A stretch of 64,000 nucleotides of DNA, taken from contig JAZBRS010000026.1 of assembly GCA_037176725.1 (NCBI GenBank), forward strand, positions 63,714,501 through 63,778,500. Reading direction: 5' to 3'. The position numbers were made by a program, and so were the translations under genes. Below are positions 1-64,000 of this stretch, piece by piece. The DNA is from Posidonia oceanica (Eukaryota; Streptophyta; Magnoliopsida; Alismatales; Posidoniaceae). Every line of letters starts with the position of its first letter. The first letter of the stretch is position 1. The notes beneath the pieces are model-generated. The model was not told the DNA's origin, did no database searches, and saw only the letters and a list, made by a program, of their open reading frames with translations.

Positions 1-1731
1 GCCCCGTCGAGTTTCCCCGAGCTTGGCAGTGGAGTGACATGCAGTTGGCTCTGGAGCGGCTTCGCCCTGTTAGGCATCTGGGCCGCTTCTTGTTAGAGAT
101 CCTCCTAGAGGAGTGGGTAAGTTTCAATGTTTAGTCCCTTCTTTCCCCGCACAGTTTGTTGGTTTCTGACTGAGTTGTGCTTGTAGGTCGTCTGGAGACC
201 CTACTCTAAGGATGAGCATGCCGCTGAGGAGCCCGTGATGCGTGGTTCCCACTTGTTTTTTCAGGAGTGCTGGATCTTTAGCCTCTTCCGGTGCTACTAC
301 AGCCAGGTGGGCCGTGTCCTGCGACAGTTTGGCCTTCGGCAGGTTGTCCCAGCGCCCGGTCCTGCGGATTGCTCTCTGGGATCTTCTAGGGGAGGTCGGT
401 CTGATGCTCCTCAACAGTTTGCAGAGCGGCTCGAGAACTGGCGCTCGGGTGGCACAGCGCCCCTTTCTGACGGTTCGGTAGAGACAGAGGCAGCGTGGAG
501 GACCTAGTTTGACTCTTCGTTTGATCATCTGATTGTCCTCCATCGTGCTGTCTTTTATGATCACTCCAACATGCTAATGGGCATTGGTCCTGGTGCGAGT
601 GTTGGTGACCTTCAGCGGGAGTTGGCGACTGCCAACAGCTGCATTGATGAGCTGGTAAGCAACTCCCTTTGGTGTTTTTTTATTTTACTGCTTATTTACT
701 TGTTCATTTGCTTACACATCTCCCTTGTTTGCACAAATGGCCGCTTCAGAGGGGATGACTGAGGCGTTCAGGACTCAGCAGCAGCAGCACTCCTTGAGAG
801 TCGTGGAGTTAGTGCGGGAGAGGGACGAGCTCTTGTCCCACATGGACGAGCTTCGAGCACGGGTGAGTCTCGTTTCCTCTTTTCAGTTGTTTGTGCCTAT
901 TCCTGCTTGTTTAACTGTTGTCTTTTGATGTAGGCCGAGGGTGCCTCGACAAGTGCAGAGCCTCCCCCTGCTGCTGCTGTAGAGCCAGTCCCTTCTCACC
1001 TTGGGGAGATGCTTGCTGAGGAGACGCGTGCCCGTGATTCAGAGGTATTTCTGCTCTTTTCCTTACTTTGAATATATGTCCTTGGGCTTACGTGATCCTG
1101 TTTTTCTCTGCAGATCCAGGCGATAATGGAGATGATTCACACCCCTCCAGCCATGGGTCCCACTCAGAGTCAGCTTGACGATGCCTTGGGACGTGCTGAC
1201 GAGTTACAAGAGTGCCTGAGCCAGCGCGAGAGCCGTATCCAGAAGTTAGAGGCTCGTGTGGCGACATCTGATGTGGCAGCGGCTAGGGCCCAGTTTGAGG
1301 CTACTTCCCTGAGAAGGGTATTTCTATTCTGTCCTTAACGCTTTAGTTGTAGCTAGCCTTTCTGTTTTCTATTTATAAACCGCTCTAATTCTATGATTTG
1401 TTTTATTTCAGTTGAGTGATTTCCATGGGCGGCAGATGCGGGAAATGGAGATACGGTTGATGCAGACAGAGACAGTGGTTGCGATAGTGCTGATGTGGCT
1501 GATCTGATGCCTGCCCCTGTTGCTGCAGCTCCTGCGGGGTCAGGGCATTCTAGGGTCTTGACGACTGAGCAGATCGTGAGAGCGCGGTCTTCTCCCCACC
1601 TTGAGATGGTTCGCTCCATCTTGAGGGAGTCTCGGGAGAGGAGTCGGAGTGGAGCGACGTCTTCTGTGGCGCAGCCCACGCCGAGGCCACCAAGCAGTGG
1701 ACGCAAGGGTAGTGGCGAGTCGAGTCACTGA
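1..1731 (+). pseudogene. Plant-mobile-domain / coiled-coil gene, multi-exon, antisense to element A, 5' end missing
   Basis: Six exons can be traced on the plus strand: 1-116, 187-654, about 737-862, 934-1044, 1114-1317 and 1412-1731. Introns are 69-94 nt, most with GT...AG ends (for example GTAAG at 117 and TGTAG at 186). Exons 1 and 2 encode the C-terminal half of a plant mobile domain, with a VVWRPYSKDE block and a GRVLRQFGLRQ block, the family's most conserved stretches. Later exons are Glu/Arg-rich and look coiled-coil (SQLDDALGRADELQECLSQR). A TAG at 505-507 interrupts exon 2, the acceptor before 737 reads CAA rather than CAG, and the last exon shifts frame near 1460-1470, so this copy is a pseudogene. 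It lies downstream of A's integrase on the opposite strand, like antisense extra ORFs reported in some Tat elements. A captured or unrelated host gene fragment is the alternative. The role of such proteins in retrotransposons is unknown. Confidence 0.7.
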
Positions 1732-3089
1732 GTCTGTGTTTGTTTCTGTCAGAGTCTGTATAACCATTTATATGAAATGAAATGCTCCCTTGTTTACCTG
1801 CACATGCTTACTTGTTTGTTAGTAATCACAAGACATACCTTTCTCGACAGAAGAATTGGCTAAGTTAAAAAAAGACGATATAACAAATGTGAATAAAACG
1901 AAAGCATACTTATTCTTGAAAAATGAGTGGAGAGAATTAATTTCTGGCCTCAGCTAAAGAGATGGAAAATCGGAGCCCAGTGGACGCTGATTGTGAGTCA
2001 TCCGTGGATGCTCTAAAGATTGTTGCCTAAGCAATGTCTTTGTTGAGAGAACGCACTCAAGCCGTGAGACACGCTTGAGTAGGACATTAACTCCGAATCT
2101 AGGTGGGTCGATTGTTGCATCATCAGCCAGATTAATTCCAGTTTTCCTACTTACTAAGTTCTCACTTGTAGGTAGGTTGGATGTTTTGGTTTCTTTGTTT
2201 TTTTTGTTTTTTTGTCTTTTTCTAGGTTTTATAATTTTTTGGTGTTTTGAGTTATGTGATTTTTTTGGATTTTGGGTTATGTGATTTTTGGATTTTAGGG
2301 TTGTATGATTTTTTTAGATTTTTGGGTTATGTGATTTTTTGGATTTTTGAGTTATGTGATTTTTTTAGATTTTTGGGTTATGTGATTTTTTTGGATTTTT
2401 AATTTTTCTAATGGCCTTGGGGTCTGTTTCAACCAGATGAGTGGGCCCTACATTCATGGATGTGTCCCTTAGGCCATGCCTGTACCTTTTAGAGACTTTG
2501 GTCCACACACCAGTCCTTACTTGGGTTGCTATTCCCTGGGCCTTTTCTATCCTTGACCACCTGGGGTTGCTTACTCCTTGCCTGTTGGTGGAAATAGGAT
2601 GGGGGAGGTTTTGGGATACAGTGAACTCTCGATTTTTGCTTAGGCCTTGAATCCCGCTTGCCGTTCTTTTGTCCTTAATGCGTCTTTCTAGGATTTATAC
2701 TTTTAAATGCATAGACAGCTTTTGCCATGCTCTTTTCTGCTCTTTGGACAGCTCTTTGCTGACCTCTTTTAGTTGGACAGTTTCTTTTTCTGTCTCTTTT
2801 CGTTTGCTCCTCACTTGGACAGCTTCTTTGCTGCCTTCTTTCCTCTCTATTTGGGTGGTTTTTGCTGCCATCTTTTCTGGACGCTTTCTAGATTACTTGA
2901 CAAGCAGTTTGTATTCTAAGCCTCTACTCCGAGCCTACCTTTCCTTTACCTCCCCGTGCAGTGTGTATGTGGAGACAGGTCAAGGCATGGGTCCCCCCTA
3001 GGTGTTCCTCTTCCTATTGGCTTTAGGAATCTCCCCTTTTCTGGCTTGGTGTTAGGCCCTAGGTGTTTTCAATGATATAAGCATGCTGG
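1732..3089 (-). other. Noncoding 3' region of element A, shared with element B
   Basis: No credible ORF. From about 1790 to 3089 the reverse complement aligns by eye with 53000-54390 of element B. Examples are the TAGAAAGACGCATTAAG block (2680s here, 53400s there) and the CGTGTCTCACGGCTTG block. The shared sequence lies between integrase and the extra gene in A, and between gag and the 3' LTR in B. Confidence 0.7.
2175..2410. repeat. AT-rich minisatellite, GATTTTTTGGATTTTTGGGTTATGT-like unit
   Basis: About 240 bp made of units of roughly 25-35 nt built from GATTTTTNGGATTTT and GGGTTATGT, five to six copies with length changes in the T runs. The matching place in element B (53690-53945) holds a different but related tandem repeat on the other strand, so the array mutates quickly at a conserved position. 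Confidence 0.8.
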
Positions 3090-4583
3090 TCAAGGGTAGT
3101 ACCTTTTCAGGTGCATTGCGTTCCAAGGGTCAGGAAGATCTGTCCTGTTCTGGGACAACCGATAGGCATTCCCTGGATATGCAGCAACCACTATGTAGGG
3201 CCCTTCCCAGTTTGACTTCAACTTTCCCTTAGGGTGGGACTTATTGTAAGTCACCACTTCTTTAAGCACCAGATCACCAATATTAAACTTGCGTTCAATT
3301 ACTTTCTTTTGGTAAGCCTTGGTTAACCTTTGTTGGTAGACACGCATATGCTCGGCGGCTGCCAGCCGTTTCTCATCACAAAGTTCCAAATGAAGGAGTA
3401 AGGCTTGCCTCTTTTCTTCAGGAGACATTCTCCTGTCAATTTTAACTCTTAACAAGGGGATCAGGATCTCGTATGGGACCACTGCTTCCATACCAAAGGC
3501 TAAAGCATAAGGGGTTTGACCCGTTGCTGTCCTTATGGTGGTGCGGTATGCCCATAATGCATTAACAAGCTTATCTAACCAATCCGATCTCTTAGCGTCT
3601 TCTATCATCTTTTTAATGATTTTGATTAAGGTCTTATTAGTAGCTTCTGCTTGGCCGTTCCCTTGCGGGTAATACGGGGAAGAGTGGTGTAGAGTGATAC
3701 CAAATTTTTGGCATAACCGCTTGAACTCTTCTGAGATGAAGATTGGTCCGTTGTCAGCTACTAAGGCTTTAGGCACCCCGAACCTTGCGATGATATTCCA
3801 TTGCACGAATCGGCATAGGGTTGTGGCCTTGATGTTCGCAAACGCCTCCACTTCTGCCCATTTGGTGAAGTATTCCGTCGTTGTTAGGATGAAAGTGTTG
3901 CCTTTTCCCTGATGGATGGGTCCCACCACATCGAAGGCCCACATAGAGAAAGGCCAGGGTGTTGATAAAGCGTGAAATGCTGAAGCTGGAGCATGAATCT
4001 TGTTGGCGTGCAGCTGGCAGCTCTTGCACCACTTGACTTTACTTGCACAGTCAGCTTCCATGGTAGGCCAGTAATACCCCCTTCTGATGATCATCTTAGC
4101 CATGAACTGGGAGTTGATGTGGCCCCCGTAGACTCCCTCATGTGTTTCCTTGAGAATCTCGACTGACTCAAATGCATCCACACATCGGAGTTCAATCCCT
4201 AAGGGTGTTCTCCGGAAGAGTGTGTTGGCTCTGATGTAATACTTCGTAGCCATCCTCCTTAGTGCTTCTCTGTCCTTGGGAGTTGCATAGGTCGAGAAGG
4301 TACGATCTTGTCCATAATTCTGTATGTCATAATACCACGGGTTGCCATCGTCGTTTACTTCTGTAGCTCCTTGATAACAAACCTCTGTGCAAATTAAACT
4401 TTCCTGGTTTAGTCCCTCTCTGAGTTTTTGAACCCATTCGGCAGCAGACTCCACTGTTGGTGTGCTGATTTTTCGCACTGTGATGGATTGCTTGTCTGTC
4501 CCTGAGCTGAAGGGGAGCGAGGATGCCAATGAGGCCAGTGAATCAGTCAGGATGTTGTTGCTTCTAAGTGCGTGCACATACAT
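3090..4583 (-). CDS. Element A integrase, with tail of the second RNase H
   Basis: 497-residue open frame. The first 27 residues are the end of a Tat-type second RNase H (MYVHALRSNNILTDSLASLA). Then comes an HHCC zinc-binding segment (HEGVYGGH ... CKSCQ) and an rve integrase core with its triad visible: Asp in WAFDVVGPIH, Asp in VADNGPIF, Glu in GQAEATNKT. The C-terminal part contains FNIGDLVLKEV and ends DPWNAMHLKRYYP. There is no chromodomain, as expected for the non-chromovirus Tat group. The protein would insert element cDNA into the genome. The domain is intact here, although the frame upstream is broken, so it could not be made as part of a full polyprotein. Confidence 0.9.
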   Translation of the reverse strand: MYVHALRSNNILTDSLASLASSLPFSSGTDKQSITVRKISTPTVESAAEWVQKLREGLNQESLICTEVCYQGATEVNDDGNPWYYDIQNYGQDRTFSTYATPKDREALRRMATKYYIRANTLFRRTPLGIELRCVDAFESVEILKETHEGVYGGHINSQFMAKMIIRRGYYWPTMEADCASKVKWCKSCQLHANKIHAPASAFHALSTPWPFSMWAFDVVGPIHQGKGNTFILTTTEYFTKWAEVEAFANIKATTLCRFVQWNIIARFGVPKALVADNGPIFISEEFKRLCQKFGITLHHSSPYYPQGNGQAEATNKTLIKIIKKMIEDAKRSDWLDKLVNALWAYRTTIRTATGQTPYALAFGMEAVVPYEILIPLLRVKIDRRMSPEEKRQALLLHLELCDEKRLAAAEHMRVYQQRLTKAYQKKVIERKFNIGDLVLKEVVTYNKSHPKGKLKSNWEGPYIVVAAYPGNAYRLSQNRTDLPDPWNAMHLKRYYP

Positions 4584-4905
4584 AACCCTGTCGAATTTCT
4601 TCAGTAAGGCTTTAGCTAGGTTGCAGTATTCCTACAGCTTTGGCGAGAGGGTCTTGTATTTGTTGAGGACTTGCTGTATGACAAGCTGTGAGTCTCCCAC
4701 AACTTTTAGTCTTCTTGCCCCTAGATCGAGAGCCATTCGGAGCCCTAGAATGAGTGCCTCATATTCTGCAATGTTATTACTTGCTGAGAAGAGTAGCTGG
4801 GCTGCAGTGGGGAGAACAATACCCTCTGGAGTGAGGAGTGTTGCCCCTATTCCAGCACCCTATGAGGAGGGTCCATTCTCTGATGAGTAGCATGACATTA
4901 CTAAT
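4584..4905 (-). pseudogene. Element A second (Tat-type) RNase H, broken
   Basis: Between the first RNase H and integrase, the minus strand encodes GAGIGATLLTPEG, NNIAEYEALILGL and VVGDSQLVIQQV. These are the DEDD-region blocks of the extra RNase H that Tat-lineage plant retrotransposons carry after their original one. It is broken twice: a frame change near 4860-4890 at the start of the domain and a stop codon at 4632-4634 (CTG TAG GAA). The domain is thought to degrade the RNA strand of RNA:DNA hybrids. Element E has the better preserved copy at 56692-57527. Confidence 0.8.
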
Positions 4906-5736
4906 TGCCAGTATTTCCTGGTCTGGGAAATCTGTTGATACTGGCTGATATTCCGACACAGGTAGCCTGGCAAGTTGATCCGCAATAGCTTGCCCCTTGA
5001 CTGCCTTCTGAGTGATGAACTGCAGGTCGAACTCAGTGAGGAGCATTTGCCATCGTGCTAGCCTTCTGGACAATGCAGGTTTCTCGAACATGTACTTGAT
5101 AGGGTCCATCTTGGCTATGTAGCAGACTTTGTGTGCCAGAAAGTAGTGTCTGAGCTTCTGTGAGGCCCATACTAAGGCTAGGCAATGTCTCTCAATCTGA
5201 GAGTACTTCCTCTCGTATTCAATGAATGTCCTACTGAGGTAATAAACCGCTTTCTCCTTCCTTCCAGTCTCATCGTGTTGTGCCAGGACAACACCCACTG
5301 AGTTATCAGTGACGGCCAGGTGGAGTAGCAATGGCCTCTCGGGGACCGGAGCAGTCAACACTGGAGGGTTGAGGAGGTAAAGCTTTAAATCATCGAAAGC
5401 CTTTTGACAGGTATGATCCCACTTGAATTCCGTGCCGCCTTTTAAAAGCCCATAGAATGGTCTACACTTCTCCGCATGCTGAGAGATGAATCTGCAGATA
5501 AATTGTAGCCTCCCTATGAGTCCTCTGAGCTCCTTGATATTCTTTGGAGGCGACATGGCTGTTATAGCTTTAGCTTTGGTGGGATCCACTTCTATGCCTC
5601 TTTTGCTCACTATGAAGCCAAGTAGTTTTCCGGCAATGACCCCGAAGACACACTTCTTGGGGTTCATTCTGAGGTTGTACTGGTCTGCTCTCTGGTGTAC
5701 TCTTTCCAGTGCTTCAAAGTGTCCTTCTCTTGTTTT
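4906..5736 (-). pseudogene. Element A RT thumb/connection and first RNase H
   Basis: After an in-frame TAA (5737-5739) just behind the YVDDLLVK active-site block, the frame continues with MNPKKCVFGV and GFIVSKRGIEVDPTKAKAI, the RT palm/thumb boundary. Next come IGRLQFICRFI (thumb) and the RNase H start RPLLLHLAVTDNSVGVVLAQ, then KAVYYLSRTF, ERHCLALVWA and QKAVKGQAIADQLARLP. The frame is lost near 4880. Neighbours are RT (upstream) and the second RNase H (downstream), as in an intact Tat pol. Confidence 0.87.
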
Positions 5737-6726
5737 TTATTTTACTAACAAGTCATCCACATAGCACTCCATGCAATCATGTATCATGTCGTGAAAGATT
5801 AACATCATAGCCCTCTGATAGGTGGCTCCAGCGTTCTTTAATCCGAACGTCATGACTACATAGCAGTAGGTTCCCCATGGAGTGGTAAATGAGGTCTTCT
5901 CCTGATCTTCTTCTGCGAGTTTAATCTGGTTGTAACCAGAGAAACCGTCCATGAATGAGAGCATCTCATGGCCTGCAGTGTTGTCTATGAGGATGTCTAT
6001 ATGTGGAAGAGGGAAATCATCTTTTGGACATACTTTATTGAGGTTTCTGTAGTCAATGCACACGAGCACTTTGCCATCTTTCTTCATTACTGGAACTATG
6101 TTTGCAATCCTTTCCGGATATACTACAACTCTGATGAACTTTGCTTTTTGTAGCTTATCTATCTCTTCTTTGACTTTTAGAGCGAGGTCTGGACGTAGAC
6201 GCCGAAGCTTCTGCTTTGCTGTCTTAGCGCCTGGCTTGAGAGGGAGCCTGTGCTCCACCAGTAGTGAATCAAGCCCGGGCGTTTCTCCGTAGGAGAAGGG
6301 TAGTACCTTCACGTATCTTTTGAGTAGTTTCTCCATTCTGAGTCGTTCATCTGAGTTGAGGGCAGAGCTTATCCGAACTAGTCGTGGAGCATCTTCAATC
6401 CCTAGATTTATTTCTTCTGTTTCTTCAGCGGCAGCCTTGGTCTGCTCATCATATTTCTTCATCATCTCTTCGAAGATGGCAGGGTCCACCGGTTCTTCTT
6501 CATCTGGGTCTTCTTCTGTGTCCACCAGATTGAAGACTTCGTAGTTACCAGTATTTTTATAGGTGATATTCGACACTTCTTCAACCAAGAAGATGGCGTG
6601 CGACGTGGCTAGCTCCCGTGGTAACACCGTGGTATAATGACATATCCTGACTGTTTGGGTGATTGGCTCCTTCCTGTTTTGGCCTGCACGCTTAGTAGAG
6701 TGATTAGATACTTTTTGTGAGGACAT
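5737..6726 (-). pseudogene. Element A reverse transcriptase
   Basis: The N-terminal part is an acidic linker with DTEEDPDEEEP. RT blocks follow in order: KPGAKTAKQKLRRLRPD, VMKKDGKVLVCIDYRNLN, CPKDDFPLPHIDILIDNTAG, SFMDGFSGYNQI, FGLKNAGATYQRAM and the catalytic YVDDLLVK. The wording of these blocks, especially DDFPLPHIDxLxDNTAGH, is that of Ogre/Tat elements. The frame ends at a TAA directly after the catalytic block. I chose the ATG at 6726 as the downstream side of a noncoding-looking spacer; the translation upstream of it does not resemble protein. RT sits in a different frame from gag-protease, which fits splicing or frameshifting between them. Confidence 0.88.
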
Positions 6727-6919
6727 GGTGGCGGTTAGGCCATCCCTGCCATGCCCTCGGCTACCTTCCCCACTATTAACTAAACTAGGAAATAAATTAC
6801 CGGAAAGTAAATTATGCGAAAATAAAATGCAGGAATTGAAAGCGGGAAAGAAATTATTTACAAGAGTGGGGATTGCCCCTAGGTTTGCCTCCACGGTGGA
6901 GGCGGTGCGCCATCGGGCG
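6727..6919 (-). other. Noncoding-like spacer between protease and RT, candidate Ogre-type intron
   Basis: The protease frame stops at 6920 and RT resumes one frame over at about 6726. The minus strand between contains an AT-rich stretch with CTTGTAAATAATTTC (possible donor, GT at 6861/6860) and several acceptor-like sites (TTTCCTAG, TTTAG, TTAATAG) near 6775-6790. Ogre elements are known for an intron in exactly this position. The stop at 6920 lies upstream of this donor, so either the stop is a later mutation or the true donor is elsewhere. Confidence 0.45.
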
Positions 6920-8518
6920 TTAGTCTGTGGCCCCGGCCCCTTCTTGCTCAAAGGGGCAAGGCCGTAAGTCGCTGAAGAGACAGGTGAGCTCGCAGACGGG
7001 GTCGGAGTCTTCTGCTTCAGTGCCTTCAGTGGAGGTTCCGGAGGAGTCGTTTGTTTGGACGTCCAGAGGCATGGGAGCTTCTGAAGAAGTGGGGAGAGTA
7101 GCAGGGACCTCTTTTGTGCAAGAGGTTGGTGCTTCTTTCTCGAGCTTCATCAGAGCGTTGAGGATGACTGGAACTTCTTCTGGATGGGGAGAAGGAGTTG
7201 GTGCCGTCTCGGGATCTGTAAGAGTGCCGAGGATGACGGTCTTAGAGGCTTCTTTAAGGCGGTGAGAAGAAGTTGCAGCTGTTGTTGTTACTGGGAGGTT
7301 GGGAACCGTGTCTGACACTTTTTTGTCGTGCACTTGTATCCCAATTGATATGAAGTGGTTGGCAAGTGACCACGCTAGAGGTCTGCTTGGATCTGGATGC
7401 CCAAGGTACCCTAGCCCGGTACGACTGCACTCCTCAGGTGTTTCGAGCGCGTCCCTCATTCCTTGCTCTTGGCGGCCGAGTCCTTTCCCTGAGGTGTACC
7501 CTATCTTGAGGAGAATCTCCCATGGCCTTTTCATGTGGTCCGGGTAATCGTATTGATTCATATCAATACTCCGGGGAGCAAAGACTTTCTTAACATTGTT
7601 TATGGCTTCGGCAGTGGAGTCCTTGACTGATGGTGCCGGAGTGGTAGTTGGGATTGTCACTAGGTGGGCTTCCGCCTCTACTGGCTCGTCTCCCAGTATT
7701 TTGATGATCTTCCCTTGGTAAGGGAACTTCATGCATTGGTAGCGCTGGGAGGTGACCGCCTTGATCTCTTCAATCCATTGGCGCCCCAGGATGAGTAGAT
7801 ACGAGATTGGGGCATTGACTATTATCAATTCTATTTCTATTTGGAGAGGGCCAATGGTAACTCTGAATGTGATTTTCCCCAAAGCTGTTTTCTTGTTGTT
7901 GTCGTACCCTGATACAATTAAGGCCGCTGGGCATAATTGAAACTCTGTTAGCCTAATTAACTGCAGGGTTTCTAGGGAGCATACATTTAGAGTTGCCCCT
8001 GTATCCACAAGCACACCATAAAGTTTATAATTGTTTATTACAATGGTAACACTTAATGGTAGAGTTCTTCTTTCAGGAGGAGCTAGCTCGGAATCAGTGA
8101 AGAAAACCGTAGGCTCTATGAACACGGTAGCGGCAACGGCTACCAGAGTTTCAACGGGTATGTCCTCCGGTACTTGGGCTTTCTTCAATACCTCTATCAG
8201 GATATCTCGGTGCTTCTCTGAGGCCCTGATCAGCTCGTAGATAGAGATCTTCGCTTGTGTCTTCCTGAGCTGCTCCAGGATGTCGAAGGTGCCTTCTATT
8301 CTCCGAGGTATGTGGAACTCTTGGCGAGGCGGAGAAACGACTCGTTCTGCATCAGGTGGAGGCGATGCGACTTGGTTGGAGATCTGCCCTGTTCTTGTGA
8401 TGGGGGCTTGCTGAGCTTGATTGTGCCCTTCCCTAGCGTAGCCAGACTTAAGCAGAGATAGAGGTCTTCTGAGGAGAGACTGCCCCTGATTTACGGGCAG
8501 CTGAGATGAACTCAGCAA
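6920..8518 (-). CDS. Element A protease 2 with G-patch domain
   Basis: 532-residue open frame. A helix block ISIYELIRASEKHRDILIEV near residue 95 matches ISIWDLIHTSAEHREAFLRV before the protease of element C. A retropepsin-like domain follows (about residues 140-290) with the active-site block LVDTGATLNVCS near 170 and the C-terminal LLILGRQW. Around residues 335-385, GYTSGKGLGRQEQGM and RTGLGY form a glycine-rich G-patch, a presumed nucleic-acid-binding module also found in Tat gag-pro. The C-terminal 150 residues are Thr/Pro/Ser-rich. It is in the same frame as gag and protease 1 upstream, separated from protease 1 by one TAG. Confidence 0.85.
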   Translation of the reverse strand: MLSSSQLPVNQGQSLLRRPLSLLKSGYAREGHNQAQQAPITRTGQISNQVASPPPDAERVVSPPRQEFHIPRRIEGTFDILEQLRKTQAKISIYELIRASEKHRDILIEVLKKAQVPEDIPVETLVAVAATVFIEPTVFFTDSELAPPERRTLPLSVTIVINNYKLYGVLVDTGATLNVCSLETLQLIRLTEFQLCPAALIVSGYDNNKKTALGKITFRVTIGPLQIEIELIIVNAPISYLLILGRQWIEEIKAVTSQRYQCMKFPYQGKIIKILGDEPVEAEAHLVTIPTTTPAPSVKDSTAEAINNVKKVFAPRSIDMNQYDYPDHMKRPWEILLKIGYTSGKGLGRQEQGMRDALETPEECSRTGLGYLGHPDPSRPLAWSLANHFISIGIQVHDKKVSDTVPNLPVTTTAATSSHRLKEASKTVILGTLTDPETAPTPSPHPEEVPVILNALMKLEKEAPTSCTKEVPATLPTSSEAPMPLDVQTNDSSGTSTEGTEAEDSDPVCELTCLFSDLRPCPFEQEGAGATD

Positions 8519-8527
8519 TGCAGGCCT

Positions 8528-9135
8528 CTAAATCTGGGTACACCCTTGGATGGCTTGAACATCTGTAAGCTGCTGAAATCCTTGGATGCTTGGGGCTTCA
8601 TCATCCCAGTCATCGGTCCAGCCACCTGTGCCATCTGGTGATGAACTTCCCATGTGAAATCCCGTTAGATAGGGTCTCCAGATCACTTCCAGGGCTGTTT
8701 CATGGTCTGCTTTGATGGTGATCACCTCCCCTTGGAATTTGAACTTTAAGAGCTGGTGTGTCGGGGATGCGACTGCACATATCTCTGCCAACCAAGTTCT
8801 TCCTAGGATTAACAGTTCTGCCAATTCACACTCCATCACCATCACCTTGGTAATGCTGGTGAGGGGGCCGATAGTAATTGCTAGCTGAACCGTCCCTATC
8901 ACCTCTGTCCGACTGTTATCAAAGCCCTTGCAGAAGATCTTTTCCTTGGTGATTTCTTCTTCTCCGACGTCCAGGTAGTCGAGTGTGTTTAAAGAGCATG
9001 CACTGTGACTAGCCCCTGTGTCTACAAGTATGTCGGGGAGAAGGTAACCATTGACTTCTACAGTGATCACTAAGGGCCAGAGTTGTTCCTTTGGAGTGGG
9101 TAGTTCCGAGTCCTTGAAGACTATATTCCTCCGCT
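8528..9135 (-). pseudogene. Element A protease 1 (tandem retropepsin-like domain)
   Basis: A second complete retropepsin-like domain lies upstream of protease 2 in the same frame. The start DSELPTPKEQLWPLVITVEVN parallels DSELAPPERRTLPLSVTIVIN of protease 2. The active site is ILVDTGASHSACS and the end is ELLILGRTWLAEI. It is followed by an acidic, Gly/Ser-rich linker ending at a TAG (8528-8530). Usual Ty3/gypsy elements have one protease domain. The parallel layout argues for tandem duplication followed by divergence. Both copies keep the catalytic Asp-Thr-Gly. Whether one unit acts as the dimer partner of the other is unknown. Confidence 0.8.
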
Positions 9136-10122
9136 CGTATCCTTTGATGATCTCTTGGGCTAGTTCAAAGGGATCTGCCTCGCCATTCTACTCTTGGGGT
9201 TGACCTTCTCCTGGGAGGAAATTGAAGTATTTGAGGAGCTCCAGGTCATTTGCCTCGCTTTCTCTGTCTTGTATTGCTTCTATTGGGAATTTCCATTCTA
9301 CGGATCCCTGTTCAGAGCATATCTCAAACTCATTGCTTTCCGTAACGGAGGAAACCAGCTCCAGCTCTCATTCGAGTAGGCAAATGGACACGATCTCGGC
9401 CTCTGATGGACTACCTTCTGCTTCCAGGTACACCACTAGATGATTAGGCAAAGGGTTCTAGTGTATTTGTAACTTGTGTTGTCCTGTCCTGGCCTCTTTC
9501 AACCTATCTTTGAGGGCTGACCACATTATTTCTCCCTTGTCATTTAGATCATATATTCTGTCCTTTAACACATAACATTCCTCGAGTGTGTGCCCATTTT
9601 TCTAGTGATATGCACAGTACTTGGACATGTTCGTGTTGGGGGCGTTTGGCTTTAGCACTGGGAGTTGCAAGTCCCCACTTTCAACCAGCATTCTGAAGAT
9701 GTCTGGAATTGTCTCTAGAAGTGGTGGGTAATTCTGTCTTCTTGGTCCTCTAGGTGCCTGTGGTGGAGGAGCATTGTGGTAGTCCCTCTACCCTTGTGGT
9801 GATGCTTTGTATTGATTATTGGTTTGCCCCTATTGGGCATTTATTGGGGAGTTAGAGTGTTGGGATTGGAACTGTTGGAGTGGCTGCCTCTGCTGTTCTG
9901 TTTGTTGATATTGAGGCTGCTGGAAATGTTTCCCCTTCCATCCCCTTTGGTTCTGCGTGGTTAGCTGTGCCATGCTGCTAGTGACACCTTCCATTGTATG
10001 CCCCGCAGTCTTCTTCCAGTTCTTTGCTTTGAGCTCCAGGAATGGTAGCTCTTCTTTGTTGCGCATCACTTTTGGGGCCCCTCTCGTATAATTGCGAATA
10101 GGTGTGGAAGTCACCTACCAAC
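9136..10122 (-). pseudogene. Element A gag C-terminal part and gag-protease linker, broken
   Basis: The minus-strand frame encodes KEELPFLELKAKNWKKTAG and a Gln-rich stretch, then YPPLLETIPDIFRMLVESGD and a zinc knuckle CAYH-x4-H-x4-C, followed by DLNDKGEIMWSALKDRL. Element B has the same protein at 51360-51977. The frame is cut by stops at 9830-9832, 9788-9790, 9602-9604, 9458-9460 and 9189-9191 and by a TGA near 9372; at several of these B has Gln. Gag would coat the element RNA and form the particle. The N-terminal part is missing because element E is inserted at 10123. Confidence 0.8.
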
Positions 10123-10478
10123 TGTAGTAATCCCGGTGTTCAGATCGTCCATGCACACTGCCAAAGCTCGCATGCACTGATAAGAATCAGGTTCACTATT
10201 AGCGGCTATGTCCAAGGAGAAGGCTCAACTCGAAAACACTTAAAACAGGGAAAAAAGAAAATAAAAGAAGAAGATAAGACAATTCAGAGTCGCCACCGTG
10301 TCTATTATATCGGGAGACAAGAAAAATCGGGAAAATACATGAATAAACACGCAAAACCAAGCAAAAGATGCAAAGCAGGGCAATGCAAGAGAAAAGGGAT
10401 GCAAATGAATGCAAATGATGTGACTCATGCCAAGGATAAGGGCAATATGGTCATTGTGGGCCAAAAGACTGGGCAAGG

Positions 10479-10565
10479 ACTCCTGTTACGTGCGAGGAAG
10501 GTGTTAGGCACCCCCAACACGCCCGAGAATCGGTCTTTCTAGGCTTACGCTTGCATACGCAGGAA
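10479..10565 (-). promoter_or_regulatory. Conserved U5 block with GGTGCCTAACACC hairpin (element E copy)
   Basis: Reverse complement reads GCGTAAGCCTAGAAAGACCG, ATTCTCGGGCGTGTTGGGGG and TGCCTAACACCTTCCTCGCA in succession. It is almost identical to 25535-25620 and 44914-45000 in C although the surrounding LTR has diverged. GGTG-CCTAA-CACC can fold into a short stem-loop. Strong conservation near the LTR 3' end suggests an RNA-level role, possibly the 5' leader of the genomic RNA; this is inference. Confidence 0.6.
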
Positions 10566-10834
10566 AATGCAAATTTGAATGCCTAAGTGCCATGAATACC
10601 TAATTAGATGCTCGTAAGTGTGCTCTAAGTGATGAGATGCAATGCAAGGAAATAAACGTGCAGTCTAAGCGCTCAGCAACGCTGTCTATGTTCTGAACCA
10701 GGCGAACCCTGGTCCGTAAGAACTCCAGGCAATAAGCATCACTGCCCTATATGCAAATGCAGGCGATAAAATAAAACATCGGTAAAACCAAGCAATGTAG
10801 GCGACATGCAAGAGAAAACAGCATAAAACGCGCA

Positions 10835-11125
10835 AAACGATGCGAGAAATAGAAACGGCATGCAAAATGGTGTGGGAAAACAAGATCGGCATGCAAAACG
10901 GTGTAAGAAACAAAGCAAGCACACAAAACGATGCAAGAAACAAAGCCAGCACGCAAAACGGTGCGAGAAACAAAGCAAGTATGCAAAACGGTGTGAGAAA
11001 CAAAGCAAGCACGCGCAATGGTGCCGAAGACGAAGCGAGCACGCAAAACGGTGCGAGAAACAAAGCGGGCACACAAAACGGTGCCAAAAATGAAGCGAGC
11101 ACACAAAACGGTGCCAAAGCAAGCG
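10835..11125 (-). repeat. 30-bp tandem array ACGCAAAACGGTGCGAGAAACAAAGC-like in E LTR
   Basis: About nine copies of a unit near 30 bp whose core is ACAAAACGGTG / CGTTTTGCGTG. Because 30 is a multiple of three, all frames stay open and give repetitive ORFs such as NGARNKASTQ; these are not genes. The LTRs of C carry the same array. Confidence 0.88.
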
Positions 11126-11869
11126 AAATAAATCATCGATAAAGCCATGCAGATGCAAAGAGGAAGAGTAAGAGAAGCAAAGGGGAGGCAAGCGGAGTAT
11201 GTGTAAGAACAAGTGCCACTTAAAGGCCACACGATGTAGGTGTGAAGACCTACAAAGGGGAAAGGAAGCAAGGGGAAGGATTACCACTGTTCTGTGACTG
11301 TTTCCCACTAATCCGTCCCACGATATGTCTCGCACGCTGCCAAAAGCTCGCGATGCAATCGGATCGTGGAAAAGGGGGAAGAAAGTCGCAATTACTAGTG
11401 AATCCAGGGGAAACTCAATCCGAAGATACCAAGTGTACACGAAAAGGAGAGACAGAGTTAATAGATAGGAAGAGGGGATCCTAATCTACATGTTCGAGAA
11501 AGCGAGAAGCGAAAACAATGCATGCAATACAAATGATGTGCAAATGAAGTGCTGTGCAGGGGTTCAAAAGGACTTACCTTGGAGATTTGAAGCCTGATCT
11601 GAGAAATGCTTGGTCTGCATTGAAGTGCGCTCCACCGGGGTTGTCCAGGTAGCTTGATTGAGAAGATCCGGCGGCCCGATCAGAAGATGTGCAGGCTTCA
11701 AGGCAGAAGGGCCAGAACAGGGGAGAAGAATGGACCTAAGTGTAAATGAGGTCCTAGGGGTGTGCAAAACAGGTCCTCCCACGTAAATGGGAGCTAGGAT
11801 TGCTTAAGTGTGTGCAAGGATGCCAAATGCAAAGATGCATGAGTGCAATGCATGCAAAAATGCAAGAAA

Positions 11870-12880
11870 ATGACCTAAGAATGACTTTTTAGAAAATTTA
11901 AGGACCTATATGCAAGTTTTGAAAAAGTGGAGGGACCTAAATGCAAGGATTTTTAAAACTTAGGGGCTTATGTGCAAGGTTTTTGAAAACTTGAGGGTCT
12001 GAATGTAATTTAATTAAAATGCAAGGTCTGAAATGCAATTTAATAAGGAAAACATGCATTTAAATGAGTTTTAAAAACATGTGAAGGACTTATATGTAAT
12101 TTGAAAATATGCAGGAGTTGAAATGCAATTTTATAAGCAAAAGTATACATTTAAATGAGTTTTGTAATCATGTAGATGACCTATGTGTGATTTTAAAACA
12201 TGCAAGGGCTAAAATGCAATTTTATAAGCAAAAATGCAAGGAAAATAATACTGTGCATGTAAATGAAGGACCTATATGCAAAAATCAGAAAACATGGGAT
12301 AAAAATGCAATATAGTAAGGAAAAGATGAAAATTAAATGATTTAACAACAGATCAGAGGACTAAAAAGTAAATAAAATAAAGAGGAGGATTAAAATGCAA
12401 TTTCATAAGATAAAAACAGCATATTAAATGAGCTTATCAACCAAGGGACTAACATGCAAAAATAAAAAGATGCTGGACTGAAAAATAAAGAACAAAAACT
12501 ATATTTGAACTACTGCAGGACCAGAATGTAAATAAAATAAGTAATTGGACTGGAAATTAAATGGACAGAAACTTAAATGAACTGGAACTGGACTGGAATG
12601 TAAATAAAATAAATAACTGGACTGGAAATAAAGAAAAGTAAATAAACTGTAACTGCAGAGGACCTAGAAGCAAATAAAAAACATTCAAGGCTTAAACTAA
12701 AATAAAACTTAAAGAAATACACAGCAGTTGGACTAACATGCAATTTAACAGAACTTTAGGTTTTTTATGCAATTTCATATGATTTTAATTCAGATTTAAA
12801 TGATTCTCAAACGATGGCAGGACTGGAAAGTAAATAATTAAAAACACAAGCCAGAAATGCAATACATGGTAAAATATGCA
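11870..12880 (-). repeat. Degenerate spaced repeat GGACCTAAATGCAA in E LTR
   Basis: A motif close to GGACCTATATGCAA recurs every 30-45 nt for about 1 kb with AT-rich fill. Examples begin near 11900, 11935, 11970, 12020, 12090, 12175 and 12270. The matching LTR segment of C (about 23370-24330) has the reverse form TTGCATxTAGGTCC at similar spacing. No ORF. Confidence 0.65.
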
Positions 12881-15800
12881 TGTTAACAAAAATAAATGAA
12901 CAGTAAATGGCAGAGGAAGAGCCACTGTAGCAGATCGCTACCAGTAGCCGGAGAAGGAGGAGGAGGGCTGCCGGTGCGGCGCTAAACGGCTGGGAAGCTT
13001 CACCGAAGCAGCACGGAGGTCTGGGTGGCATCGGCGGCTCGTGACATGGCCTGGAGCAGACTGGAGAGGGCGGCGGAGGTCTGCAGAACTTCTGGAGGTG
13101 GAGCAGACGATCGGGGCGACGCCGGAGGAAACTGGAGGCACGGCTGCACTCCAGGAGGTCGTGCGGACCTCGGACGATCGTCGGGGCGGCGTTCTGCTGA
13201 CCGGAGCGGCGAGACAATCTCTGAGCTCGTCGGAGAAGAAGGAGAGACGACGGCGTTGACTTCGGGCAGAAGCTACTGGAAGCCTAGTCTAATGGGTGGA
13301 GGAGCAAGCGGAGAAGAAATGTTGATTACTGGTGCAAAGAAATACCTGATTCGACGGCCGAATTCTCCCCCCGACGTAGGTGGCTTTTCCAGAGATCGGC
13401 AGTGGTGGTCTGGCAGCTATGGACGTCTCCGGTGGCCCACGAGGATCGGAATCGGCTCCGTGGAGTCCTCCGGTGCTTCCTGGTCGCTCGAGCGCAAGTT
13501 CTGATGCCGAAGGAAGAAGATGGGATTTTTTGGGTGCACTGGTTCTGCCGGAGGTGGGGGAGGTGATGTGCTGCTCTTTGGTTCAAGCGGAGGGTTCTGG
13601 CGAGCTTCTGGATGAGGGGTGAAGGTCTCTGGAAGCTTGGATTGGTCTTTGGAGGTCAGGTTCGGGAGTTTGCTGATGGAGGGATTTTTGGTCAGAAGGT
13701 GATGCAACTGTTTGTGGTGGATTGCCGGAGATGTGGTGAGGGTGAAGACTGAGGCTTTGGGTGCTGGAGAGGTGATGTTTCAGTGGGTAGCTAGGAGGAT
13801 TTTGGGGTGGAATGGAGGTCAGTGCAGTCGAGAATTTTGAGAAGGGTGGAATTGGGTTCTGTTTTGGTTTCAGGCGGATGAAGGGTGGATTCTGGGTTGG
13901 TTTGGTCGTGGAATGGAGGGCTGTGAAGGTCTAGAAGATGGTGGAGTTTGGGGGATGAAATTTGAGTGGATTGGAGGGCTGTGAGGGCTTGGTTTCAGAG
14001 GGAAAGAGGAGGAGGAAGAATGCTGAATTCGGCTAAGGCAGAGGGGGAGAATTGGGCTGGCTCTCTTGCTCTGGATTGCTCTCTCTCAGGGGGGCGAAAA
14101 AAGGTGGTTGAGGAGTGGCTAAGGAGCTGGTTTTATCGGGGGCTAGAAGGAGCTGCACGGGCTGTGGATTTGAATTCCACCGGCGCCGAGGCAACTGCAG
14201 CTGATTGGAGAGGAGTCCAGCGAGGCGACGGGCAATAAATGCCCCCCCGAAAGATCCACTGAGAGAAGCTGAGAGTGGAGAGGGCTGTAGGTCGATTTGA
14301 TGGTGAGGGAGATTTTGGAATTCAAAAGGTGGAGGGAGTGCTGGTTCGCGGGAGAAGAAGGAGTTCTGCAGAAGAAGAGGAAGAAGGGTGGAAGAGGAAG
14401 GCAGTGGCGTGGGCCGGGCTCGTGCACGCGGGAGAAAAGAAAGAAAGTAAAAAAGAAAAGAAGGAGAAGAGGGGAGAAGGCAGCGGTGGAGTGGGCCGGA
14501 CCGGGCCAGAGAAGGAAAAGAAGAAAATTAGAAAGAAAGGAAGGAGAAAGAAATGAAGAAAATGTAAGGAAGAAAAAAGAAGAAAAATTAAAATGAAATA
14601 GAAAGAAGATTTGAAAATATTTTTGAAGTAGTTGTTTTTAAGTTAGGATTTTTTAATTAGGTTTTTAAAAGATTATTTTTTAATTAGTCAATTAGGGTTG
14701 AGAGGGACTTTAGTTTTTGTTTTAAGTTTTTATGTTTTTTCTTAAGTTTTCCTTTAAATTCTTTAATTTTTGTTTTAAATGTTTGTTAAGCCTTTTAGTT
14801 GTTTTTAAGTTATGTTTTTCTTGTTAAGCCCTTTTTCGTTTTTTCTTTTTAATTAAGTTTTTAGGTTGTTTTAAAATTTTCTAATTGTTTCTTTTAGATT
14901 TGTTAAGTTAAGTTTTTTTTCTTAATTACTTGTCTTAGTGTTTTTAATTGTTTTCTTCTTTTTTAGGATTTGTTTTTTATCATTTTTAATAGAGTTTTTA
15001 CTTTTGGTTTGTTTTAATTTTACTTTGGTTTTTGCTTGATTTTATAGCATTTTCTTTTTTGTTTGTTTTGTATTTTTTAGATTGCATTCTTAGTTTCCCT
15101 TTTTTAGTTGGATTTAGTTAGGTTTTTGTTTTTGATTGTTTGTTTAAGTTTTTAATTGCTTCTTTTTAGGATTTTGATTTGTTTTTCTCTTGTTTTAAAG
15201 TTTTAAATGTTTTTAAAGGTTTTTTAAAGATTTAGTGGAAGGAAGGAAAAGAAAAGGAAAAGGAAGAAGAAAAGGGAGAAATGAAGGAGTAAAGAAGAAA
15301 GAGAGGAGTGGAAGGAAAATAAATATTAGAAAATCAAGGAATAAGCTAAAAATAAAATAAAATATGAATAAAATACAGAAGAGATAGATGCACAAGGTGG
15401 GCCCACAGCCAAGCAAGAAATAGAGAGAGAAGGGAGTGAAAAGAAGGAGAATAAGAAGGAGAGAGAGAGGAGAGAGAAAAGAATAATTTAGGAGAGAGAA
15501 AAGGATAATTTGGATCAATGAAGGGGTTAGAGGTTTAGAAAAGAGGTGAAATTTGGTGAGTGTGTGGGCTAAGGTCTCTAGTGTTGGGCCTAGGGTTTGG
15601 GTTTGGATTTAGGAAGGTTTTGGAAGGGTTTTGAGGTGTAGAAAAATGATAGTTTTACCTAGGTTTTCTAGGATTTTTGGGAGTGGTTTTGGTTTGAAAT
15701 TTCTAAGGGTTTTTGATAGGTTTTCTAAGTTAGGAAGGGTGAGTTTTCCTATGATTTTTGGGTAGTTTTTGGGCTTGGGAAATGGGTGTGATTCTAGGTT

Positions 15801-15921
15801 AGGTTTGGGTCTGATTTGAAGAGAAAGATGGAAGGAAAAGTATAGGTTTGGACCCAGATTTGGATTCAGAAGCCACCAAAAGATTCCAATTGATTCAGCC
15901 TGTCAAAATGGGGTGTCAACA

Positions 15922-15936
15922 GATGCCCCTCCCTGA
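15922..15936 (-). promoter_or_regulatory. Polypurine tract of element E
   Basis: Reverse complement TCAGGGAGGGGCATC directly abuts the LTR start TGTTGACACC. C has the same tract (39325-39339) and B a related one (55227-55239). Plus-strand DNA synthesis would be primed here. Confidence 0.85.
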
Positions 15937-16455
15937 GCGAGGTCAAGCGAAGCGAGGCCGCTGTTCAGGGTTGACAAGACACCCCATCTGACCGACGGGA
16001 GCAGAAGTTTGCTATTAGCGTGAGCTACTTATTCGGCGGATGCACCGAACGTCGTAGCCCATTGCCGCAATGCAAAATGCAGGTGTAGATGGATGAGATG
16101 CAATGTATGCAATGCATGCTAATGCGGATGCAATGCAGATGTTAGTGCAAAGGTTAGTACAGATGCAAATGCTGATGCAGTACAAATGATGCTGACGACG
16201 TTAGTTTAGCATGCAATGTTAGAAAAAAGGAGTGCAGAGAGGATACAAAAGGAATGCTAAAAGAAACCACAATGTAGCACAAAAATCTGGCAGCTAGTCC
16301 AAACTTGCGCAACAAGGCGAGAGAGAAAAGTGTAGCTTGCCCCTGCCTGAGGGAGCAAGCAAGCAAAAAAGAAGCGCGATCGGAGAGGGGCCAACTCTCC
16401 AGTCGCAGGGGGATGCGAGACTTTGTCTTCCTGGAACAAAGTCGTGCGAAGAAGG

Positions 16456-17560
16456 TGATAAGATGTCGGACTTATCAGCCGGATAGTTTACGGTCCTATC
16501 AATCGGAAACAATAGTTTACGGACCTATCAACCGGAAGCGATAGTTTACGGTCCTATCAACCGGGAGCGATAGTTTACGGTCCTATCAACCGGAGGGTGC
16601 AGTTGTGAGTGATAGTTACTGGATATCAGCCATAAAACATGATTGTGCAGGATAGTTTACGGTCCTATCAACCGGGAGCAATAGTTTACGGGCCTATCAA
16701 CCAGGAGCGATAGTTTACGGGCCTATCAACCGGAAGCGATAGTTTACGGTCCTATCAACCGGAATCACAATCCATGAGTGATAGTTACTAGTTATCAGCC
16801 GTCTAACGCAAATGCCCGCGATAGTTTACGGTCCTATCAATCGGAGAGCGATAGTTTATAGTCCTATCAACCGGAAGCGATAGTTTACAGGCCTATCAAC
16901 TGGGAGCGATAGTTTACGGGCCTATCAACCGGGAGCGATAGTTTACAGGCCTATCAACCGGGAGCGATAGTTTACGGTCCTATCAATCGGAAAGGGCATT
17001 TACGAGTAATAGTTACTAGATATCAGCCGTATAACATGATTGGCGCAGCGATAGTTTACGGTCCTATCAACCAGGAGCGATAGTTTACGGGCCTATCAAC
17101 CGGGAGCGATAGTTTACCGGCCTATCAACCGGAAGCGATAGTTTACAGACCTATCAACCAGGAGCGATAGTTTAAGGTCCTATCAACCGGAAAGCGCAAT
17201 CACGAGGGATAGTTACTAGTTATCAGCCGTATAATGCAATTGCAGGTGATAGTTTTGGATATCAGCCAAAGATGAGTTTTGGATCATCAGCCAGAGAATG
17301 ATAGTTTACGGTCCTATCAACCGGAAAGAGCAATTGCAAGGGATAGTTATTGGATATCAGCCTTATAACGTAATTGTAGGTGATAGTTTTGGATATTAGC
17401 CAAAGATGAGTTTTGAATCATCAGCTAGAGAATGATAGTTTACGGTCCTATCAACCGAAGGTGCAATTACGAGGGACAGTTACTAGATGTCAGCCGTATA
17501 ACACAACTGCGGGATAGTTTTGGATATCAGCCAAAGATGATAGTTTACAGTCCTATCAAC
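16456..17560 (-). repeat. Array of short inverted units GATAG...CTATC (element E)
   Basis: About 25-30 units of 27-29 bp of the form GATAGTTTACGGTCCTATC followed by AACCGGGAGC, broken at intervals by a longer unit with GATAGTTACTGGATATCAGCC. In each short unit GATAG and CTATC can pair around a 9-nt loop, so the transcript could form a row of hairpins. C carries the corresponding array at 37867-38765. No gene. Confidence 0.88.
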
Positions 17561-17571
17561 CGGAAATTGAG

Positions 17572-17700
17572 GTGATTGACTGATTGATTGATTGATTGAC
17601 TGATTGATTGATTGATGATTGATTGATTAATTGATTGATTAATGATTGATTGATTGATTGATTGAGAAAAGGATGATTGATTGATTGATTGATAAGATAT
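17572..17700. repeat. TGAT microsatellite
   Basis: About 130 bp of (TTGA/TGAT)n with occasional CTGA and ATGA changes, between two hairpin-unit arrays of element E. C has only a short relic near 37280 (ATCAATCAATCATT). Confidence 0.9.
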
Positions 17701-17895
17701 CGGACTTATCGACCGGCAAAGAGAGGATGATAAGATATCGGACTTAACGGCCAGTAAATGAATAAAAGAATAGAATGATAAGATATCGGACTTATCGGTC
17801 GGCAAAGAAAGGATGATAAGATATCAGACTTATCGGCCAGCAAAAGAATAAAAGAATAGAATGATAAGATATCGGACTTATCGACCGGCAAATGA
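17690..17895 (-). repeat. Second inverted-unit array GATAAG...CTTATC (element E)
   Basis: Four to five copies of a unit near 45 bp containing GATAAGATATCGGACTTATC, separated by GGCAAAG/AATGAATAAAAG. GATAAG and CTTATC can pair around an 8-nt loop. This is a different sequence from the GATAG array but has the same stem-loop layout. C has a single copy near 37262. Confidence 0.8.
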
Positions 17896-18379
17896 ATGAG
17901 TTTCCTGAGAGCGAATCATCCCATGATACCAGGAATATCATGGGTGAAAGAGAGGGGGAATGATACCAAGGGGCGATCAAAAGATGCCCCTAGTATCAGG
18001 ATGATGCCAGGGGTTGGCCAGCGCGTCCTTAGCATCAAAAACAGAGGATGAAGGCAAAACTGACGTGTTTGCCAGACGAGTAGTTTGGGATACCAGCCTG
18101 GTGAAGATCCGGATGACAGTGCTCGACAACTTTGCTTGTTTGGATGGCATGGGTCAGCACTCGGATTGGTTGAAGAAGACTTTCCTGCGGTGTTTGGCAG
18201 CAAGTCTGGCCAGGGGCCCTGTAGATATGATTGATATGATTATGCATGCACTTGTAGCAGATTTGGAAGGCAAACAGGTGGCTCAGAATGCCTTTGTATT
18301 GATAGAACTTGATTACATGCCTGTGGCAGGCCAGAAGATACAGCATAAGACAAAACAAGCAGACAGCTACATGGATGCT
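17896..18379 (-). other. Noncoding spacer between extra ORF and arrays of element E
   Basis: Aligns with 36105-37160 in C. It includes a block GATACCAAGGGGCGATCAAAAGATGCCCC, also present at 37095-37120 in C. E holds about one copy of the segment that C has amplified into an 83-bp array. No ORF is supported. Confidence 0.65.
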
Positions 18380-19582
18380 CTAGTCGATCCGAGCTTTCTT
18401 TGCCTTTCTGGAGGCAGGGAACTGGGGAGCGCCAGGAGGTATCTCACTGATGGGCCAGAATGCTTGTACCTCCGTCAGATATTCAGGAGTGCATCCCGAG
18501 CCTTGCGCAGATGCTAAGTCAGTAGATCGCACCCCATGCTGCATAAGATCAGCCAGCTTAGCTGTAGCAGATGTTGAGCCGAATGGATATGTCTGGAGAA
18601 GCCTTAGGGCTGTGCTGTCTATGAAGGCGCCTTGTTGGAGGTCGAACTGCCGCATGACCCGGATGGGATGATACTCCACGCCTCTGGTGAATCCAGGCAG
18701 CACCACAAGTCGCGCATCGCAGGTGTCGAAGAAGATACTAAAAGGCTCAGCTGCAGATGGAATGATGCGCCATGTGACGGTGTCGTCCGTCAGCTCAGAT
18801 AGTTTCTTGTATTCTTCAGGGACGCTCTTGATTGTTCTGGCGTGACCGCTGTTGCAATATGCCTCAATAACGTTGCCCCGAGGGCGCAGTATGTTCAGTT
18901 CAAGATATGCAGCCAGCCAGATCTGCACTAGCACTCCACAGCCGTGGAAGTGGCGGCAGCGGTGAGAGATGTGGTCCAGCCCTCAGTATGTCTCAGCCAA
19001 GACAATTGGTGTCAGGTCTATCTGCCTAGTCACCACAGCTAGTGCGATTTCAGCAATTTCTATCGCAACTGTCATCCGGCCATGAGTGAATATTAGCTCT
19101 CCAAGAAATCGGGTGACAAATCCCCGAAGCCACAGATCATCTCCGAGCTCAGCACGCTTGTCTATGATCTCATCAAAGTAATGTAGGCGCAGCATGGGCG
19201 TGAGGCTGCTAGTGCGGATCAATCTTTGCTGGCACCGGTCAGTAGATAGCCTAGATAGTTTGCAGAGGACGGCTATGTACTTGTCACGCCTCATGAAGAT
19301 GGGCGGTCCCATTAGCCGGGAGAAGCCACAGATGCGACGCACCTCTTCCAGTGTTGGTGTCAACTCTATCCTTCCGAAGCGGAAGACATGGTGCGCCGGC
19401 TTCCAGAATCTTGCGGCAGCGCACAGAAGGTGTCGGCTTACTTCGACATCAGCCGCCTTCAGCAGTTTTGTTGGTATGCCCCAGAGGCGCAGCTTTTCGC
19501 AGTCTTCCTGGGTAAGCTTGCCAATCCAACCCCGTAGGGCTTCAGAATAGTGCACTGGAATATCAAGAGTAGGATAACCCAT
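18380..19582 (-). pseudogene. Extra ORF of element E: plant-mobile-domain-like (DUF7745-type) protein
   Basis: About 400 residues from the ATG at 19582 (a GTG at 19594 is in frame upstream). Blocks in order: YSEALRGWIGKLTQEDCEKL, KLLKAADVEVSRHLLC, HVFRFGRIELTPTLEEVRRI, FLGELIFTHGRMTVAIEIAE, PIVLAETY, RCRHFHGCGVLVQIWL, LTDDTVTWRIIPS, GVEYHPIRVMRQFDLQQGAF, and a basic tail ending SRKAKKARID. The blocks TPTLEE, LAETYHGLD and the late RQF motif are those of the plant mobile domain-related family I know as DUF7745; the name is from memory. It lies downstream of integrase in the same orientation. One in-frame TGA (18983-18985) breaks it; C has His there. Function unknown. Confidence 0.72.
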
Positions 19583-19972
19583 GGCGCAGGCCACAGGGTG
19601 AAACAGACAGATGCTGCAGATTCTCCAAGGTACCTGTTATCGATGCTGTAGATAGTCAGATTACTCAAGCATATAATCTTTAACTGAAAACAGAATCTGA
19701 AGCTGGTAAAGCAGTTCAATAGATATTTAGCAGCTAATATCAGAACAAAGCAGCTAAGCACACATAAGCAGGGGAATTCTGTTGATGGGGGCAAGGACTG
19801 GCAGGAGATCTGGACCAACGCAGCTCGAGCGACGTCAATGCGTGCTTGGCAAGAGCACTGTCTCAGAACCGAGGCAAGTTGCAGATTGGAATGACTGGAA
19901 AGAGGGAAGAGATGATTGGGAGATGCAGGTATGCATGATGCAGGTTGATATGCTTGGGATGTGATTAGTATG
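19583..19972 (-). other. Spacer upstream of the extra ORF (element E), with conserved acceptor-like site
   Basis: The minus strand carries GATAACAG/GTACCTT near 19630. C has GATAGCAG/GTACCTT at 34848-34862, 40-50 nt before the ORF. A segment near 19800-19880 would encode RAALVQISCQ, which C also encodes near 34680. These may be a splice acceptor and an upstream exon of the extra gene, or simply conserved noncoding DNA. Confidence 0.4.
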
Positions 19973-19977
19973 CTATG
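19973..19977. repeat. Target site duplication of element C, left copy (CTATG)
   Basis: CTATG immediately precedes the 5' LTR start TGTTGACACC and is repeated exactly at 45299-45303 after the 3' LTR end CTACA. Five bp is the usual duplication length for Ty3/gypsy integrases. Confidence 0.9.
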
Positions 19978-21879
19978 TGTTGACACCCCATCTTGGCAGG
20001 CTTGGACCACTTGGAGCCCTCCTAGTGATTGCTGGACTCAAACCTAAACCAAAACCAAACCCTAACCCTTTGCTTTACCCTTCAAAACCAAGCAAACTTG
20101 ACCTAAGCCTTCACCCCTCTTCCCAAGCTCAAAACCTAACCAAAATCCATAGGAAAACCCACCAACACCCACTTAGCAAACCTACCCAAGAACTTAGAAA
20201 ATCTCAAACCTAGACCGTTCCCAAAAACCCTAGAAAACCTAGGTGAAACTACCCTTTTTCTACACCTTGAAACCCCTCTAAAACCTTCTCAGAATCAAAC
20301 CAAAACTTCAGAACCAATACCTCAAACCCTAGACTGCCCACTCACCAATTTTCATCCCATTCCAAGACCTTTAAGACCTCCATTCACTCAAATTATCCTT
20401 TTCTCTCTCCTCTCTCTCTCTCCTGATTATCATCTCTCTTTTCATCCCCTTCTTACCCTTTCTCTGGTCTGGCTGTGGGCCCCCCTCTATGCTTCTGTCC
20501 TTCCTCTATCTTATCCCTATTTTTACTTTATTTTTAGCATTTTTTCTGAATTTTAGAAATCATTTTCCTCCAACCTATCTCTTTTCCTTTTATCTCCCTC
20601 TTTTTTCCATTTCTTTCCTCCTTCTCTTTTCCTTTTCTCTCTTTTGCAAAAATCCATAAAAACCCCTAAAAATCTGTAAAACCCCAAAACATAAAAGAAA
20701 CAAATCAGAACCCTAAGAAAAACAATGAAAAAACATTAAACAAGCAATTAAAAACCTAAACCTAACTAAATCAAGCTAAAAGGAAAACCAAGCATGTGAG
20801 CTAAAAAATGCAAAACAAATCAAAAGAAAACACTGAAAAATCAAGGAAAAAACTAAAATGAAATCAAAACCCACCCAAAAGTAAAAACCTCATCAGAAGA
20901 ATTAAAAAACAAACATTAAAAAGAAGAATCAAAAAACAAACATTAAAACAAGTAATTAAAGAAGCAAAAGACTTAACCTAACAAACCTAAGAAAAAACAA
21001 ATTAAAAAACTTAATTAAAAAGGAAAAGAAAAACACATTTGAAAGACTTAAAAACACCCCATCAAACCAGAAAAATCTAACTAAAAACTTCAAGAAAAAT
21101 CAACAAATAAAAATCAAAGCATAATTTAAAAGACTTAAGAAAGAAAAAACCCTAAGAAGACTAAAACTTAAAAACCTAAAAACAACCCTGGTTAATACGA
21201 AAATAAATCCTAAAAAAACCTAATCAATATCCTAAGTATCTAACAAGGGAAACACAATTTTTAAAACAATTTAAAAAAAAGGTTTAACAAACATTTAATC
21301 AAGTGAAAACTAATTAAAAGCAAAACCAAAGCCCTAAAACCCTAATCAAACCCAAAACAGACTAATTAACCCCAAAACGGTCATTAAAAATCTAATTAAA
21401 ATCCTAATTCGCAACACAGCCTTCCTAGTATTTTTTACTTATTTTTAGTTCCTTTTTACTATTTTTATTTTCCCATTCTACCCTTTCTTCTTTCTTACTT
21501 CTCTTTTTTTTCTTTCTTTCCTTTCCTTACTGGGCCCAATCCAGTCCGTTTTTCTTTTTTTCTTTTATTTCTTTTCTTTTTTCCTTCGGCCCACAGTCTG
21601 GCCTCCTTCTTCCTTCTTCTTCCTCAACCTTCTGCATTCCTTTTTTCTTCTCTCCACCGTTTTCTCCCGCGAGCAGCCTGCAACAGAGTTCCCTCCATTG
21701 TTTAAATTCGAAGCTTCCATCTTTTCAACCTACAGCAGCTCGCCGCCTCTCTTCTATCTCAGCACCAATTCCGGGAGGCATTCAATGCCCGTCGTCCCGC
21801 CGACACCCATCTCCTCAGCTGCAGTGCGTCGCCGTTGAATTCAAAATTCCAGCGCGCGCACCGGCAGCTTTCCTCCTGA

Positions 21880-21885
21880 TATAAG
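21880..21885 (+). promoter_or_regulatory. Possible TATA box of the C LTR (TATAAG)
   Basis: CTCCTGATATAAGCCTCCAG sits 3' of the CT-rich block and 5' of a GAGAGTGAGAGAAGCAGAG leader-like stretch, in both LTRs (41261-41266 in the other). Plant TATA boxes lie about 30 nt before the start site, which would fall near 21915. The RNA would then have a very long R-U5 of about 4 kb; not proven. Confidence 0.4.
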
Positions 21886-23369
21886 CCTCCAGTCATCCCT
21901 TCCTTCGGGCGGCCCTTTTTGATCATCCAGAGAGTGAGAGAAGCAGAGCCCATCAGTTAGCAATCAGCAACCTGAGAGAAAAACCAGAATTTCAGTAGCT
22001 TTCTCCATCTGAACGACCTCCTCTTTCTTCCTCTGTATCCTCCAATTCCCAGGGAGAAGAGCCCGAGAGAGAGAGCCTGAGAGTGTGCTTTGGCATCCCA
22101 GAGAGAGATCGCAATTCCAGGGCCTTTCCCCATCAGAACCTTCTCCAATTCCTTCCACCATCTTCAGCAGATCCTTCTCCTCTTTTGCCAGTAACCCAAA
22201 CCCCGTCCAAGCCCCAATTTCTCTCCCATTTGATCCCCCAAGCTCACCCAGTAACCCTGCATCCTTCCATCACCACTTCACGGCCATTCCACCCCTGAAA
22301 CCATCCCAAATCACCCTCAGATCACTTGAAACTCCAACTGTAAACCCAGCACAACCCACTCCAGAATTCCCTTCACTCCAGTCCACTGATTTCTTCCAAA
22401 CTCCACCCAGAGATTCACCAGACCATTACCTTCCCAGAGCACCTGACATCAGACCCAGCCATCCACCACAGACCGAGAATTCCACAACAAACACCTGTCT
22501 TCTCCACTGACCAGAAAATCAACCGAGCTCCGAACCTTCTCCACACTCTCCGGAAATCCCATCCAGCAATCCAGAACCGCTCTCCGAACCTCCAGCAACC
22601 TCCCGGAGGGTCCCATCCAACCAGACGAGCAGCAGACACTCCCCCCAACCCCCGACTGTTTTTCTGAACCCACAGAGTGCCGGATTTCTCTCCGAGCTCT
22701 GAAGCTTCCATCCAACCGACCGGGAAGCACCGGAAGATCGCCCTGAAGCAGCTCCAGCCCTCGCGAGCAGCCGGCGACGCTCGCAGCGACCGGACGACCC
22801 CCACCGGCCACCTCCGGAACTGCTGAGGTCGGGAGGACACCTCAGACGCGGAATCAGGTAAAATCTCCTTCCCTTAGTCTTCTTTTCTTCCCGCGATGCT
22901 TCTCCACCCTTTAGGATAGCGTTTCCAGTCCTCCTGCTCCGTCGCCGTTCGCCGCTCCGGTCGTCTTCTCCGGCCTTCACGGCGCTCCGGCCAGCGGAAC
23001 GTCGCCCCGGTGACTCCCTCAGCTCCGCACGGACGCCAAGAGGCTCCTCCGGTCTTCGGAACGCAGCTCCGCTGCGTCGAACGGCCGGACCAAGCCTCTG
23101 AGTCTCCGCAGAACTCCGGCAAGCGCTCCGGCGCGATCCAGGCCACGTCGTCCTCCACTGATCGCCGCCCTGTCTCCGCCAGCTCCGGGAGCACCTCCCC
23201 TGCCGTCCAGCGCCTCCTCAACAGCCCTGTGCCGGCGGTCGCGGGCACTGGCAGCCTGCTGCTACAGTGCCCACGGCCGTCGGCCGTTTACTGTTTAGTT
23301 ATTTTTCTATTAATATAGTTTGCTAGTAAATATTGCATGTTTAGCTTAAGTTTTCTTATTTTTGCATTC

Positions 23370-24330
23370 TGGTCCTTATGTCATTTAATTTGCTTAGTTT
23401 TTAATTCAAAACCATGCTAAATTGCACTAAGTATTCCTGTTTTTCTGTATTTTCAAGTCAGTCCATTTACTGTGCATTCCAGTTATAATTTTTTACGTTT
23501 TAGCCCCTCTGTTTTTAATTTTTGCATCCAGGTCCTGCAGTAGTTTATTTAATTTAAATGCATGAACTTTGTCTTATGGTATTGCATTCTGAACCCCTGT
23601 TTTTTCTCTTTTTTGCATTTTCATCCTCTGCACTGTAGTAACTTAGGTTTTATTTTTTATTTTTGCTTGTTGCATTGCATTTTCTTCCCTCTGTTTTCTG
23701 ATTTTTGCATGTAGGTCCATTTTAAATGCACAGTAACCATTTTGCATGCATATTTAGCTTATTAAATTGCATTTTTCCCCCTGCATATTGTGAAAATTGC
23801 ATATCAGTCCTTTATCTGTGATTTCAGAGCATGTTTTACATATAAAATTGCATATTTGACCCCTGCATGATTCAAAAATCATACATAGGTCCTTGCATCC
23901 TTTAAAAACCATGTAAAAAGACTGTTTTGCCCCTAAAGTTGCATCTTAGCTCCTATGCTTACAAAATTGCATGTAGACCCTCCACTTGCATCCCCGGACT
24001 CCCCAGAACCCAGTTTTCTGGAAAATTTACACTTTAGACCCCAATTTTTTCCAAAATTGCACTCTGACTTCTTTTGTTTTCAAAACTTCTTCCAATGCAT
24101 ATCCTCTTTTCAAAATAATTTTCTGAGCCCAGTCTTTTGCAAAATAAAGCCCTGCCCTCTCTTGTTTTCAAAACCCTCCTCTGTGGCCCCCATCCTTTGT
24201 GAAAACTAGCATTTAGCCCCTTTTCTTTTTCAAAAATGCTTTTGAACTCCTGTCTTTTCCAAGTTTTTCCCCTTGTCTTTTCTTGCTTGTGCATGCATTC
24301 TGCATCCATTTAGTCTTGCATTTTAGCATC
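23370..24330 (+). repeat. Spaced TTGCATxTAGGTCC motif repeats in C 5' LTR
   Basis: TTTTGCATCCAGGTCC, TTTTGCATGTAGGTCC, TTGCATATCAGTCC, CATACATAGGTCC and similar blocks recur every 30-60 nt. This is the reverse-complement counterpart of 11870-12880 in E. Confidence 0.6.
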
Positions 24331-25034
24331 CTTTTGCACACACTAAGCACCCTTAGCTCCCCTTCACTTGGGAGGACCTTTTGCACACCCCTAGGACCTC
24401 CTGAACACCTAGATCTGTTCTTCTCCCCTGTTCTGGCCTTTCTGCCTTGAAGCTGCGATATCTTCCAATCCGGCCGTTGGATCTTCTCAAGCAAGCTGCT
24501 CAAGCGACCGCAGCGAAGCGCTCTTCAGCATGGACTAGACAGATCTCAGATCAGGCTCCCGGATTTCCAGGTATGTCCTTCTGAACCCCTGCATTGCATT
24601 CATTTGCATCCCATTTGCATAGTTTTCCTCGTTTTCGATTTCTGTCTCTTTGAGCATGTAGAATAGGACCTCCCCTTTCTGCTCGGCAACTTAGATCCCC
24701 GTTTCGCGTTTCCCCATGTGTTTTGTGTTGAGTTTTCCCTGGATTTACCACTTAACGTGACTTTCTTCCCCCTTTTCCACGATTCGATCGCATCGCGAGC
24801 TTTGGGCAGCGTGCGAGACACACAGTGGAACGGTTTAGTGGAAAACGGTCACAAAGGAGTGGTAATCCCTCCGTTTGCTCACTCTCCCCTTTGTAGGTCT
24901 TCACACCTACTCTGTGTGGCCCCGAACAGCGCCTGTTCTCACACATGCGTTGTTCTACTTCTCCTTTTACTGCTTCTAATCTTTTCCTTGCATTTGCATT
25001 CGCACGGCTTTTCCGAGGTTTTATCTCGCTGCTT

Positions 25035-25265
25035 TTGGCACCGTTTTGCGTGCCCGCTCTCGTTTTGGCACCGTTTTGCGTGCCTGCTTTGTCTTTCGCG
25101 CCGTTTTGCGCGCTCGCCCTGTTTTTGGCACAGTTTTGCGTGCCCAACATCGTCTTTTGCACCGATTTGCGTGCCGCCTTGCTTTCTCGCCCGTTTTGCG
25201 TGTCGATCCTGTCTTTTTGCACCGTTTTGCGCGCTTTCTTGTTTCTTGCCTCGTTTTGTGTGTTT
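25035..25265 (+). repeat. About 30-bp array CACCGTTTTGCGTGCC in C 5' LTR
   Basis: Eight diverged units with the core GCACCGTTTTGCGTGCC and TTTxTTGGCACC spacer. It is the same array as in E (10835-11125) and in the 3' LTR of C (44415-44650). Confidence 0.88.
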
Positions 25266-25534
25266 TACGCCATTTTCTCTCGCATGTCGATTGCATTGCA
25301 TGGTTTTGCCGTTGTTTTACTTTTTCGCTTGCATTTGCATATAGGGCTGTGATGCTTACTGCCTGGAGTTCTCACAAGCCAGGTTTCGCTCGGTTCGGAA
25401 CACAGACAGCGTAGCTGAGCACTTAGAGAGCATGTTTACTTCCTTACTCTGCATCCTCCCACTTAGAGCACACCTTGAGCATTCATTTAAGCATTCATAG
25501 GCACATAGGTATTCAAATCTGCATTTTCCCGCGT

Positions 25535-25620
25535 ATGCGAGCGTAAGCCTAGAAAGACCGATTCTCGGGCGTGTCGGGGGTGCCTAACACCTTCCCCGCA
25601 CGTAACAGGAGTCCTTGTCC
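25535..25620 (+). promoter_or_regulatory. Conserved U5 block with GGTGCCTAACACC stem-loop (C 5' LTR)
   Basis: GCGTAAGCCTAGAAAGACCG through GTAACAGGAGTCC is nearly unchanged between C and E, while flanks differ. The pairing bases are GGTG at 25579-25582 and CACC at 25588-25591. Confidence 0.6.
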
Positions 25621-25918
25621 TGTCTTTTGACCCGCAATGACCATACTGCCCTTATCCTAGGCTAGAGTCATCTCTTTTGCATGTATTTGCATTTGTTTTC
25701 CCTTGCATTGCTTTGCTTTACATTTCTTGCTTGGTTTTGCGTGTTAATTCACGCATTTCCCCCGATTTTCCTTGTCTCCCGTTAATGGACATGGTGGCGA
25801 CTCTGATTTGTCTTATCTTTCTCTTTTCTCCTCGATTTTAAGTGTTTTCGAGTTGAGCCTCTTCCTCGGATCCAATCGCCGCTAATAGCGAGCCTGATTC
25901 CGATCGGGATTGCTACAG

Positions 25919-25936
25919 TGGCGACTCTGCTGGGGA
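25919..25936 (+). promoter_or_regulatory. Primer-binding site of element C
   Basis: TGGCGACTCTGCTGGGGA begins 2 nt after the LTR end CTACA. From memory, plant tRNA-Arg (ACG) ends CCCCAGTGGAGTCGCCA, whose complement differs from this site at only a few bases. Ogre elements are reported to use tRNA-Arg. Confidence 0.85.
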
Positions 25937-27391
25937 TGCTAGACTCCAGCTTTTGCCTTTGTTTTCGCTCGCTTGCTTTGCGTCTTTGTTTGCCTTTGTG
26001 CCTTTGTCTGCCTTGTCTGTTTGCTTGTCTGCCTGTGTCGACTCCCAGCGAGTCGCACAGTGGCGACTCCGCTGGGGAGAAGTAGACTCCGGCTTTCGTT
26101 CCTGGCTTTTCTGCTTGCCTATTTTGCAGCCTTGTCTGCCTTGTGTGCCTTCTTTGCCTGCTTTGCTCGCTTTTCTGTGCAAACTCCTAGCAAGTCGCTT
26201 CGTGGCTACTTTGCCTAGGTTTTGCACCTCTTTCGCCTCGGTTTGCGCTCTTTTTGCTTAGCTCTACTTCTGTGCTTGTTTATTTACTTGTTTCCCTGCT
26301 TCTGCTTTTACTTCCTTTACCGCTTGCTTGCCTTTACTTGCTTTGCCTAAATTGCTCGTTACTGCTTTAGTTATCGCACAATGCATGTCTACATACTTGT
26401 TTGGCAACGATACATGCCTTTTGAATGTCGAATGCTTCTTTTACACCTTTGCTATGTCACTACGCACACACATACCTTGCATACATGCCTTTTGACTTGA
26501 TGAATGTTTTTTTTTCTTCACCATCATGCTCACAAACACCTGCACATGCCATGCACTTGTCTTTTGCTGTGTTGTATGCTATTTGCCTGCCATGTCTGAC
26601 TGATTTTCTTCCCTTTCGCTCATGCCATGCCTAGGATAGTAGAGACTTGTCTGCTCTCCCCATGGTTAACTAAAAACCGCAAGTAAAAAGAACTTCTAGG
26701 AGCAACTAGAGACTCTGAACAATCCTTCACTCCCTTTGGCTAATAAAATGTGCAAGATAAAAAACTTTAATCATTTGCATAAGCATCATATAGGGCATGC
26801 ATTCTTCTCATCTGAGTCCACCTACTAGTCTGCGAAGGACGGTCCCGACCTCTTGTTCCACCGCTTTGGGCGTGGCACGAGTCAGTCGGTCTGTCCCCCC
26901 TCGTCCGGGGGTCGTGTCAGTGTTAGTAGAGGGTACCACCCACGCTTTGGCGGGGTAGAAGCCACCAACGCACCACCCTGTCATTACCTGAGCTTTGGGC
27001 CGGGAGTTAGACAGGGGACCTACTTTTTCTAGCCTGAGTCGGTGACCCGTACACCCAGGGATACCCGAAGTAGATTACCTTGCTAGGAAACACTAGTTAG
27101 GTAAGGGGGGCATGCTAGAAAGCATACATATCATTCATGCCATTTAACTAACTCATTTGCATTCATCTTTTTAGTTTCTAACCCCTAATTTCCTTCTGTT
27201 GTGTCAGCGTGATCGGTAAGCGAGTTTCCCTTTGCCAGAGCTCGAGTACCGACCCTCGTTGACGCTCCTGTTGCGACTTTATTCGCGACCATTCCCTTTC
27301 TGAGCTATCCGCCTTTGCGAAGATAGCTCCTCTTAGGAATCACCGCTTGAACACCCGTCGCAGCCCTGTTCTCACGCACTCTAGGTCAGCA
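25937..27391 (+). other. Untranslated leader of element C
   Basis: 1.45 kb without a credible ORF: CTTG/TTTGCC-rich to 26640, then a GC-rich segment 26840-27080 with CGGTCTGTCCCCCCTCGTCC and CCGGGGGTCG, which could fold strongly. The function is presumably RNA packaging and translation control, by analogy only. Confidence 0.6.
26061..26078 (+). promoter_or_regulatory. Second, PBS-like copy in the leader of C
   Basis: TGGCGACTCCGCTGGGGA, preceded by ACAG as at the real site and followed by a similar AGACTCCGGCTTTCG / AGACTCCAGCTTTTG stretch. About 140 bp of leader looks duplicated. The two copies differ at one position. Confidence 0.75.
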
Positions 27392-30271
27392 ATGGCCCAG
27401 TACGTTAGTGAGCCTTCCTTTACTCCTGTTACGGAGGGTGTTTCCGTTCCGGTCCCTCTGGTTGCTCCTTCTGTTCCCCTTGTTCCCCCTCCGACGCCAG
27501 GGTTTCCTCCCCTGACGTCTCTAGGTTCTCAGTACGTCCCGGAACAGTGGCAAGCATCTCTTCCTCCGGATCCGGTCGCCGAGTCTATCTTGATGGCCAT
27601 TACTCGCGCTCCGGAGACGCCATTGCCCCCTCCGTCCCAGGGACACGTCGCCTTTGACATCCCTCCGACCGCTGCTGCGACCTTTACTGTAGAACCCTTT
27701 CCTCCCGGACAGTCTGTGTCCGTGCCATTCGCTTCTCAATCTTCGCCGGCACTGCACTTCAGTGTTCCCGCTGCCGAGACGCCCGAGGCGCAGTGCCAAC
27801 ACCTGATGGAGCTTGCCCAGAGACTGCAGGGCATGGCTCTATCAGTATGTCCTTCCTCTATTCCTGTCGTTCCTGAGGTTCCTCTGAGGCCAGTTCTTGC
27901 ATCTCATGCATCAACCTGCACACCTCCGCCTCGACCATCGTCTCAACTGCTCACGGTTCCGACGATGGGGGCTCGTTTACCGCCTCCTACCGCACAACAC
28001 TTAGCACAGCATACTCTAATCCCCTCTAGTGGTCAGTCCTTTGGACCGGCTGGAGCCCAGTACCTCACTGGCTCGCTGTCTGGCACCCCGCCTGTACAGC
28101 AACTGGTGCTCCGTCATCCTACCCCTATCACAACACAGCATGGCATCTACTCTTCTCCTCTGCATCAGGTCCAGCATCCTGCATACACTCCTGCATACAC
28201 AGTCCCCCAGCACGGATACACCGGCCATCCCGTTGCTCCACCAGGCGACGCTATGGTAGATCCGGAGGAGCACTTAGGTGCGACCCATTCGGCGTATGTG
28301 CTCGCTACCCCTGCTGATCCCTCTCCTACAGCAGCAATCCCAGACCCCATCAATAACCGGATGGACGTCTTGGAGAAGGCACTACGACTAGTGCAGGGTA
28401 CTGAGCACCAGACCTACCAATTCCGGGACCTCTGCTGCTTTCCAGAGGCGGTACTCCCTCCGAAGTTCAAGATCCCAGACTTCGAGAAGTATAATGGTAG
28501 GGGCTGCCCCGTAGCACACTTGAAGGCGTATTGCGGTGATCTCGCTCAGCTTCAGGCTGACGAGAGGTTGCTAATCCGCTTGTTCCAGAAGAGTTTGACC
28601 GGGCCGGCACTCAAGTGGTTTACATCGCTTGACATGTTAGCCATCAAGACTTGGAACGACCTCAGTCAGGCGTTCCTGGAACAATACTCCTTCAACCTCA
28701 ATCTGGTCCCAAAGAGGGCGGACTTGATCGCAATCAAGCAGAATTCTGGCGAGCCGTTCGGGGAGTACGTCGGCCGCTGGCGTGCCCTTGCCTCTCAGGT
28801 TCGAGATAGACCCTCTGACGAGGAGTCTATCGAGATCGTTATCAAAGGGGCGCAGCCGTCTCTCGGAGCTCTGCTTAGCATCCAACCGGTCACTACTTTT
28901 GCGGCACTCATCAGAGCTGGAGCGCACGTGGAGAGTTCTTTGCGGAGTGGCAACTTCCCGGCTCTCTCTGCGTTCGCTAAGCAGGCAGTGATCAACAGTA
29001 ACAGTGCCAACAGCAGCGCCTCCAACAACAACCACCTGAAGAGGAAGGACTCGCCGAAAACCGCTGTTGCATTCGTCGACTCCCCTGCTGTGCCTGTTCG
29101 CTTGCCATCCCGGCCTACCCCAGCTCAGATGGTGTACGCTCCTGCACCTAGGAATCCACCCACACCACACATCACTACCACCGCTAGACCGGTCTATCCT
29201 GCCGCACCGGTTCAGCAAGGCTCATACCAGAGGCAAAGAAGGCCACCCATTGAGAAGCGGAGATTCGCCCCACTGGTGGAACTGCTCACGGTCATCTTGC
29301 CAAAGGTCGCATCGCTCCTGAAGTTCCCGGAGGTTCGTCCGCCACCAAGTCCTCTGCCGCATTGGTTTAGGCCGGACCTCTTTTGCAATTTCCATCGAAG
29401 CACCGGGCATTCGACGGACAATTGCTTCTTCCTGCGGAACGCTATTCAGGACTTGATCGAATCGGGAACGATTGTGATCGACACGCACGAGGCATCCACT
29501 CAAGCACACACTCATGCATCTGCACACTCAGCTGTTCCCCCTCATTCTGGCATCATCCACCAACCCCTACCGGAGCACTCTTATCCGGGAGGGGCGGGAA
29601 CCTCAGGCATCCATTCTGTCTTTCCCTCTGGGCCTGCTACCTCTATGGTCGACCCTTCTGATCTCATCTCTGAACCTTTCCCTCAAGATCTCTATCTTGC
29701 GGCAGTTGCCGGCTCCGAGTCGGGAATTCACTTGATCCGACCGCGTGCCAGGCTGGAGCGCCCTCTCATGCCTCCCACCGTGCTTCCTCAGGCTCAATCC
29801 CCTGTGCACCTTCTAGCTAGGGCCCAGCCTAGTTCCCCCATCCACCTCTTAGGGCGACCTCAGCTACACCTTCTAGGCAGACCTCAACCTACCCCAGCCT
29901 TCCCACCCCAACAACCATACCTTCTAGAGAGACCTCAGTATCCCGTAGGTCCCCCTGTAACCTCTCCTGTGCTCGCAGCACGTGCTCCAATGGTTATTGA
30001 CTTAACCTTGGACACCCATCGCGTCCCTTACAGCTACGCCACAGAGATGTGCGCGGAAGTAACGCGATCGGGGAGGGTCTACAGGCCCCCAGCACCGGCA
30101 ATTAGGCCAAACCACCCTAAGCCTGCTATGCCCCCACCCTCTAGCCAACCCATAGCAGATCCAACCTCAAATCAACCCGTAGCAAGCCAAATCCCTGCCC
30201 AGCCAGTAGCGGCCCAGCTTCCTGCCACTACCCCCTTAGAGCCTGCCAGAACTACCCCTCCTCTTGCCTAA
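27392..30271 (+). CDS. Element C gag
   Basis: 959 residues from the ATG at 27392 (a non-ATG start 15 codons upstream is in frame). The first 340 residues are Pro/Ser/Thr-rich. The retrotransposon gag domain spans about residues 345-525 (LPPKFKIPDFEKYNGRGCP, LTGPALKWFTSLD, WNDLSQAFLEQYSFN, GEYVGRWRALASQVRDRPSD). After a basic, Asn/Ser-rich linker there is a zinc knuckle C-x2-H-x4-H-x4-C (about residues 665-679) and then a Pro/Gln-rich tail. It ends at a TAA; 21 nt later the protease frame continues in the same phase. The frame is open throughout, in contrast to the gag of E, so C was recently able to make gag. Confidence 0.9.
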   Translation: MAQYVSEPSFTPVTEGVSVPVPLVAPSVPLVPPPTPGFPPLTSLGSQYVPEQWQASLPPDPVAESILMAITRAPETPLPPPSQGHVAFDIPPTAAATFTVEPFPPGQSVSVPFASQSSPALHFSVPAAETPEAQCQHLMELAQRLQGMALSVCPSSIPVVPEVPLRPVLASHASTCTPPPRPSSQLLTVPTMGARLPPPTAQHLAQHTLIPSSGQSFGPAGAQYLTGSLSGTPPVQQLVLRHPTPITTQHGIYSSPLHQVQHPAYTPAYTVPQHGYTGHPVAPPGDAMVDPEEHLGATHSAYVLATPADPSPTAAIPDPINNRMDVLEKALRLVQGTEHQTYQFRDLCCFPEAVLPPKFKIPDFEKYNGRGCPVAHLKAYCGDLAQLQADERLLIRLFQKSLTGPALKWFTSLDMLAIKTWNDLSQAFLEQYSFNLNLVPKRADLIAIKQNSGEPFGEYVGRWRALASQVRDRPSDEESIEIVIKGAQPSLGALLSIQPVTTFAALIRAGAHVESSLRSGNFPALSAFAKQAVINSNSANSSASNNNHLKRKDSPKTAVAFVDSPAVPVRLPSRPTPAQMVYAPAPRNPPTPHITTTARPVYPAAPVQQGSYQRQRRPPIEKRRFAPLVELLTVILPKVASLLKFPEVRPPPSPLPHWFRPDLFCNFHRSTGHSTDNCFFLRNAIQDLIESGTIVIDTHEASTQAHTHASAHSAVPPHSGIIHQPLPEHSYPGGAGTSGIHSVFPSGPATSMVDPSDLISEPFPQDLYLAAVAGSESGIHLIRPRARLERPLMPPTVLPQAQSPVHLLARAQPSSPIHLLGRPQLHLLGRPQPTPAFPPQQPYLLERPQYPVGPPVTSPVLAARAPMVIDLTLDTHRVPYSYATEMCAEVTRSGRVYRPPAPAIRPNHPKPAMPPPSSQPIADPTSNQPVASQIPAQPVAAQLPATTPLEPARTTPPLA

Positions 30272-30292
30272 AAGAGCCAACCTAAGGCAGAC

Positions 30293-31549
30293 TTGACCTC
30301 CCAGCTTAAGAAGGTCAAAGCCGACATTTCTATCTGGGACTTGATCCACACCTCTGCCGAACACCGCGAGGCTTTTCTTCGCGTGTTCCAGGCTGCCCGT
30401 GTGTCCCAGTCCATTGAGCCTTCAGCCTTGAAGAGCATGGTTGGGTTGATTGCGGAGCCCCAGGTCATCTCTTTTACGAGTGATGAGCTGCCTCCGGCGG
30501 GGATTAATCACAACCAGCCCCTTTTCGTCACGGTGCAGTTCAAAAACTTTCGCATTCCCCTAACACTGGTTGATAATGGGTCAGGCCTTAATGTCTGCCC
30601 CTTGCGTACTGCAACCAAGCTCGGATTCAAAGCCGAGGACATCACGCCAGCTGTGAAGGGAATGACAGCTTTTGACAACACTCACCATGACGCTCTAGGG
30701 ATTCTGATTATTCCTTTTGCTATTGGCCCGGTGGTCTTCGACGTAGAATTCTATGTCGTCGACTTGCAGCCAAATTTCAATCTTCTGCTTGAGCGCCCTT
30801 GGCTCCACAAGCATCAGGTCCTTCCTTCGACCCTCCATCGAATGATAAAGTACCGTCGCGGCGATGATGTCATTGTTGTCATGGCGGAGAACTTTGAGAA
30901 GGAGCGGATCGAAGCAGTCTCCCCCGTGTCTTCGCAATCTATCCCGTTTGACCCCGAGACTTCTGAAGCCCTATATCGCGTTAATCGGTGTGAGCCGGTT
31001 AACTTCATTCCTGATCTTGAACGTGTCAACTCCTTGACCGTTCACAGCAATCCCTTTCGAATGGTCGAGAATGTATGTCACAGGTGGGGTTACATAAAGG
31101 GTACGCCGCTCGGACGTCACGGCCAGGGGATCGCAGAGCCGATCGTAGCAGTGGAGCGAAGGAAATCTGAAGGCCTCGGCTACGAACCCAAGCCCAACGA
31201 AGATCACAGCTTTCAGCTCAACAATCCAGAATTAGCCATTCCCAGAGACCTCACTAACTTTACCAGTGCAGGAACCCTGGGATCGACCGACGATCAAGAC
31301 ACGGCACCGATAGAGGATTGGGTGTGTGTTGAGGACTACTACTCGGATGAGGAGCAGTCTGGCACAACAGAGGCAGTCCCAGCCGGCACAGCAAAGGCAG
31401 TAATCAGAGTAGAGGCCACGCAGTCAGTCTATTCAGCTCTTCCTCTGGCAGAAACAGCAGGCAGCTCAGCAGGCTCTGTGGCAGAACTAGCAAGTTCCCA
31501 CTCTTTTGCATCCACATCTGCATCTCAAGAACAGACAGCAGCAGTGTAG
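30293..31549 (+). CDS. Element C protease with DNGS active-site block and G-patch
   Basis: Same frame as gag, separated by the TAA at 30269-30271. A helix block ISIWDLIHTSAEHREAFLRV is followed by a retropepsin-like domain with LTLVDNGSGLNVCP (nt 30565-30606) and NFNLLLERPW. The usual LG-R before the Trp reads LE-R here, whereas E has LLGRPW. The G-patch is GYIKGTPLGRHGQGI and KSEGLGYEPKPNEDH (about 31084-31200). An acidic Ala/Glu-rich tail ends at TAG 31547-31549. The Asp-Asn-Gly-Ser block is shared with E, so it is a family trait and not decay; A has Asp-Thr-Gly. Confidence 0.85.
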   Translation: MTSQLKKVKADISIWDLIHTSAEHREAFLRVFQAARVSQSIEPSALKSMVGLIAEPQVISFTSDELPPAGINHNQPLFVTVQFKNFRIPLTLVDNGSGLNVCPLRTATKLGFKAEDITPAVKGMTAFDNTHHDALGILIIPFAIGPVVFDVEFYVVDLQPNFNLLLERPWLHKHQVLPSTLHRMIKYRRGDDVIVVMAENFEKERIEAVSPVSSQSIPFDPETSEALYRVNRCEPVNFIPDLERVNSLTVHSNPFRMVENVCHRWGYIKGTPLGRHGQGIAEPIVAVERRKSEGLGYEPKPNEDHSFQLNNPELAIPRDLTNFTSAGTLGSTDDQDTAPIEDWVCVEDYYSDEEQSGTTEAVPAGTAKAVIRVEATQSVYSALPLAETAGSSAGSVAELASSHSFASTSASQEQTAAV

Positions 31550-32548
31550 GAGTCAGAGACACTCCTTCTGGCAGAATCAAGCAAGCAACCAGCGGTCACA
31601 GTTACATCAGTGCCACTGTCCCTCTCTGGAGGGGCAGTTAATCAACTCAGTCAGCAGCGCGGCTCAGCCCGCTTCAGCAGCCACATCTCTAGGAATGCAG
31701 CCGGCGCAATCCGCTTCGCATCCTCCTGACAACCAGCAGCAGCTCTCATGGCAAGACCCCATGGCGTCAGAGGCTGCACTCTCTCAGCTACGGCCCGATA
31801 CAAAAGGCCAACTGAGCACTACACTCTCTGGGCCCTTGAGCCCTCTAAAGAGCACGCCTGCTTACCCTGCAACAGTGACCCTGGCAGCTTATCCATCTGT
31901 GGTACCGCTGACATGTCTATTTGGGCCTTCTACATCAGAGTTGCCGCCATCGGACGCGCCCGTGAACCAAATCATGCAGATTCCAAGGGCAGCAATCCGT
32001 CATGCAGCCGGGCCAGTGCCGCAGGCCCCCGGCGCCTACTACGTCGACTCCCCCTTAGACGAGGAAGAAGAAGTGGCGATAGAAGCCCAGGTCAATTCTT
32101 GGATGTCCGACTTAGAGCTACTTTATCAAGAACAAATCAAGTCGATAGCAGAAGACCTGGCAGAGCATCGAGCTGCAGAAAGGAAAGGGAAAGCCGTGGT
32201 TACGGACCCTCCTCTGCAAGAAGACCATGCCTCTATCATGGTCCTGGAAGAAGCCTCGGCAGCACCAGACTCCCCTAGACCAGATGAGCTCATCACTCTC
32301 CAATCAGAAGGCGGGTCTAGGTGGTTTGTGCAACGCATGCCTCACCGGGGCAGCATAGCAAGCGGCAATGCCCAAATCAGCCGCCGGTCCGGCATACCCT
32401 CCACAAGCACACTGGAAGACCCAGAGGAGGAAGCATCAGCAGTGCAAGCAGCAGCAGTAACAGAGCAGAAAGCAGAATCAGTAACAGAGCTGTCAACAGC
32501 CTCAGCAGCAGAACAGTCAGCAATTTCAACAGCAGAATCAGCAAGGCC
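31550..32548 (+). pseudogene. Element C protease-RT linker
   Basis: A low-complexity Ser/Ala/Gln/Pro stretch, then YYVDSPLDEEEEVAIEAQVN, SWMSDLELLYQEQ and GSRWFVQRMP, all of which E also encodes (59640-60000). The main frame shifts near 31620 relative to the protease. No enzyme domain is recognised. The acidic ESARP end is joined directly to integrase sequence at about 32548 through a deletion. Confidence 0.75.
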
Positions 32549-33442
32549 CCTCCACATCAGCTGCATAACATGTCTTCGCCATGGCCTTTCTCCACCTGGG
32601 GGATCGATGTCATCGGCGCCATCCACCCGACTGCTTCAAATGGTCATCGTTACATTCTGGTAGCGATCGATTACTTTACTAAGTGGGTGGAAGCAGCCTC
32701 TTATAAGACAGTCACCGCTGTGGCAACAGAAAAATTTATCAGAAACAATATCATTGCCCGATATGGGGTCCCACACTCAGTCATCTCTGATAATGGCACA
32801 AACTTCATTGCCAAAAGGATCGAGGAATTCCTGCAGAGTCTTAAGATCAAGCATCATCGATCCTCGCCCTATCGGTCACAGATGAACGGAGCAGTGGAGT
32901 CTGCAAACAAGAACATTGTCAAGATTCTGAAGAAGATGGCAGAAATCCACAAGGATTGGCACGACAAGCTCCCGTACGCACTCTGGGCGTACAGGACATC
33001 AATCCGGACCTCTACAGGAGCCACCCCATACTCTCTAGTGTACGGAATGGAAGCGGTGTTACCTGTTGAAGTAGAGATCCCCTCTCTGCGGATCCTGCGG
33101 GAAGCTGAGTTGGAAGAGGCAGAATGGGTCGAAGACCGCTGCGTCCAACTGAATTTAATTGATGAGCGCAGACTGCAAGCTATGCACAACGCTCACTGCT
33201 ACCAGAAGCGGATGGCCAGAGCATTCTTGAAGAAGGTCCAGCCCAGAAACTTTCAGCCAGGGGACCTTGTCTTGCGCGCCATTCACTTGCCTGATGGTCG
33301 AGGGAAATTCCGACCCAACTGGTGTGGCCCCTTTGTGGTCAAGCAGATCTTTTCGGGAGGCGCTACAACTCTTGAGGATATGGACCGGGTCGAGCAGTCT
33401 GAGCCCGTCAACCTTTGCTATCTGAAGAAGTACTATCAGTAG
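32549..33442 (+). pseudogene. Element C integrase core and C-terminus, N-terminal zinc finger deleted
   Basis: Open frame through MSSPWPFSTWGIDVIGAIHP, ISDNGTNFIAKRIEEF, SQMNGAVESANKN, KLPYALWAYRTSIRTST, NFQPGDLVLRAI and PVNLCYLKKYYQ. The catalytic Asp, Asp and Glu are all present. The HHCC finger and everything from RT onward are missing. The sequence enters the core from the linker across a junction that shares AGGC with both parents as judged from E, and the join is out of frame with the main linker frame. An integrase of this form would probably not be made as a normal cleavage product. Confidence 0.88.
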
Positions 33443-34903
33443 CCGAAAGCGGCCCCGTTGCAGATGCCCTCCTCCCACTTGAACTTGCATTCTCACCTCT
33501 TGCGGCCTCTATTTCAAATCATCATCATCATCCTTTCAACTCTTGCATCAACTCTCTCCAAAATCATCATCGTCACCCTCTCAAGCATTGTATCTTTGGC
33601 CCGGTGATGAAAATCGGAAGTGCTTGCCTGCTCTGGAAAGAGTCACCCTACCTCACCTGGCACTACTCAGATGTCTTAGCTAGTGAGGGAGCCACCACCA
33701 ACGAGGACAGGCGAACTGCCTAATCTCGTAAGGACATACACCTCTGAGGGAGAAAAGATGTTAGGATGTGAGTCTAAAAAAAAAAAAAAGTAAGAGTAGA
33801 CATCTAGGTTTGGGCACATCCAAGGAACAGAAGACGAAGACAGAAGCCGGCCCTAGAGATAGGGGTGTGCAGTCTAACCCTGCTCCTTCTACCCATCACA
33901 CAGCAGACCCAAAGCCTAGATCCATTACATTTCAAACACCCTCCTTTTGCCACCAAAATGGGGATAGCAAAAGCCTGAAAAAAAAAAGAGAAAAGCAAAA
34001 CAACAAAAAAAAAAGGATAGAACAAAAACCCAAAAAAAAAAGGGGAAAAAAGCAAGCAAAGCAAAAAACAAAAAAAAAAAGAAGAAGAAAAAGGCAAAAT
34101 ACAGCCCGAAAAACACAGGCACCATTATCTCCCATGCTTCACTAGAGATCCCCAGCATGTCGAGCTTAAAAGAATCTACCACATCCCTTCAAGAGCGAAC
34201 ACTCACCCTCTCCTGGCTAGGGGCAGAGAAAGACTGCATACCTATGAGGGAGAAATCAATCAAAAAAAAAAGAGAGAGCTGAAAGAATAGGTGTAGGTCC
34301 TGAGAGTTTGGCCAATAGCCTGTCCTCACCACACCACCACCTGTACAATGCCAACACCTGTTCCGGAGCGCCACCAGCAAGCCAAGAGTCTAGATAGGGC
34401 CCAGTGAGTCAGGGACCACTCCCTTCCTTTGCAGCAGGCACCAAAGCACTCCGTATGCTGAGGGCATCCAAGCATACTCATTCATCCAAGCATACTCATC
34501 CATCCAAGCATACTACTCATCTTCATAAGCATATCACCTACATCATGCATACATGCATCTTCTTCTATCATTCCTTTCCTACCAATTTCTCCCGCTCTGC
34601 AACGCGCTTCGGCCCTGAGACAGTATTCCTCCCCAGCAGAGCGCATCGATGACACTCGAGCTGCGCTGGTCCAGATCTCCTGCCAGCCCTCGCCCCCGTG
34701 TCCGCAAAACTGCTATAGAATCCCCTTTGCTTATCAGTGCTTAATTGCTATGTTCTGTTATCACCTTGCTAGACTGCATATGGAACTGCATTTTCAGTCT
34801 CAGCTTGTTGTCAATGATTACATACTTGCGAGATCTGACTGTTTATTGATAGCAGGTACCTTCAAGCTTCGCAACTATCAGCCTGTCTTCTGCAACCAGT
34901 GCA
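33443..34903 (+). other. Spacer between integrase and extra ORF of C
   Basis: No supported gene. 33770-34270 is rich in A runs with AAAAAAAAAAAG tracts. 34455-34560 holds a short repeat CATCCAAGCATACTCATT. 34640-34700 would encode RAALVQISCQ, and GATAGCAG/GTACC at 34848-34862 looks like a splice acceptor ahead of the next ORF. The same order is found in E (46370-45299 then 19972-19583). Confidence 0.6.
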
Positions 34904-36104
34904 ATGGGCTTCCCAACTCTGCTGACTCCCACACACTGCTCGGAAACCCTGCGAGAATGGATTGGCAGGCTCACTCAAGAAGACTGTGACAAGCTACGCC
35001 TCTGGGGGGTCCCAACTAAACTGCTGAAGGCCGCTGATGTGGGAGTCAGCCGTCACCTTCTGTGTGCCGCCGCAAGATTCTGGAAACCGACGCACCATGT
35101 CTTTCGCTTTGGCAAAACTGAGCTGACACCTACACTGGAAGAGGTGCGTCGGATCTGCGGCTTTTCCAAGATCCTGGGGCCGCCTGTTTTCATGAGGCAA
35201 GATGGATATCTCGAGGTCCTAAGCCAGCTGACTGGGCTTCCCACTCGAACCTGGCAACAGAAACTAATCTGCACCAGTGGGCCTGAACCTATGCTTCGCC
35301 TTGCGCACTTCGATGATATCATGAACAAGCGCGCAGAACTCGGCGACGAGCTGTGGCTCCGAGGATTTGTTATCCGCTTCCTGGGCGAGCTGATCTTTAC
35401 TCATGGCCGACTAACAGTGACCATTGAGGTTGCAGAGATTGCATTAGCTGTGGTGACCCAGCACATAGACCTGGCACCAGTTGTCCTGGCAGAGACCTAT
35501 CACGGGCTGGACCGCATCTTTCATCGCTGCCGCCACTTCCACGGTTGCGGAGCACTCATACAACTCTGGCTAACCGCGCACTTAGAGATGAACCTCTTGT
35601 GCCCTCAAGTGCATGCCTTCGAAGCTTACTGCAGCAGCACCCGTGCCAAGACAGACAAGAGAGTCAAAGAGGAATACGAGAAGCTATCAGCACTGACTGA
35701 CGACGCTGTAACCTGGCGTATTGTCCCCTCTGTAGCCGAGCCATTTACTGTCTTCTTCAGCGCGCGCGACACGCGACTGATCATTCTACCAGGCTTCACA
35801 GCAGGCGTAGAGTACCACCCCATCAGGGTTATGCGCCAGTTCGGCTTCCAGCAGGGCGCCTTCATCGTCAGTACAGCGCCTGAGCTCCTTCAAATGTACC
35901 CTCTCAGCACAACTGCCCCAACCAAGAAGCTCGCTAGTCTGATGCAGCATGGGGTCCAATCAACAGACATTGCAACTGTGAGGTGTGGGATGCACCCCAG
36001 AATATGAAGCTGAAGTCCGAGAGCTCTGGCCTATCACTGAGATCCCGCCAGGCGGCCCCCTATTTCCCGACTGCAGGCAGTCGAAGAAGGCTCGAACTGA
36101 CTAG
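34904..36104 (+). pseudogene. Extra ORF of element C: plant-mobile-domain-like (DUF7745-type) protein
   Basis: Open from the ATG at 34904 to 36007 (367 residues). Blocks: WIGRLTQEDCDKLRLWG, KLLKAADVGVSRHLLCAAAR, HVFRFGKTELTPTLEEVRR, FLGELIFTHGRLTVTIEVAE, VVLAETYHGLDRIFHRCRHF, LTDDAVTWRIVPS, GVEYHPIRVMRQFGFQQGAF. Near 35985 the frame changes; the family's tail (LWPITEIPPGGPLFP ... KKARTD) is encoded in another frame and ends at TAG 36102-36104. E keeps tail and body in one frame. No signal peptide or membrane segment is seen. The family is linked in plants to mobile elements and to a few nuclear host proteins (MAIN/MAIL-type); which role it plays here is not known. Confidence 0.75.
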
Positions 36105-36389
36105 GCCCTTGTGCAATCATCATGTGGTCTTCTTTCAAGTCACGCTGTACATCTTTTGGCCTGCCACAGGCATTGTACTCATCAAGCTTTATCAATAAAA
36201 AACTGTTTCTGCTATCCGCTTGCACGTCAAGACTGTTCAATGCATTGCATATTCATTATCATCATCATCTCGGGCCCTCTGGCCAGACTCGCAGCCATCA
36301 CAACGCAGCAAAGTCCTCAGCACCCAATCCGGAGTCCGGAACCTCTGCGGACCCGCGTCCTCAAGCTACGCCACTCGGTGTCCTCAGCT
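36105..36389 (+). other. Spacer downstream of extra ORF of C
   Basis: No gene seen. It contains TTTATCAATAAAAAACTG (36189-36206), a possible polyadenylation-type AATAAA signal shortly after the extra ORF, consistent with a separate 3' end for that gene. Confidence 0.45.
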
Positions 36390-37030
36390 GATCATCCCCA
36401 GCGGGCTGGCATCCCAAACTGCTCGGCGAAAGGTCCGTCAACCTGTCATCATCCTCAACTGATCATCCCCAGCTGAGTCCCCAGCGGGCTGGCACCCCAA
36501 ACTGCTCGGCGATAGGTCCGTCAACCTGTCATCATCCCCAGCTGGTCATCCCCAGCTGGATCATCATCTGCGGGCTGGCACCCCAAACTGCTCGGCGAAA
36601 GGTCCGTCAACCTGTCATCCTCCTCAGCTGATCACCCCCAGCTGAGTCCCCAGCGGGCTGGCACCCCAAACTGCTCGGCGAAAGGTCCGTCAACCTGTCA
36701 TCCTCCTCAGCTGATCACCCCCAGCTGAGTCCCCAGCGGGCTGGCACCCCAAACTGCTCGGCGAAAGGTCCGTCAACCTGTCATCCTCCTCAGCTGATCA
36801 CCCCCAGCTGAGTCCCCAGCGGGCTGACACCCCAAACTGCTCGGCGAAAGGTCCGTCAACCTGTCATCCTCCTCAGCTGATCATCCCCAGCTGAGTCCCC
36901 AGCGGGCTAGCACCCCAAACTGCTTAGCGATAGGTCTGTCAACCTGTCATCATCCCCAGCTGGTCATCCCTAGCTGGATCATCATCTGCGGGCTGGTACC
37001 CCAAACTACTCGTCTGACAAGCACGACAAT
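36390..37030 (+). repeat. 83-bp tandem array of element C
   Basis: About eight units starting GCGGGCTGGCACCCCAAACT, at 36401, 36484, 36570, 36653, 36736, 36819, 36902 and 36988; spacing is 83 with two 86-87 bp units. It contains CGTCAACCTGTCATC and CAGCTGATCA. E has only about one unit here, so the array grew in the C lineage. Confidence 0.92.
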
Positions 37031-37164
37031 CTTGTCATCACCCTCTGCTTTCGATGCCAAGGACGCGTTGGCCAACCCCTGGTGTCTTCCCGACACCAGG
37101 GGCATCTTTTGATCGCCCCTTGGTATCATTCTTCCCCTCTTTCCCCTATGATATTCCTGGTGTC

Positions 37165-37862
37165 ATAGGATGATTTCTTTCTCATCATTATCTCACCCCC
37201 TCTTTATCTCATCATTATCTCACCCCCTCTTTATCTCATCATTACCTCATCCCCTCTTTGCCGGCTGATAAGTCCGATATCTTATCAATCAATCATTCTC
37301 ATCATTACCTCATCCCCTCTTTCTCATCATTATCTCACCCCCTCTTTATCTCATCATTACCTCACCCCCTCTTTATCTCATCATTACCTCACCTCCTCTT
37401 TCTCATCATGATCTCATCCCCCTCTTTAGCAATAACTCTCATCATTATCTCACCCCCTCTTTATCTCATCATTATCTCACTCCCTCTTTATCTCATCATT
37501 ACCTCACCCCCTCTTTCTCATCATGATCTCACCCCCTCTTTAGCAATAGTTCTCATCATGATCTCATCCCCCTCTTTAGCAATAACTCTCATCATGATCT
37601 CATCCCCCTCTTTAGCAATCATTCTCATCATGATCTCATCCCCCTCTTTAGCAATAACTCTCATCATGATCTCACCCCCTCTTTATCAATCATTCTCATC
37701 ATGATCTCATCCCCCTCTTTATCAATAGCTCTCATCATGATCTCACCCCCTCTTTAGCAATCATTCTCATCATGATCTCACCCCCTCTTTAGCAATAGCT
37801 CTCATCATGATCTCATCCCCCTCTTTAGCAATAGCCTCTCATCATTATCTCATCCCCTCTTA
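37165..37862 (+). repeat. TCTCATCATGATCTCATCCCC array of element C
   Basis: About 20 units of 30-38 bp built of TCTCATCATtATCTCACCCC and CTCTTTAgCAATAACT. They give a long repetitive ORF (37258-37704) that is not a gene. E has no comparable block. Confidence 0.9.
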
Positions 37863-37866
37863 TCAA

Positions 37867-38765
37867 CAATCAAGCACTCTCAGGCTGATATCCTAAACTA
37901 TCAACAATCAAGCACTCTCAGGCTGATAACCTAAACTATCATGTGGGCCGATCCATGGTTGGCCCACAGTTGTGTTATACGGCTGACATCCAGTAACTGT
38001 CCCTTGCAATTGCGGTTTCCAGTTGATAGGTCTGTAAACTATCCGCCAGTTGATAGGTCTGTAAACTATCCGCCAGTTGATAGGACTGTAAACTATCGTT
38101 AGGCTGATATCCTAAACTATCACCAGCAATTGCATTATACGGCTGATATCCAGTAACTATCCCTCATCATTGCGCGTTCCAGTTGATAGGCCTGTAAACT
38201 ATCCGCCAGTTGATAGGACTGTAAACTATCGTTCCAGTTGATAGGACTGTAAACTATCGCTAGGCTGATATCCTAAACTATCACGCGCAATCATGTTATA
38301 CGGCTGACACCCAGTAACTGTCCCTCGCAATGCCGTTTCCAGTTGATAGGACTGTAAACTATCCGCCAGTTGATAGGACTGTAAACTATCCGCCAGTTGA
38401 TAGGTCTGTAAACTATCGCTCCAGTTGATAGGACTGTAAACTATCCGGCATTTGCGTTATACGGCTGATACCCAGTAACTATCACTCATGGTTTGTGGCT
38501 TCCAGTTGATAGGTCTGTAAACTATCCGCCAGTTGATAGGTCTGTAAACTATCCGCCAGTTGATAGGACTGTAAACTATCCCACACAACCATGTTATACG
38601 GCTAATATCCAGTAACTATCACTCACAACTGCTCTAGGCTGATAACCTAAACTATCGCTCTAGGCTGATAACCTAAACTATCACTCCAGGCTGATAACCT
38701 AAACTATCTCTCTAGGCTGATAACCTAAACTATCACTCCCGGTTGATAGGACCGTAAACTATCCG
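37867..38765 (+). repeat. Array of short inverted units GATAG...CTATC (element C)
   Basis: Units of 27-28 bp, CCAGTTGATAGGTCTGTAAA then CTATCCG, interleaved with longer units CGGCTGATATCCAGTAACTATC and AGGCTGATAACCTAAACTATC. Every unit keeps a GATA...TATC inverted pair. This is the same family of repeat as 16456-17560 in E but with independent copy numbers and sequence drift. Confidence 0.88.
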
Positions 38766-39324
38766 GACGATAAGCCCGTCACCTTATCACCTTTTTTGGC
38801 ATGGCCTTGCCCCAGAAAGGCAAAGTCATGCACCTCTTTTTTTTTGCGATACGAGAGTTGGCCTCTCTCCTCTCGCACCTCTCTTTTCTCTTCTGCTAGC
38901 TTGCTCCCCGGGCGGGGACGAGCTGCATCCTGTTTTTCTTTGCTTTGTCGCGCGAGTCCGGCCTTCCTGTCAGATCCTTGCGCCACATCGCGTCCTTTTA
39001 GCATTTTCTCTTGCATCATCTCTGCATCTTCTCAGCTAGCACTGCATACTACTTTAGTATCATCGGCGTCACTTGCACAGCATCAGCATTTTTCTTTATT
39101 TGGCTAACTTTTGTACTAACTCTTGCATTGCATTTGCATCAGCATGCATTACACACCTAGCATTCATCCATCTGCACCCTGCATTTTGCATTACGGCAAC
39201 GGGCTACGATCTTCGGTGCATCCGCCGAATAAGTAGCTCACGCCCATAGCAAATCGCTGCTCCCGCCAGTCAGATGGGGTGTCTTGTCAACCCTGAGCAG
39301 CGGCCTCGCTCTGCTTGACCTTGC
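38766..39324 (+). other. Pre-PPT region of element C
   Basis: Noncoding. It aligns with 15937-16455 of E, including GGTGCATCCGCCGAATAAGTAGCTCACGC and the TTGACCxxGCTCAGGGAGGGG end. It is conserved between the two copies, as expected of sequence needed near the polypurine tract. Confidence 0.7.
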
Positions 39325-39339
39325 TCAGGGAGGGGCATC
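39325..39339 (+). promoter_or_regulatory. Polypurine tract of element C
   Basis: TCAGGGAGGGGCATC directly before the 3' LTR. Same sequence as in E. Confidence 0.88.
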
Positions 39340-42300
39340 TATTGACACCCCATCTTGGCAGGCTTGGACCACTTGGAGCCCTCCTAGTGATTGCTGGACT
39401 CAAACCTAAACCAAAACCAAACCCTAACCCTCTGCTTTACCCTTCAAAACCAAGCAAACTTGACCTAAGCCTTCACCCCTCTTCCCAAGCTCAAAACCTA
39501 ACCAAAATCTATAGGAAAACCCACCAACACCCACTTAGCAAACCTACCCAAGAACTTAGAAAATCTCAAACCTAGACCGTTCCCAAAAACCCTAGAAAAC
39601 CTAGGTGAAACTACCCTTTTTCTACACCTTGAAACCCCTCTAAAATCTTCTCAGAATCAAACCAAAACTTCAGAACCAACACCTCAAACCCTAGACTGCC
39701 CACTCACCAATTCTCATCCCATTCCAAGACCTTTAAGACCTCCATTCACTCAAATTATCCTTTTCTCTCTCCGGGATTATCATTTTCTCTCTCCTCTCTC
39801 TCTCCTGATTATCATCTCTCTTTTCATCCCCTTCTTACCCTTTCTCTGGTCTGGCTGTAGGCCCCCTCTGTGCTTCTGTCCTTCCTCTATCTTATCCCTA
39901 TTTTTACTTTATTTTTAGCATTTTTTCTGAATTTTAGAAATCATTTTCCTCCAACCTATCTCTTTTCCTTTTATCTCCCTCTTTTTTCCATTTCTTTCCT
40001 CCTTCTCTTTTCCTTTTCTCTCTTTTGCAAAAATCCATAAAAACCCCTAAAAATCTGTAAAACTCCAAAACATAAAAGAAACAAATCAGAACCCTAAGAA
40101 AAACAATGAAAAAACATTAAACAAGCAATTAAAAACCTAAACCTAACTAAATCAAGCTAAAAGGAAAACCAAGCATGTGAGCTAAAAAATGCAAAACAAA
40201 TCAAAAGAAAACACTGAAAAATCAAGGAAAAAACTAAAATGAAATCAAAACCCACCCAAAAGTAAAAACCTCATCAGAAGAATTAAAAAACAAACATTAA
40301 AAAGAAGAATCAAAAAACAAACATTAAAACAAGTAATTAAAGAAGCAAAAGACTTAACCTAACAAACCTAAGAAAAAACAAATTAAAAAACTTAATTAAA
40401 AAGGAAAAGAAAAACACATTTGAAAGACTTAAAAACACCCCATCAAACCAGAAAAATCTAACTAAAAACTTCAAGAAAAATCAACAAATAAAAATCAAAG
40501 CATAATTTAAAAGACTTAAGAAAGAAAAAATCCTAAGAAGACTAAAACTTAAAAACCTAAAAACAACCCTGGTTAATACGAAAATAAATCCTAAAAAAAC
40601 CTAATCAATATCCTAAGTATCTAACAAGGGAAACACAATTTTTAAAACAATTTAAAAAAAAGGTTTAACAAACATTTAATCAAGTGAAAACTAATTAAAA
40701 GCAAAACCAAAGCCCTAAAATCCTAATCAAACCCAAAACACACTAATTAACCCCAAAACGGTCATTAAAAATCTAATTAAAATCCTAATTCGCAACACAG
40801 CCTTCCTAGTATTTTTTACTTATTTTTAGTTCCTTTTTACTATTTTTATTTCCCCATTCTACCCTCTCTTCTTTCTTACTTCTCTTTTTTTTCTTTCTTT
40901 CCTTTCCTTACTGGGCCCAATCCAGCCCGTTTTTCTTTTTTTCTTTTATTTCTTTTCTTTTTTCCTTCGGCCCACAGTCCGGCCTCCTTCTTCCTTCTTC
41001 TTCCTCAACCTTCTGCATTCCTTTTTTCTTCTCTCCACCGTTTTCTCCCGCGAGCGGCCTGCAACAGAGTTCCCTCCATTGTTTAAATTCGAAGCTTCCA
41101 TCTTTTCAACCTACAGCAGCTCGCCGCCTCTCTTCTATCTCAGCACCAATTCCGGGAGGCATTCAATGCCCGTCGTCCCGCCGACACCCATCTCCTCAGC
41201 TGCAGTGCGTCGCCGTTGAATTCAAAATTCCAGCGCGCGCACCGGCAGCTTTCCTCCTGATATAAGCCTCCAGTCATCCCTTCCTTCGGGCGGCCCTTTT
41301 TGATCATCCAGAGAGTGAGAGAAGCAGAGCCCATCAGTTAGCAATCAGCAACCTGAGAGAAAAACCAGAATTTCAGTAGCTTTCTCCATCTGAACGACCT
41401 CCTCTTTCTTCCTCTGTATCCTCCAATTCCCAGGGAGAAGAGCCCGAGAGAGAGAGCCTAAGAGTGTGCTTTGGCATCCCGGAGAGAGATCGCAATTCCA
41501 GGGCCTTTCCCCATCAGAACCTTCTCCAATTCCTTCCACCATCTTCAGCAGATCCTTCTCCTCTTTTGCCAGTAACCCAAACCCCGTCCAAGCCCCAATT
41601 TCTCTCCCATTTGATCCCCCAAGCTCACCTAGTAACCCTGCATCCTTCCTTCACCACTTCACGGCCATTCCACCCCTGAAACCATCCCAAATCACCCTCA
41701 GATCACTTGAAACTCCAACTGTAAACCCAGCACAACCCACTCCAGAATTCCCTTCACTCCAGTCCACTGATTTCTTCCAAACTCCACCCAGAGATTCACC
41801 AGACCATTACCTTCCCAGAGCGCCTGACATCAGACCCAGCCATCCACCACAGACCGAGAATTCCACAACAAACACCTGTCTTCTCCACTGACCAGAAAAT
41901 CAACCGAGCTCCGAACCTTCTCCACACTCTCCGGAAATCCCATCCAGCAATCCAGAACGGCTCTCCGGACCTCCAGCAACCTCCCGGAGGGTCCCATCCA
42001 ACCAGACGAGCAGCAGACACTCCCCCCGACCCCCGGCTGTTTTTCTGAACCCATAGAGTGCCGGATTTCTCTCCGAGCTCTGAAGCTTCCATCCAACCGA
42101 CCGGGAAGCACCGGAAGATCGCCCTGAAGCAGCTCCAGCCCTCGCGAGCAGCCGGCGACGCTCGCAGCGACCGGACGACCCCCACCAGCCACCTCCGGAA
42201 CTGCTGAGGTCGGGAGGACACCTCAGACGCGGAATCAGGTAAAATCTTCTTCCCTTAGTCTTCTTTTCTTCCCGCGATGCTTCTCCACCCTTTAGGATAG

Positions 42301-45298
42301 CGTTTCCAGTCCTCCTGCTCCGTCGCCGTTCGCCGCTCCGGTCGTCTTCTCCGGCCTTCACGGCGCTCCGGCCAGCGGAACGTCGCCCCGGTGACTCCCT
42401 CAGCTCCGCACGGACGCCAAGAGGCTCCTCCGGTCTTCGGAACGCAGCTCCGCTGCGTCGAACGGCCGGACCAAGCCTCTGAGTCTCCGCAGAACTCCGG
42501 CAAGCGCTCCGGCACGATCCAGGCCACGTCGTCCTCCACTGATCGCCGCCCTGTCTCCGCCAGCTCCGGGAGCACCTCCCCTGCCGTCCAGCGCCTCCTC
42601 AACAGCCCTGTGCCGGCGGTCGCGGGCACTGGCAGCCTGCTGCTACAGTGCCCACGGCCGTCGGCCGTTTACTGTTTAGTTATTTTTCTATTAATATAGT
42701 TTGCTAGTAAATATTGCATGTTTAGCTTAAGTTTTCTTATTTTTGCATTCTGGTCCTTATGTCATTTAATTTGCTTAGTTTTTAATTCAAAACCATGCTA
42801 AATTGCACTAAGTATTCCTGTTTTTCTGTATTTTCAAGTCAGTCCATTTACTGTGCATTCCAGTTATAATTTTTTACGTTTTAGCCCCTCTGTTTTTAAT
42901 TTTTGCATCCAGGTCCTGCAGTAGTTTATTTAATTTAAATGCATGAACTTTGTCTTATGGTATTGCATTCTGAACCCCTGTTTTTTCTCTTTTTTGCATT
43001 TTCATCCTCTGCACTGTAGTAACTTAGGTTTTATTTTTTATTTTTGCTTGTTGCATTGCATTTTCTTCCCTCTGTTTTCTGATTTTTGCATGTAGGTCCA
43101 TTTTAAATGCACAGTAACCATTTTGCATGCATATTTAGCTTATTAAATTGCATTTTTCCCCCTGCATATTGTGAAAATTGCATATCAGTCCTTTATCTGT
43201 GATTTCAGAGCATGTTTTACATATAAAATTGCATATTTGACCCCTGCATGATTCAAAAATCATACATAGGTCCTTGCATCCTTTAAAAACCATGTAAAAA
43301 GACTGTTTTGCCCCTAAAGTTGCATCTTAGCTCCTATGCTTACAAAATTGCATGTAGACCCTCCACTTGCATCCCCGAACTCCCCAGAACCCAGTTTTCT
43401 GGAAAATTTACACTTTAGACCCCAATTTTTTCCAAAATTGCACTCTGACTTCTTTTGTTTTCAAAACTTCTTCCAATGCATATCCTCTTTTCAAAATAAT
43501 TTTCTGAGCCCAGTCTTTTGCAAAATAAAGCCCTGCCCTCTCTTGTTTTCAAAACCCTCCTCTGTGGCCCCCATCCTTTGTGAAAACTAGCATTTAGCCC
43601 CTTTTCTTTTTCAAAAATGCTTTTGAACTCCTGTCTTTTCCAAGTTTTTCCCCTTGTCTTTTCTTGCTTGTGCATGCATTCTGCATCCATTTAGTCTTGC
43701 ATTTTAGCATCCTTTTGCACACACTAAGCACCCTTAGCTCTCCTTCACTTGGGAGGACCTTTTGCACACCCCTAGGACCTCCTGAACACCTAGATCTGTT
43801 CTTCTCCCCTGTTCTGGCCTTTCTGCCTTGAAGCTGCGATATCTTCCAATCCGGCCGTTGGATCTTCTCAAGCAAGCTGCTCAGGCGACCGCAGCGAAGC
43901 GCTCTTCAGCATGGACTAGACAGATCTCAGATCAGGCTCCCGGATTTCCAGGTATGTCCTTCTGAACCCCTGCATTGCATTCATTTGCATCCCATTTGCA
44001 TAGTTTTCCTCGTTTTCGATTTCTGTCTCTTTGAGCATGTAGAATAGGACCTCCCCTTTCTGCTCGGCAACTTAGATCCCCGTTTCGCGTTTCCCCATGT
44101 GTTTTGTGTTGAGTTTTCCCTGGATTTACCACTTAACGTGACTTTCTTCCCCCTTTTCCACGATCTGATCGCATCGCGAGCTTTGGGCAGCGTGTGAAAC
44201 ACACCATGGAACGGTTTAGTGGGAAACGGTCACAAAGGAGTGGTAATCCCTCCGTTTGCTCACTCTCCCCTTTGTAGGTCTTCACACCTACTCTGTGTGG
44301 CCCCGAACAGCGCCTGTTCTCACACATGCGTTGTTCTACTTCTCCTTTTACTGCTTCTAATCTTTTCCTTGCATTTGCATTCGCACGGCTTTTCCGAGGT
44401 TTTATCTCGCTGCTTTTGGCACCGTTTTGCGTGCCCGCTCTCGTTTTGGCACCGTTTTGCGTGCCTGCTTTGTCTTTCGCGCCGTTTTGCGCGCTCGCCC
44501 TGTTTTTGGCACAGTTTTGCGTGCCCGACATCGTCTTTTGCATTCATTTGCGTGCCGCCTTGCTTTCTCGCCCGTTTTGCATGTCGATCCTATCTTTTTG
44601 CACCGTTTTGCGCGCTTTCTTGTTTCTTGCCTCGTTTTGCGTGTTTTACGCCGTTTTCTCTCGCATGTCGATTGCATTACATGGTTTTGCCGTTGTTTTG
44701 CTTTTTCGCTTGCATTTGCATATAGGGCTGTGATGCTTACTGCCTGGAGTTCTCACGAGCCAGGTTTCGCCTGGTTCGGAACACAGACAGCGTAGCTGAG
44801 CACTCAGAGAGCACGTTTACTTCCTTGCTCTGCATCCTCCCACTTAGAGCACACCTTGAGCATTCATTTAGGCATTCATAGGCACATAGGTATTCAAATC
44901 TGCATTTTCCCGCGTATGCGAGCGTAAGCCTAGAAAGACCGATTCTCGGGCGTGTCGAGGGTGCCTAACACCTTCCCCGCACGTAACAGGAGTCCTTGCC
45001 CTGTCTTTTGGCCTGCAATGACAATACTGCCCTTATCCTAGGCTAGAGTCATCTCTTTTGCATGTATTTGCATTTGTTTTCCCTTGCATTGCTTTGCTTT
45101 GCATTTCTTGCTTGGTTTTGCGTGTTAATTCACGCATTTCCCCCGGTTTTCCTTGTCTCCCGTTAATGGACATGGTGGCGACTCTGATTTGTCTTATCTT
45201 TCTCTTTTCTCCTCGATTTTAAGTGTTTTCGAGTTGAGCCTCTTCCTCGGATCCAATCGCCGCTAATAGCGAGCCTGATTCCGATCAGGATTGCTACA
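39340..45298 (+). repeat. Element C 3' LTR (5959 bp)
   Basis: Begins TATTGACACC where the 5' copy has TGTTGACACC (one G-to-A in the terminal dinucleotide) and ends GATTGCTACA. It carries a small extra segment near 39770-39795 (CTCCGGGATTATCATTTTC) absent from the 5' LTR. All other blocks follow the 5' LTR, including the U5 motif (44914-45000) and the 30-bp array (44415-44650). Confidence 0.94.
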
Positions 45299-45303
45299 CT
45301 ATG
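45299..45303. repeat. Target site duplication of element C, right copy (CTATG)
   Basis: Follows the LTR end CTACA; identical to 19973-19977. Element E sequence resumes here (CTATGTCCTCAGCATACGG), matching 34440-34465 of C in reverse. Confidence 0.9.
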
Positions 45304-46370
45304 TCCTCAGCATACGGAGTGCTTTGGTGCCTACTGCAGAGGAAGGGAGTGGTCCTTGACTCACTGGGCCCTACTTGGACTCTTAGCTTGCTGGTGGCAC
45401 TCCGGAATGGGTGTTGACAGTATTCAGGTGGTGTGGTGAGGACAGGTTACCTACCGAACTCTCAAAACCTACACTTACTTTTTCTATTCTCTCTTTTTTT
45501 GTTTTCTCCCTCGTAGGTGTGCAGGCTTTCTCTGCCCCTAGCTAGGAGATGGTGAGTGTTCGCTTTTGAGGTGGGAGGTTGTGAACTGTTTAGGCTTACA
45601 CCCTTGGTCTTCTTCTAAGGTATGGGGGGGATGATATTGCCTGCATTTTTGGGCTGATTTTTGTCCAACCCTTTTCTTTTTCTCTTTCTTTTTTCTTTGC
45701 TTGTTTTTTTTTTTTCTTTTCCTCTTTTTTGTTTGTTTGGCTTCTTTTTCTCCCCTTTTTTTTCAGGCTTTTGCTATCCCCATTTTGGAGGCAAAAAGGA
45801 AGGGTGCTTAGGTTGTAATGGATGTGGTCTTTAGGTCTCCTTTGAGATTAACTGAAGGAGCAGGGTTAGACTGCACACCCCTATCTCTAGGACCAGCTTC
45901 TGTCTTCGCCTTCTATTTCTTTTGATATGCCCAAGCCTAGATGTCTATTCTCTCTTTTTTTGAACTCACATCCTAGCATTTTTTCTCCCTCAGAAGGTGC
46001 ATGTCCTACGAGTTTGGGGCAGTTCGCCTGTCCTGATTGGTGGTGGCTCCCTTACTAGCTAAGACATCCGGGTAGTGCTGGGTGAGGCAAGGTGGGCTCC
46101 TTCCAGAGCAGGCAAGCACTTCCGATTTTCATCACCGGGCAGAAGATGCAATTCATGATTTGCGAGGATGACGATGATGACTTGAAAAGAGATGATATTT
46201 GGAATGGACGAAATGCGATGGAAATGTAAGAGAATGATAGAAGAAGCATAAGCAAATGTACAGGAAAGAGATGCAAGAGGCAGGATAGGAGATGATGAGA
46301 ATGCAAGTGCATAGATGGAGGAGAAGCGTCTGCAACAGGGTTGCCCCGGCTATTGATAGTACTTCTTGAG
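45304..46370 (-). other. Integrase-to-extra-ORF spacer of element E
   Basis: Reverse complement of the C spacer 33443-34460. T-rich runs at 45650-45760 and 45940-45960 correspond to the A-rich runs of C. No ORF is supported. Confidence 0.75.
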
Positions 46371-47217
46371 TTAGCATAGGTTGACGGGCTCAGACTGCTC
46401 GACCTGATCCATGTCCTCAAGAGTTACAGCGCCGCCCGAAAAGACTTGTTTGACCACAAAAGGGCTACACCAGTTAGGTTGGAATTTCCCTCGACCATCA
46501 GGCAAATGAATGGCGCGCAGAACAAGGTCCGCTGACTGGAAGCCTCTTGGCTGAACTTTCTTCAAGTATGACCTGGCCATTCTCTTCTGGTAGCAGTGAG
46601 TATTATGCATAGCTTGCAGTCTGTACTCATCAATCAGATTCAGTTGGACGCAGAGGTCTTCGACCCATTCTGCTTCTTCCAACTCAACTTCGCGCAAGAT
46701 CCGCCGCGACGGGATCTCTACCTCGATAGGCAACACTGCCTCCATGCCATATACCAGAGAATATGGGGTGGCACCCATTGAAGTTCGGACAGATGTCCTA
46801 TACGCCCAGAGTACGTAAGGAAGCTTGTCGTGCCAATCCTTATGAGTTTCCGCCATCTTCTTCAGGATTTTAATCAGGTTTTTGTTGGCGGACTCTACTG
46901 CACCGTTCATCTGTGAGCGATAAGGTGAGGATCTATGGTGTTTGATGTTGAAGCTCTGCAAATAGTCTTCGATCCTCTTAGCAATGAAATTTGTGCCGTT
47001 ATCGGATATGACCGCATGCAGGACCCCATACCAGGCTATGATATTGTTTCTGATAAACTTTTCTGTAGCCACGGTAGTTACTGTTTTGTAAGAAGTCGCT
47101 TCCACCCACTTGGTAAAGTAATCAATCGCTACCAAAATGTAACAATGGCCATTGGAAGCTGCAGGATGGATGGCGCCAATGACATCAATCCCCCAGGTGG
47201 AGAAGGGCCACGGCGAC
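46371..47217 (-). pseudogene. Element E integrase, split by element B
   Basis: Reads SPWPFSTWGIDVIGAIHP, VEATSYKTVTTVATEKFI, ISDNGTNFIAKRIEDYL, SQMNGAVESANKNLIK, LWAYRTSVRTSMGATPYS and ends SEPVNLC before a TAA where C continues to YLKKYYQ. The catalytic Asp, Asp and Glu are kept. The N-terminal finger is 9.5 kb away at 56687 because B is inserted between the finger and the core. Confidence 0.9.
47213..47217. repeat. Target site duplication of element B, left copy (GCGAC)
   Basis: GCGAC before the LTR start TGTAG; the right copy at 56687-56691 is ACGAC. The single mismatch is a transition (C-to-T on the minus strand), consistent with an old insertion. Confidence 0.75.
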
Positions 47218-47589
47218 TGTAGATATCCCATTTTCGCATTTCCTAGAGTTCATAGAGGACAGGAACTTCTGAGGCACCCAGATCACATAACTAAGGCTTT
47301 AATAACACATTTTCTGGAGTTTTCGTGACTTGCTTAAAAACAACACTTGATTCTACTTAGCTCAAGGACGTTAGCTGTGGCAAAGCTGACTCGCCCAAAC
47401 TAGTGGTAAGTTTGAGTACCTTTGAGCACACTTTTCCACTCAAATCTGTAATAGATTTGAGTTAAAGAAGATGTTTTTATGATTTCATGAGATATCTGAA
47501 GTTTTACGGACTTTTAATCGAGTTTTCTGGATCAAACTTAAAAGATAGGGTTAAAAATGCAAAAGACGTTGCTAGTTGCCAGCTGGAGA

Positions 47590-47935
47590 GGCGACTGGGA
47601 TAGGCACCATGTCAACAAGCGACTAACCTAGGCGCTACTCTAAGCGGCGACTGACAGTCGTGGGCTCTGTTAACCGAATCGGATAGTTGCTTTTCCACGG
47701 TCAATTCCCACTAACCCCTCAACTTTTAGGCGCCATCTCAACAGGCGACTAGACAGTTGCGGAATTGCCTCGGTCTTCCCCACGATCCTTGACCATTAGG
47801 CGCCACTCCAACCAGCGACTAATGATCGTCGTTCCCGTCAACCGAATTTCTACGGTTTTCTCCATGTTTGATTGGGCAGTTGCTAGCCTTAGTCGCCTAC
47901 TCATGCGGCGATTGGCCATAACTGCCACTTTTTCT
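47590..47935 (+). repeat. Diverged tandem motif AGGCGCCA...CAACAGGCGACTA in U3 of B
   Basis: Four to five units of 60-100 bp with alternating AGGCGCCA and GGCGACT cores upstream of the TATA box. Related GGCGCC/GGCGACT clusters recur in the leader at 48895-48970 and 49695-49765. Position upstream of the promoter suggests an enhancer-like role; inferred. Confidence 0.65.
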
Positions 47936-47975
47936 AGAAATTTCTATGTGTTAACCACCCACACCCCTTGGAGTC

Positions 47976-47984
47976 TATAAATAG
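47976..47984 (+). promoter_or_regulatory. TATA box of element B LTR (TATAAATAG)
   Basis: A perfect plant TATA box, GAGTCTATAAATAGACCCC, conserved in the other LTR at 55997-56005. The start site would be about 30 nt downstream, near 48010. Confidence 0.85.
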
Positions 47985-48662
47985 ACCCCATGGATCAGTG
48001 TTTGAACCCCCGGTCATTCTTGGAGAGAGAGCCCCCTCAGTCAGGTCAGAAAGAAATCTTCTGTAGGTTTTAGGTTTCTAAGCTTCCACCTTCAAACAGC
48101 TAGAGTTTCCAAACCAGAAACCCTAGTCTCCACCCTCTATCTAGAGAGAAACCCAACTCAGATCCCAGAGATCAATACATCCCAAGATCCCAGAGATCCT
48201 GAGCCAAGCCAGAGCTCCGACCGTACCTCCACTTCTACTCCACTACATACAGCACGAGGGTGAAGGGAGTATCTTCTTCCAATCTACTTCATTACATTTC
48301 ATATTGCATTCCTTAAAATAGGACCCATAGCATATGCATACAGGAAACAACCCTCGGTTAGTATTAGATCTATTTGTTTCTAGTATTCTCTGTTCTTCTT
48401 TGTTACCATTTACTACACACCAACTAATCTAGATCTTCTCTTTTTATTTGTTTTGAAGGAAAGGAAATTGCTTACATAACATGAAGGAGCTGCTGGACGA
48501 CATCCTACCGTCGATCCAGTGATTCGAGTACTCACAGCTTCATCATCTCCCCCCAAGGTGTCTTGTCTACCCAAAGGCGAGTGACAATCACAAAAGTTGA
48601 CAACGTACGTGGAGGCGCAGTCATCTTCTTAAAACACCCCCCCAAATCCACATCTACAGAAG

Positions 48663-48680
48663 TGGCGATCACGGTGGGAC
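48663..48680 (+). promoter_or_regulatory. Primer-binding site of element B
   Basis: TGGCGATCACGGTGGGAC, 4 nt after the LTR end. It begins TGG as the complement of a tRNA CCA end. It differs from the site of C after TGGCGA, so B uses another tRNA or isoacceptor. Confidence 0.75.
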
Positions 48681-50072
48681 CCGATTTCAGCCAACCTTCG
48701 TGTAATGTAAGCAAATCCCTTTCCTTCTTCCCTTTTATTTTGTAGATCTAAGTGTTGTTTTCAGTTTGGAAATCGTGCGAGTAGGTTTTTCACGATACCC
48801 TAAACTTTTTTGTTGTTTTTTTACTGTTTTTGACGTTAGTAAAACCTGTAGCTTCGACAGCTGGGACTATTTTACTAAGGTCAGGAGACTTTGGCACTGA
48901 GCCGCCCGTCCAAGGAGCGCCTGTCCAAGTCGCACCTCCAGGAGGCGACTGACAGGGGCGCCACTATAACAGGCAACACATCTTGAGTCTGTTTATACTG
49001 TAGATTATTACTATTTTTTTGTAATTTGTGCTGTATTTTTAGATCTGCAGTAGCATAAAAAAAAATTAAAAACAACTCTTCCTGTCCACTGTGTTTTAGT
49101 TTTTTTAACGATTTCTAGGTTTGCTTTTGTCCACCCTTAAGGTGGAAACTAATTCGTTTATATATTAAAGTAAAAGTTCCTTGAGGAAATCTTCCTCTAG
49201 CTAGAACAATTAACCTGAGCGAACCCGGGCCAGTGCAAGTCACTCTCCCATACTCAGTGTTAATTGTAATAGCTAGATGAAGATCTTGAGGTGTCCTAAG
49301 TAGTTATTTTTGACTCCTCCTTCTCCCTGAGTCAAAAATAACCTTTAGTAGATACTTACACTTTGATATTTTGTGTTTATTTATTTATTATTTGATTAAG
49401 TGCCGAGCCTAAGGACAGAATCCTAGGTGGAGGGTCCCTCTTTAGAGAGACAAACCCCCCATCTACGCCCCTCTTGGTGGACCCTAAAGAAGGTCAAGGA
49501 GGAGTACCTGAAAGCAAAAAAAATCCCACTTGTGACCCACGCAGGTTTAATTAATCAATCCATTAATTAAACACTTAAACAAGTAAAAACAACGCACTGT
49601 TTGAAACCTGTTTCTTTTAATTTTCTTGACTGTTGCGTGGTCTGTCTAAGACAGACCTGGTTTCCTGACTGAACAGAGGCATAGCCGCTTATTTAGAAGG
49701 CGCCTCGCTTAGCCACTGGTGAAATCGACGACTCGTTTGGCCACCTGTAATACAGGCGACTGCAGAAAAAAAAAAAACGCTTCATTTCAGAGTGCCTTGC
49801 TTACAGGTATTTAATTTTACTGTTCACAGGATTGCAGGCACAAACTGTTTCAATTTCTGTTTATTTTCCCTTTATTTAATCAAGTCTGTATTAATTAGTA
49901 TATTGAGTCTGTAATTTCTTTCTTAAAATCTCCTGTAATAGTCTGAAATAGTCTGAAAAGAAAAAAAGAAGAAAGAAAGAAAAAAGGAAAAAAGAAAAAA
50001 AAAGAAAAGCCAAAGAAAGAAAAAAAAGAAGAAAAGAAAAAAAGAAAAGAAAAGAAAAAACACAATCTTGTA
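48681..50072 (+). other. Leader of element B
   Basis: 1.4 kb with no credible ORF. It includes GCGACT clusters and a 100-nt A/G-only tract (49959-50062, GAAAAAAAGAAGAAAG-type) that ends 10 nt before the gag ATG. A donor-like GTAAGCAAAT at 48708 could mark a leader intron. Confidence 0.6.
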
Positions 50073-51977
50073 ATGGAACTCTATCAACCAAATCAAGGGC
50101 GTGTCCATGTGACCTCTACTTCAACATCTACCTCCATGGCACGAGCAAGCACGGACCCCAATGGGTTCTTATTCAAAACTTCAACTCCACAAGCAGAGGA
50201 GCCAGAAACCCCTAGTTTCTCACAAGCAATGGGCCGGTCATTTGAAGAAGAAAGAGAAATAAGCCGCTCCCGACCTCGGAGTACCCCATTTGAACACATG
50301 AATCCTGGGGTAACCTCCCAAGTAGCGCCTACAACGATCGCTTCCTATCTATCTAAGGAAGCAACTAATGAGATCTATCAACTACTGGCACGACACCACC
50401 ATCCCTCATTTAGGAGCCTACAAATCTCATCCGTCCACCAAACTTCTTTCCCAAACTACCACCAAAACACATGCACCACGCCACTAAACCCCACTACATA
50501 CTTCCCTACTCAAAATTCATTCACACAATACCACACAACACCAACCTATCCTCCCATGCCATCATACACAACCTACCAACAACCACAATATCCCGGGACA
50601 TCATACCAACCACAGTATCCCGGAATAACACACTCACCACAACCTCCCGCTAACGCACAATCATACTACACTCCACATCAAACCCAACCCTTCTCTCCAC
50701 CATACGACCCTCTATCACCACCGTTCCACCAAAACCATTGGCACCTAAACTAGGGACAACAAGCCATGCCGGGACAGGACATCAAGAAAATGATCTCTAA
50801 GGCACTCACAGAGGCGGGAGTTACATCTAAAGCGCCGATAGGGTTTGACATGACAAAGTTTCCTCATTTTGTTCTTCCGCCTGGATTCAAAATGCCAAAA
50901 ATGAGGAAATACAGTGGAATAGAGGATCCAAGGGGCCATCTAGCCACATTTGCCATGGACGCTCTACCCTATCAATATGACAATGGGCTTATAATCTACC
51001 TCTTCTTTAAGAGCTTGGAAGGAGAAGTACTGGGATGGTTCAACATGTTCACAGCATATGATCTCAGTGACTTTAAGATGGTCCAGGAGAAATTTCTGTG
51101 CCAATATGTCTATCGCATCTAGCATGAGCCTACAATGAGCGATCTCCTCGCTGAAAAGATGAAACCTGATGAGGAGTTCGCCACTTTTGCGAGTAGATGG
51201 AAAGACATGGCGGCAAGCTCTAAGTGCTATATTCCTGAAAGCCAAGCTGTCAAGATTATCGCCCGCAACACTACAGGAGCACTCAGAATAGGGCTACTAA
51301 TGAGTGACCTCCAAACATACCCTCAGCTACACGAACGCGCTACAAGGATCCTCCATCACAAAGAGGATCTACCATTCTTAGAACTCGAGGGAAGGGGCAA
51401 AAAGAAGGGCACTGGCTATACACTTGAAGAGATCACTGGTGACATGGCACAAGTCTCAATCGAGCAGAAGCAGAAGGGCCAATACCAATCTGAGCAATCA
51501 CTCCTGGCCAAAGGGCAATTGACCCAGTATCAGTCGGAGCCGTACCTAAGCCAACCAGTGCAGTACCAGGGGCAGTTAGTGCAGCCAATACAGCACCAAC
51601 AACAACAGCCACCTGATTATCTAGTACATGCCCAGCAAAGATACCAGGGGCAACCACAGGGGCAGTGGAACTATCACAACGTTCCTCCTCCACGAAACTA
51701 CAAAGGCCTTCAGAGGCAAAACTATCCTCCGCTTCCTGAATCAATCCCCGATACATTTAGGATGCTGGTTGAGAGTGGAGATCTGCAGCTCCCAGAGCCC
51801 AGTCCAAGTTATCCAAGCGCTAATATGGCCAAGCATTGCCCTTATCATCAAAACAATGGGCACACTCTTAAAGAATGCTTCACTGTCAAAGACAAAATAC
51901 ACAATCTGAATGACAAGGGTGATATCATGTGGTCTGAGCTCAAAGCCAGACTAAAGTCGGCTCAAGAAGGACAGTAG
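50073..51977 (+). pseudogene. Element B gag, two in-frame stops
   Basis: About 634 residues from the ATG at 50073. A Pro/Tyr/Gln-rich N-terminus (to about residue 225) precedes the gag domain (GFDMTKFPHFVLPPGFKMPK, YSGIEDPRGHLATFAMDAL, LEGEVLGWFNMF, DEEFATFASRWKDMAASS). A Gln-rich linker follows, then a zinc knuckle C-x2-H-x4-H-x4-C and NDKGDIMWSELKARLKSAQ. TAG at 50751-50753 and 51120-51122 interrupt one continuous frame. The C-terminal half matches the gag of A residue by residue. It would provide particles for B, with enzymes borrowed from an A-type relative. Confidence 0.88.
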
Positions 51978-52730
51978 GTGATGCAGATACACCAAGAGCC
52001 CTGTTCGACTACCGAGTAGATCATGCAGATGCAGAGACCATCTTATCAGCTGCTCGGGCTGAGTTTGCATCCATCCAATGCATACCAGCAGATCCAGAGC
52101 AGAGCCCATCCAATAAAGGGGACCTTGATTCCCATGTACTCCAGGACTTAACAAAGGAAGGCTGCTCACCCATCTATGATGAGTACACTGACCCAGACTT
52201 GTGCAATGAAAACGCAGTGGACTCTCAGATGTTCCAGGACATGATTCAAGAAAGCTAGTCGCCCATCTATGATGAATATGTGGATTCAGACTGGTATAAA
52301 GCAGAAGCTGCACTTGGTTGACTCTGCCAAGCTCTCCAAGTAGCACAAGCAAGAACTGATCCTCCTCCCAATTCGCCTGATCCTACAAACAGATACACTA
52401 GGGGCAGTCATAGTCAAGGAGAAGATGTTACAGAGCACTTCGGCAGCCACACTCCAAGAGGAGGAGGACATCTGATAGCCTCACTCCAAAACAAAGCCAC
52501 AGGGGCACACCACCTGGAACGGGTTGAGACGAGTCCAACTCTGACCCTCTGAAAGCAAGGACTGAGCGCAAACCAAAAGAACAACAAGAACATGCGCCAC
52601 GGCTACCGCAAGCACCTGACTACTACACGCCAGGGGCAGACTTCCGCAGTCACCCCTCAGGTAAGCCCCCTCATCTGGGAAGGGAGGTGCAAAGTTCCAC
52701 TGAGCCCGACTAAGGACAGTGGTTAATTCA
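51978..52730 (+). other. Post-gag remnant of element B
   Basis: Short acidic reading frames (ILSAARAEFASIQCIPADPE, PIYDEYTDPDLCNE) that could be relics of the gag-protease linker, with stops. No protease motif. The large loss of pol relative to A must lie in or just after this stretch. Confidence 0.5.
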
Positions 52731-55226
52731 ATTAAAACTTGTAAATAAGACTTTTTTTTCCTTTTCCGTACTCTGTTTTCCCTTCATTTATCTTTATTTA
52801 TCTCAAATGCTAAGTTAGATTATAAGTAATGATTGATGAGTGTGGACCATACCCGACAACTTAAAAGCTAAGCAGAGTCGCCAAAATATTACCTAAGGTT
52901 CCTAAGCAGAGACCATCACACCCAGGGAAGGTCCAACCACTGGTTGTGACAGCCTGAAGACATCTTCAGATCCGTGGGAGTTACGTACAGTACACCCTTA
53001 ATTAGCATGCTAAACTCTAGAAAGAATCAAAGACTGAATCCTAGCCAAGGAAAGAAAGTTGCATCCTAAATAGAAAAGAAACTGAACAACTAGGGTAACC
53101 TCAACCTTGTCCTGTCTGCACATACACTTGCACAGGGAGGTAAGAGAAAGGCAAGCTTAGAGCAAAAGCTTATGGTACGAACCACTTGCCAAATAACTTA
53201 GAAAGCGTCCAGAGAAGATGGTAGCAAAAACTGCCCAAACAGAGAGGAAAGAAGGCAGCAAAGAAGTTGTCCAAGTGAGGAACAAATGAAAAGAGACAGT
53301 AAGAGAAACTGTCCAAATAAGAGGTCAGCAAAGAGCTGTCCAAAGATAGGAAAAGAAACATGGCAAAAGCTGTCAATGAACCTAAAGCATAAATCCTAGA
53401 AAGACGCATTAAGGGCCAAGGAAAGGCAAGTGGAATTCAAGACCTAAGCCAAAGTCGAGAGCTTACTATACTTCAAACCTCCTCCACCTATCTCACTCAC
53501 AGGCAAGGGGCAGGGAATCCTAGAAGTTTAGGGACTGATTAAATGAAGGAAACAACAATCAAACCAAGGCTAGTATGAGGTTTTGAGTTCTCAACAGACT
53601 AGGCGTGTTAGAAGGGGAAGCTCTCTCACCCTAGATAATACCAGGCAATGCTACAAGGTCTTTAAGTAAGAAGGTTGTGATTGCACTCATCAATCTAAAA
53701 ACTACCAAAAAAATCAGAAAATCCAAAAACTACCAAAAAAATCAGAAAATCCAAAAACTACCAAAAAATCAAAAAATCCAAAACTACCAAAAAATCAGAA
53801 AATCCAAAAACTACCAAAAATCAGAAAATCCAAAACTACTAAAAATTAGAAAATCCCAAAATCCAAAAATTAGAAAATCCAAAAACTACCAAAAAAATCA
53901 TAAAATCACAAAATCTAAACATTCAAAAAATTAGAAAATCCAAGAAAACCAACCAAAAAGAAGCACCATCCACCCTACATACAAGTGAAACTTATTAAGT
54001 AGGAAAACTGGAATTATTCTAGCCGGTGATGCAACAATCATTTCACTTCGGATTCGGAGTCAACGTCCTACTCAAGCGTGTCTCACGGCTTGGGTGCATT
54101 TTTCTCAACAAAGACAATGCTTTTGCAATAATCTTTAGAGCATCTACAGATGACTCACAATCGGCGTCTACTGGGCTCCGATTTTCCATCTCTCAGCTGA
54201 GGCCAAGACTAATTCCCTCCACTTAGTTCCCAAGCATGTTGATTAAGGGATTACTTTATCTCATACATAAGTATAACTTAGTCAATCTCCCTAGGAACTG
54301 GGAAAAGTTCTCCTGTGATTACTAACATCTTTTGTTAAGTATGCAGGTACAAAGCTTACAACATAAAGAATGAGCTCACGCCTAAGGGGCTCATATAGTG
54401 TGCAAAGGCACACCCACTTTGACTAAAAGGCAAACCCCGGTTTGGCAAAGGAAGGGTTCACTCCCTCACCCAGTTCTTTAATCATAGAACTCCTTTATTT
54501 GCCAAATCGAGCTGTGGAACGACAGTCCTTTCTCGAGAGTACTGGTCACACTCGAGGACGGAAAACACTTGACCACAACAAATTACATTCATTCATCTTG
54601 CATATGTCCATATGGTTTGGAAACAACCGTACCCCGCCGACCTAACCTAGCATATGGATCATTCATTGCATCGTATGTTACATTAGCATTTGTTTGCTTG
54701 AATCATGCATCCATGCATTTTCTCATATCATTGGAAGTGGAGCACGGACGGAGCCAAATGTTCTTCAAGAGAGTTAGAAAACTTAGGACATGTGATTCTC
54801 CTAAAGCCAACCCAGTTCCTACCAATCCTTCTATCAATTCCAATCCGAGTAAAATCTCAAACATAACGTCACAAGAGCACTCCTTTTCGATCGTGTAAGG
54901 GTCACGTCCCACGGTTTTCCCCCTAGCTTCTGCCCCGTTGAAGTACATCTCTACATGGTTGACAGGTCTCGACATCGGCTGCGACACAAGTTCCGAAACC
55001 GACTTGACCCCTCCATACCTAAGTCTTCGATATGACGGCAATTAATCGAACCACTTGGCCGTTCAGCAATCTCCCGACACCGAGTCAGTTCATCCCTTCT
55101 TCCTTTTTTATTATCTTCCTTCATCCCTTGTGGCGGATTGTTTGAAGTGGAGCTCCCCTTTTCAGGAAATGCTCAATGGGACATTTGTTCTTACCTTGGA
55201 CTCAATCTTGTTCCAAGATCAACTCC
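52731..55226 (+). other. 3' noncoding region of element B
   Basis: 52990-54390 is the counterpart (opposite strand) of 1790-3060 in element A. At 52871-52883 the minus strand reads TGGCGACTCTGCT, the first 13 nt of the primer-binding site of C. 54390-55226 is unmatched in this window. A minus-strand ORF of 112 codons (54703-55041) has no recognisable family. Confidence 0.6.
53690..53945. repeat. AT-rich minisatellite CAGAAAATCCAAAAACTACC
   Basis: About ten copies of a 22-29 bp unit AAAAACTACCAAAAAAATCAGAAAATCC. It sits where A has its GATTTTTTGG repeat (2175-2410), with a related but separate unit. Confidence 0.88.
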
Positions 55227-55239
55227 AAGGAGGGGCATC
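55227..55239 (+). promoter_or_regulatory. Polypurine tract of element B
   Basis: AAGGAGGGGCATC directly before the 3' LTR start TGTACAT. It shares the GGGGCATC core with C and E although the LTRs are unrelated. Confidence 0.85.
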
Positions 55240-56686
55240 TGTACATATCCCATTTTCGCATTTCCTAAAGTTCATAGAGGACAGGAACTTCTGAGGCACC
55301 CAGATCACAAAACTAAAGCTTTAATAACACATTTTCTGGAGTTTTCGTGACTTGCTTAAAAACAACACTTGATTCTACTTAGCTCAAGGACGTTAGCTGT
55401 GGCAGAGCTGACTCACTCAAACTAGTGGTAAGTTTGAGTACCTTTGAGCACACTTTTCCACTCAAATCTGTGGTAGATTTGAGTTAAAAAATATGTTTTT
55501 ATGATTTCATGAGATATCTGAAGTTTTACGGACTTTTAATCGAGTTTTCTGGATCAAACTTAAAAGACAGGGTTAAAAATGCAAAAGACGTTGCTAGTTG
55601 CCAGTTGAAGAAGCGACTAGGATAGGCGCCATGTCAATAAGCGACTAACCTAGGCGCCACTCTAAGCGACGACTGACAGTCGGGGACTCCGTTAACCGAA
55701 TCGAACAGTTGCTTTTCCACGATCAATTCCCACTACCCCTCAACCTTTAGGCGCCATCTCAACAGGCGACTAGACAGTTGCGAAATTGCCTCGGTCTTCC
55801 CCACGATCCTTAACCATTAGGCGCCACTCCAACAGGCGACTAATGATCATGGTTCCCGTCAACCGAATTTCTACGGTTTTCTCCACGTTTGATTGAGCGG
55901 TTGCTAGCCTTAGTCGCCTACCCATGCGGCGATTGGCCATAACTGCCACTTTTTCTAGAAATTTCTATGTGTTAACCACCCACACCCCTTGGAGTCTATA
56001 AATAGACCCCGTGGGTCAGTGTTTGAACCCCCGGTCATTCTTGGAGAGAGAGCCCCCTCAGTCAGGTCAAAAAGAAATCTTCTATAGGTTTTAGGTTTTA
56101 GGTTTCTGAGCTTCCACCTTCAAACAACTAGAGTTTCCAAACCAGAAACCCTAGTCTCCACCCTCTATCTAGAGAGAAACCCAACTCAGATCCCAGAGAT
56201 CAATACATCCCAAGATCCCAGAGATCCTGAGCCAAGCCAGAGCTCCGACCGTACCTCCACTTCTACTCCACTACATACAGCACGAGGGTGAAGGGAGTAT
56301 CTTCTTCCAATCTACTTCATTACATTTCATATTGCATTCCTTAAAATAGGACCCATAGCATATGCATGCGGGAAACAACCCCCGGTTAGTATTAGATCTA
56401 TTTGTTTCTAGTATTCTCTGTTCTTCTTTGTTACCATTTACTACACACCAACTAATCTAGATCTTCTCTTTTTATTTGTTTTGAAGGAAAGGAAATTGCT
56501 TACATAACATGAAGGAGCCGCTGGACGACATCCTACCGTCGATCCAATGATTCAAGTACTCACAGCTTCATCATCTCCCCCCAAGGTGTCTTGTCTACCC
56601 AAAGGCGAGTGGCGATCACAAAAGTTGACAACGTACGTGGAGGTGCAGTCATCTTCTTAAAACACCCCCCCAAATCCACATCCACA
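55240..56686 (+). repeat. Element B 3' LTR (1447 bp)
   Basis: TGTACATATCCC ... CACATCCACA; TATA box at 55997-56005. Element E sequence resumes directly after the target duplication. Confidence 0.93.
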
Positions 56687-56691
56687 ACGAC
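56687..56691. repeat. Target site duplication of element B, right copy (ACGAC)
   Basis: One base different from the left copy GCGAC at 47213-47217. Confidence 0.75.
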
Positions 56692-57557
56692 GACATGCTA
56701 TGCAATTCTTGCAGGGGTGCCTGGATGAAATTGCCATGCACTTGGCAGTTGTGGCATCTGCGCACGAACTGGCAGCAGTCTGCTTCCATAGTTAGCCAAA
56801 AGTATCCTTGAAGCATTATCTTCTTGGCCAGGAGGACACCGTTCATATGCAGGCTGTAAGTCCCCGCATGCACTTGAAGCATCAGTGCATCAGCCTCTGA
56901 TTTGTTCAGGCAGCGCAGGAGCATTTGATTGTATGATCTCTTGTACAACTGTCCTGCCCCTAATATATACTTTGACACTAGACGCGTCAGAGTTCTCTTG
57001 TCCACCGCTGAGGTACCGGGTGGAAAGCTGCCAGACTCCAGGAAAGCTTTTATATCTTTGTACCAGGGCTGCTCCTTTGTTGTTGAATCTGCCTCTTCAA
57101 TGTTCATACAGTGTGCAGGCTGCTCTATGCGAGTAACAGATACATCCACTGTGCTGTCTTCAGGTATGCTGAGCCAAGACGCTAAGGTTGCCAACGCATC
57201 TGCATATGCGTTCCTTGCTCGGTTCATGTATGTGAAGCGAATGCTCGCAAACTGTTCTATCAGCTTTAGCAGGTGTTCATGATATGGCAGTAGCTTTGGA
57301 TCTTTTGTCCTCCACTCACCATTGACTTGAGAGATCACCAGCATAGCATCGCCATGCACCAGCAGCTTTTGCACCTCATGCTCGAAGGCGACGTTCAGTC
57401 CTAAGATGCATGCCTCATATTCTGCCTCGTTGTTGGTGCATCTGAAGGTCAGCTTCCTGGCGAAGGGAATCATCTGTCCCTGAGGCATTGTCAGCACCGC
57501 GCCTATGCCTCGGCCTTTCTTGTTCACAGCACCATCAAAGTATAACTGCCATTATTC
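56687..57557 (-). pseudogene. Element E second RNase H and HHCC finger of integrase
   Basis: Reads KKGRGIGAVLTMPQGQMIPF, CTNNEAEYEACILGLNVAF, KLLVHGDAMLVISQVNGEW and NRARNAYADALATLAS: a Tat-type second RNase H with its NNEAEYE and GDA blocks. The integrase N-terminus follows with VHAGTYSLHMNGVLL, WLTMEADC and RRCHNCQVHGN. Two stops lie just upstream (57546-57560, EV*E*WQLYFDGAVN). The right end is cut by the B insertion after LHSMSS. Confidence 0.88.
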
Positions 57558-59105
57558 CTAAACTTCAGGGTCTTTCTCTTCAGAGTCCTCCATTGCAAAC
57601 AGAATGTCTTCATCTGGAAACTGCGTCTGGAGTGGCTGATATTCAGGCAGTAGGAGATCAGCAAGATGGTCCGCCATAGCTTGGCCCTTCATGGACTTCT
57701 GAGTGACAAAGGTGATGTCGTACTGAGACAGTAGCACCTGCCATTTAACACATCTGCCTACCATGGCCGGTTTCTAAAAGAGGAACTTGATAGGATCATG
57801 CCAACACAAGAGCTGAACTGGGTACGCCATCATGTAATGCCTTAGTTTCTGTGCAACCCAGACAAGAGATAGGCAGGTCTTCTCCATTATACCGTACCTA
57901 GCTTCGCATTCATTGAACTTCTTGCTCAGGTAGTAAATGGCGCGCTCCTTTCTGCCAGATTCATCATGTTGGCCCAAGACGGCACCCATGGAATGCTGTA
58001 TGGTAGAAAGGTAGAGAAGTAAGGGTCTCCTTGGCGTGGGGGAAACCAAGACAGGAGGCTTAATCAACAGCTGCTTGATCTTGGCAAATGCAGCCTGACA
58101 CTCCTCGCTCCAGTCAATCTGCGCATTCTTCTTCAAGAGCTTGAATATTGGCTCGCAGATGGGCGTAAGCTGTGCAATGAAGCGACTAATATATTGTAAA
58201 CGCCCAAGCAGACCCCTGACCTCCTTTTCAGTTCGAGGGAGTGGCATATCCACGATGGCTTTGGCCTTCATCGGGTCCACTTCAATCCCCCTTTGGCTAA
58301 CAATGTAGCCCAACAGTTTGCCAGAAGACACCCCGAATACACATTTATTGGGGTTGAGGCGCAGCTTGTACTTCCGCAGACGGTCAAAGAGCTTCTTCAA
58401 GCAGGCTAGATGATCTTCAGGCTCTTTGGTTTTAGCAATCATATCATCCACGTATACCTCCACCTCTTGGTGCATGAGATCGTGGAATAGTGCAATCATG
58501 GCCCTCTAGTAGGTTGCGCCAGCATTCTTCAGTCCGAACGGCATAACTTGGTAGCAGAAAACTCCCCAAGGGGTGATGAATGAAGTCTTTTCCATGTCTT
58601 CCTCTGCCATTTTGATCTGATTATAACCAGAAAAGTCATCCATGAATGAGAGCATCTTGTGGCCCACCGTATTGTCGACTAGGACGTCATTGTGAGGCAA
58701 TGGGAAGTCGTCCTTGGGACTTGCCTTGTTCAGGTCCCTATAGTCGATGCAGATCCGGACTCGACCGTCTTTCTTGGGCACAGGTACAATATTTGCCAAC
58801 CACTCAGGATAAAGGACGACCTTCAGGAAATTGACTCTGTGCTGTTTCATGATTTCTTCTTTGATCATAAGCAGCCACTGCGGTCGCCATCTTCTCAGCT
58901 TCTGCTTTACTGGCTTGGCATTTGAATTCAAGGGCAGATTGTGCACCACTATTTCTACGTCAAGGCCAACCATATCTTCGTAACTCCAGGCGAAGACATC
59001 CACATACTCCTTTAAGAATGCGATGAACTCTGCTCGAGCCTGGGGGGACAGCTGGGCACTGATGCGAACTTCTCTGACTTCCTCAGCTGTGCCGATATTA
59101 ACAAC
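57558..59105 (-). pseudogene. Element E reverse transcriptase and first RNase H
   Basis: Blocks: KPVKQKLRRWRPQ, PVPKKDGRVRICIDYRDLNK, SPKDDFPLPHNDVLVDNTVG, SFMDDFSGYNQIKM, FGLKNAGATY, then a TAG (58506-58508), then RAMIALFHDLMH, the catalytic YVDDMIAKT, NPNKCVFGVSSGKLLGYIV, LLGRLQYISRFI and RNase H RPLLLYLSTIQHSMGAVLGQ, RAIYYLSKKF, EKTCLSLVWVAQKL. Further stops at 57774-57776 and 57558-57560. All blocks lie in one frame apart from these stops. This is the part that element C has lost. Confidence 0.9.
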
Positions 59106-60765
59106 CTATGTTTCTTCTTCAACATGGAGGTTGGGGCCTTCTGGATCGTCGTCATAGGGTCGGAACTTGGGCAATGGTTCATTAATCTCATCCTCACCCG
59201 CATCATCCTCCTCTCCATAGGCAATAAGTTCTGAGAGGATCTCTTTCTCGAAAGAAGGATTTGTGATGTCGAAAGAGTGTATATGTTCCACTGCTTGGCC
59301 CTGGTGGCGCTTCAGGATGGTCACGCTTACTCGAGTGTTCTTGTAGCCTCGGTGCACGACCTCCGTCCTGGCAACTTCCTCTGTTTGCTCTGGCCTGACT
59401 GATTCTGCTGAGTGCTCTACTGATGCTACTGACGGCCTTGCTGATTCTGTCACTGATACTGCTGATGGCCCTGCTACTGAGGCTGCTGACAATCCTGTTA
59501 CTGATTCTGCTTTCTGCTCTGTTACTGCTGCTGTTTGGACTGCTAGTGCTTCTTCCTCCGAGTCTTCTAGTGTGCTTGTGGAGGATATGTCGGACTGGCG
59601 GCTGGTCTAGCCACTGTCGCTTGCTACACTGCCTAAGTGAGGCATGTGCTGCACAAACCACCTAGACCCGCCTTCTGATTGCAAAGTGATGAGCTCATCC
59701 GGTCTAGGGGAGTCCGGCGCTGCTGAGTCTTCTTCTAAGACCATGATAGAGGCGTGGTCTTCCTGCAGAGGAGGGTCCATAACCACGGCTTTCCCTTTCC
59801 TTTCCGCAGCTTGGTGCTTTGCCAGGTCTTCTGTTATTGACTTGAGCTGTTCCTGATAAAGTAGCTCTAAGTCTGACATCCACGAATCGACCTGGGCTTC
59901 TACCGTCACTCCTTCCTCCTCATCCGAGGGTGAGTCGACATAGTAGGCGCCGGGGGCCTGCGGCTCTAGCCCGGCTGCTAGATGGATTGCTGCCCTTGAT
60001 GTTTGCATGGTCCGACTCACGGGCGTGCCTGATTGCGGCAGCTTCAGCGTCGGAGATCCAAACAGACTGGTCAGCGGAGTCGCAGATGGGTACGCTGCCA
60101 GGGTCACTGTTGCAGTTGGAGGGTAGGCAGAGGTGCCTTCTGGGGGCCCAAGGGTTGGGAGGCTATGCTGCTCAATTGGACCTCTGCATCTGGTTGTGAC
60201 AGTGAGGGTGCAGCCTTCGATGCCATGGGGGCCTGCCACGAGAGTTGCTGTTTTGCGGCAGGAAGATGTGTAGCGGACTGCGCCAACTGCATTCTCTATG
60301 ATGCGGTTGCTAAAGTGGACCGAGTCACGCTGCTGACTGAATTCACAAACTGTCCCTCTAGAGAGAGTGACAGCGGTACTGATGCGACCGCAAGTAGACT
60401 GTTTGACTGTGCCTGAAGGAGTGTCCCTGACTTCTGAGCTGCCGCTACTGCTTGTGCTTGTGATACAGATATGGCTGCAGAAATGTGAAAGCTTGTCAGT
60501 CCTGCCACAGGGCCTGCTAAGTTGTCTGCTGTATCTGTTGAAGGTAGGGCCAAACAAACCGACCGTGGTGCCTCTGTGCTAACCAGAGCTTTGCCATTAG
60601 TTGGGACTGCCTCTACTGCGCCAAACTGCTCCTCGTTCGAGTAGTAGTCCTCGATGCAGACCCAATCTTCTGCCGGCACTGCGGCTTGACCATCTATTGA
60701 TCCCAGAATCCCTGCACTGGTGAAGTTAGTGAGGTCCCTGGGATGACCGGCTTCTGATCTTTCAG
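59106..60765 (-). pseudogene. Element E protease-RT linker
   Basis: Ser/Ala/Glu-rich low-complexity protein with the markers YYVDSPSDEEEGVTVEAQVD, WMSDLELLYQEQLKSI, GSRWFVQHMP and, next to RT, HSFDITNPSFEKEILSELIA. The frame changes twice (near 60300 and 60765) relative to C. The linker is unusually long, about 550 residues. Confidence 0.75.
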
Positions 60766-61764
60766 TTAGAAGCAGTGATCTTCGTTGGGCTTGGGCTCAT
60801 AACCGAGGCCTTCAGATTTCCTTCGCTCCACCGCTACGATCGGCTCCACGATCCCCTGGCCGTGACACCCGAGCGGTGTACCCTTTATGTAACGCCATCT
60901 GTGACATACATTCTCGACCATTCGAAAGGGGTTGCTGTGAACGGTCAAGGAGTTGACGCGTTCAAGATCAGGAATGATGTTAACCGGCTCACACCGATTA
61001 ATGCGATACAAAGCGTCGGAAGTTTCAGGGTCAAAAGGGATGGTTTGTGAAGAGACGGGGGAGACTACCTCGATGCGCTCCTTCTCAAAGTTCTCCGCCA
61101 TGACGACAATGACATCATCGCCGTGACGGTACTTTATCATGCGATGGAGGGTCGAGGGAAGGACCTGATGCTTGTGGAGCCAAGGGCGCCCAAGCAGAAA
61201 GTTAAAGTTTGGCTTCAAGTCGACGACATAGAATTCCACATCGAATACAACCGAGCCAATGGCAAGAGGAATAATCAGGATCCCTAGTGCGTCATAGTGG
61301 GTATTGTCAAAAGATGTCATTCCTTTCACGGCTGGTGTAATATCCTCGACTTTGAATCCGAGCTTAGTTGCAGTACGCAAGGGGCAGACGTTAACGCCTG
61401 ACCCATTATCAACCAGCGTTAGAGGAATGCGAAAGTTTTTGAACTGAACCATGACGAACAGGGGTTGATTGTGATTAATCCTCGCTGGAGGCAATTCATC
61501 ACTTGTAAAAGAGATGATCTGGGACTCCGCAATCATCCCTACCATGCTTTCCAAGGCCGAAGGCTCAATAGATTGGGACACACGGGCTGCTTGGAACACG
61601 CGAAGAAAAGCTTTGCGATGTTCGACAGAGGTGTGGATCAGGTCCCAAATGGAAATGTCGGCTTTAACCTTCTTAAGTTGGGAAGTTATGTCAGCCTTAG
61701 GTTGGTTTTTCTTGGCAGCAAGAGGGGTAGCTTTGGCAAGCTCTAAAGGGACAGCCACAGGGGA
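60766..61764 (-). pseudogene. Element E protease with DNGS block and G-patch
   Basis: Open for 330 residues: ISIWDLIHTSVEHRKAFLRV, LTLVDNGSGVNVCPLRTATK, FNFLLGRPWLHKHQ and the G-patch YIKGTPLGCHGQGI / KSEGLGYEPKPNEDH. One Arg of the G-patch (LGRHGQG in C) is Cys here. The TAG at 61765-61767 lies at the gag-protease side and a frame change follows at 60766. Confidence 0.85.
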
Positions 61765-64000
61765 CTAGGTAGAGGCCTGGCTTGCTACAGGTTGGGCAGG
61801 GATTTGGCTTGCTACAGGCTGACTAGAGGTCGGGTCTGCTATGGGTTGGCTAGAGGGTGGGGGCATAGCAGGTTCTGGGTAGTTTAGCCTAACTGTCGGT
61901 GCTGGGGGTTAGTAGACCCTCCCCAATCGCGTTACTTCCGCACACATTTCTGTGGCATAGCTATAAGGTTCGCGATGGGTGTCCTGAGTTAAATCAATAA
62001 CCACAGGAGCACGTGCTGCGAGCACAGGAGGGGTTACAGGGGCGCCTACTGGATACTGAGGTCCGCCTAAAGGGTAAGGTTGTTGGGATGGGAAGGCAGG
62101 GTTTGGCTGAGGTCTGCCTAAAAGATGTACAGGGGGTCCTAGCTGAGGTCGCCCTAAGAGGTGGATAGGGGATCTAGGCTGGGCCCTAGCTAGGAGGTGT
62201 ACAGGGGGTTGAGCTTGAGGAAGCACAGCAGGGGGCGCGAAGGGGCGCTCCGGCCTGGCACGCGGTCGGATCATGTGAACTCCCGACTCGGAGCCAGCAA
62301 CAACCGCCAGATAGAGATCTACAGGAAAAGGCTCAGAGATATCAGAGATAAGATCAAAACGGTTTATTACAGATGTAGTAGGCCCAGAAGGAAAAACAGA
62401 GTGAATGCCTGAGGTTCCCGCCCCTCCCTGATAAGAGTGCTCCGGTAGAGGTTGGCAGACGATGCCAGAATGAGGGGGAACAGTTGAATGAGCAGATGCA
62501 TGAGTGGGTGCTTGAGTGGATGCCTCGTGCGTGTCAATCACAATCGTTCCCGATTTGATCAAGTCCTGAATAGCATTCCGTAGGGAGTAGCAATTGTCCG
62601 TCGAGTGCTCGACACTTCGATGGAAATTACAAAAGACGTTCGCCTTAAACTAATGCGGCAAGAGATTTGGGGGCGGGCGAACCTCCGGGAACTTCAGGAG
62701 CGATGCAACCTTTGGCAAGATGGTTATGAGCGATTCCACCAGTGGGGCGAACTTCCACTTCTCAGTGGGTGGCCTTCTTTGCCTCTGGTAAGAGCCTTGC
62801 TGAACCGGTGCGGCGAGGTAGACCGGTCTAGCGGTGGTAGTGATCTGTGGTGTATGTGGATTCCTAGGTGTAGGAGCATACACCATCTGAGCTAGGGCAG
62901 GCCAGGATTGCAAGTGAACAGGCGTAGCAGGAGAATCGACGAATGCAACAACGGTCTTCGGCGAGTCCTTCTTCTTGGGACGGTTGTTGCTGCTACCGCT
63001 GTTGGTGCTGTTGTTGGAGGTGCTGCTGTTGGCACTGTTACTGCTGATTGCGGCCTGCTTAGTGAACGTAGAGAGAGTAGGGAAGTTGCCACTCCGCAAA
63101 GAACTCTCCACGCGCACTCCAGCTCGGATAAGTGCTGCAAAAGTAGTGACAGGTTGAATGCTAAGCAGAGCCCCGAGAGATGGCTGCGCTCCCTTGATGA
63201 CGATCTCAATAGACTCCTCGTCAGAGGGTCTATCTCGAACCTGTGAAGCAAGGGCACGCCAGCGGCCGACGTACTCCCCGAACGGCTCGTTGGGATTCTG
63301 CTTGGTTGCAATCAAGTCCGCCCGCTTTGGGACTAGATCGAGGTTGAAGGAGTATTGTTCCAGGAACGCCTAACTGAGGTCGTTCCAAGTCTTGATGGCT
63401 GACATATCAAGCGACGTGAACCACTTGAGTGTCGGCCCGGTCAAGCTCTTCTGGAACAGGCGGATCAGCAACCTCTCGTCAGCCTGAAGCTGAGTGAGAT
63501 CACCGCAATACGCCTTCAGGTGTGCTACAGGACAGCCCCTACCATTATATTTGTCGAAGTTCGAGATTTTAAATTTTGGAGGGAGTACCGCCTCTGGAAA
63601 GCAACAGAGAGCCCGAAACTGGTAGGTCTGGTGCTCAGTACCCTGCACTAGTTGTAGTGCCTTCTCCAAGACATCCATCCGGTTATTGATGGGGTTTGGA
63701 TTTGCTGCCATAGGAGAGGGATCGACAGGGGTAGTGAGCGCATACGCCGAATGGGTCGCACCTAAGTGCTCCTCCGGATCTACCATAGCGTCGCGTGGTG
63801 GAGCAACGGGATGGCCAACGTATCCGTGTGTTGGAACTGTGTATGCAGGGATGTATGCAGGGTTCTGGGCCTGATGCAAGGGAGAAGGGTAGATGACATG
63901 CTGTGCTGTGGAAAGGGTAGGATGCTAGAGCACCAGTTGCTGCCCAGGCGGAGTGCCAGACAGCGAGCCAGTGGGGTACTGGGCTCCAGCCAGTCCAAAG
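61765..64000 (-). pseudogene. Element E gag, continuing beyond the window
   Basis: One frame broken by stops at 61909-61911, 62650-62652, 63370-63372 and 63925-63927. Blocks shared with the gag of C: LPPKFKISNFDKYNGRGCP, LTGPTLKWFTSLD, GEYVGRWRALASQVRDRPSD, TTFAALIRAGVRVESSLRSG, and a zinc knuckle CNFH-x4-H-x4-C near 62610. At 63370 C has CAG where E has TAG, and at 62650 C has TGG. The N-terminal Pro-rich part is off the right edge. Confidence 0.88.

Follow-up and report, generated by a model that had tools for sequence, protein, structure and literature searches.

The left end of the window, that is, the whole stretch of Posidonia oceanica DNA analyzed here (64,000 nucleotides), carries a gene with exons and introns on the plus strand, which is followed by the pol region of a long terminal repeat (LTR) retrotransposon, element A, on the minus strand. 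This part of the window contains the following features.

3..116, plus strand: exon 1, incomplete at the left end of the window, covering positions 206-238 of the plant mobile domain (PMD) profile
117..186, plus strand: intron 1, phase 0, GT..AG; the PMD score is 23.0 bits for exon 2 and 29.1 bits once exon 1 is joined to it
187..654, plus strand: exon 2, which holds the remainder of the PMD match, with an in-frame stop at 505-507 and eight relatives
655..751, plus strand: intron 2, phase 0, GT..AG, weak acceptor
752..862, plus strand: exon 3, from the exon model and the codon score
863..933, plus strand: intron 3, phase 0, GT..AG
934..1044, plus strand: exon 4, from the exon model and the codon score
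1045..1113, plus strand: intron 4, phase 0, GT..AG
1114..1317, plus strand: exon 5, with the best heptad-like (coiled-coil) stretch of the gene
1318..1411, plus strand: intron 5, phase 0, GT..AG
1412..1507 or 1412..1731, plus strand: exon 6, with an in-phase end at 1505-1507 and an overlapping frame that is open until a stop at 1729-1731
1732..3089, no strand assigned: spacer between the gene and the integrase of A, with T-rich tandem repeats; 1765 up to 3097 aligns with the inside of element B
3090..4631, minus strand: integrase of A (rve and Integrase_H2C2)
4635..4859, minus strand: second RNase H of A (RVT_3, E=7.2e-13), with a stop in or after the domain
4777..9187, minus strand: RNase H (within 4777-5736), RT, G-patch and protease-like region of A

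Element A appears to be an old and broken Ty3/gypsy element, which we would assign to the Tat clade, Ogre/Retand type, because its second RNase H sits between the RNase H and the integrase, an arrangement that is a mark of angiosperm Ogre and Retand elements (PMC6317226). Its 5' end is unseen since the sequence of another element, D, starts next to it at ~10177. Two protease-like matches are found on the minus strand of A, at 8786-9067 (E=5.7e-5) and 7772-8047 (E=0.0063), which are ~1 kb apart and both under the cut-off.

In our exon-chain model, the plus strand from 3 to 1731 consists of at least six exons and five introns, every one of which is a phase-0 GT..AG intron of 69-97 nt (n=5). None of the five can be read through in frame, since each contains an in-phase stop or has a length that is not a multiple of 3. 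The acceptor of intron 2, which ends in ..CAGAG, is poor. The start of the gene lies beyond the left end of the window because exon 1 is incomplete and the PMD match opens at profile position 206 of 347, and further exons may be present on that side. Since the longest exon is only 468 nt (the longest open plus-strand frame in 1-1731 of the present copy being 106 codons), the gene escapes two published surveys of open reading frames (ORF): it has no uninterrupted ORF that attains 250 codons (PMC6317226) or the 600 bp mainly used elsewhere (PMC11963269), both of which are survey thresholds rather than biological criteria.

Exons 1-5 are distinguishable from the introns in composition. With a codon score trained on the usage of element C of this window (2166 codons), exons 1-5 reach 6.4 bits in the model frame, against -79.8 ± 11.0, with a maximum of -45.3, for 1000 shuffles. 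Among the three plus-strand frames, the model frame ranks first in all five of these exons, while in exons 3 and 4 one minus-strand frame outscores it. Base composition varies with codon position in exons 1-5 (p=1e-9) as opposed to the introns (p=0.11), and T content is 47% in the introns versus ~24% in exons 1-5 (p=2e-16). Exon 6 is less regular, with the model frame beaten by four of the five other frames in 1412-1480; in 1486-1728 it is the best plus-strand frame, yet two minus-strand frames score higher. The first-pass annotation had described six GT-AG-spliced exons opposite to the pol of A; the five introns and exons 1-5 are borne out, but for exon 6 to extend to 1731 the frame has to change.

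A second test, based on chain length over 506-1800, is a weak one: the best chain scores 180, compared with a mean of 102 (SD 26, maximum 226) in 200 shuffles, and is exceeded by at least 12 of 178 comparison segments, 10 of those 12 being intron-free. This best chain includes introns 3-5 only and starts inside intron 2. Such weakness, together with the poor intron-2 acceptor, the frame change in exon 6 and the minus-strand frames in exons 3 and 4, is what one would expect if the exon chain were an artefact of a GC-rich and then T-rich non-coding stretch. We consider this very improbable in view of the codon score and the introns without periodicity, to which are added a PMD match that runs across junction 1 and the existence of relatives of exon 2.

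The PMD match is best appreciated when exons are compared singly and joined. Exon 1 alone has no match to the PMD profile (PF10536) and exon 2 alone scores 23.0 bits from profile position 239, while exons 1 and 2 joined score 29.1 bits (E=7.4e-7) over positions 206-319, with no gap at junction 1. The proposal that this gene encodes a plant mobile domain followed by coiled coils is thus upheld as to the continuity of the match, but 29.1 bits, like all scores of the gene including the 27.1 bits of a longer query, is lower than the Pfam curated cut-off of 34.9 bits, profile positions 1-205 of 347 falling left of the window. P0006, a relative that is pre-labelled PF10536, nevertheless scores 24.4 bits against the same profile. 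As for the coiled coil, the signal consists of a home-made heptad score, which has no null, and of Pfam matches under the cut-off. Transposase_28 (PF04195) has no match at E up to 1 in the part of the gene inside the window, the N-terminal part being outside. Intron 2 (655-751), when read in phase with exon 2, yields a hydrophobic, membrane-helix-like stretch, and it was considered as coding because this frame is open in several relatives. We have set this candidate aside since T-rich introns yield such residues anyway, and there are gaps in P0007, P0008 and P0009; the hydrophobic reading is probably mere T-richness.

The present copy of the gene is a pseudogene, with a TAG stop at 505-507 inside exon 2 and, in exon 6, an in-phase stop at 1505-1507 beyond which 1731 can be reached only in another frame. 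With exon 2 as a query against assembly proteins, 8 of 45 candidates match (E 9e-75 to 2e-40; identity 63-85%); they lie on contigs of 531-1664 bases, taken from ENA assemblies, that presumably represent plant DNA within these assemblies. At the position of the 505-507 stop of the window, all eight have an open frame, although they are predicted ORFs, so that openness at this site was already selected for. Past the end of exon 2, the seven relatives that reach there all continue with V[S/N]N, which is consistent with a GT donor, and P0004 displays a read-through of intron 1 into VVWRPY. Exon 2 aligns with the window without internal gap in five of the eight, with one gap run in P0006, P0007 and P0008, while P0007, P0008 and P0009, out of seven, each show a gap run in intron 2. 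No further relatives were detected in viral contigs with exon 2, the exon-2 alignment or the RNase H piece of element A as queries, nor in plasmids and prokaryote genome contigs, and the longer spliced protein matched none of 7989 scored candidates of the protein collection at E<=0.01.

How these relatives differ from the window bears on whether the gene acts through a protein. Identity in exon 2 and in the intron-2 read-through, respectively, is 0.77 and 0.71 for P0004, 0.72 and 0.77 for P0005, 0.71 and 0.64 for P0009, 0.86 and 0.94 for P0010, 0.71 and 0.71 for P0011, and 0.65 and 0.39 for the more distant P0007; P0008 has five intron residues and P0006 none. Since the near copies are equally alike in intron 2 and exon 2, they lend no support to recent protein-level selection, and this is also what would be seen if the gene acted via antisense RNA, by double-stranded RNA or small RNAs, instead of a protein. 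There are precedents for such a role, namely the phased small RNAs that tea PMD genes produce from 175 loci (PMC10673657) and the antisense RNA effects discussed in a review (PMC7264820). However, exons 1-5 are codon-like in composition and P0007, at a greater distance, keeps the frame of exon 2 (0.65) as opposed to intron 2 (0.39), which makes a purely RNA-based action improbable and a long-term coding constraint on exon 2 plausible.

We then come to the question of whether the gene belongs to element A. It is on the plus strand while the integrase, which ends at 3090, is on the minus strand, and it is therefore antisense and beyond the integrase, the strand arrangement of the antisense ORFs known as aORF-3R or eORF-3'R. 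The 3' LTR of A would be left of the window, and none was found in 1-3100 by alignment with element B and its LTR. Element B is as follows.

47218..56686, plus strand: element B, with LTRs at 47218-48658 and 55240-56686 that are 95.8% identical, and imperfect flanking repeats

Element B, which is without a recognised pol domain, looks like a non-autonomous relative of A. The stretch from 3097 to 1765 aligns at varying identity with 52994-54372 of B, which is inside the LTRs of B. The first-pass annotation had named an LTR of A or an element boundary within 1732-3089 as a sign that the gene is external to A; we looked for both and found a spacer that aligns with the interior of B instead. The LTR of B scores 17.5 against 1-3100 in the orientation of A, below the maximum of 21.0 of 15 shuffles, and 25.5 in the opposite orientation, compared with a maximum of 19.0 of 15 shuffles, a score that we have tentatively taken for T-rich sequence. 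T-rich tandem repeats of ~25 bases are present in the spacer at 2184-2402, and the corresponding region of B is also repetitive. The gene may lie between the integrase and the 3' LTR of A, the latter being outside the window.

The gene itself has no counterpart in B. There are ~870 bases from 54373 to the 3' LTR of B, and a comparison of 54355-55238 with 1-1788 gave no gene copy scoring above shuffles (15.5 vs 19.0 and 14.0 vs 18.5, with 30 shuffles each), while in B 51945-53105 is without pol-like matches to A. A tblastn search with the gene protein found no match better than E=1.3 outside 1-1731. Either B lost the gene or the line of A gained it, and since B is a relative of A without it, the gene would be dispensable in cis and perhaps variable within the family. 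This opens the possibility that a single copy of A captured, or happens to adjoin, a host gene or one from a different mobile element, which would be no regular part of the A family. The A/B alignment ends at 1765, shortly after the gene does, introns are normal in host genes and the 3' LTR of A is outside the window, all of which would fit a capture, as would the CpG observed/expected ratio of the gene (0.64, as opposed to 0.34-0.54 in the rest of A), which could reflect a separate history. We nevertheless consider capture unlikely because the eight diverged relatives of exon 2, although known without their surroundings, suggest a repeated family, and because antisense ORFs at the corresponding place, past the integrase, are the rule in related elements (PMC11963269).

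The PMD is also found in two other elements of the window, C and D, where it is encoded in the sense orientation.

18380..19636, minus strand: sense PMD of D, in two pieces (PF10536, E=0.0026 and 9e-7, neither piece reaching the cut-off)
19980..45298, plus strand: element C, with LTRs at 19980-25917 and 39342-45298 that are 98.6% identical by self-comparison
34853..36007, plus strand: sense PMD ORF of C (PF10536, E=2.3e-18, 67 bits; PF24924, E=1.6e-14), with the match in one open frame

Element C is a 25-kb element with 5.9 kb LTRs, gag, G-patch, integrase, the sense PMD ORF and tandem repeats. Element D, a related element on the minus strand, appears to be interrupted by C and B, and its PMD in two pieces is related to that of C. 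The PMDs of A and C have only a ten-residue block in common (BLASTP, E=0.044). The PMD of C gave no match to solved structures (best E=0.88), and its AlphaFold model has a mean pLDDT of 43. Among 21 relatives of the C PMD, P0030 has a 24-residue insert after ALVQ, the first residue of which is V and the last, next to VW, is Q, and P0024 diverges at that same site. Together these look like a retained phase-0 intron that is absent from C and D. Ten of the 21 relatives cross the site without insert, and the remaining nine either stop at this point, fall short of it or are unaligned across it.

A possible basis for the difference between sense and antisense PMDs is the strand on which they are written. 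Introns of an antisense gene would survive reverse transcription because the genomic RNA, which is made from the other strand, does not have them as introns; in the sense orientation, a gene of a retroelement can have no introns except where splicing is incomplete, a constraint from which an antisense gene is exempt. That antisense introns escape loss in retrotransposition had been argued already in the first-pass annotation, and the logic is sound; the sense PMD of C, which has one open frame over the match, agrees with it. Elements C and D are to be taken as an illustration of this strand rule rather than as a test. The rule predicts introns in PMD genes that are antisense to pol and none in sense ones.

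The explanation that we favor is that A carries an accessory gene opposite to pol, between pol and its 3' LTR, with at least five introns. Its promoter would be left of the window and its end would face the end of pol near 1731-1790. The plus-strand transcript would be spliced and would yield a protein in which a coiled coil comes after a plant mobile domain, while the genomic RNA from the other strand would keep the introns of the gene through reverse transcription. The product would be a nuclear protein acting in trans on the silencing of A, for example as a competitor of the host PMD proteins MAIN and MAIL1, which work with PP7L in transposable element silencing (PMC8616336). We give this explanation as a whole about an even chance (roughly 50%). 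The anatomy, that is, an antisense multi-exon accessory gene in A, is probable, while a role of the product as a modulator or decoy in silencing, although the one that we favor, is doubtful; counter-silencing by PMDs carried on transposable elements has already been proposed (PMC8616336).

Were genes of this sort a standard component of such elements, writing on the opposite strand would be a way for retrotransposons to carry spliced genes, and their antisense genes would be undercounted wherever uninterrupted ORFs are tallied. It might even be, as a tentative generalization from sequence, that Tat-clade elements keep a class of intron-rich antisense genes which ORF surveys missed, the sense copies of the domain, as in C and D, having been purged of introns. 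Since intron positions can be compared, this also bears on whether host or retrotransposon PMDs came first.

A spliced antisense gene is known from another retroelement, HTLV-1. This gene, HBZ, starts in the 3' LTR region. It is, like the gene described here, an antisense gene of a retroelement, and its product is nuclear (PMC11963269), but protein and host are unrelated to those here. Closer at hand are the aORF-3R or eORF-3'R of the Tat clade (Grande gene23, RIRE2, Retand), which are likewise on the strand opposite to pol and downstream of the integrase. Grande gene23 has its own promoter and encodes a nuclear protein (PMC7264820). However, these are described as open reading frames, with no introns mentioned in the excerpts at hand, while the gene of A has introns. 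In recent Retand elements, antisense coding regions occur in all clusters, and Transposase_28 is present in 97% (PMC11963269); this is the usual domain of Retand, while the part of the A gene inside the window gives a PMD-like match.

The occurrence of a PMD inside a Ty3/gypsy element is shared with the extra ORFs of Ogre and with the PMD-A clades. A PMD is present in 57% of Ogre elements (PMC6317226), the PMD-A1/A2 clades are exclusively Gypsy-encoded (PMC5418596), and the PMD was the commonest atypical domain in another survey (PMC9289625). The PMD ORFs of Ogre differ, however, in that their survey took ORFs from 250 codons upwards, to be compared with a longest exon of 468 nt here. Ogre also offers an intron that occurs naturally within this clade, the gag-pol intron (PMC6317226, PMC12786077), but this is on the genomic strand and is kept by incomplete splicing, while in A retention would stem from the choice of strand. 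Among the open-access literature matches listed, as far as their excerpts go, none describes introns in an antisense gene of a plant LTR element. The review cited above recommends that antisense and spliced transcripts be examined (PMC7264820). Antisense genes and the PMD are thus already known in such elements, and it is the intron-rich antisense form that appears to be new.
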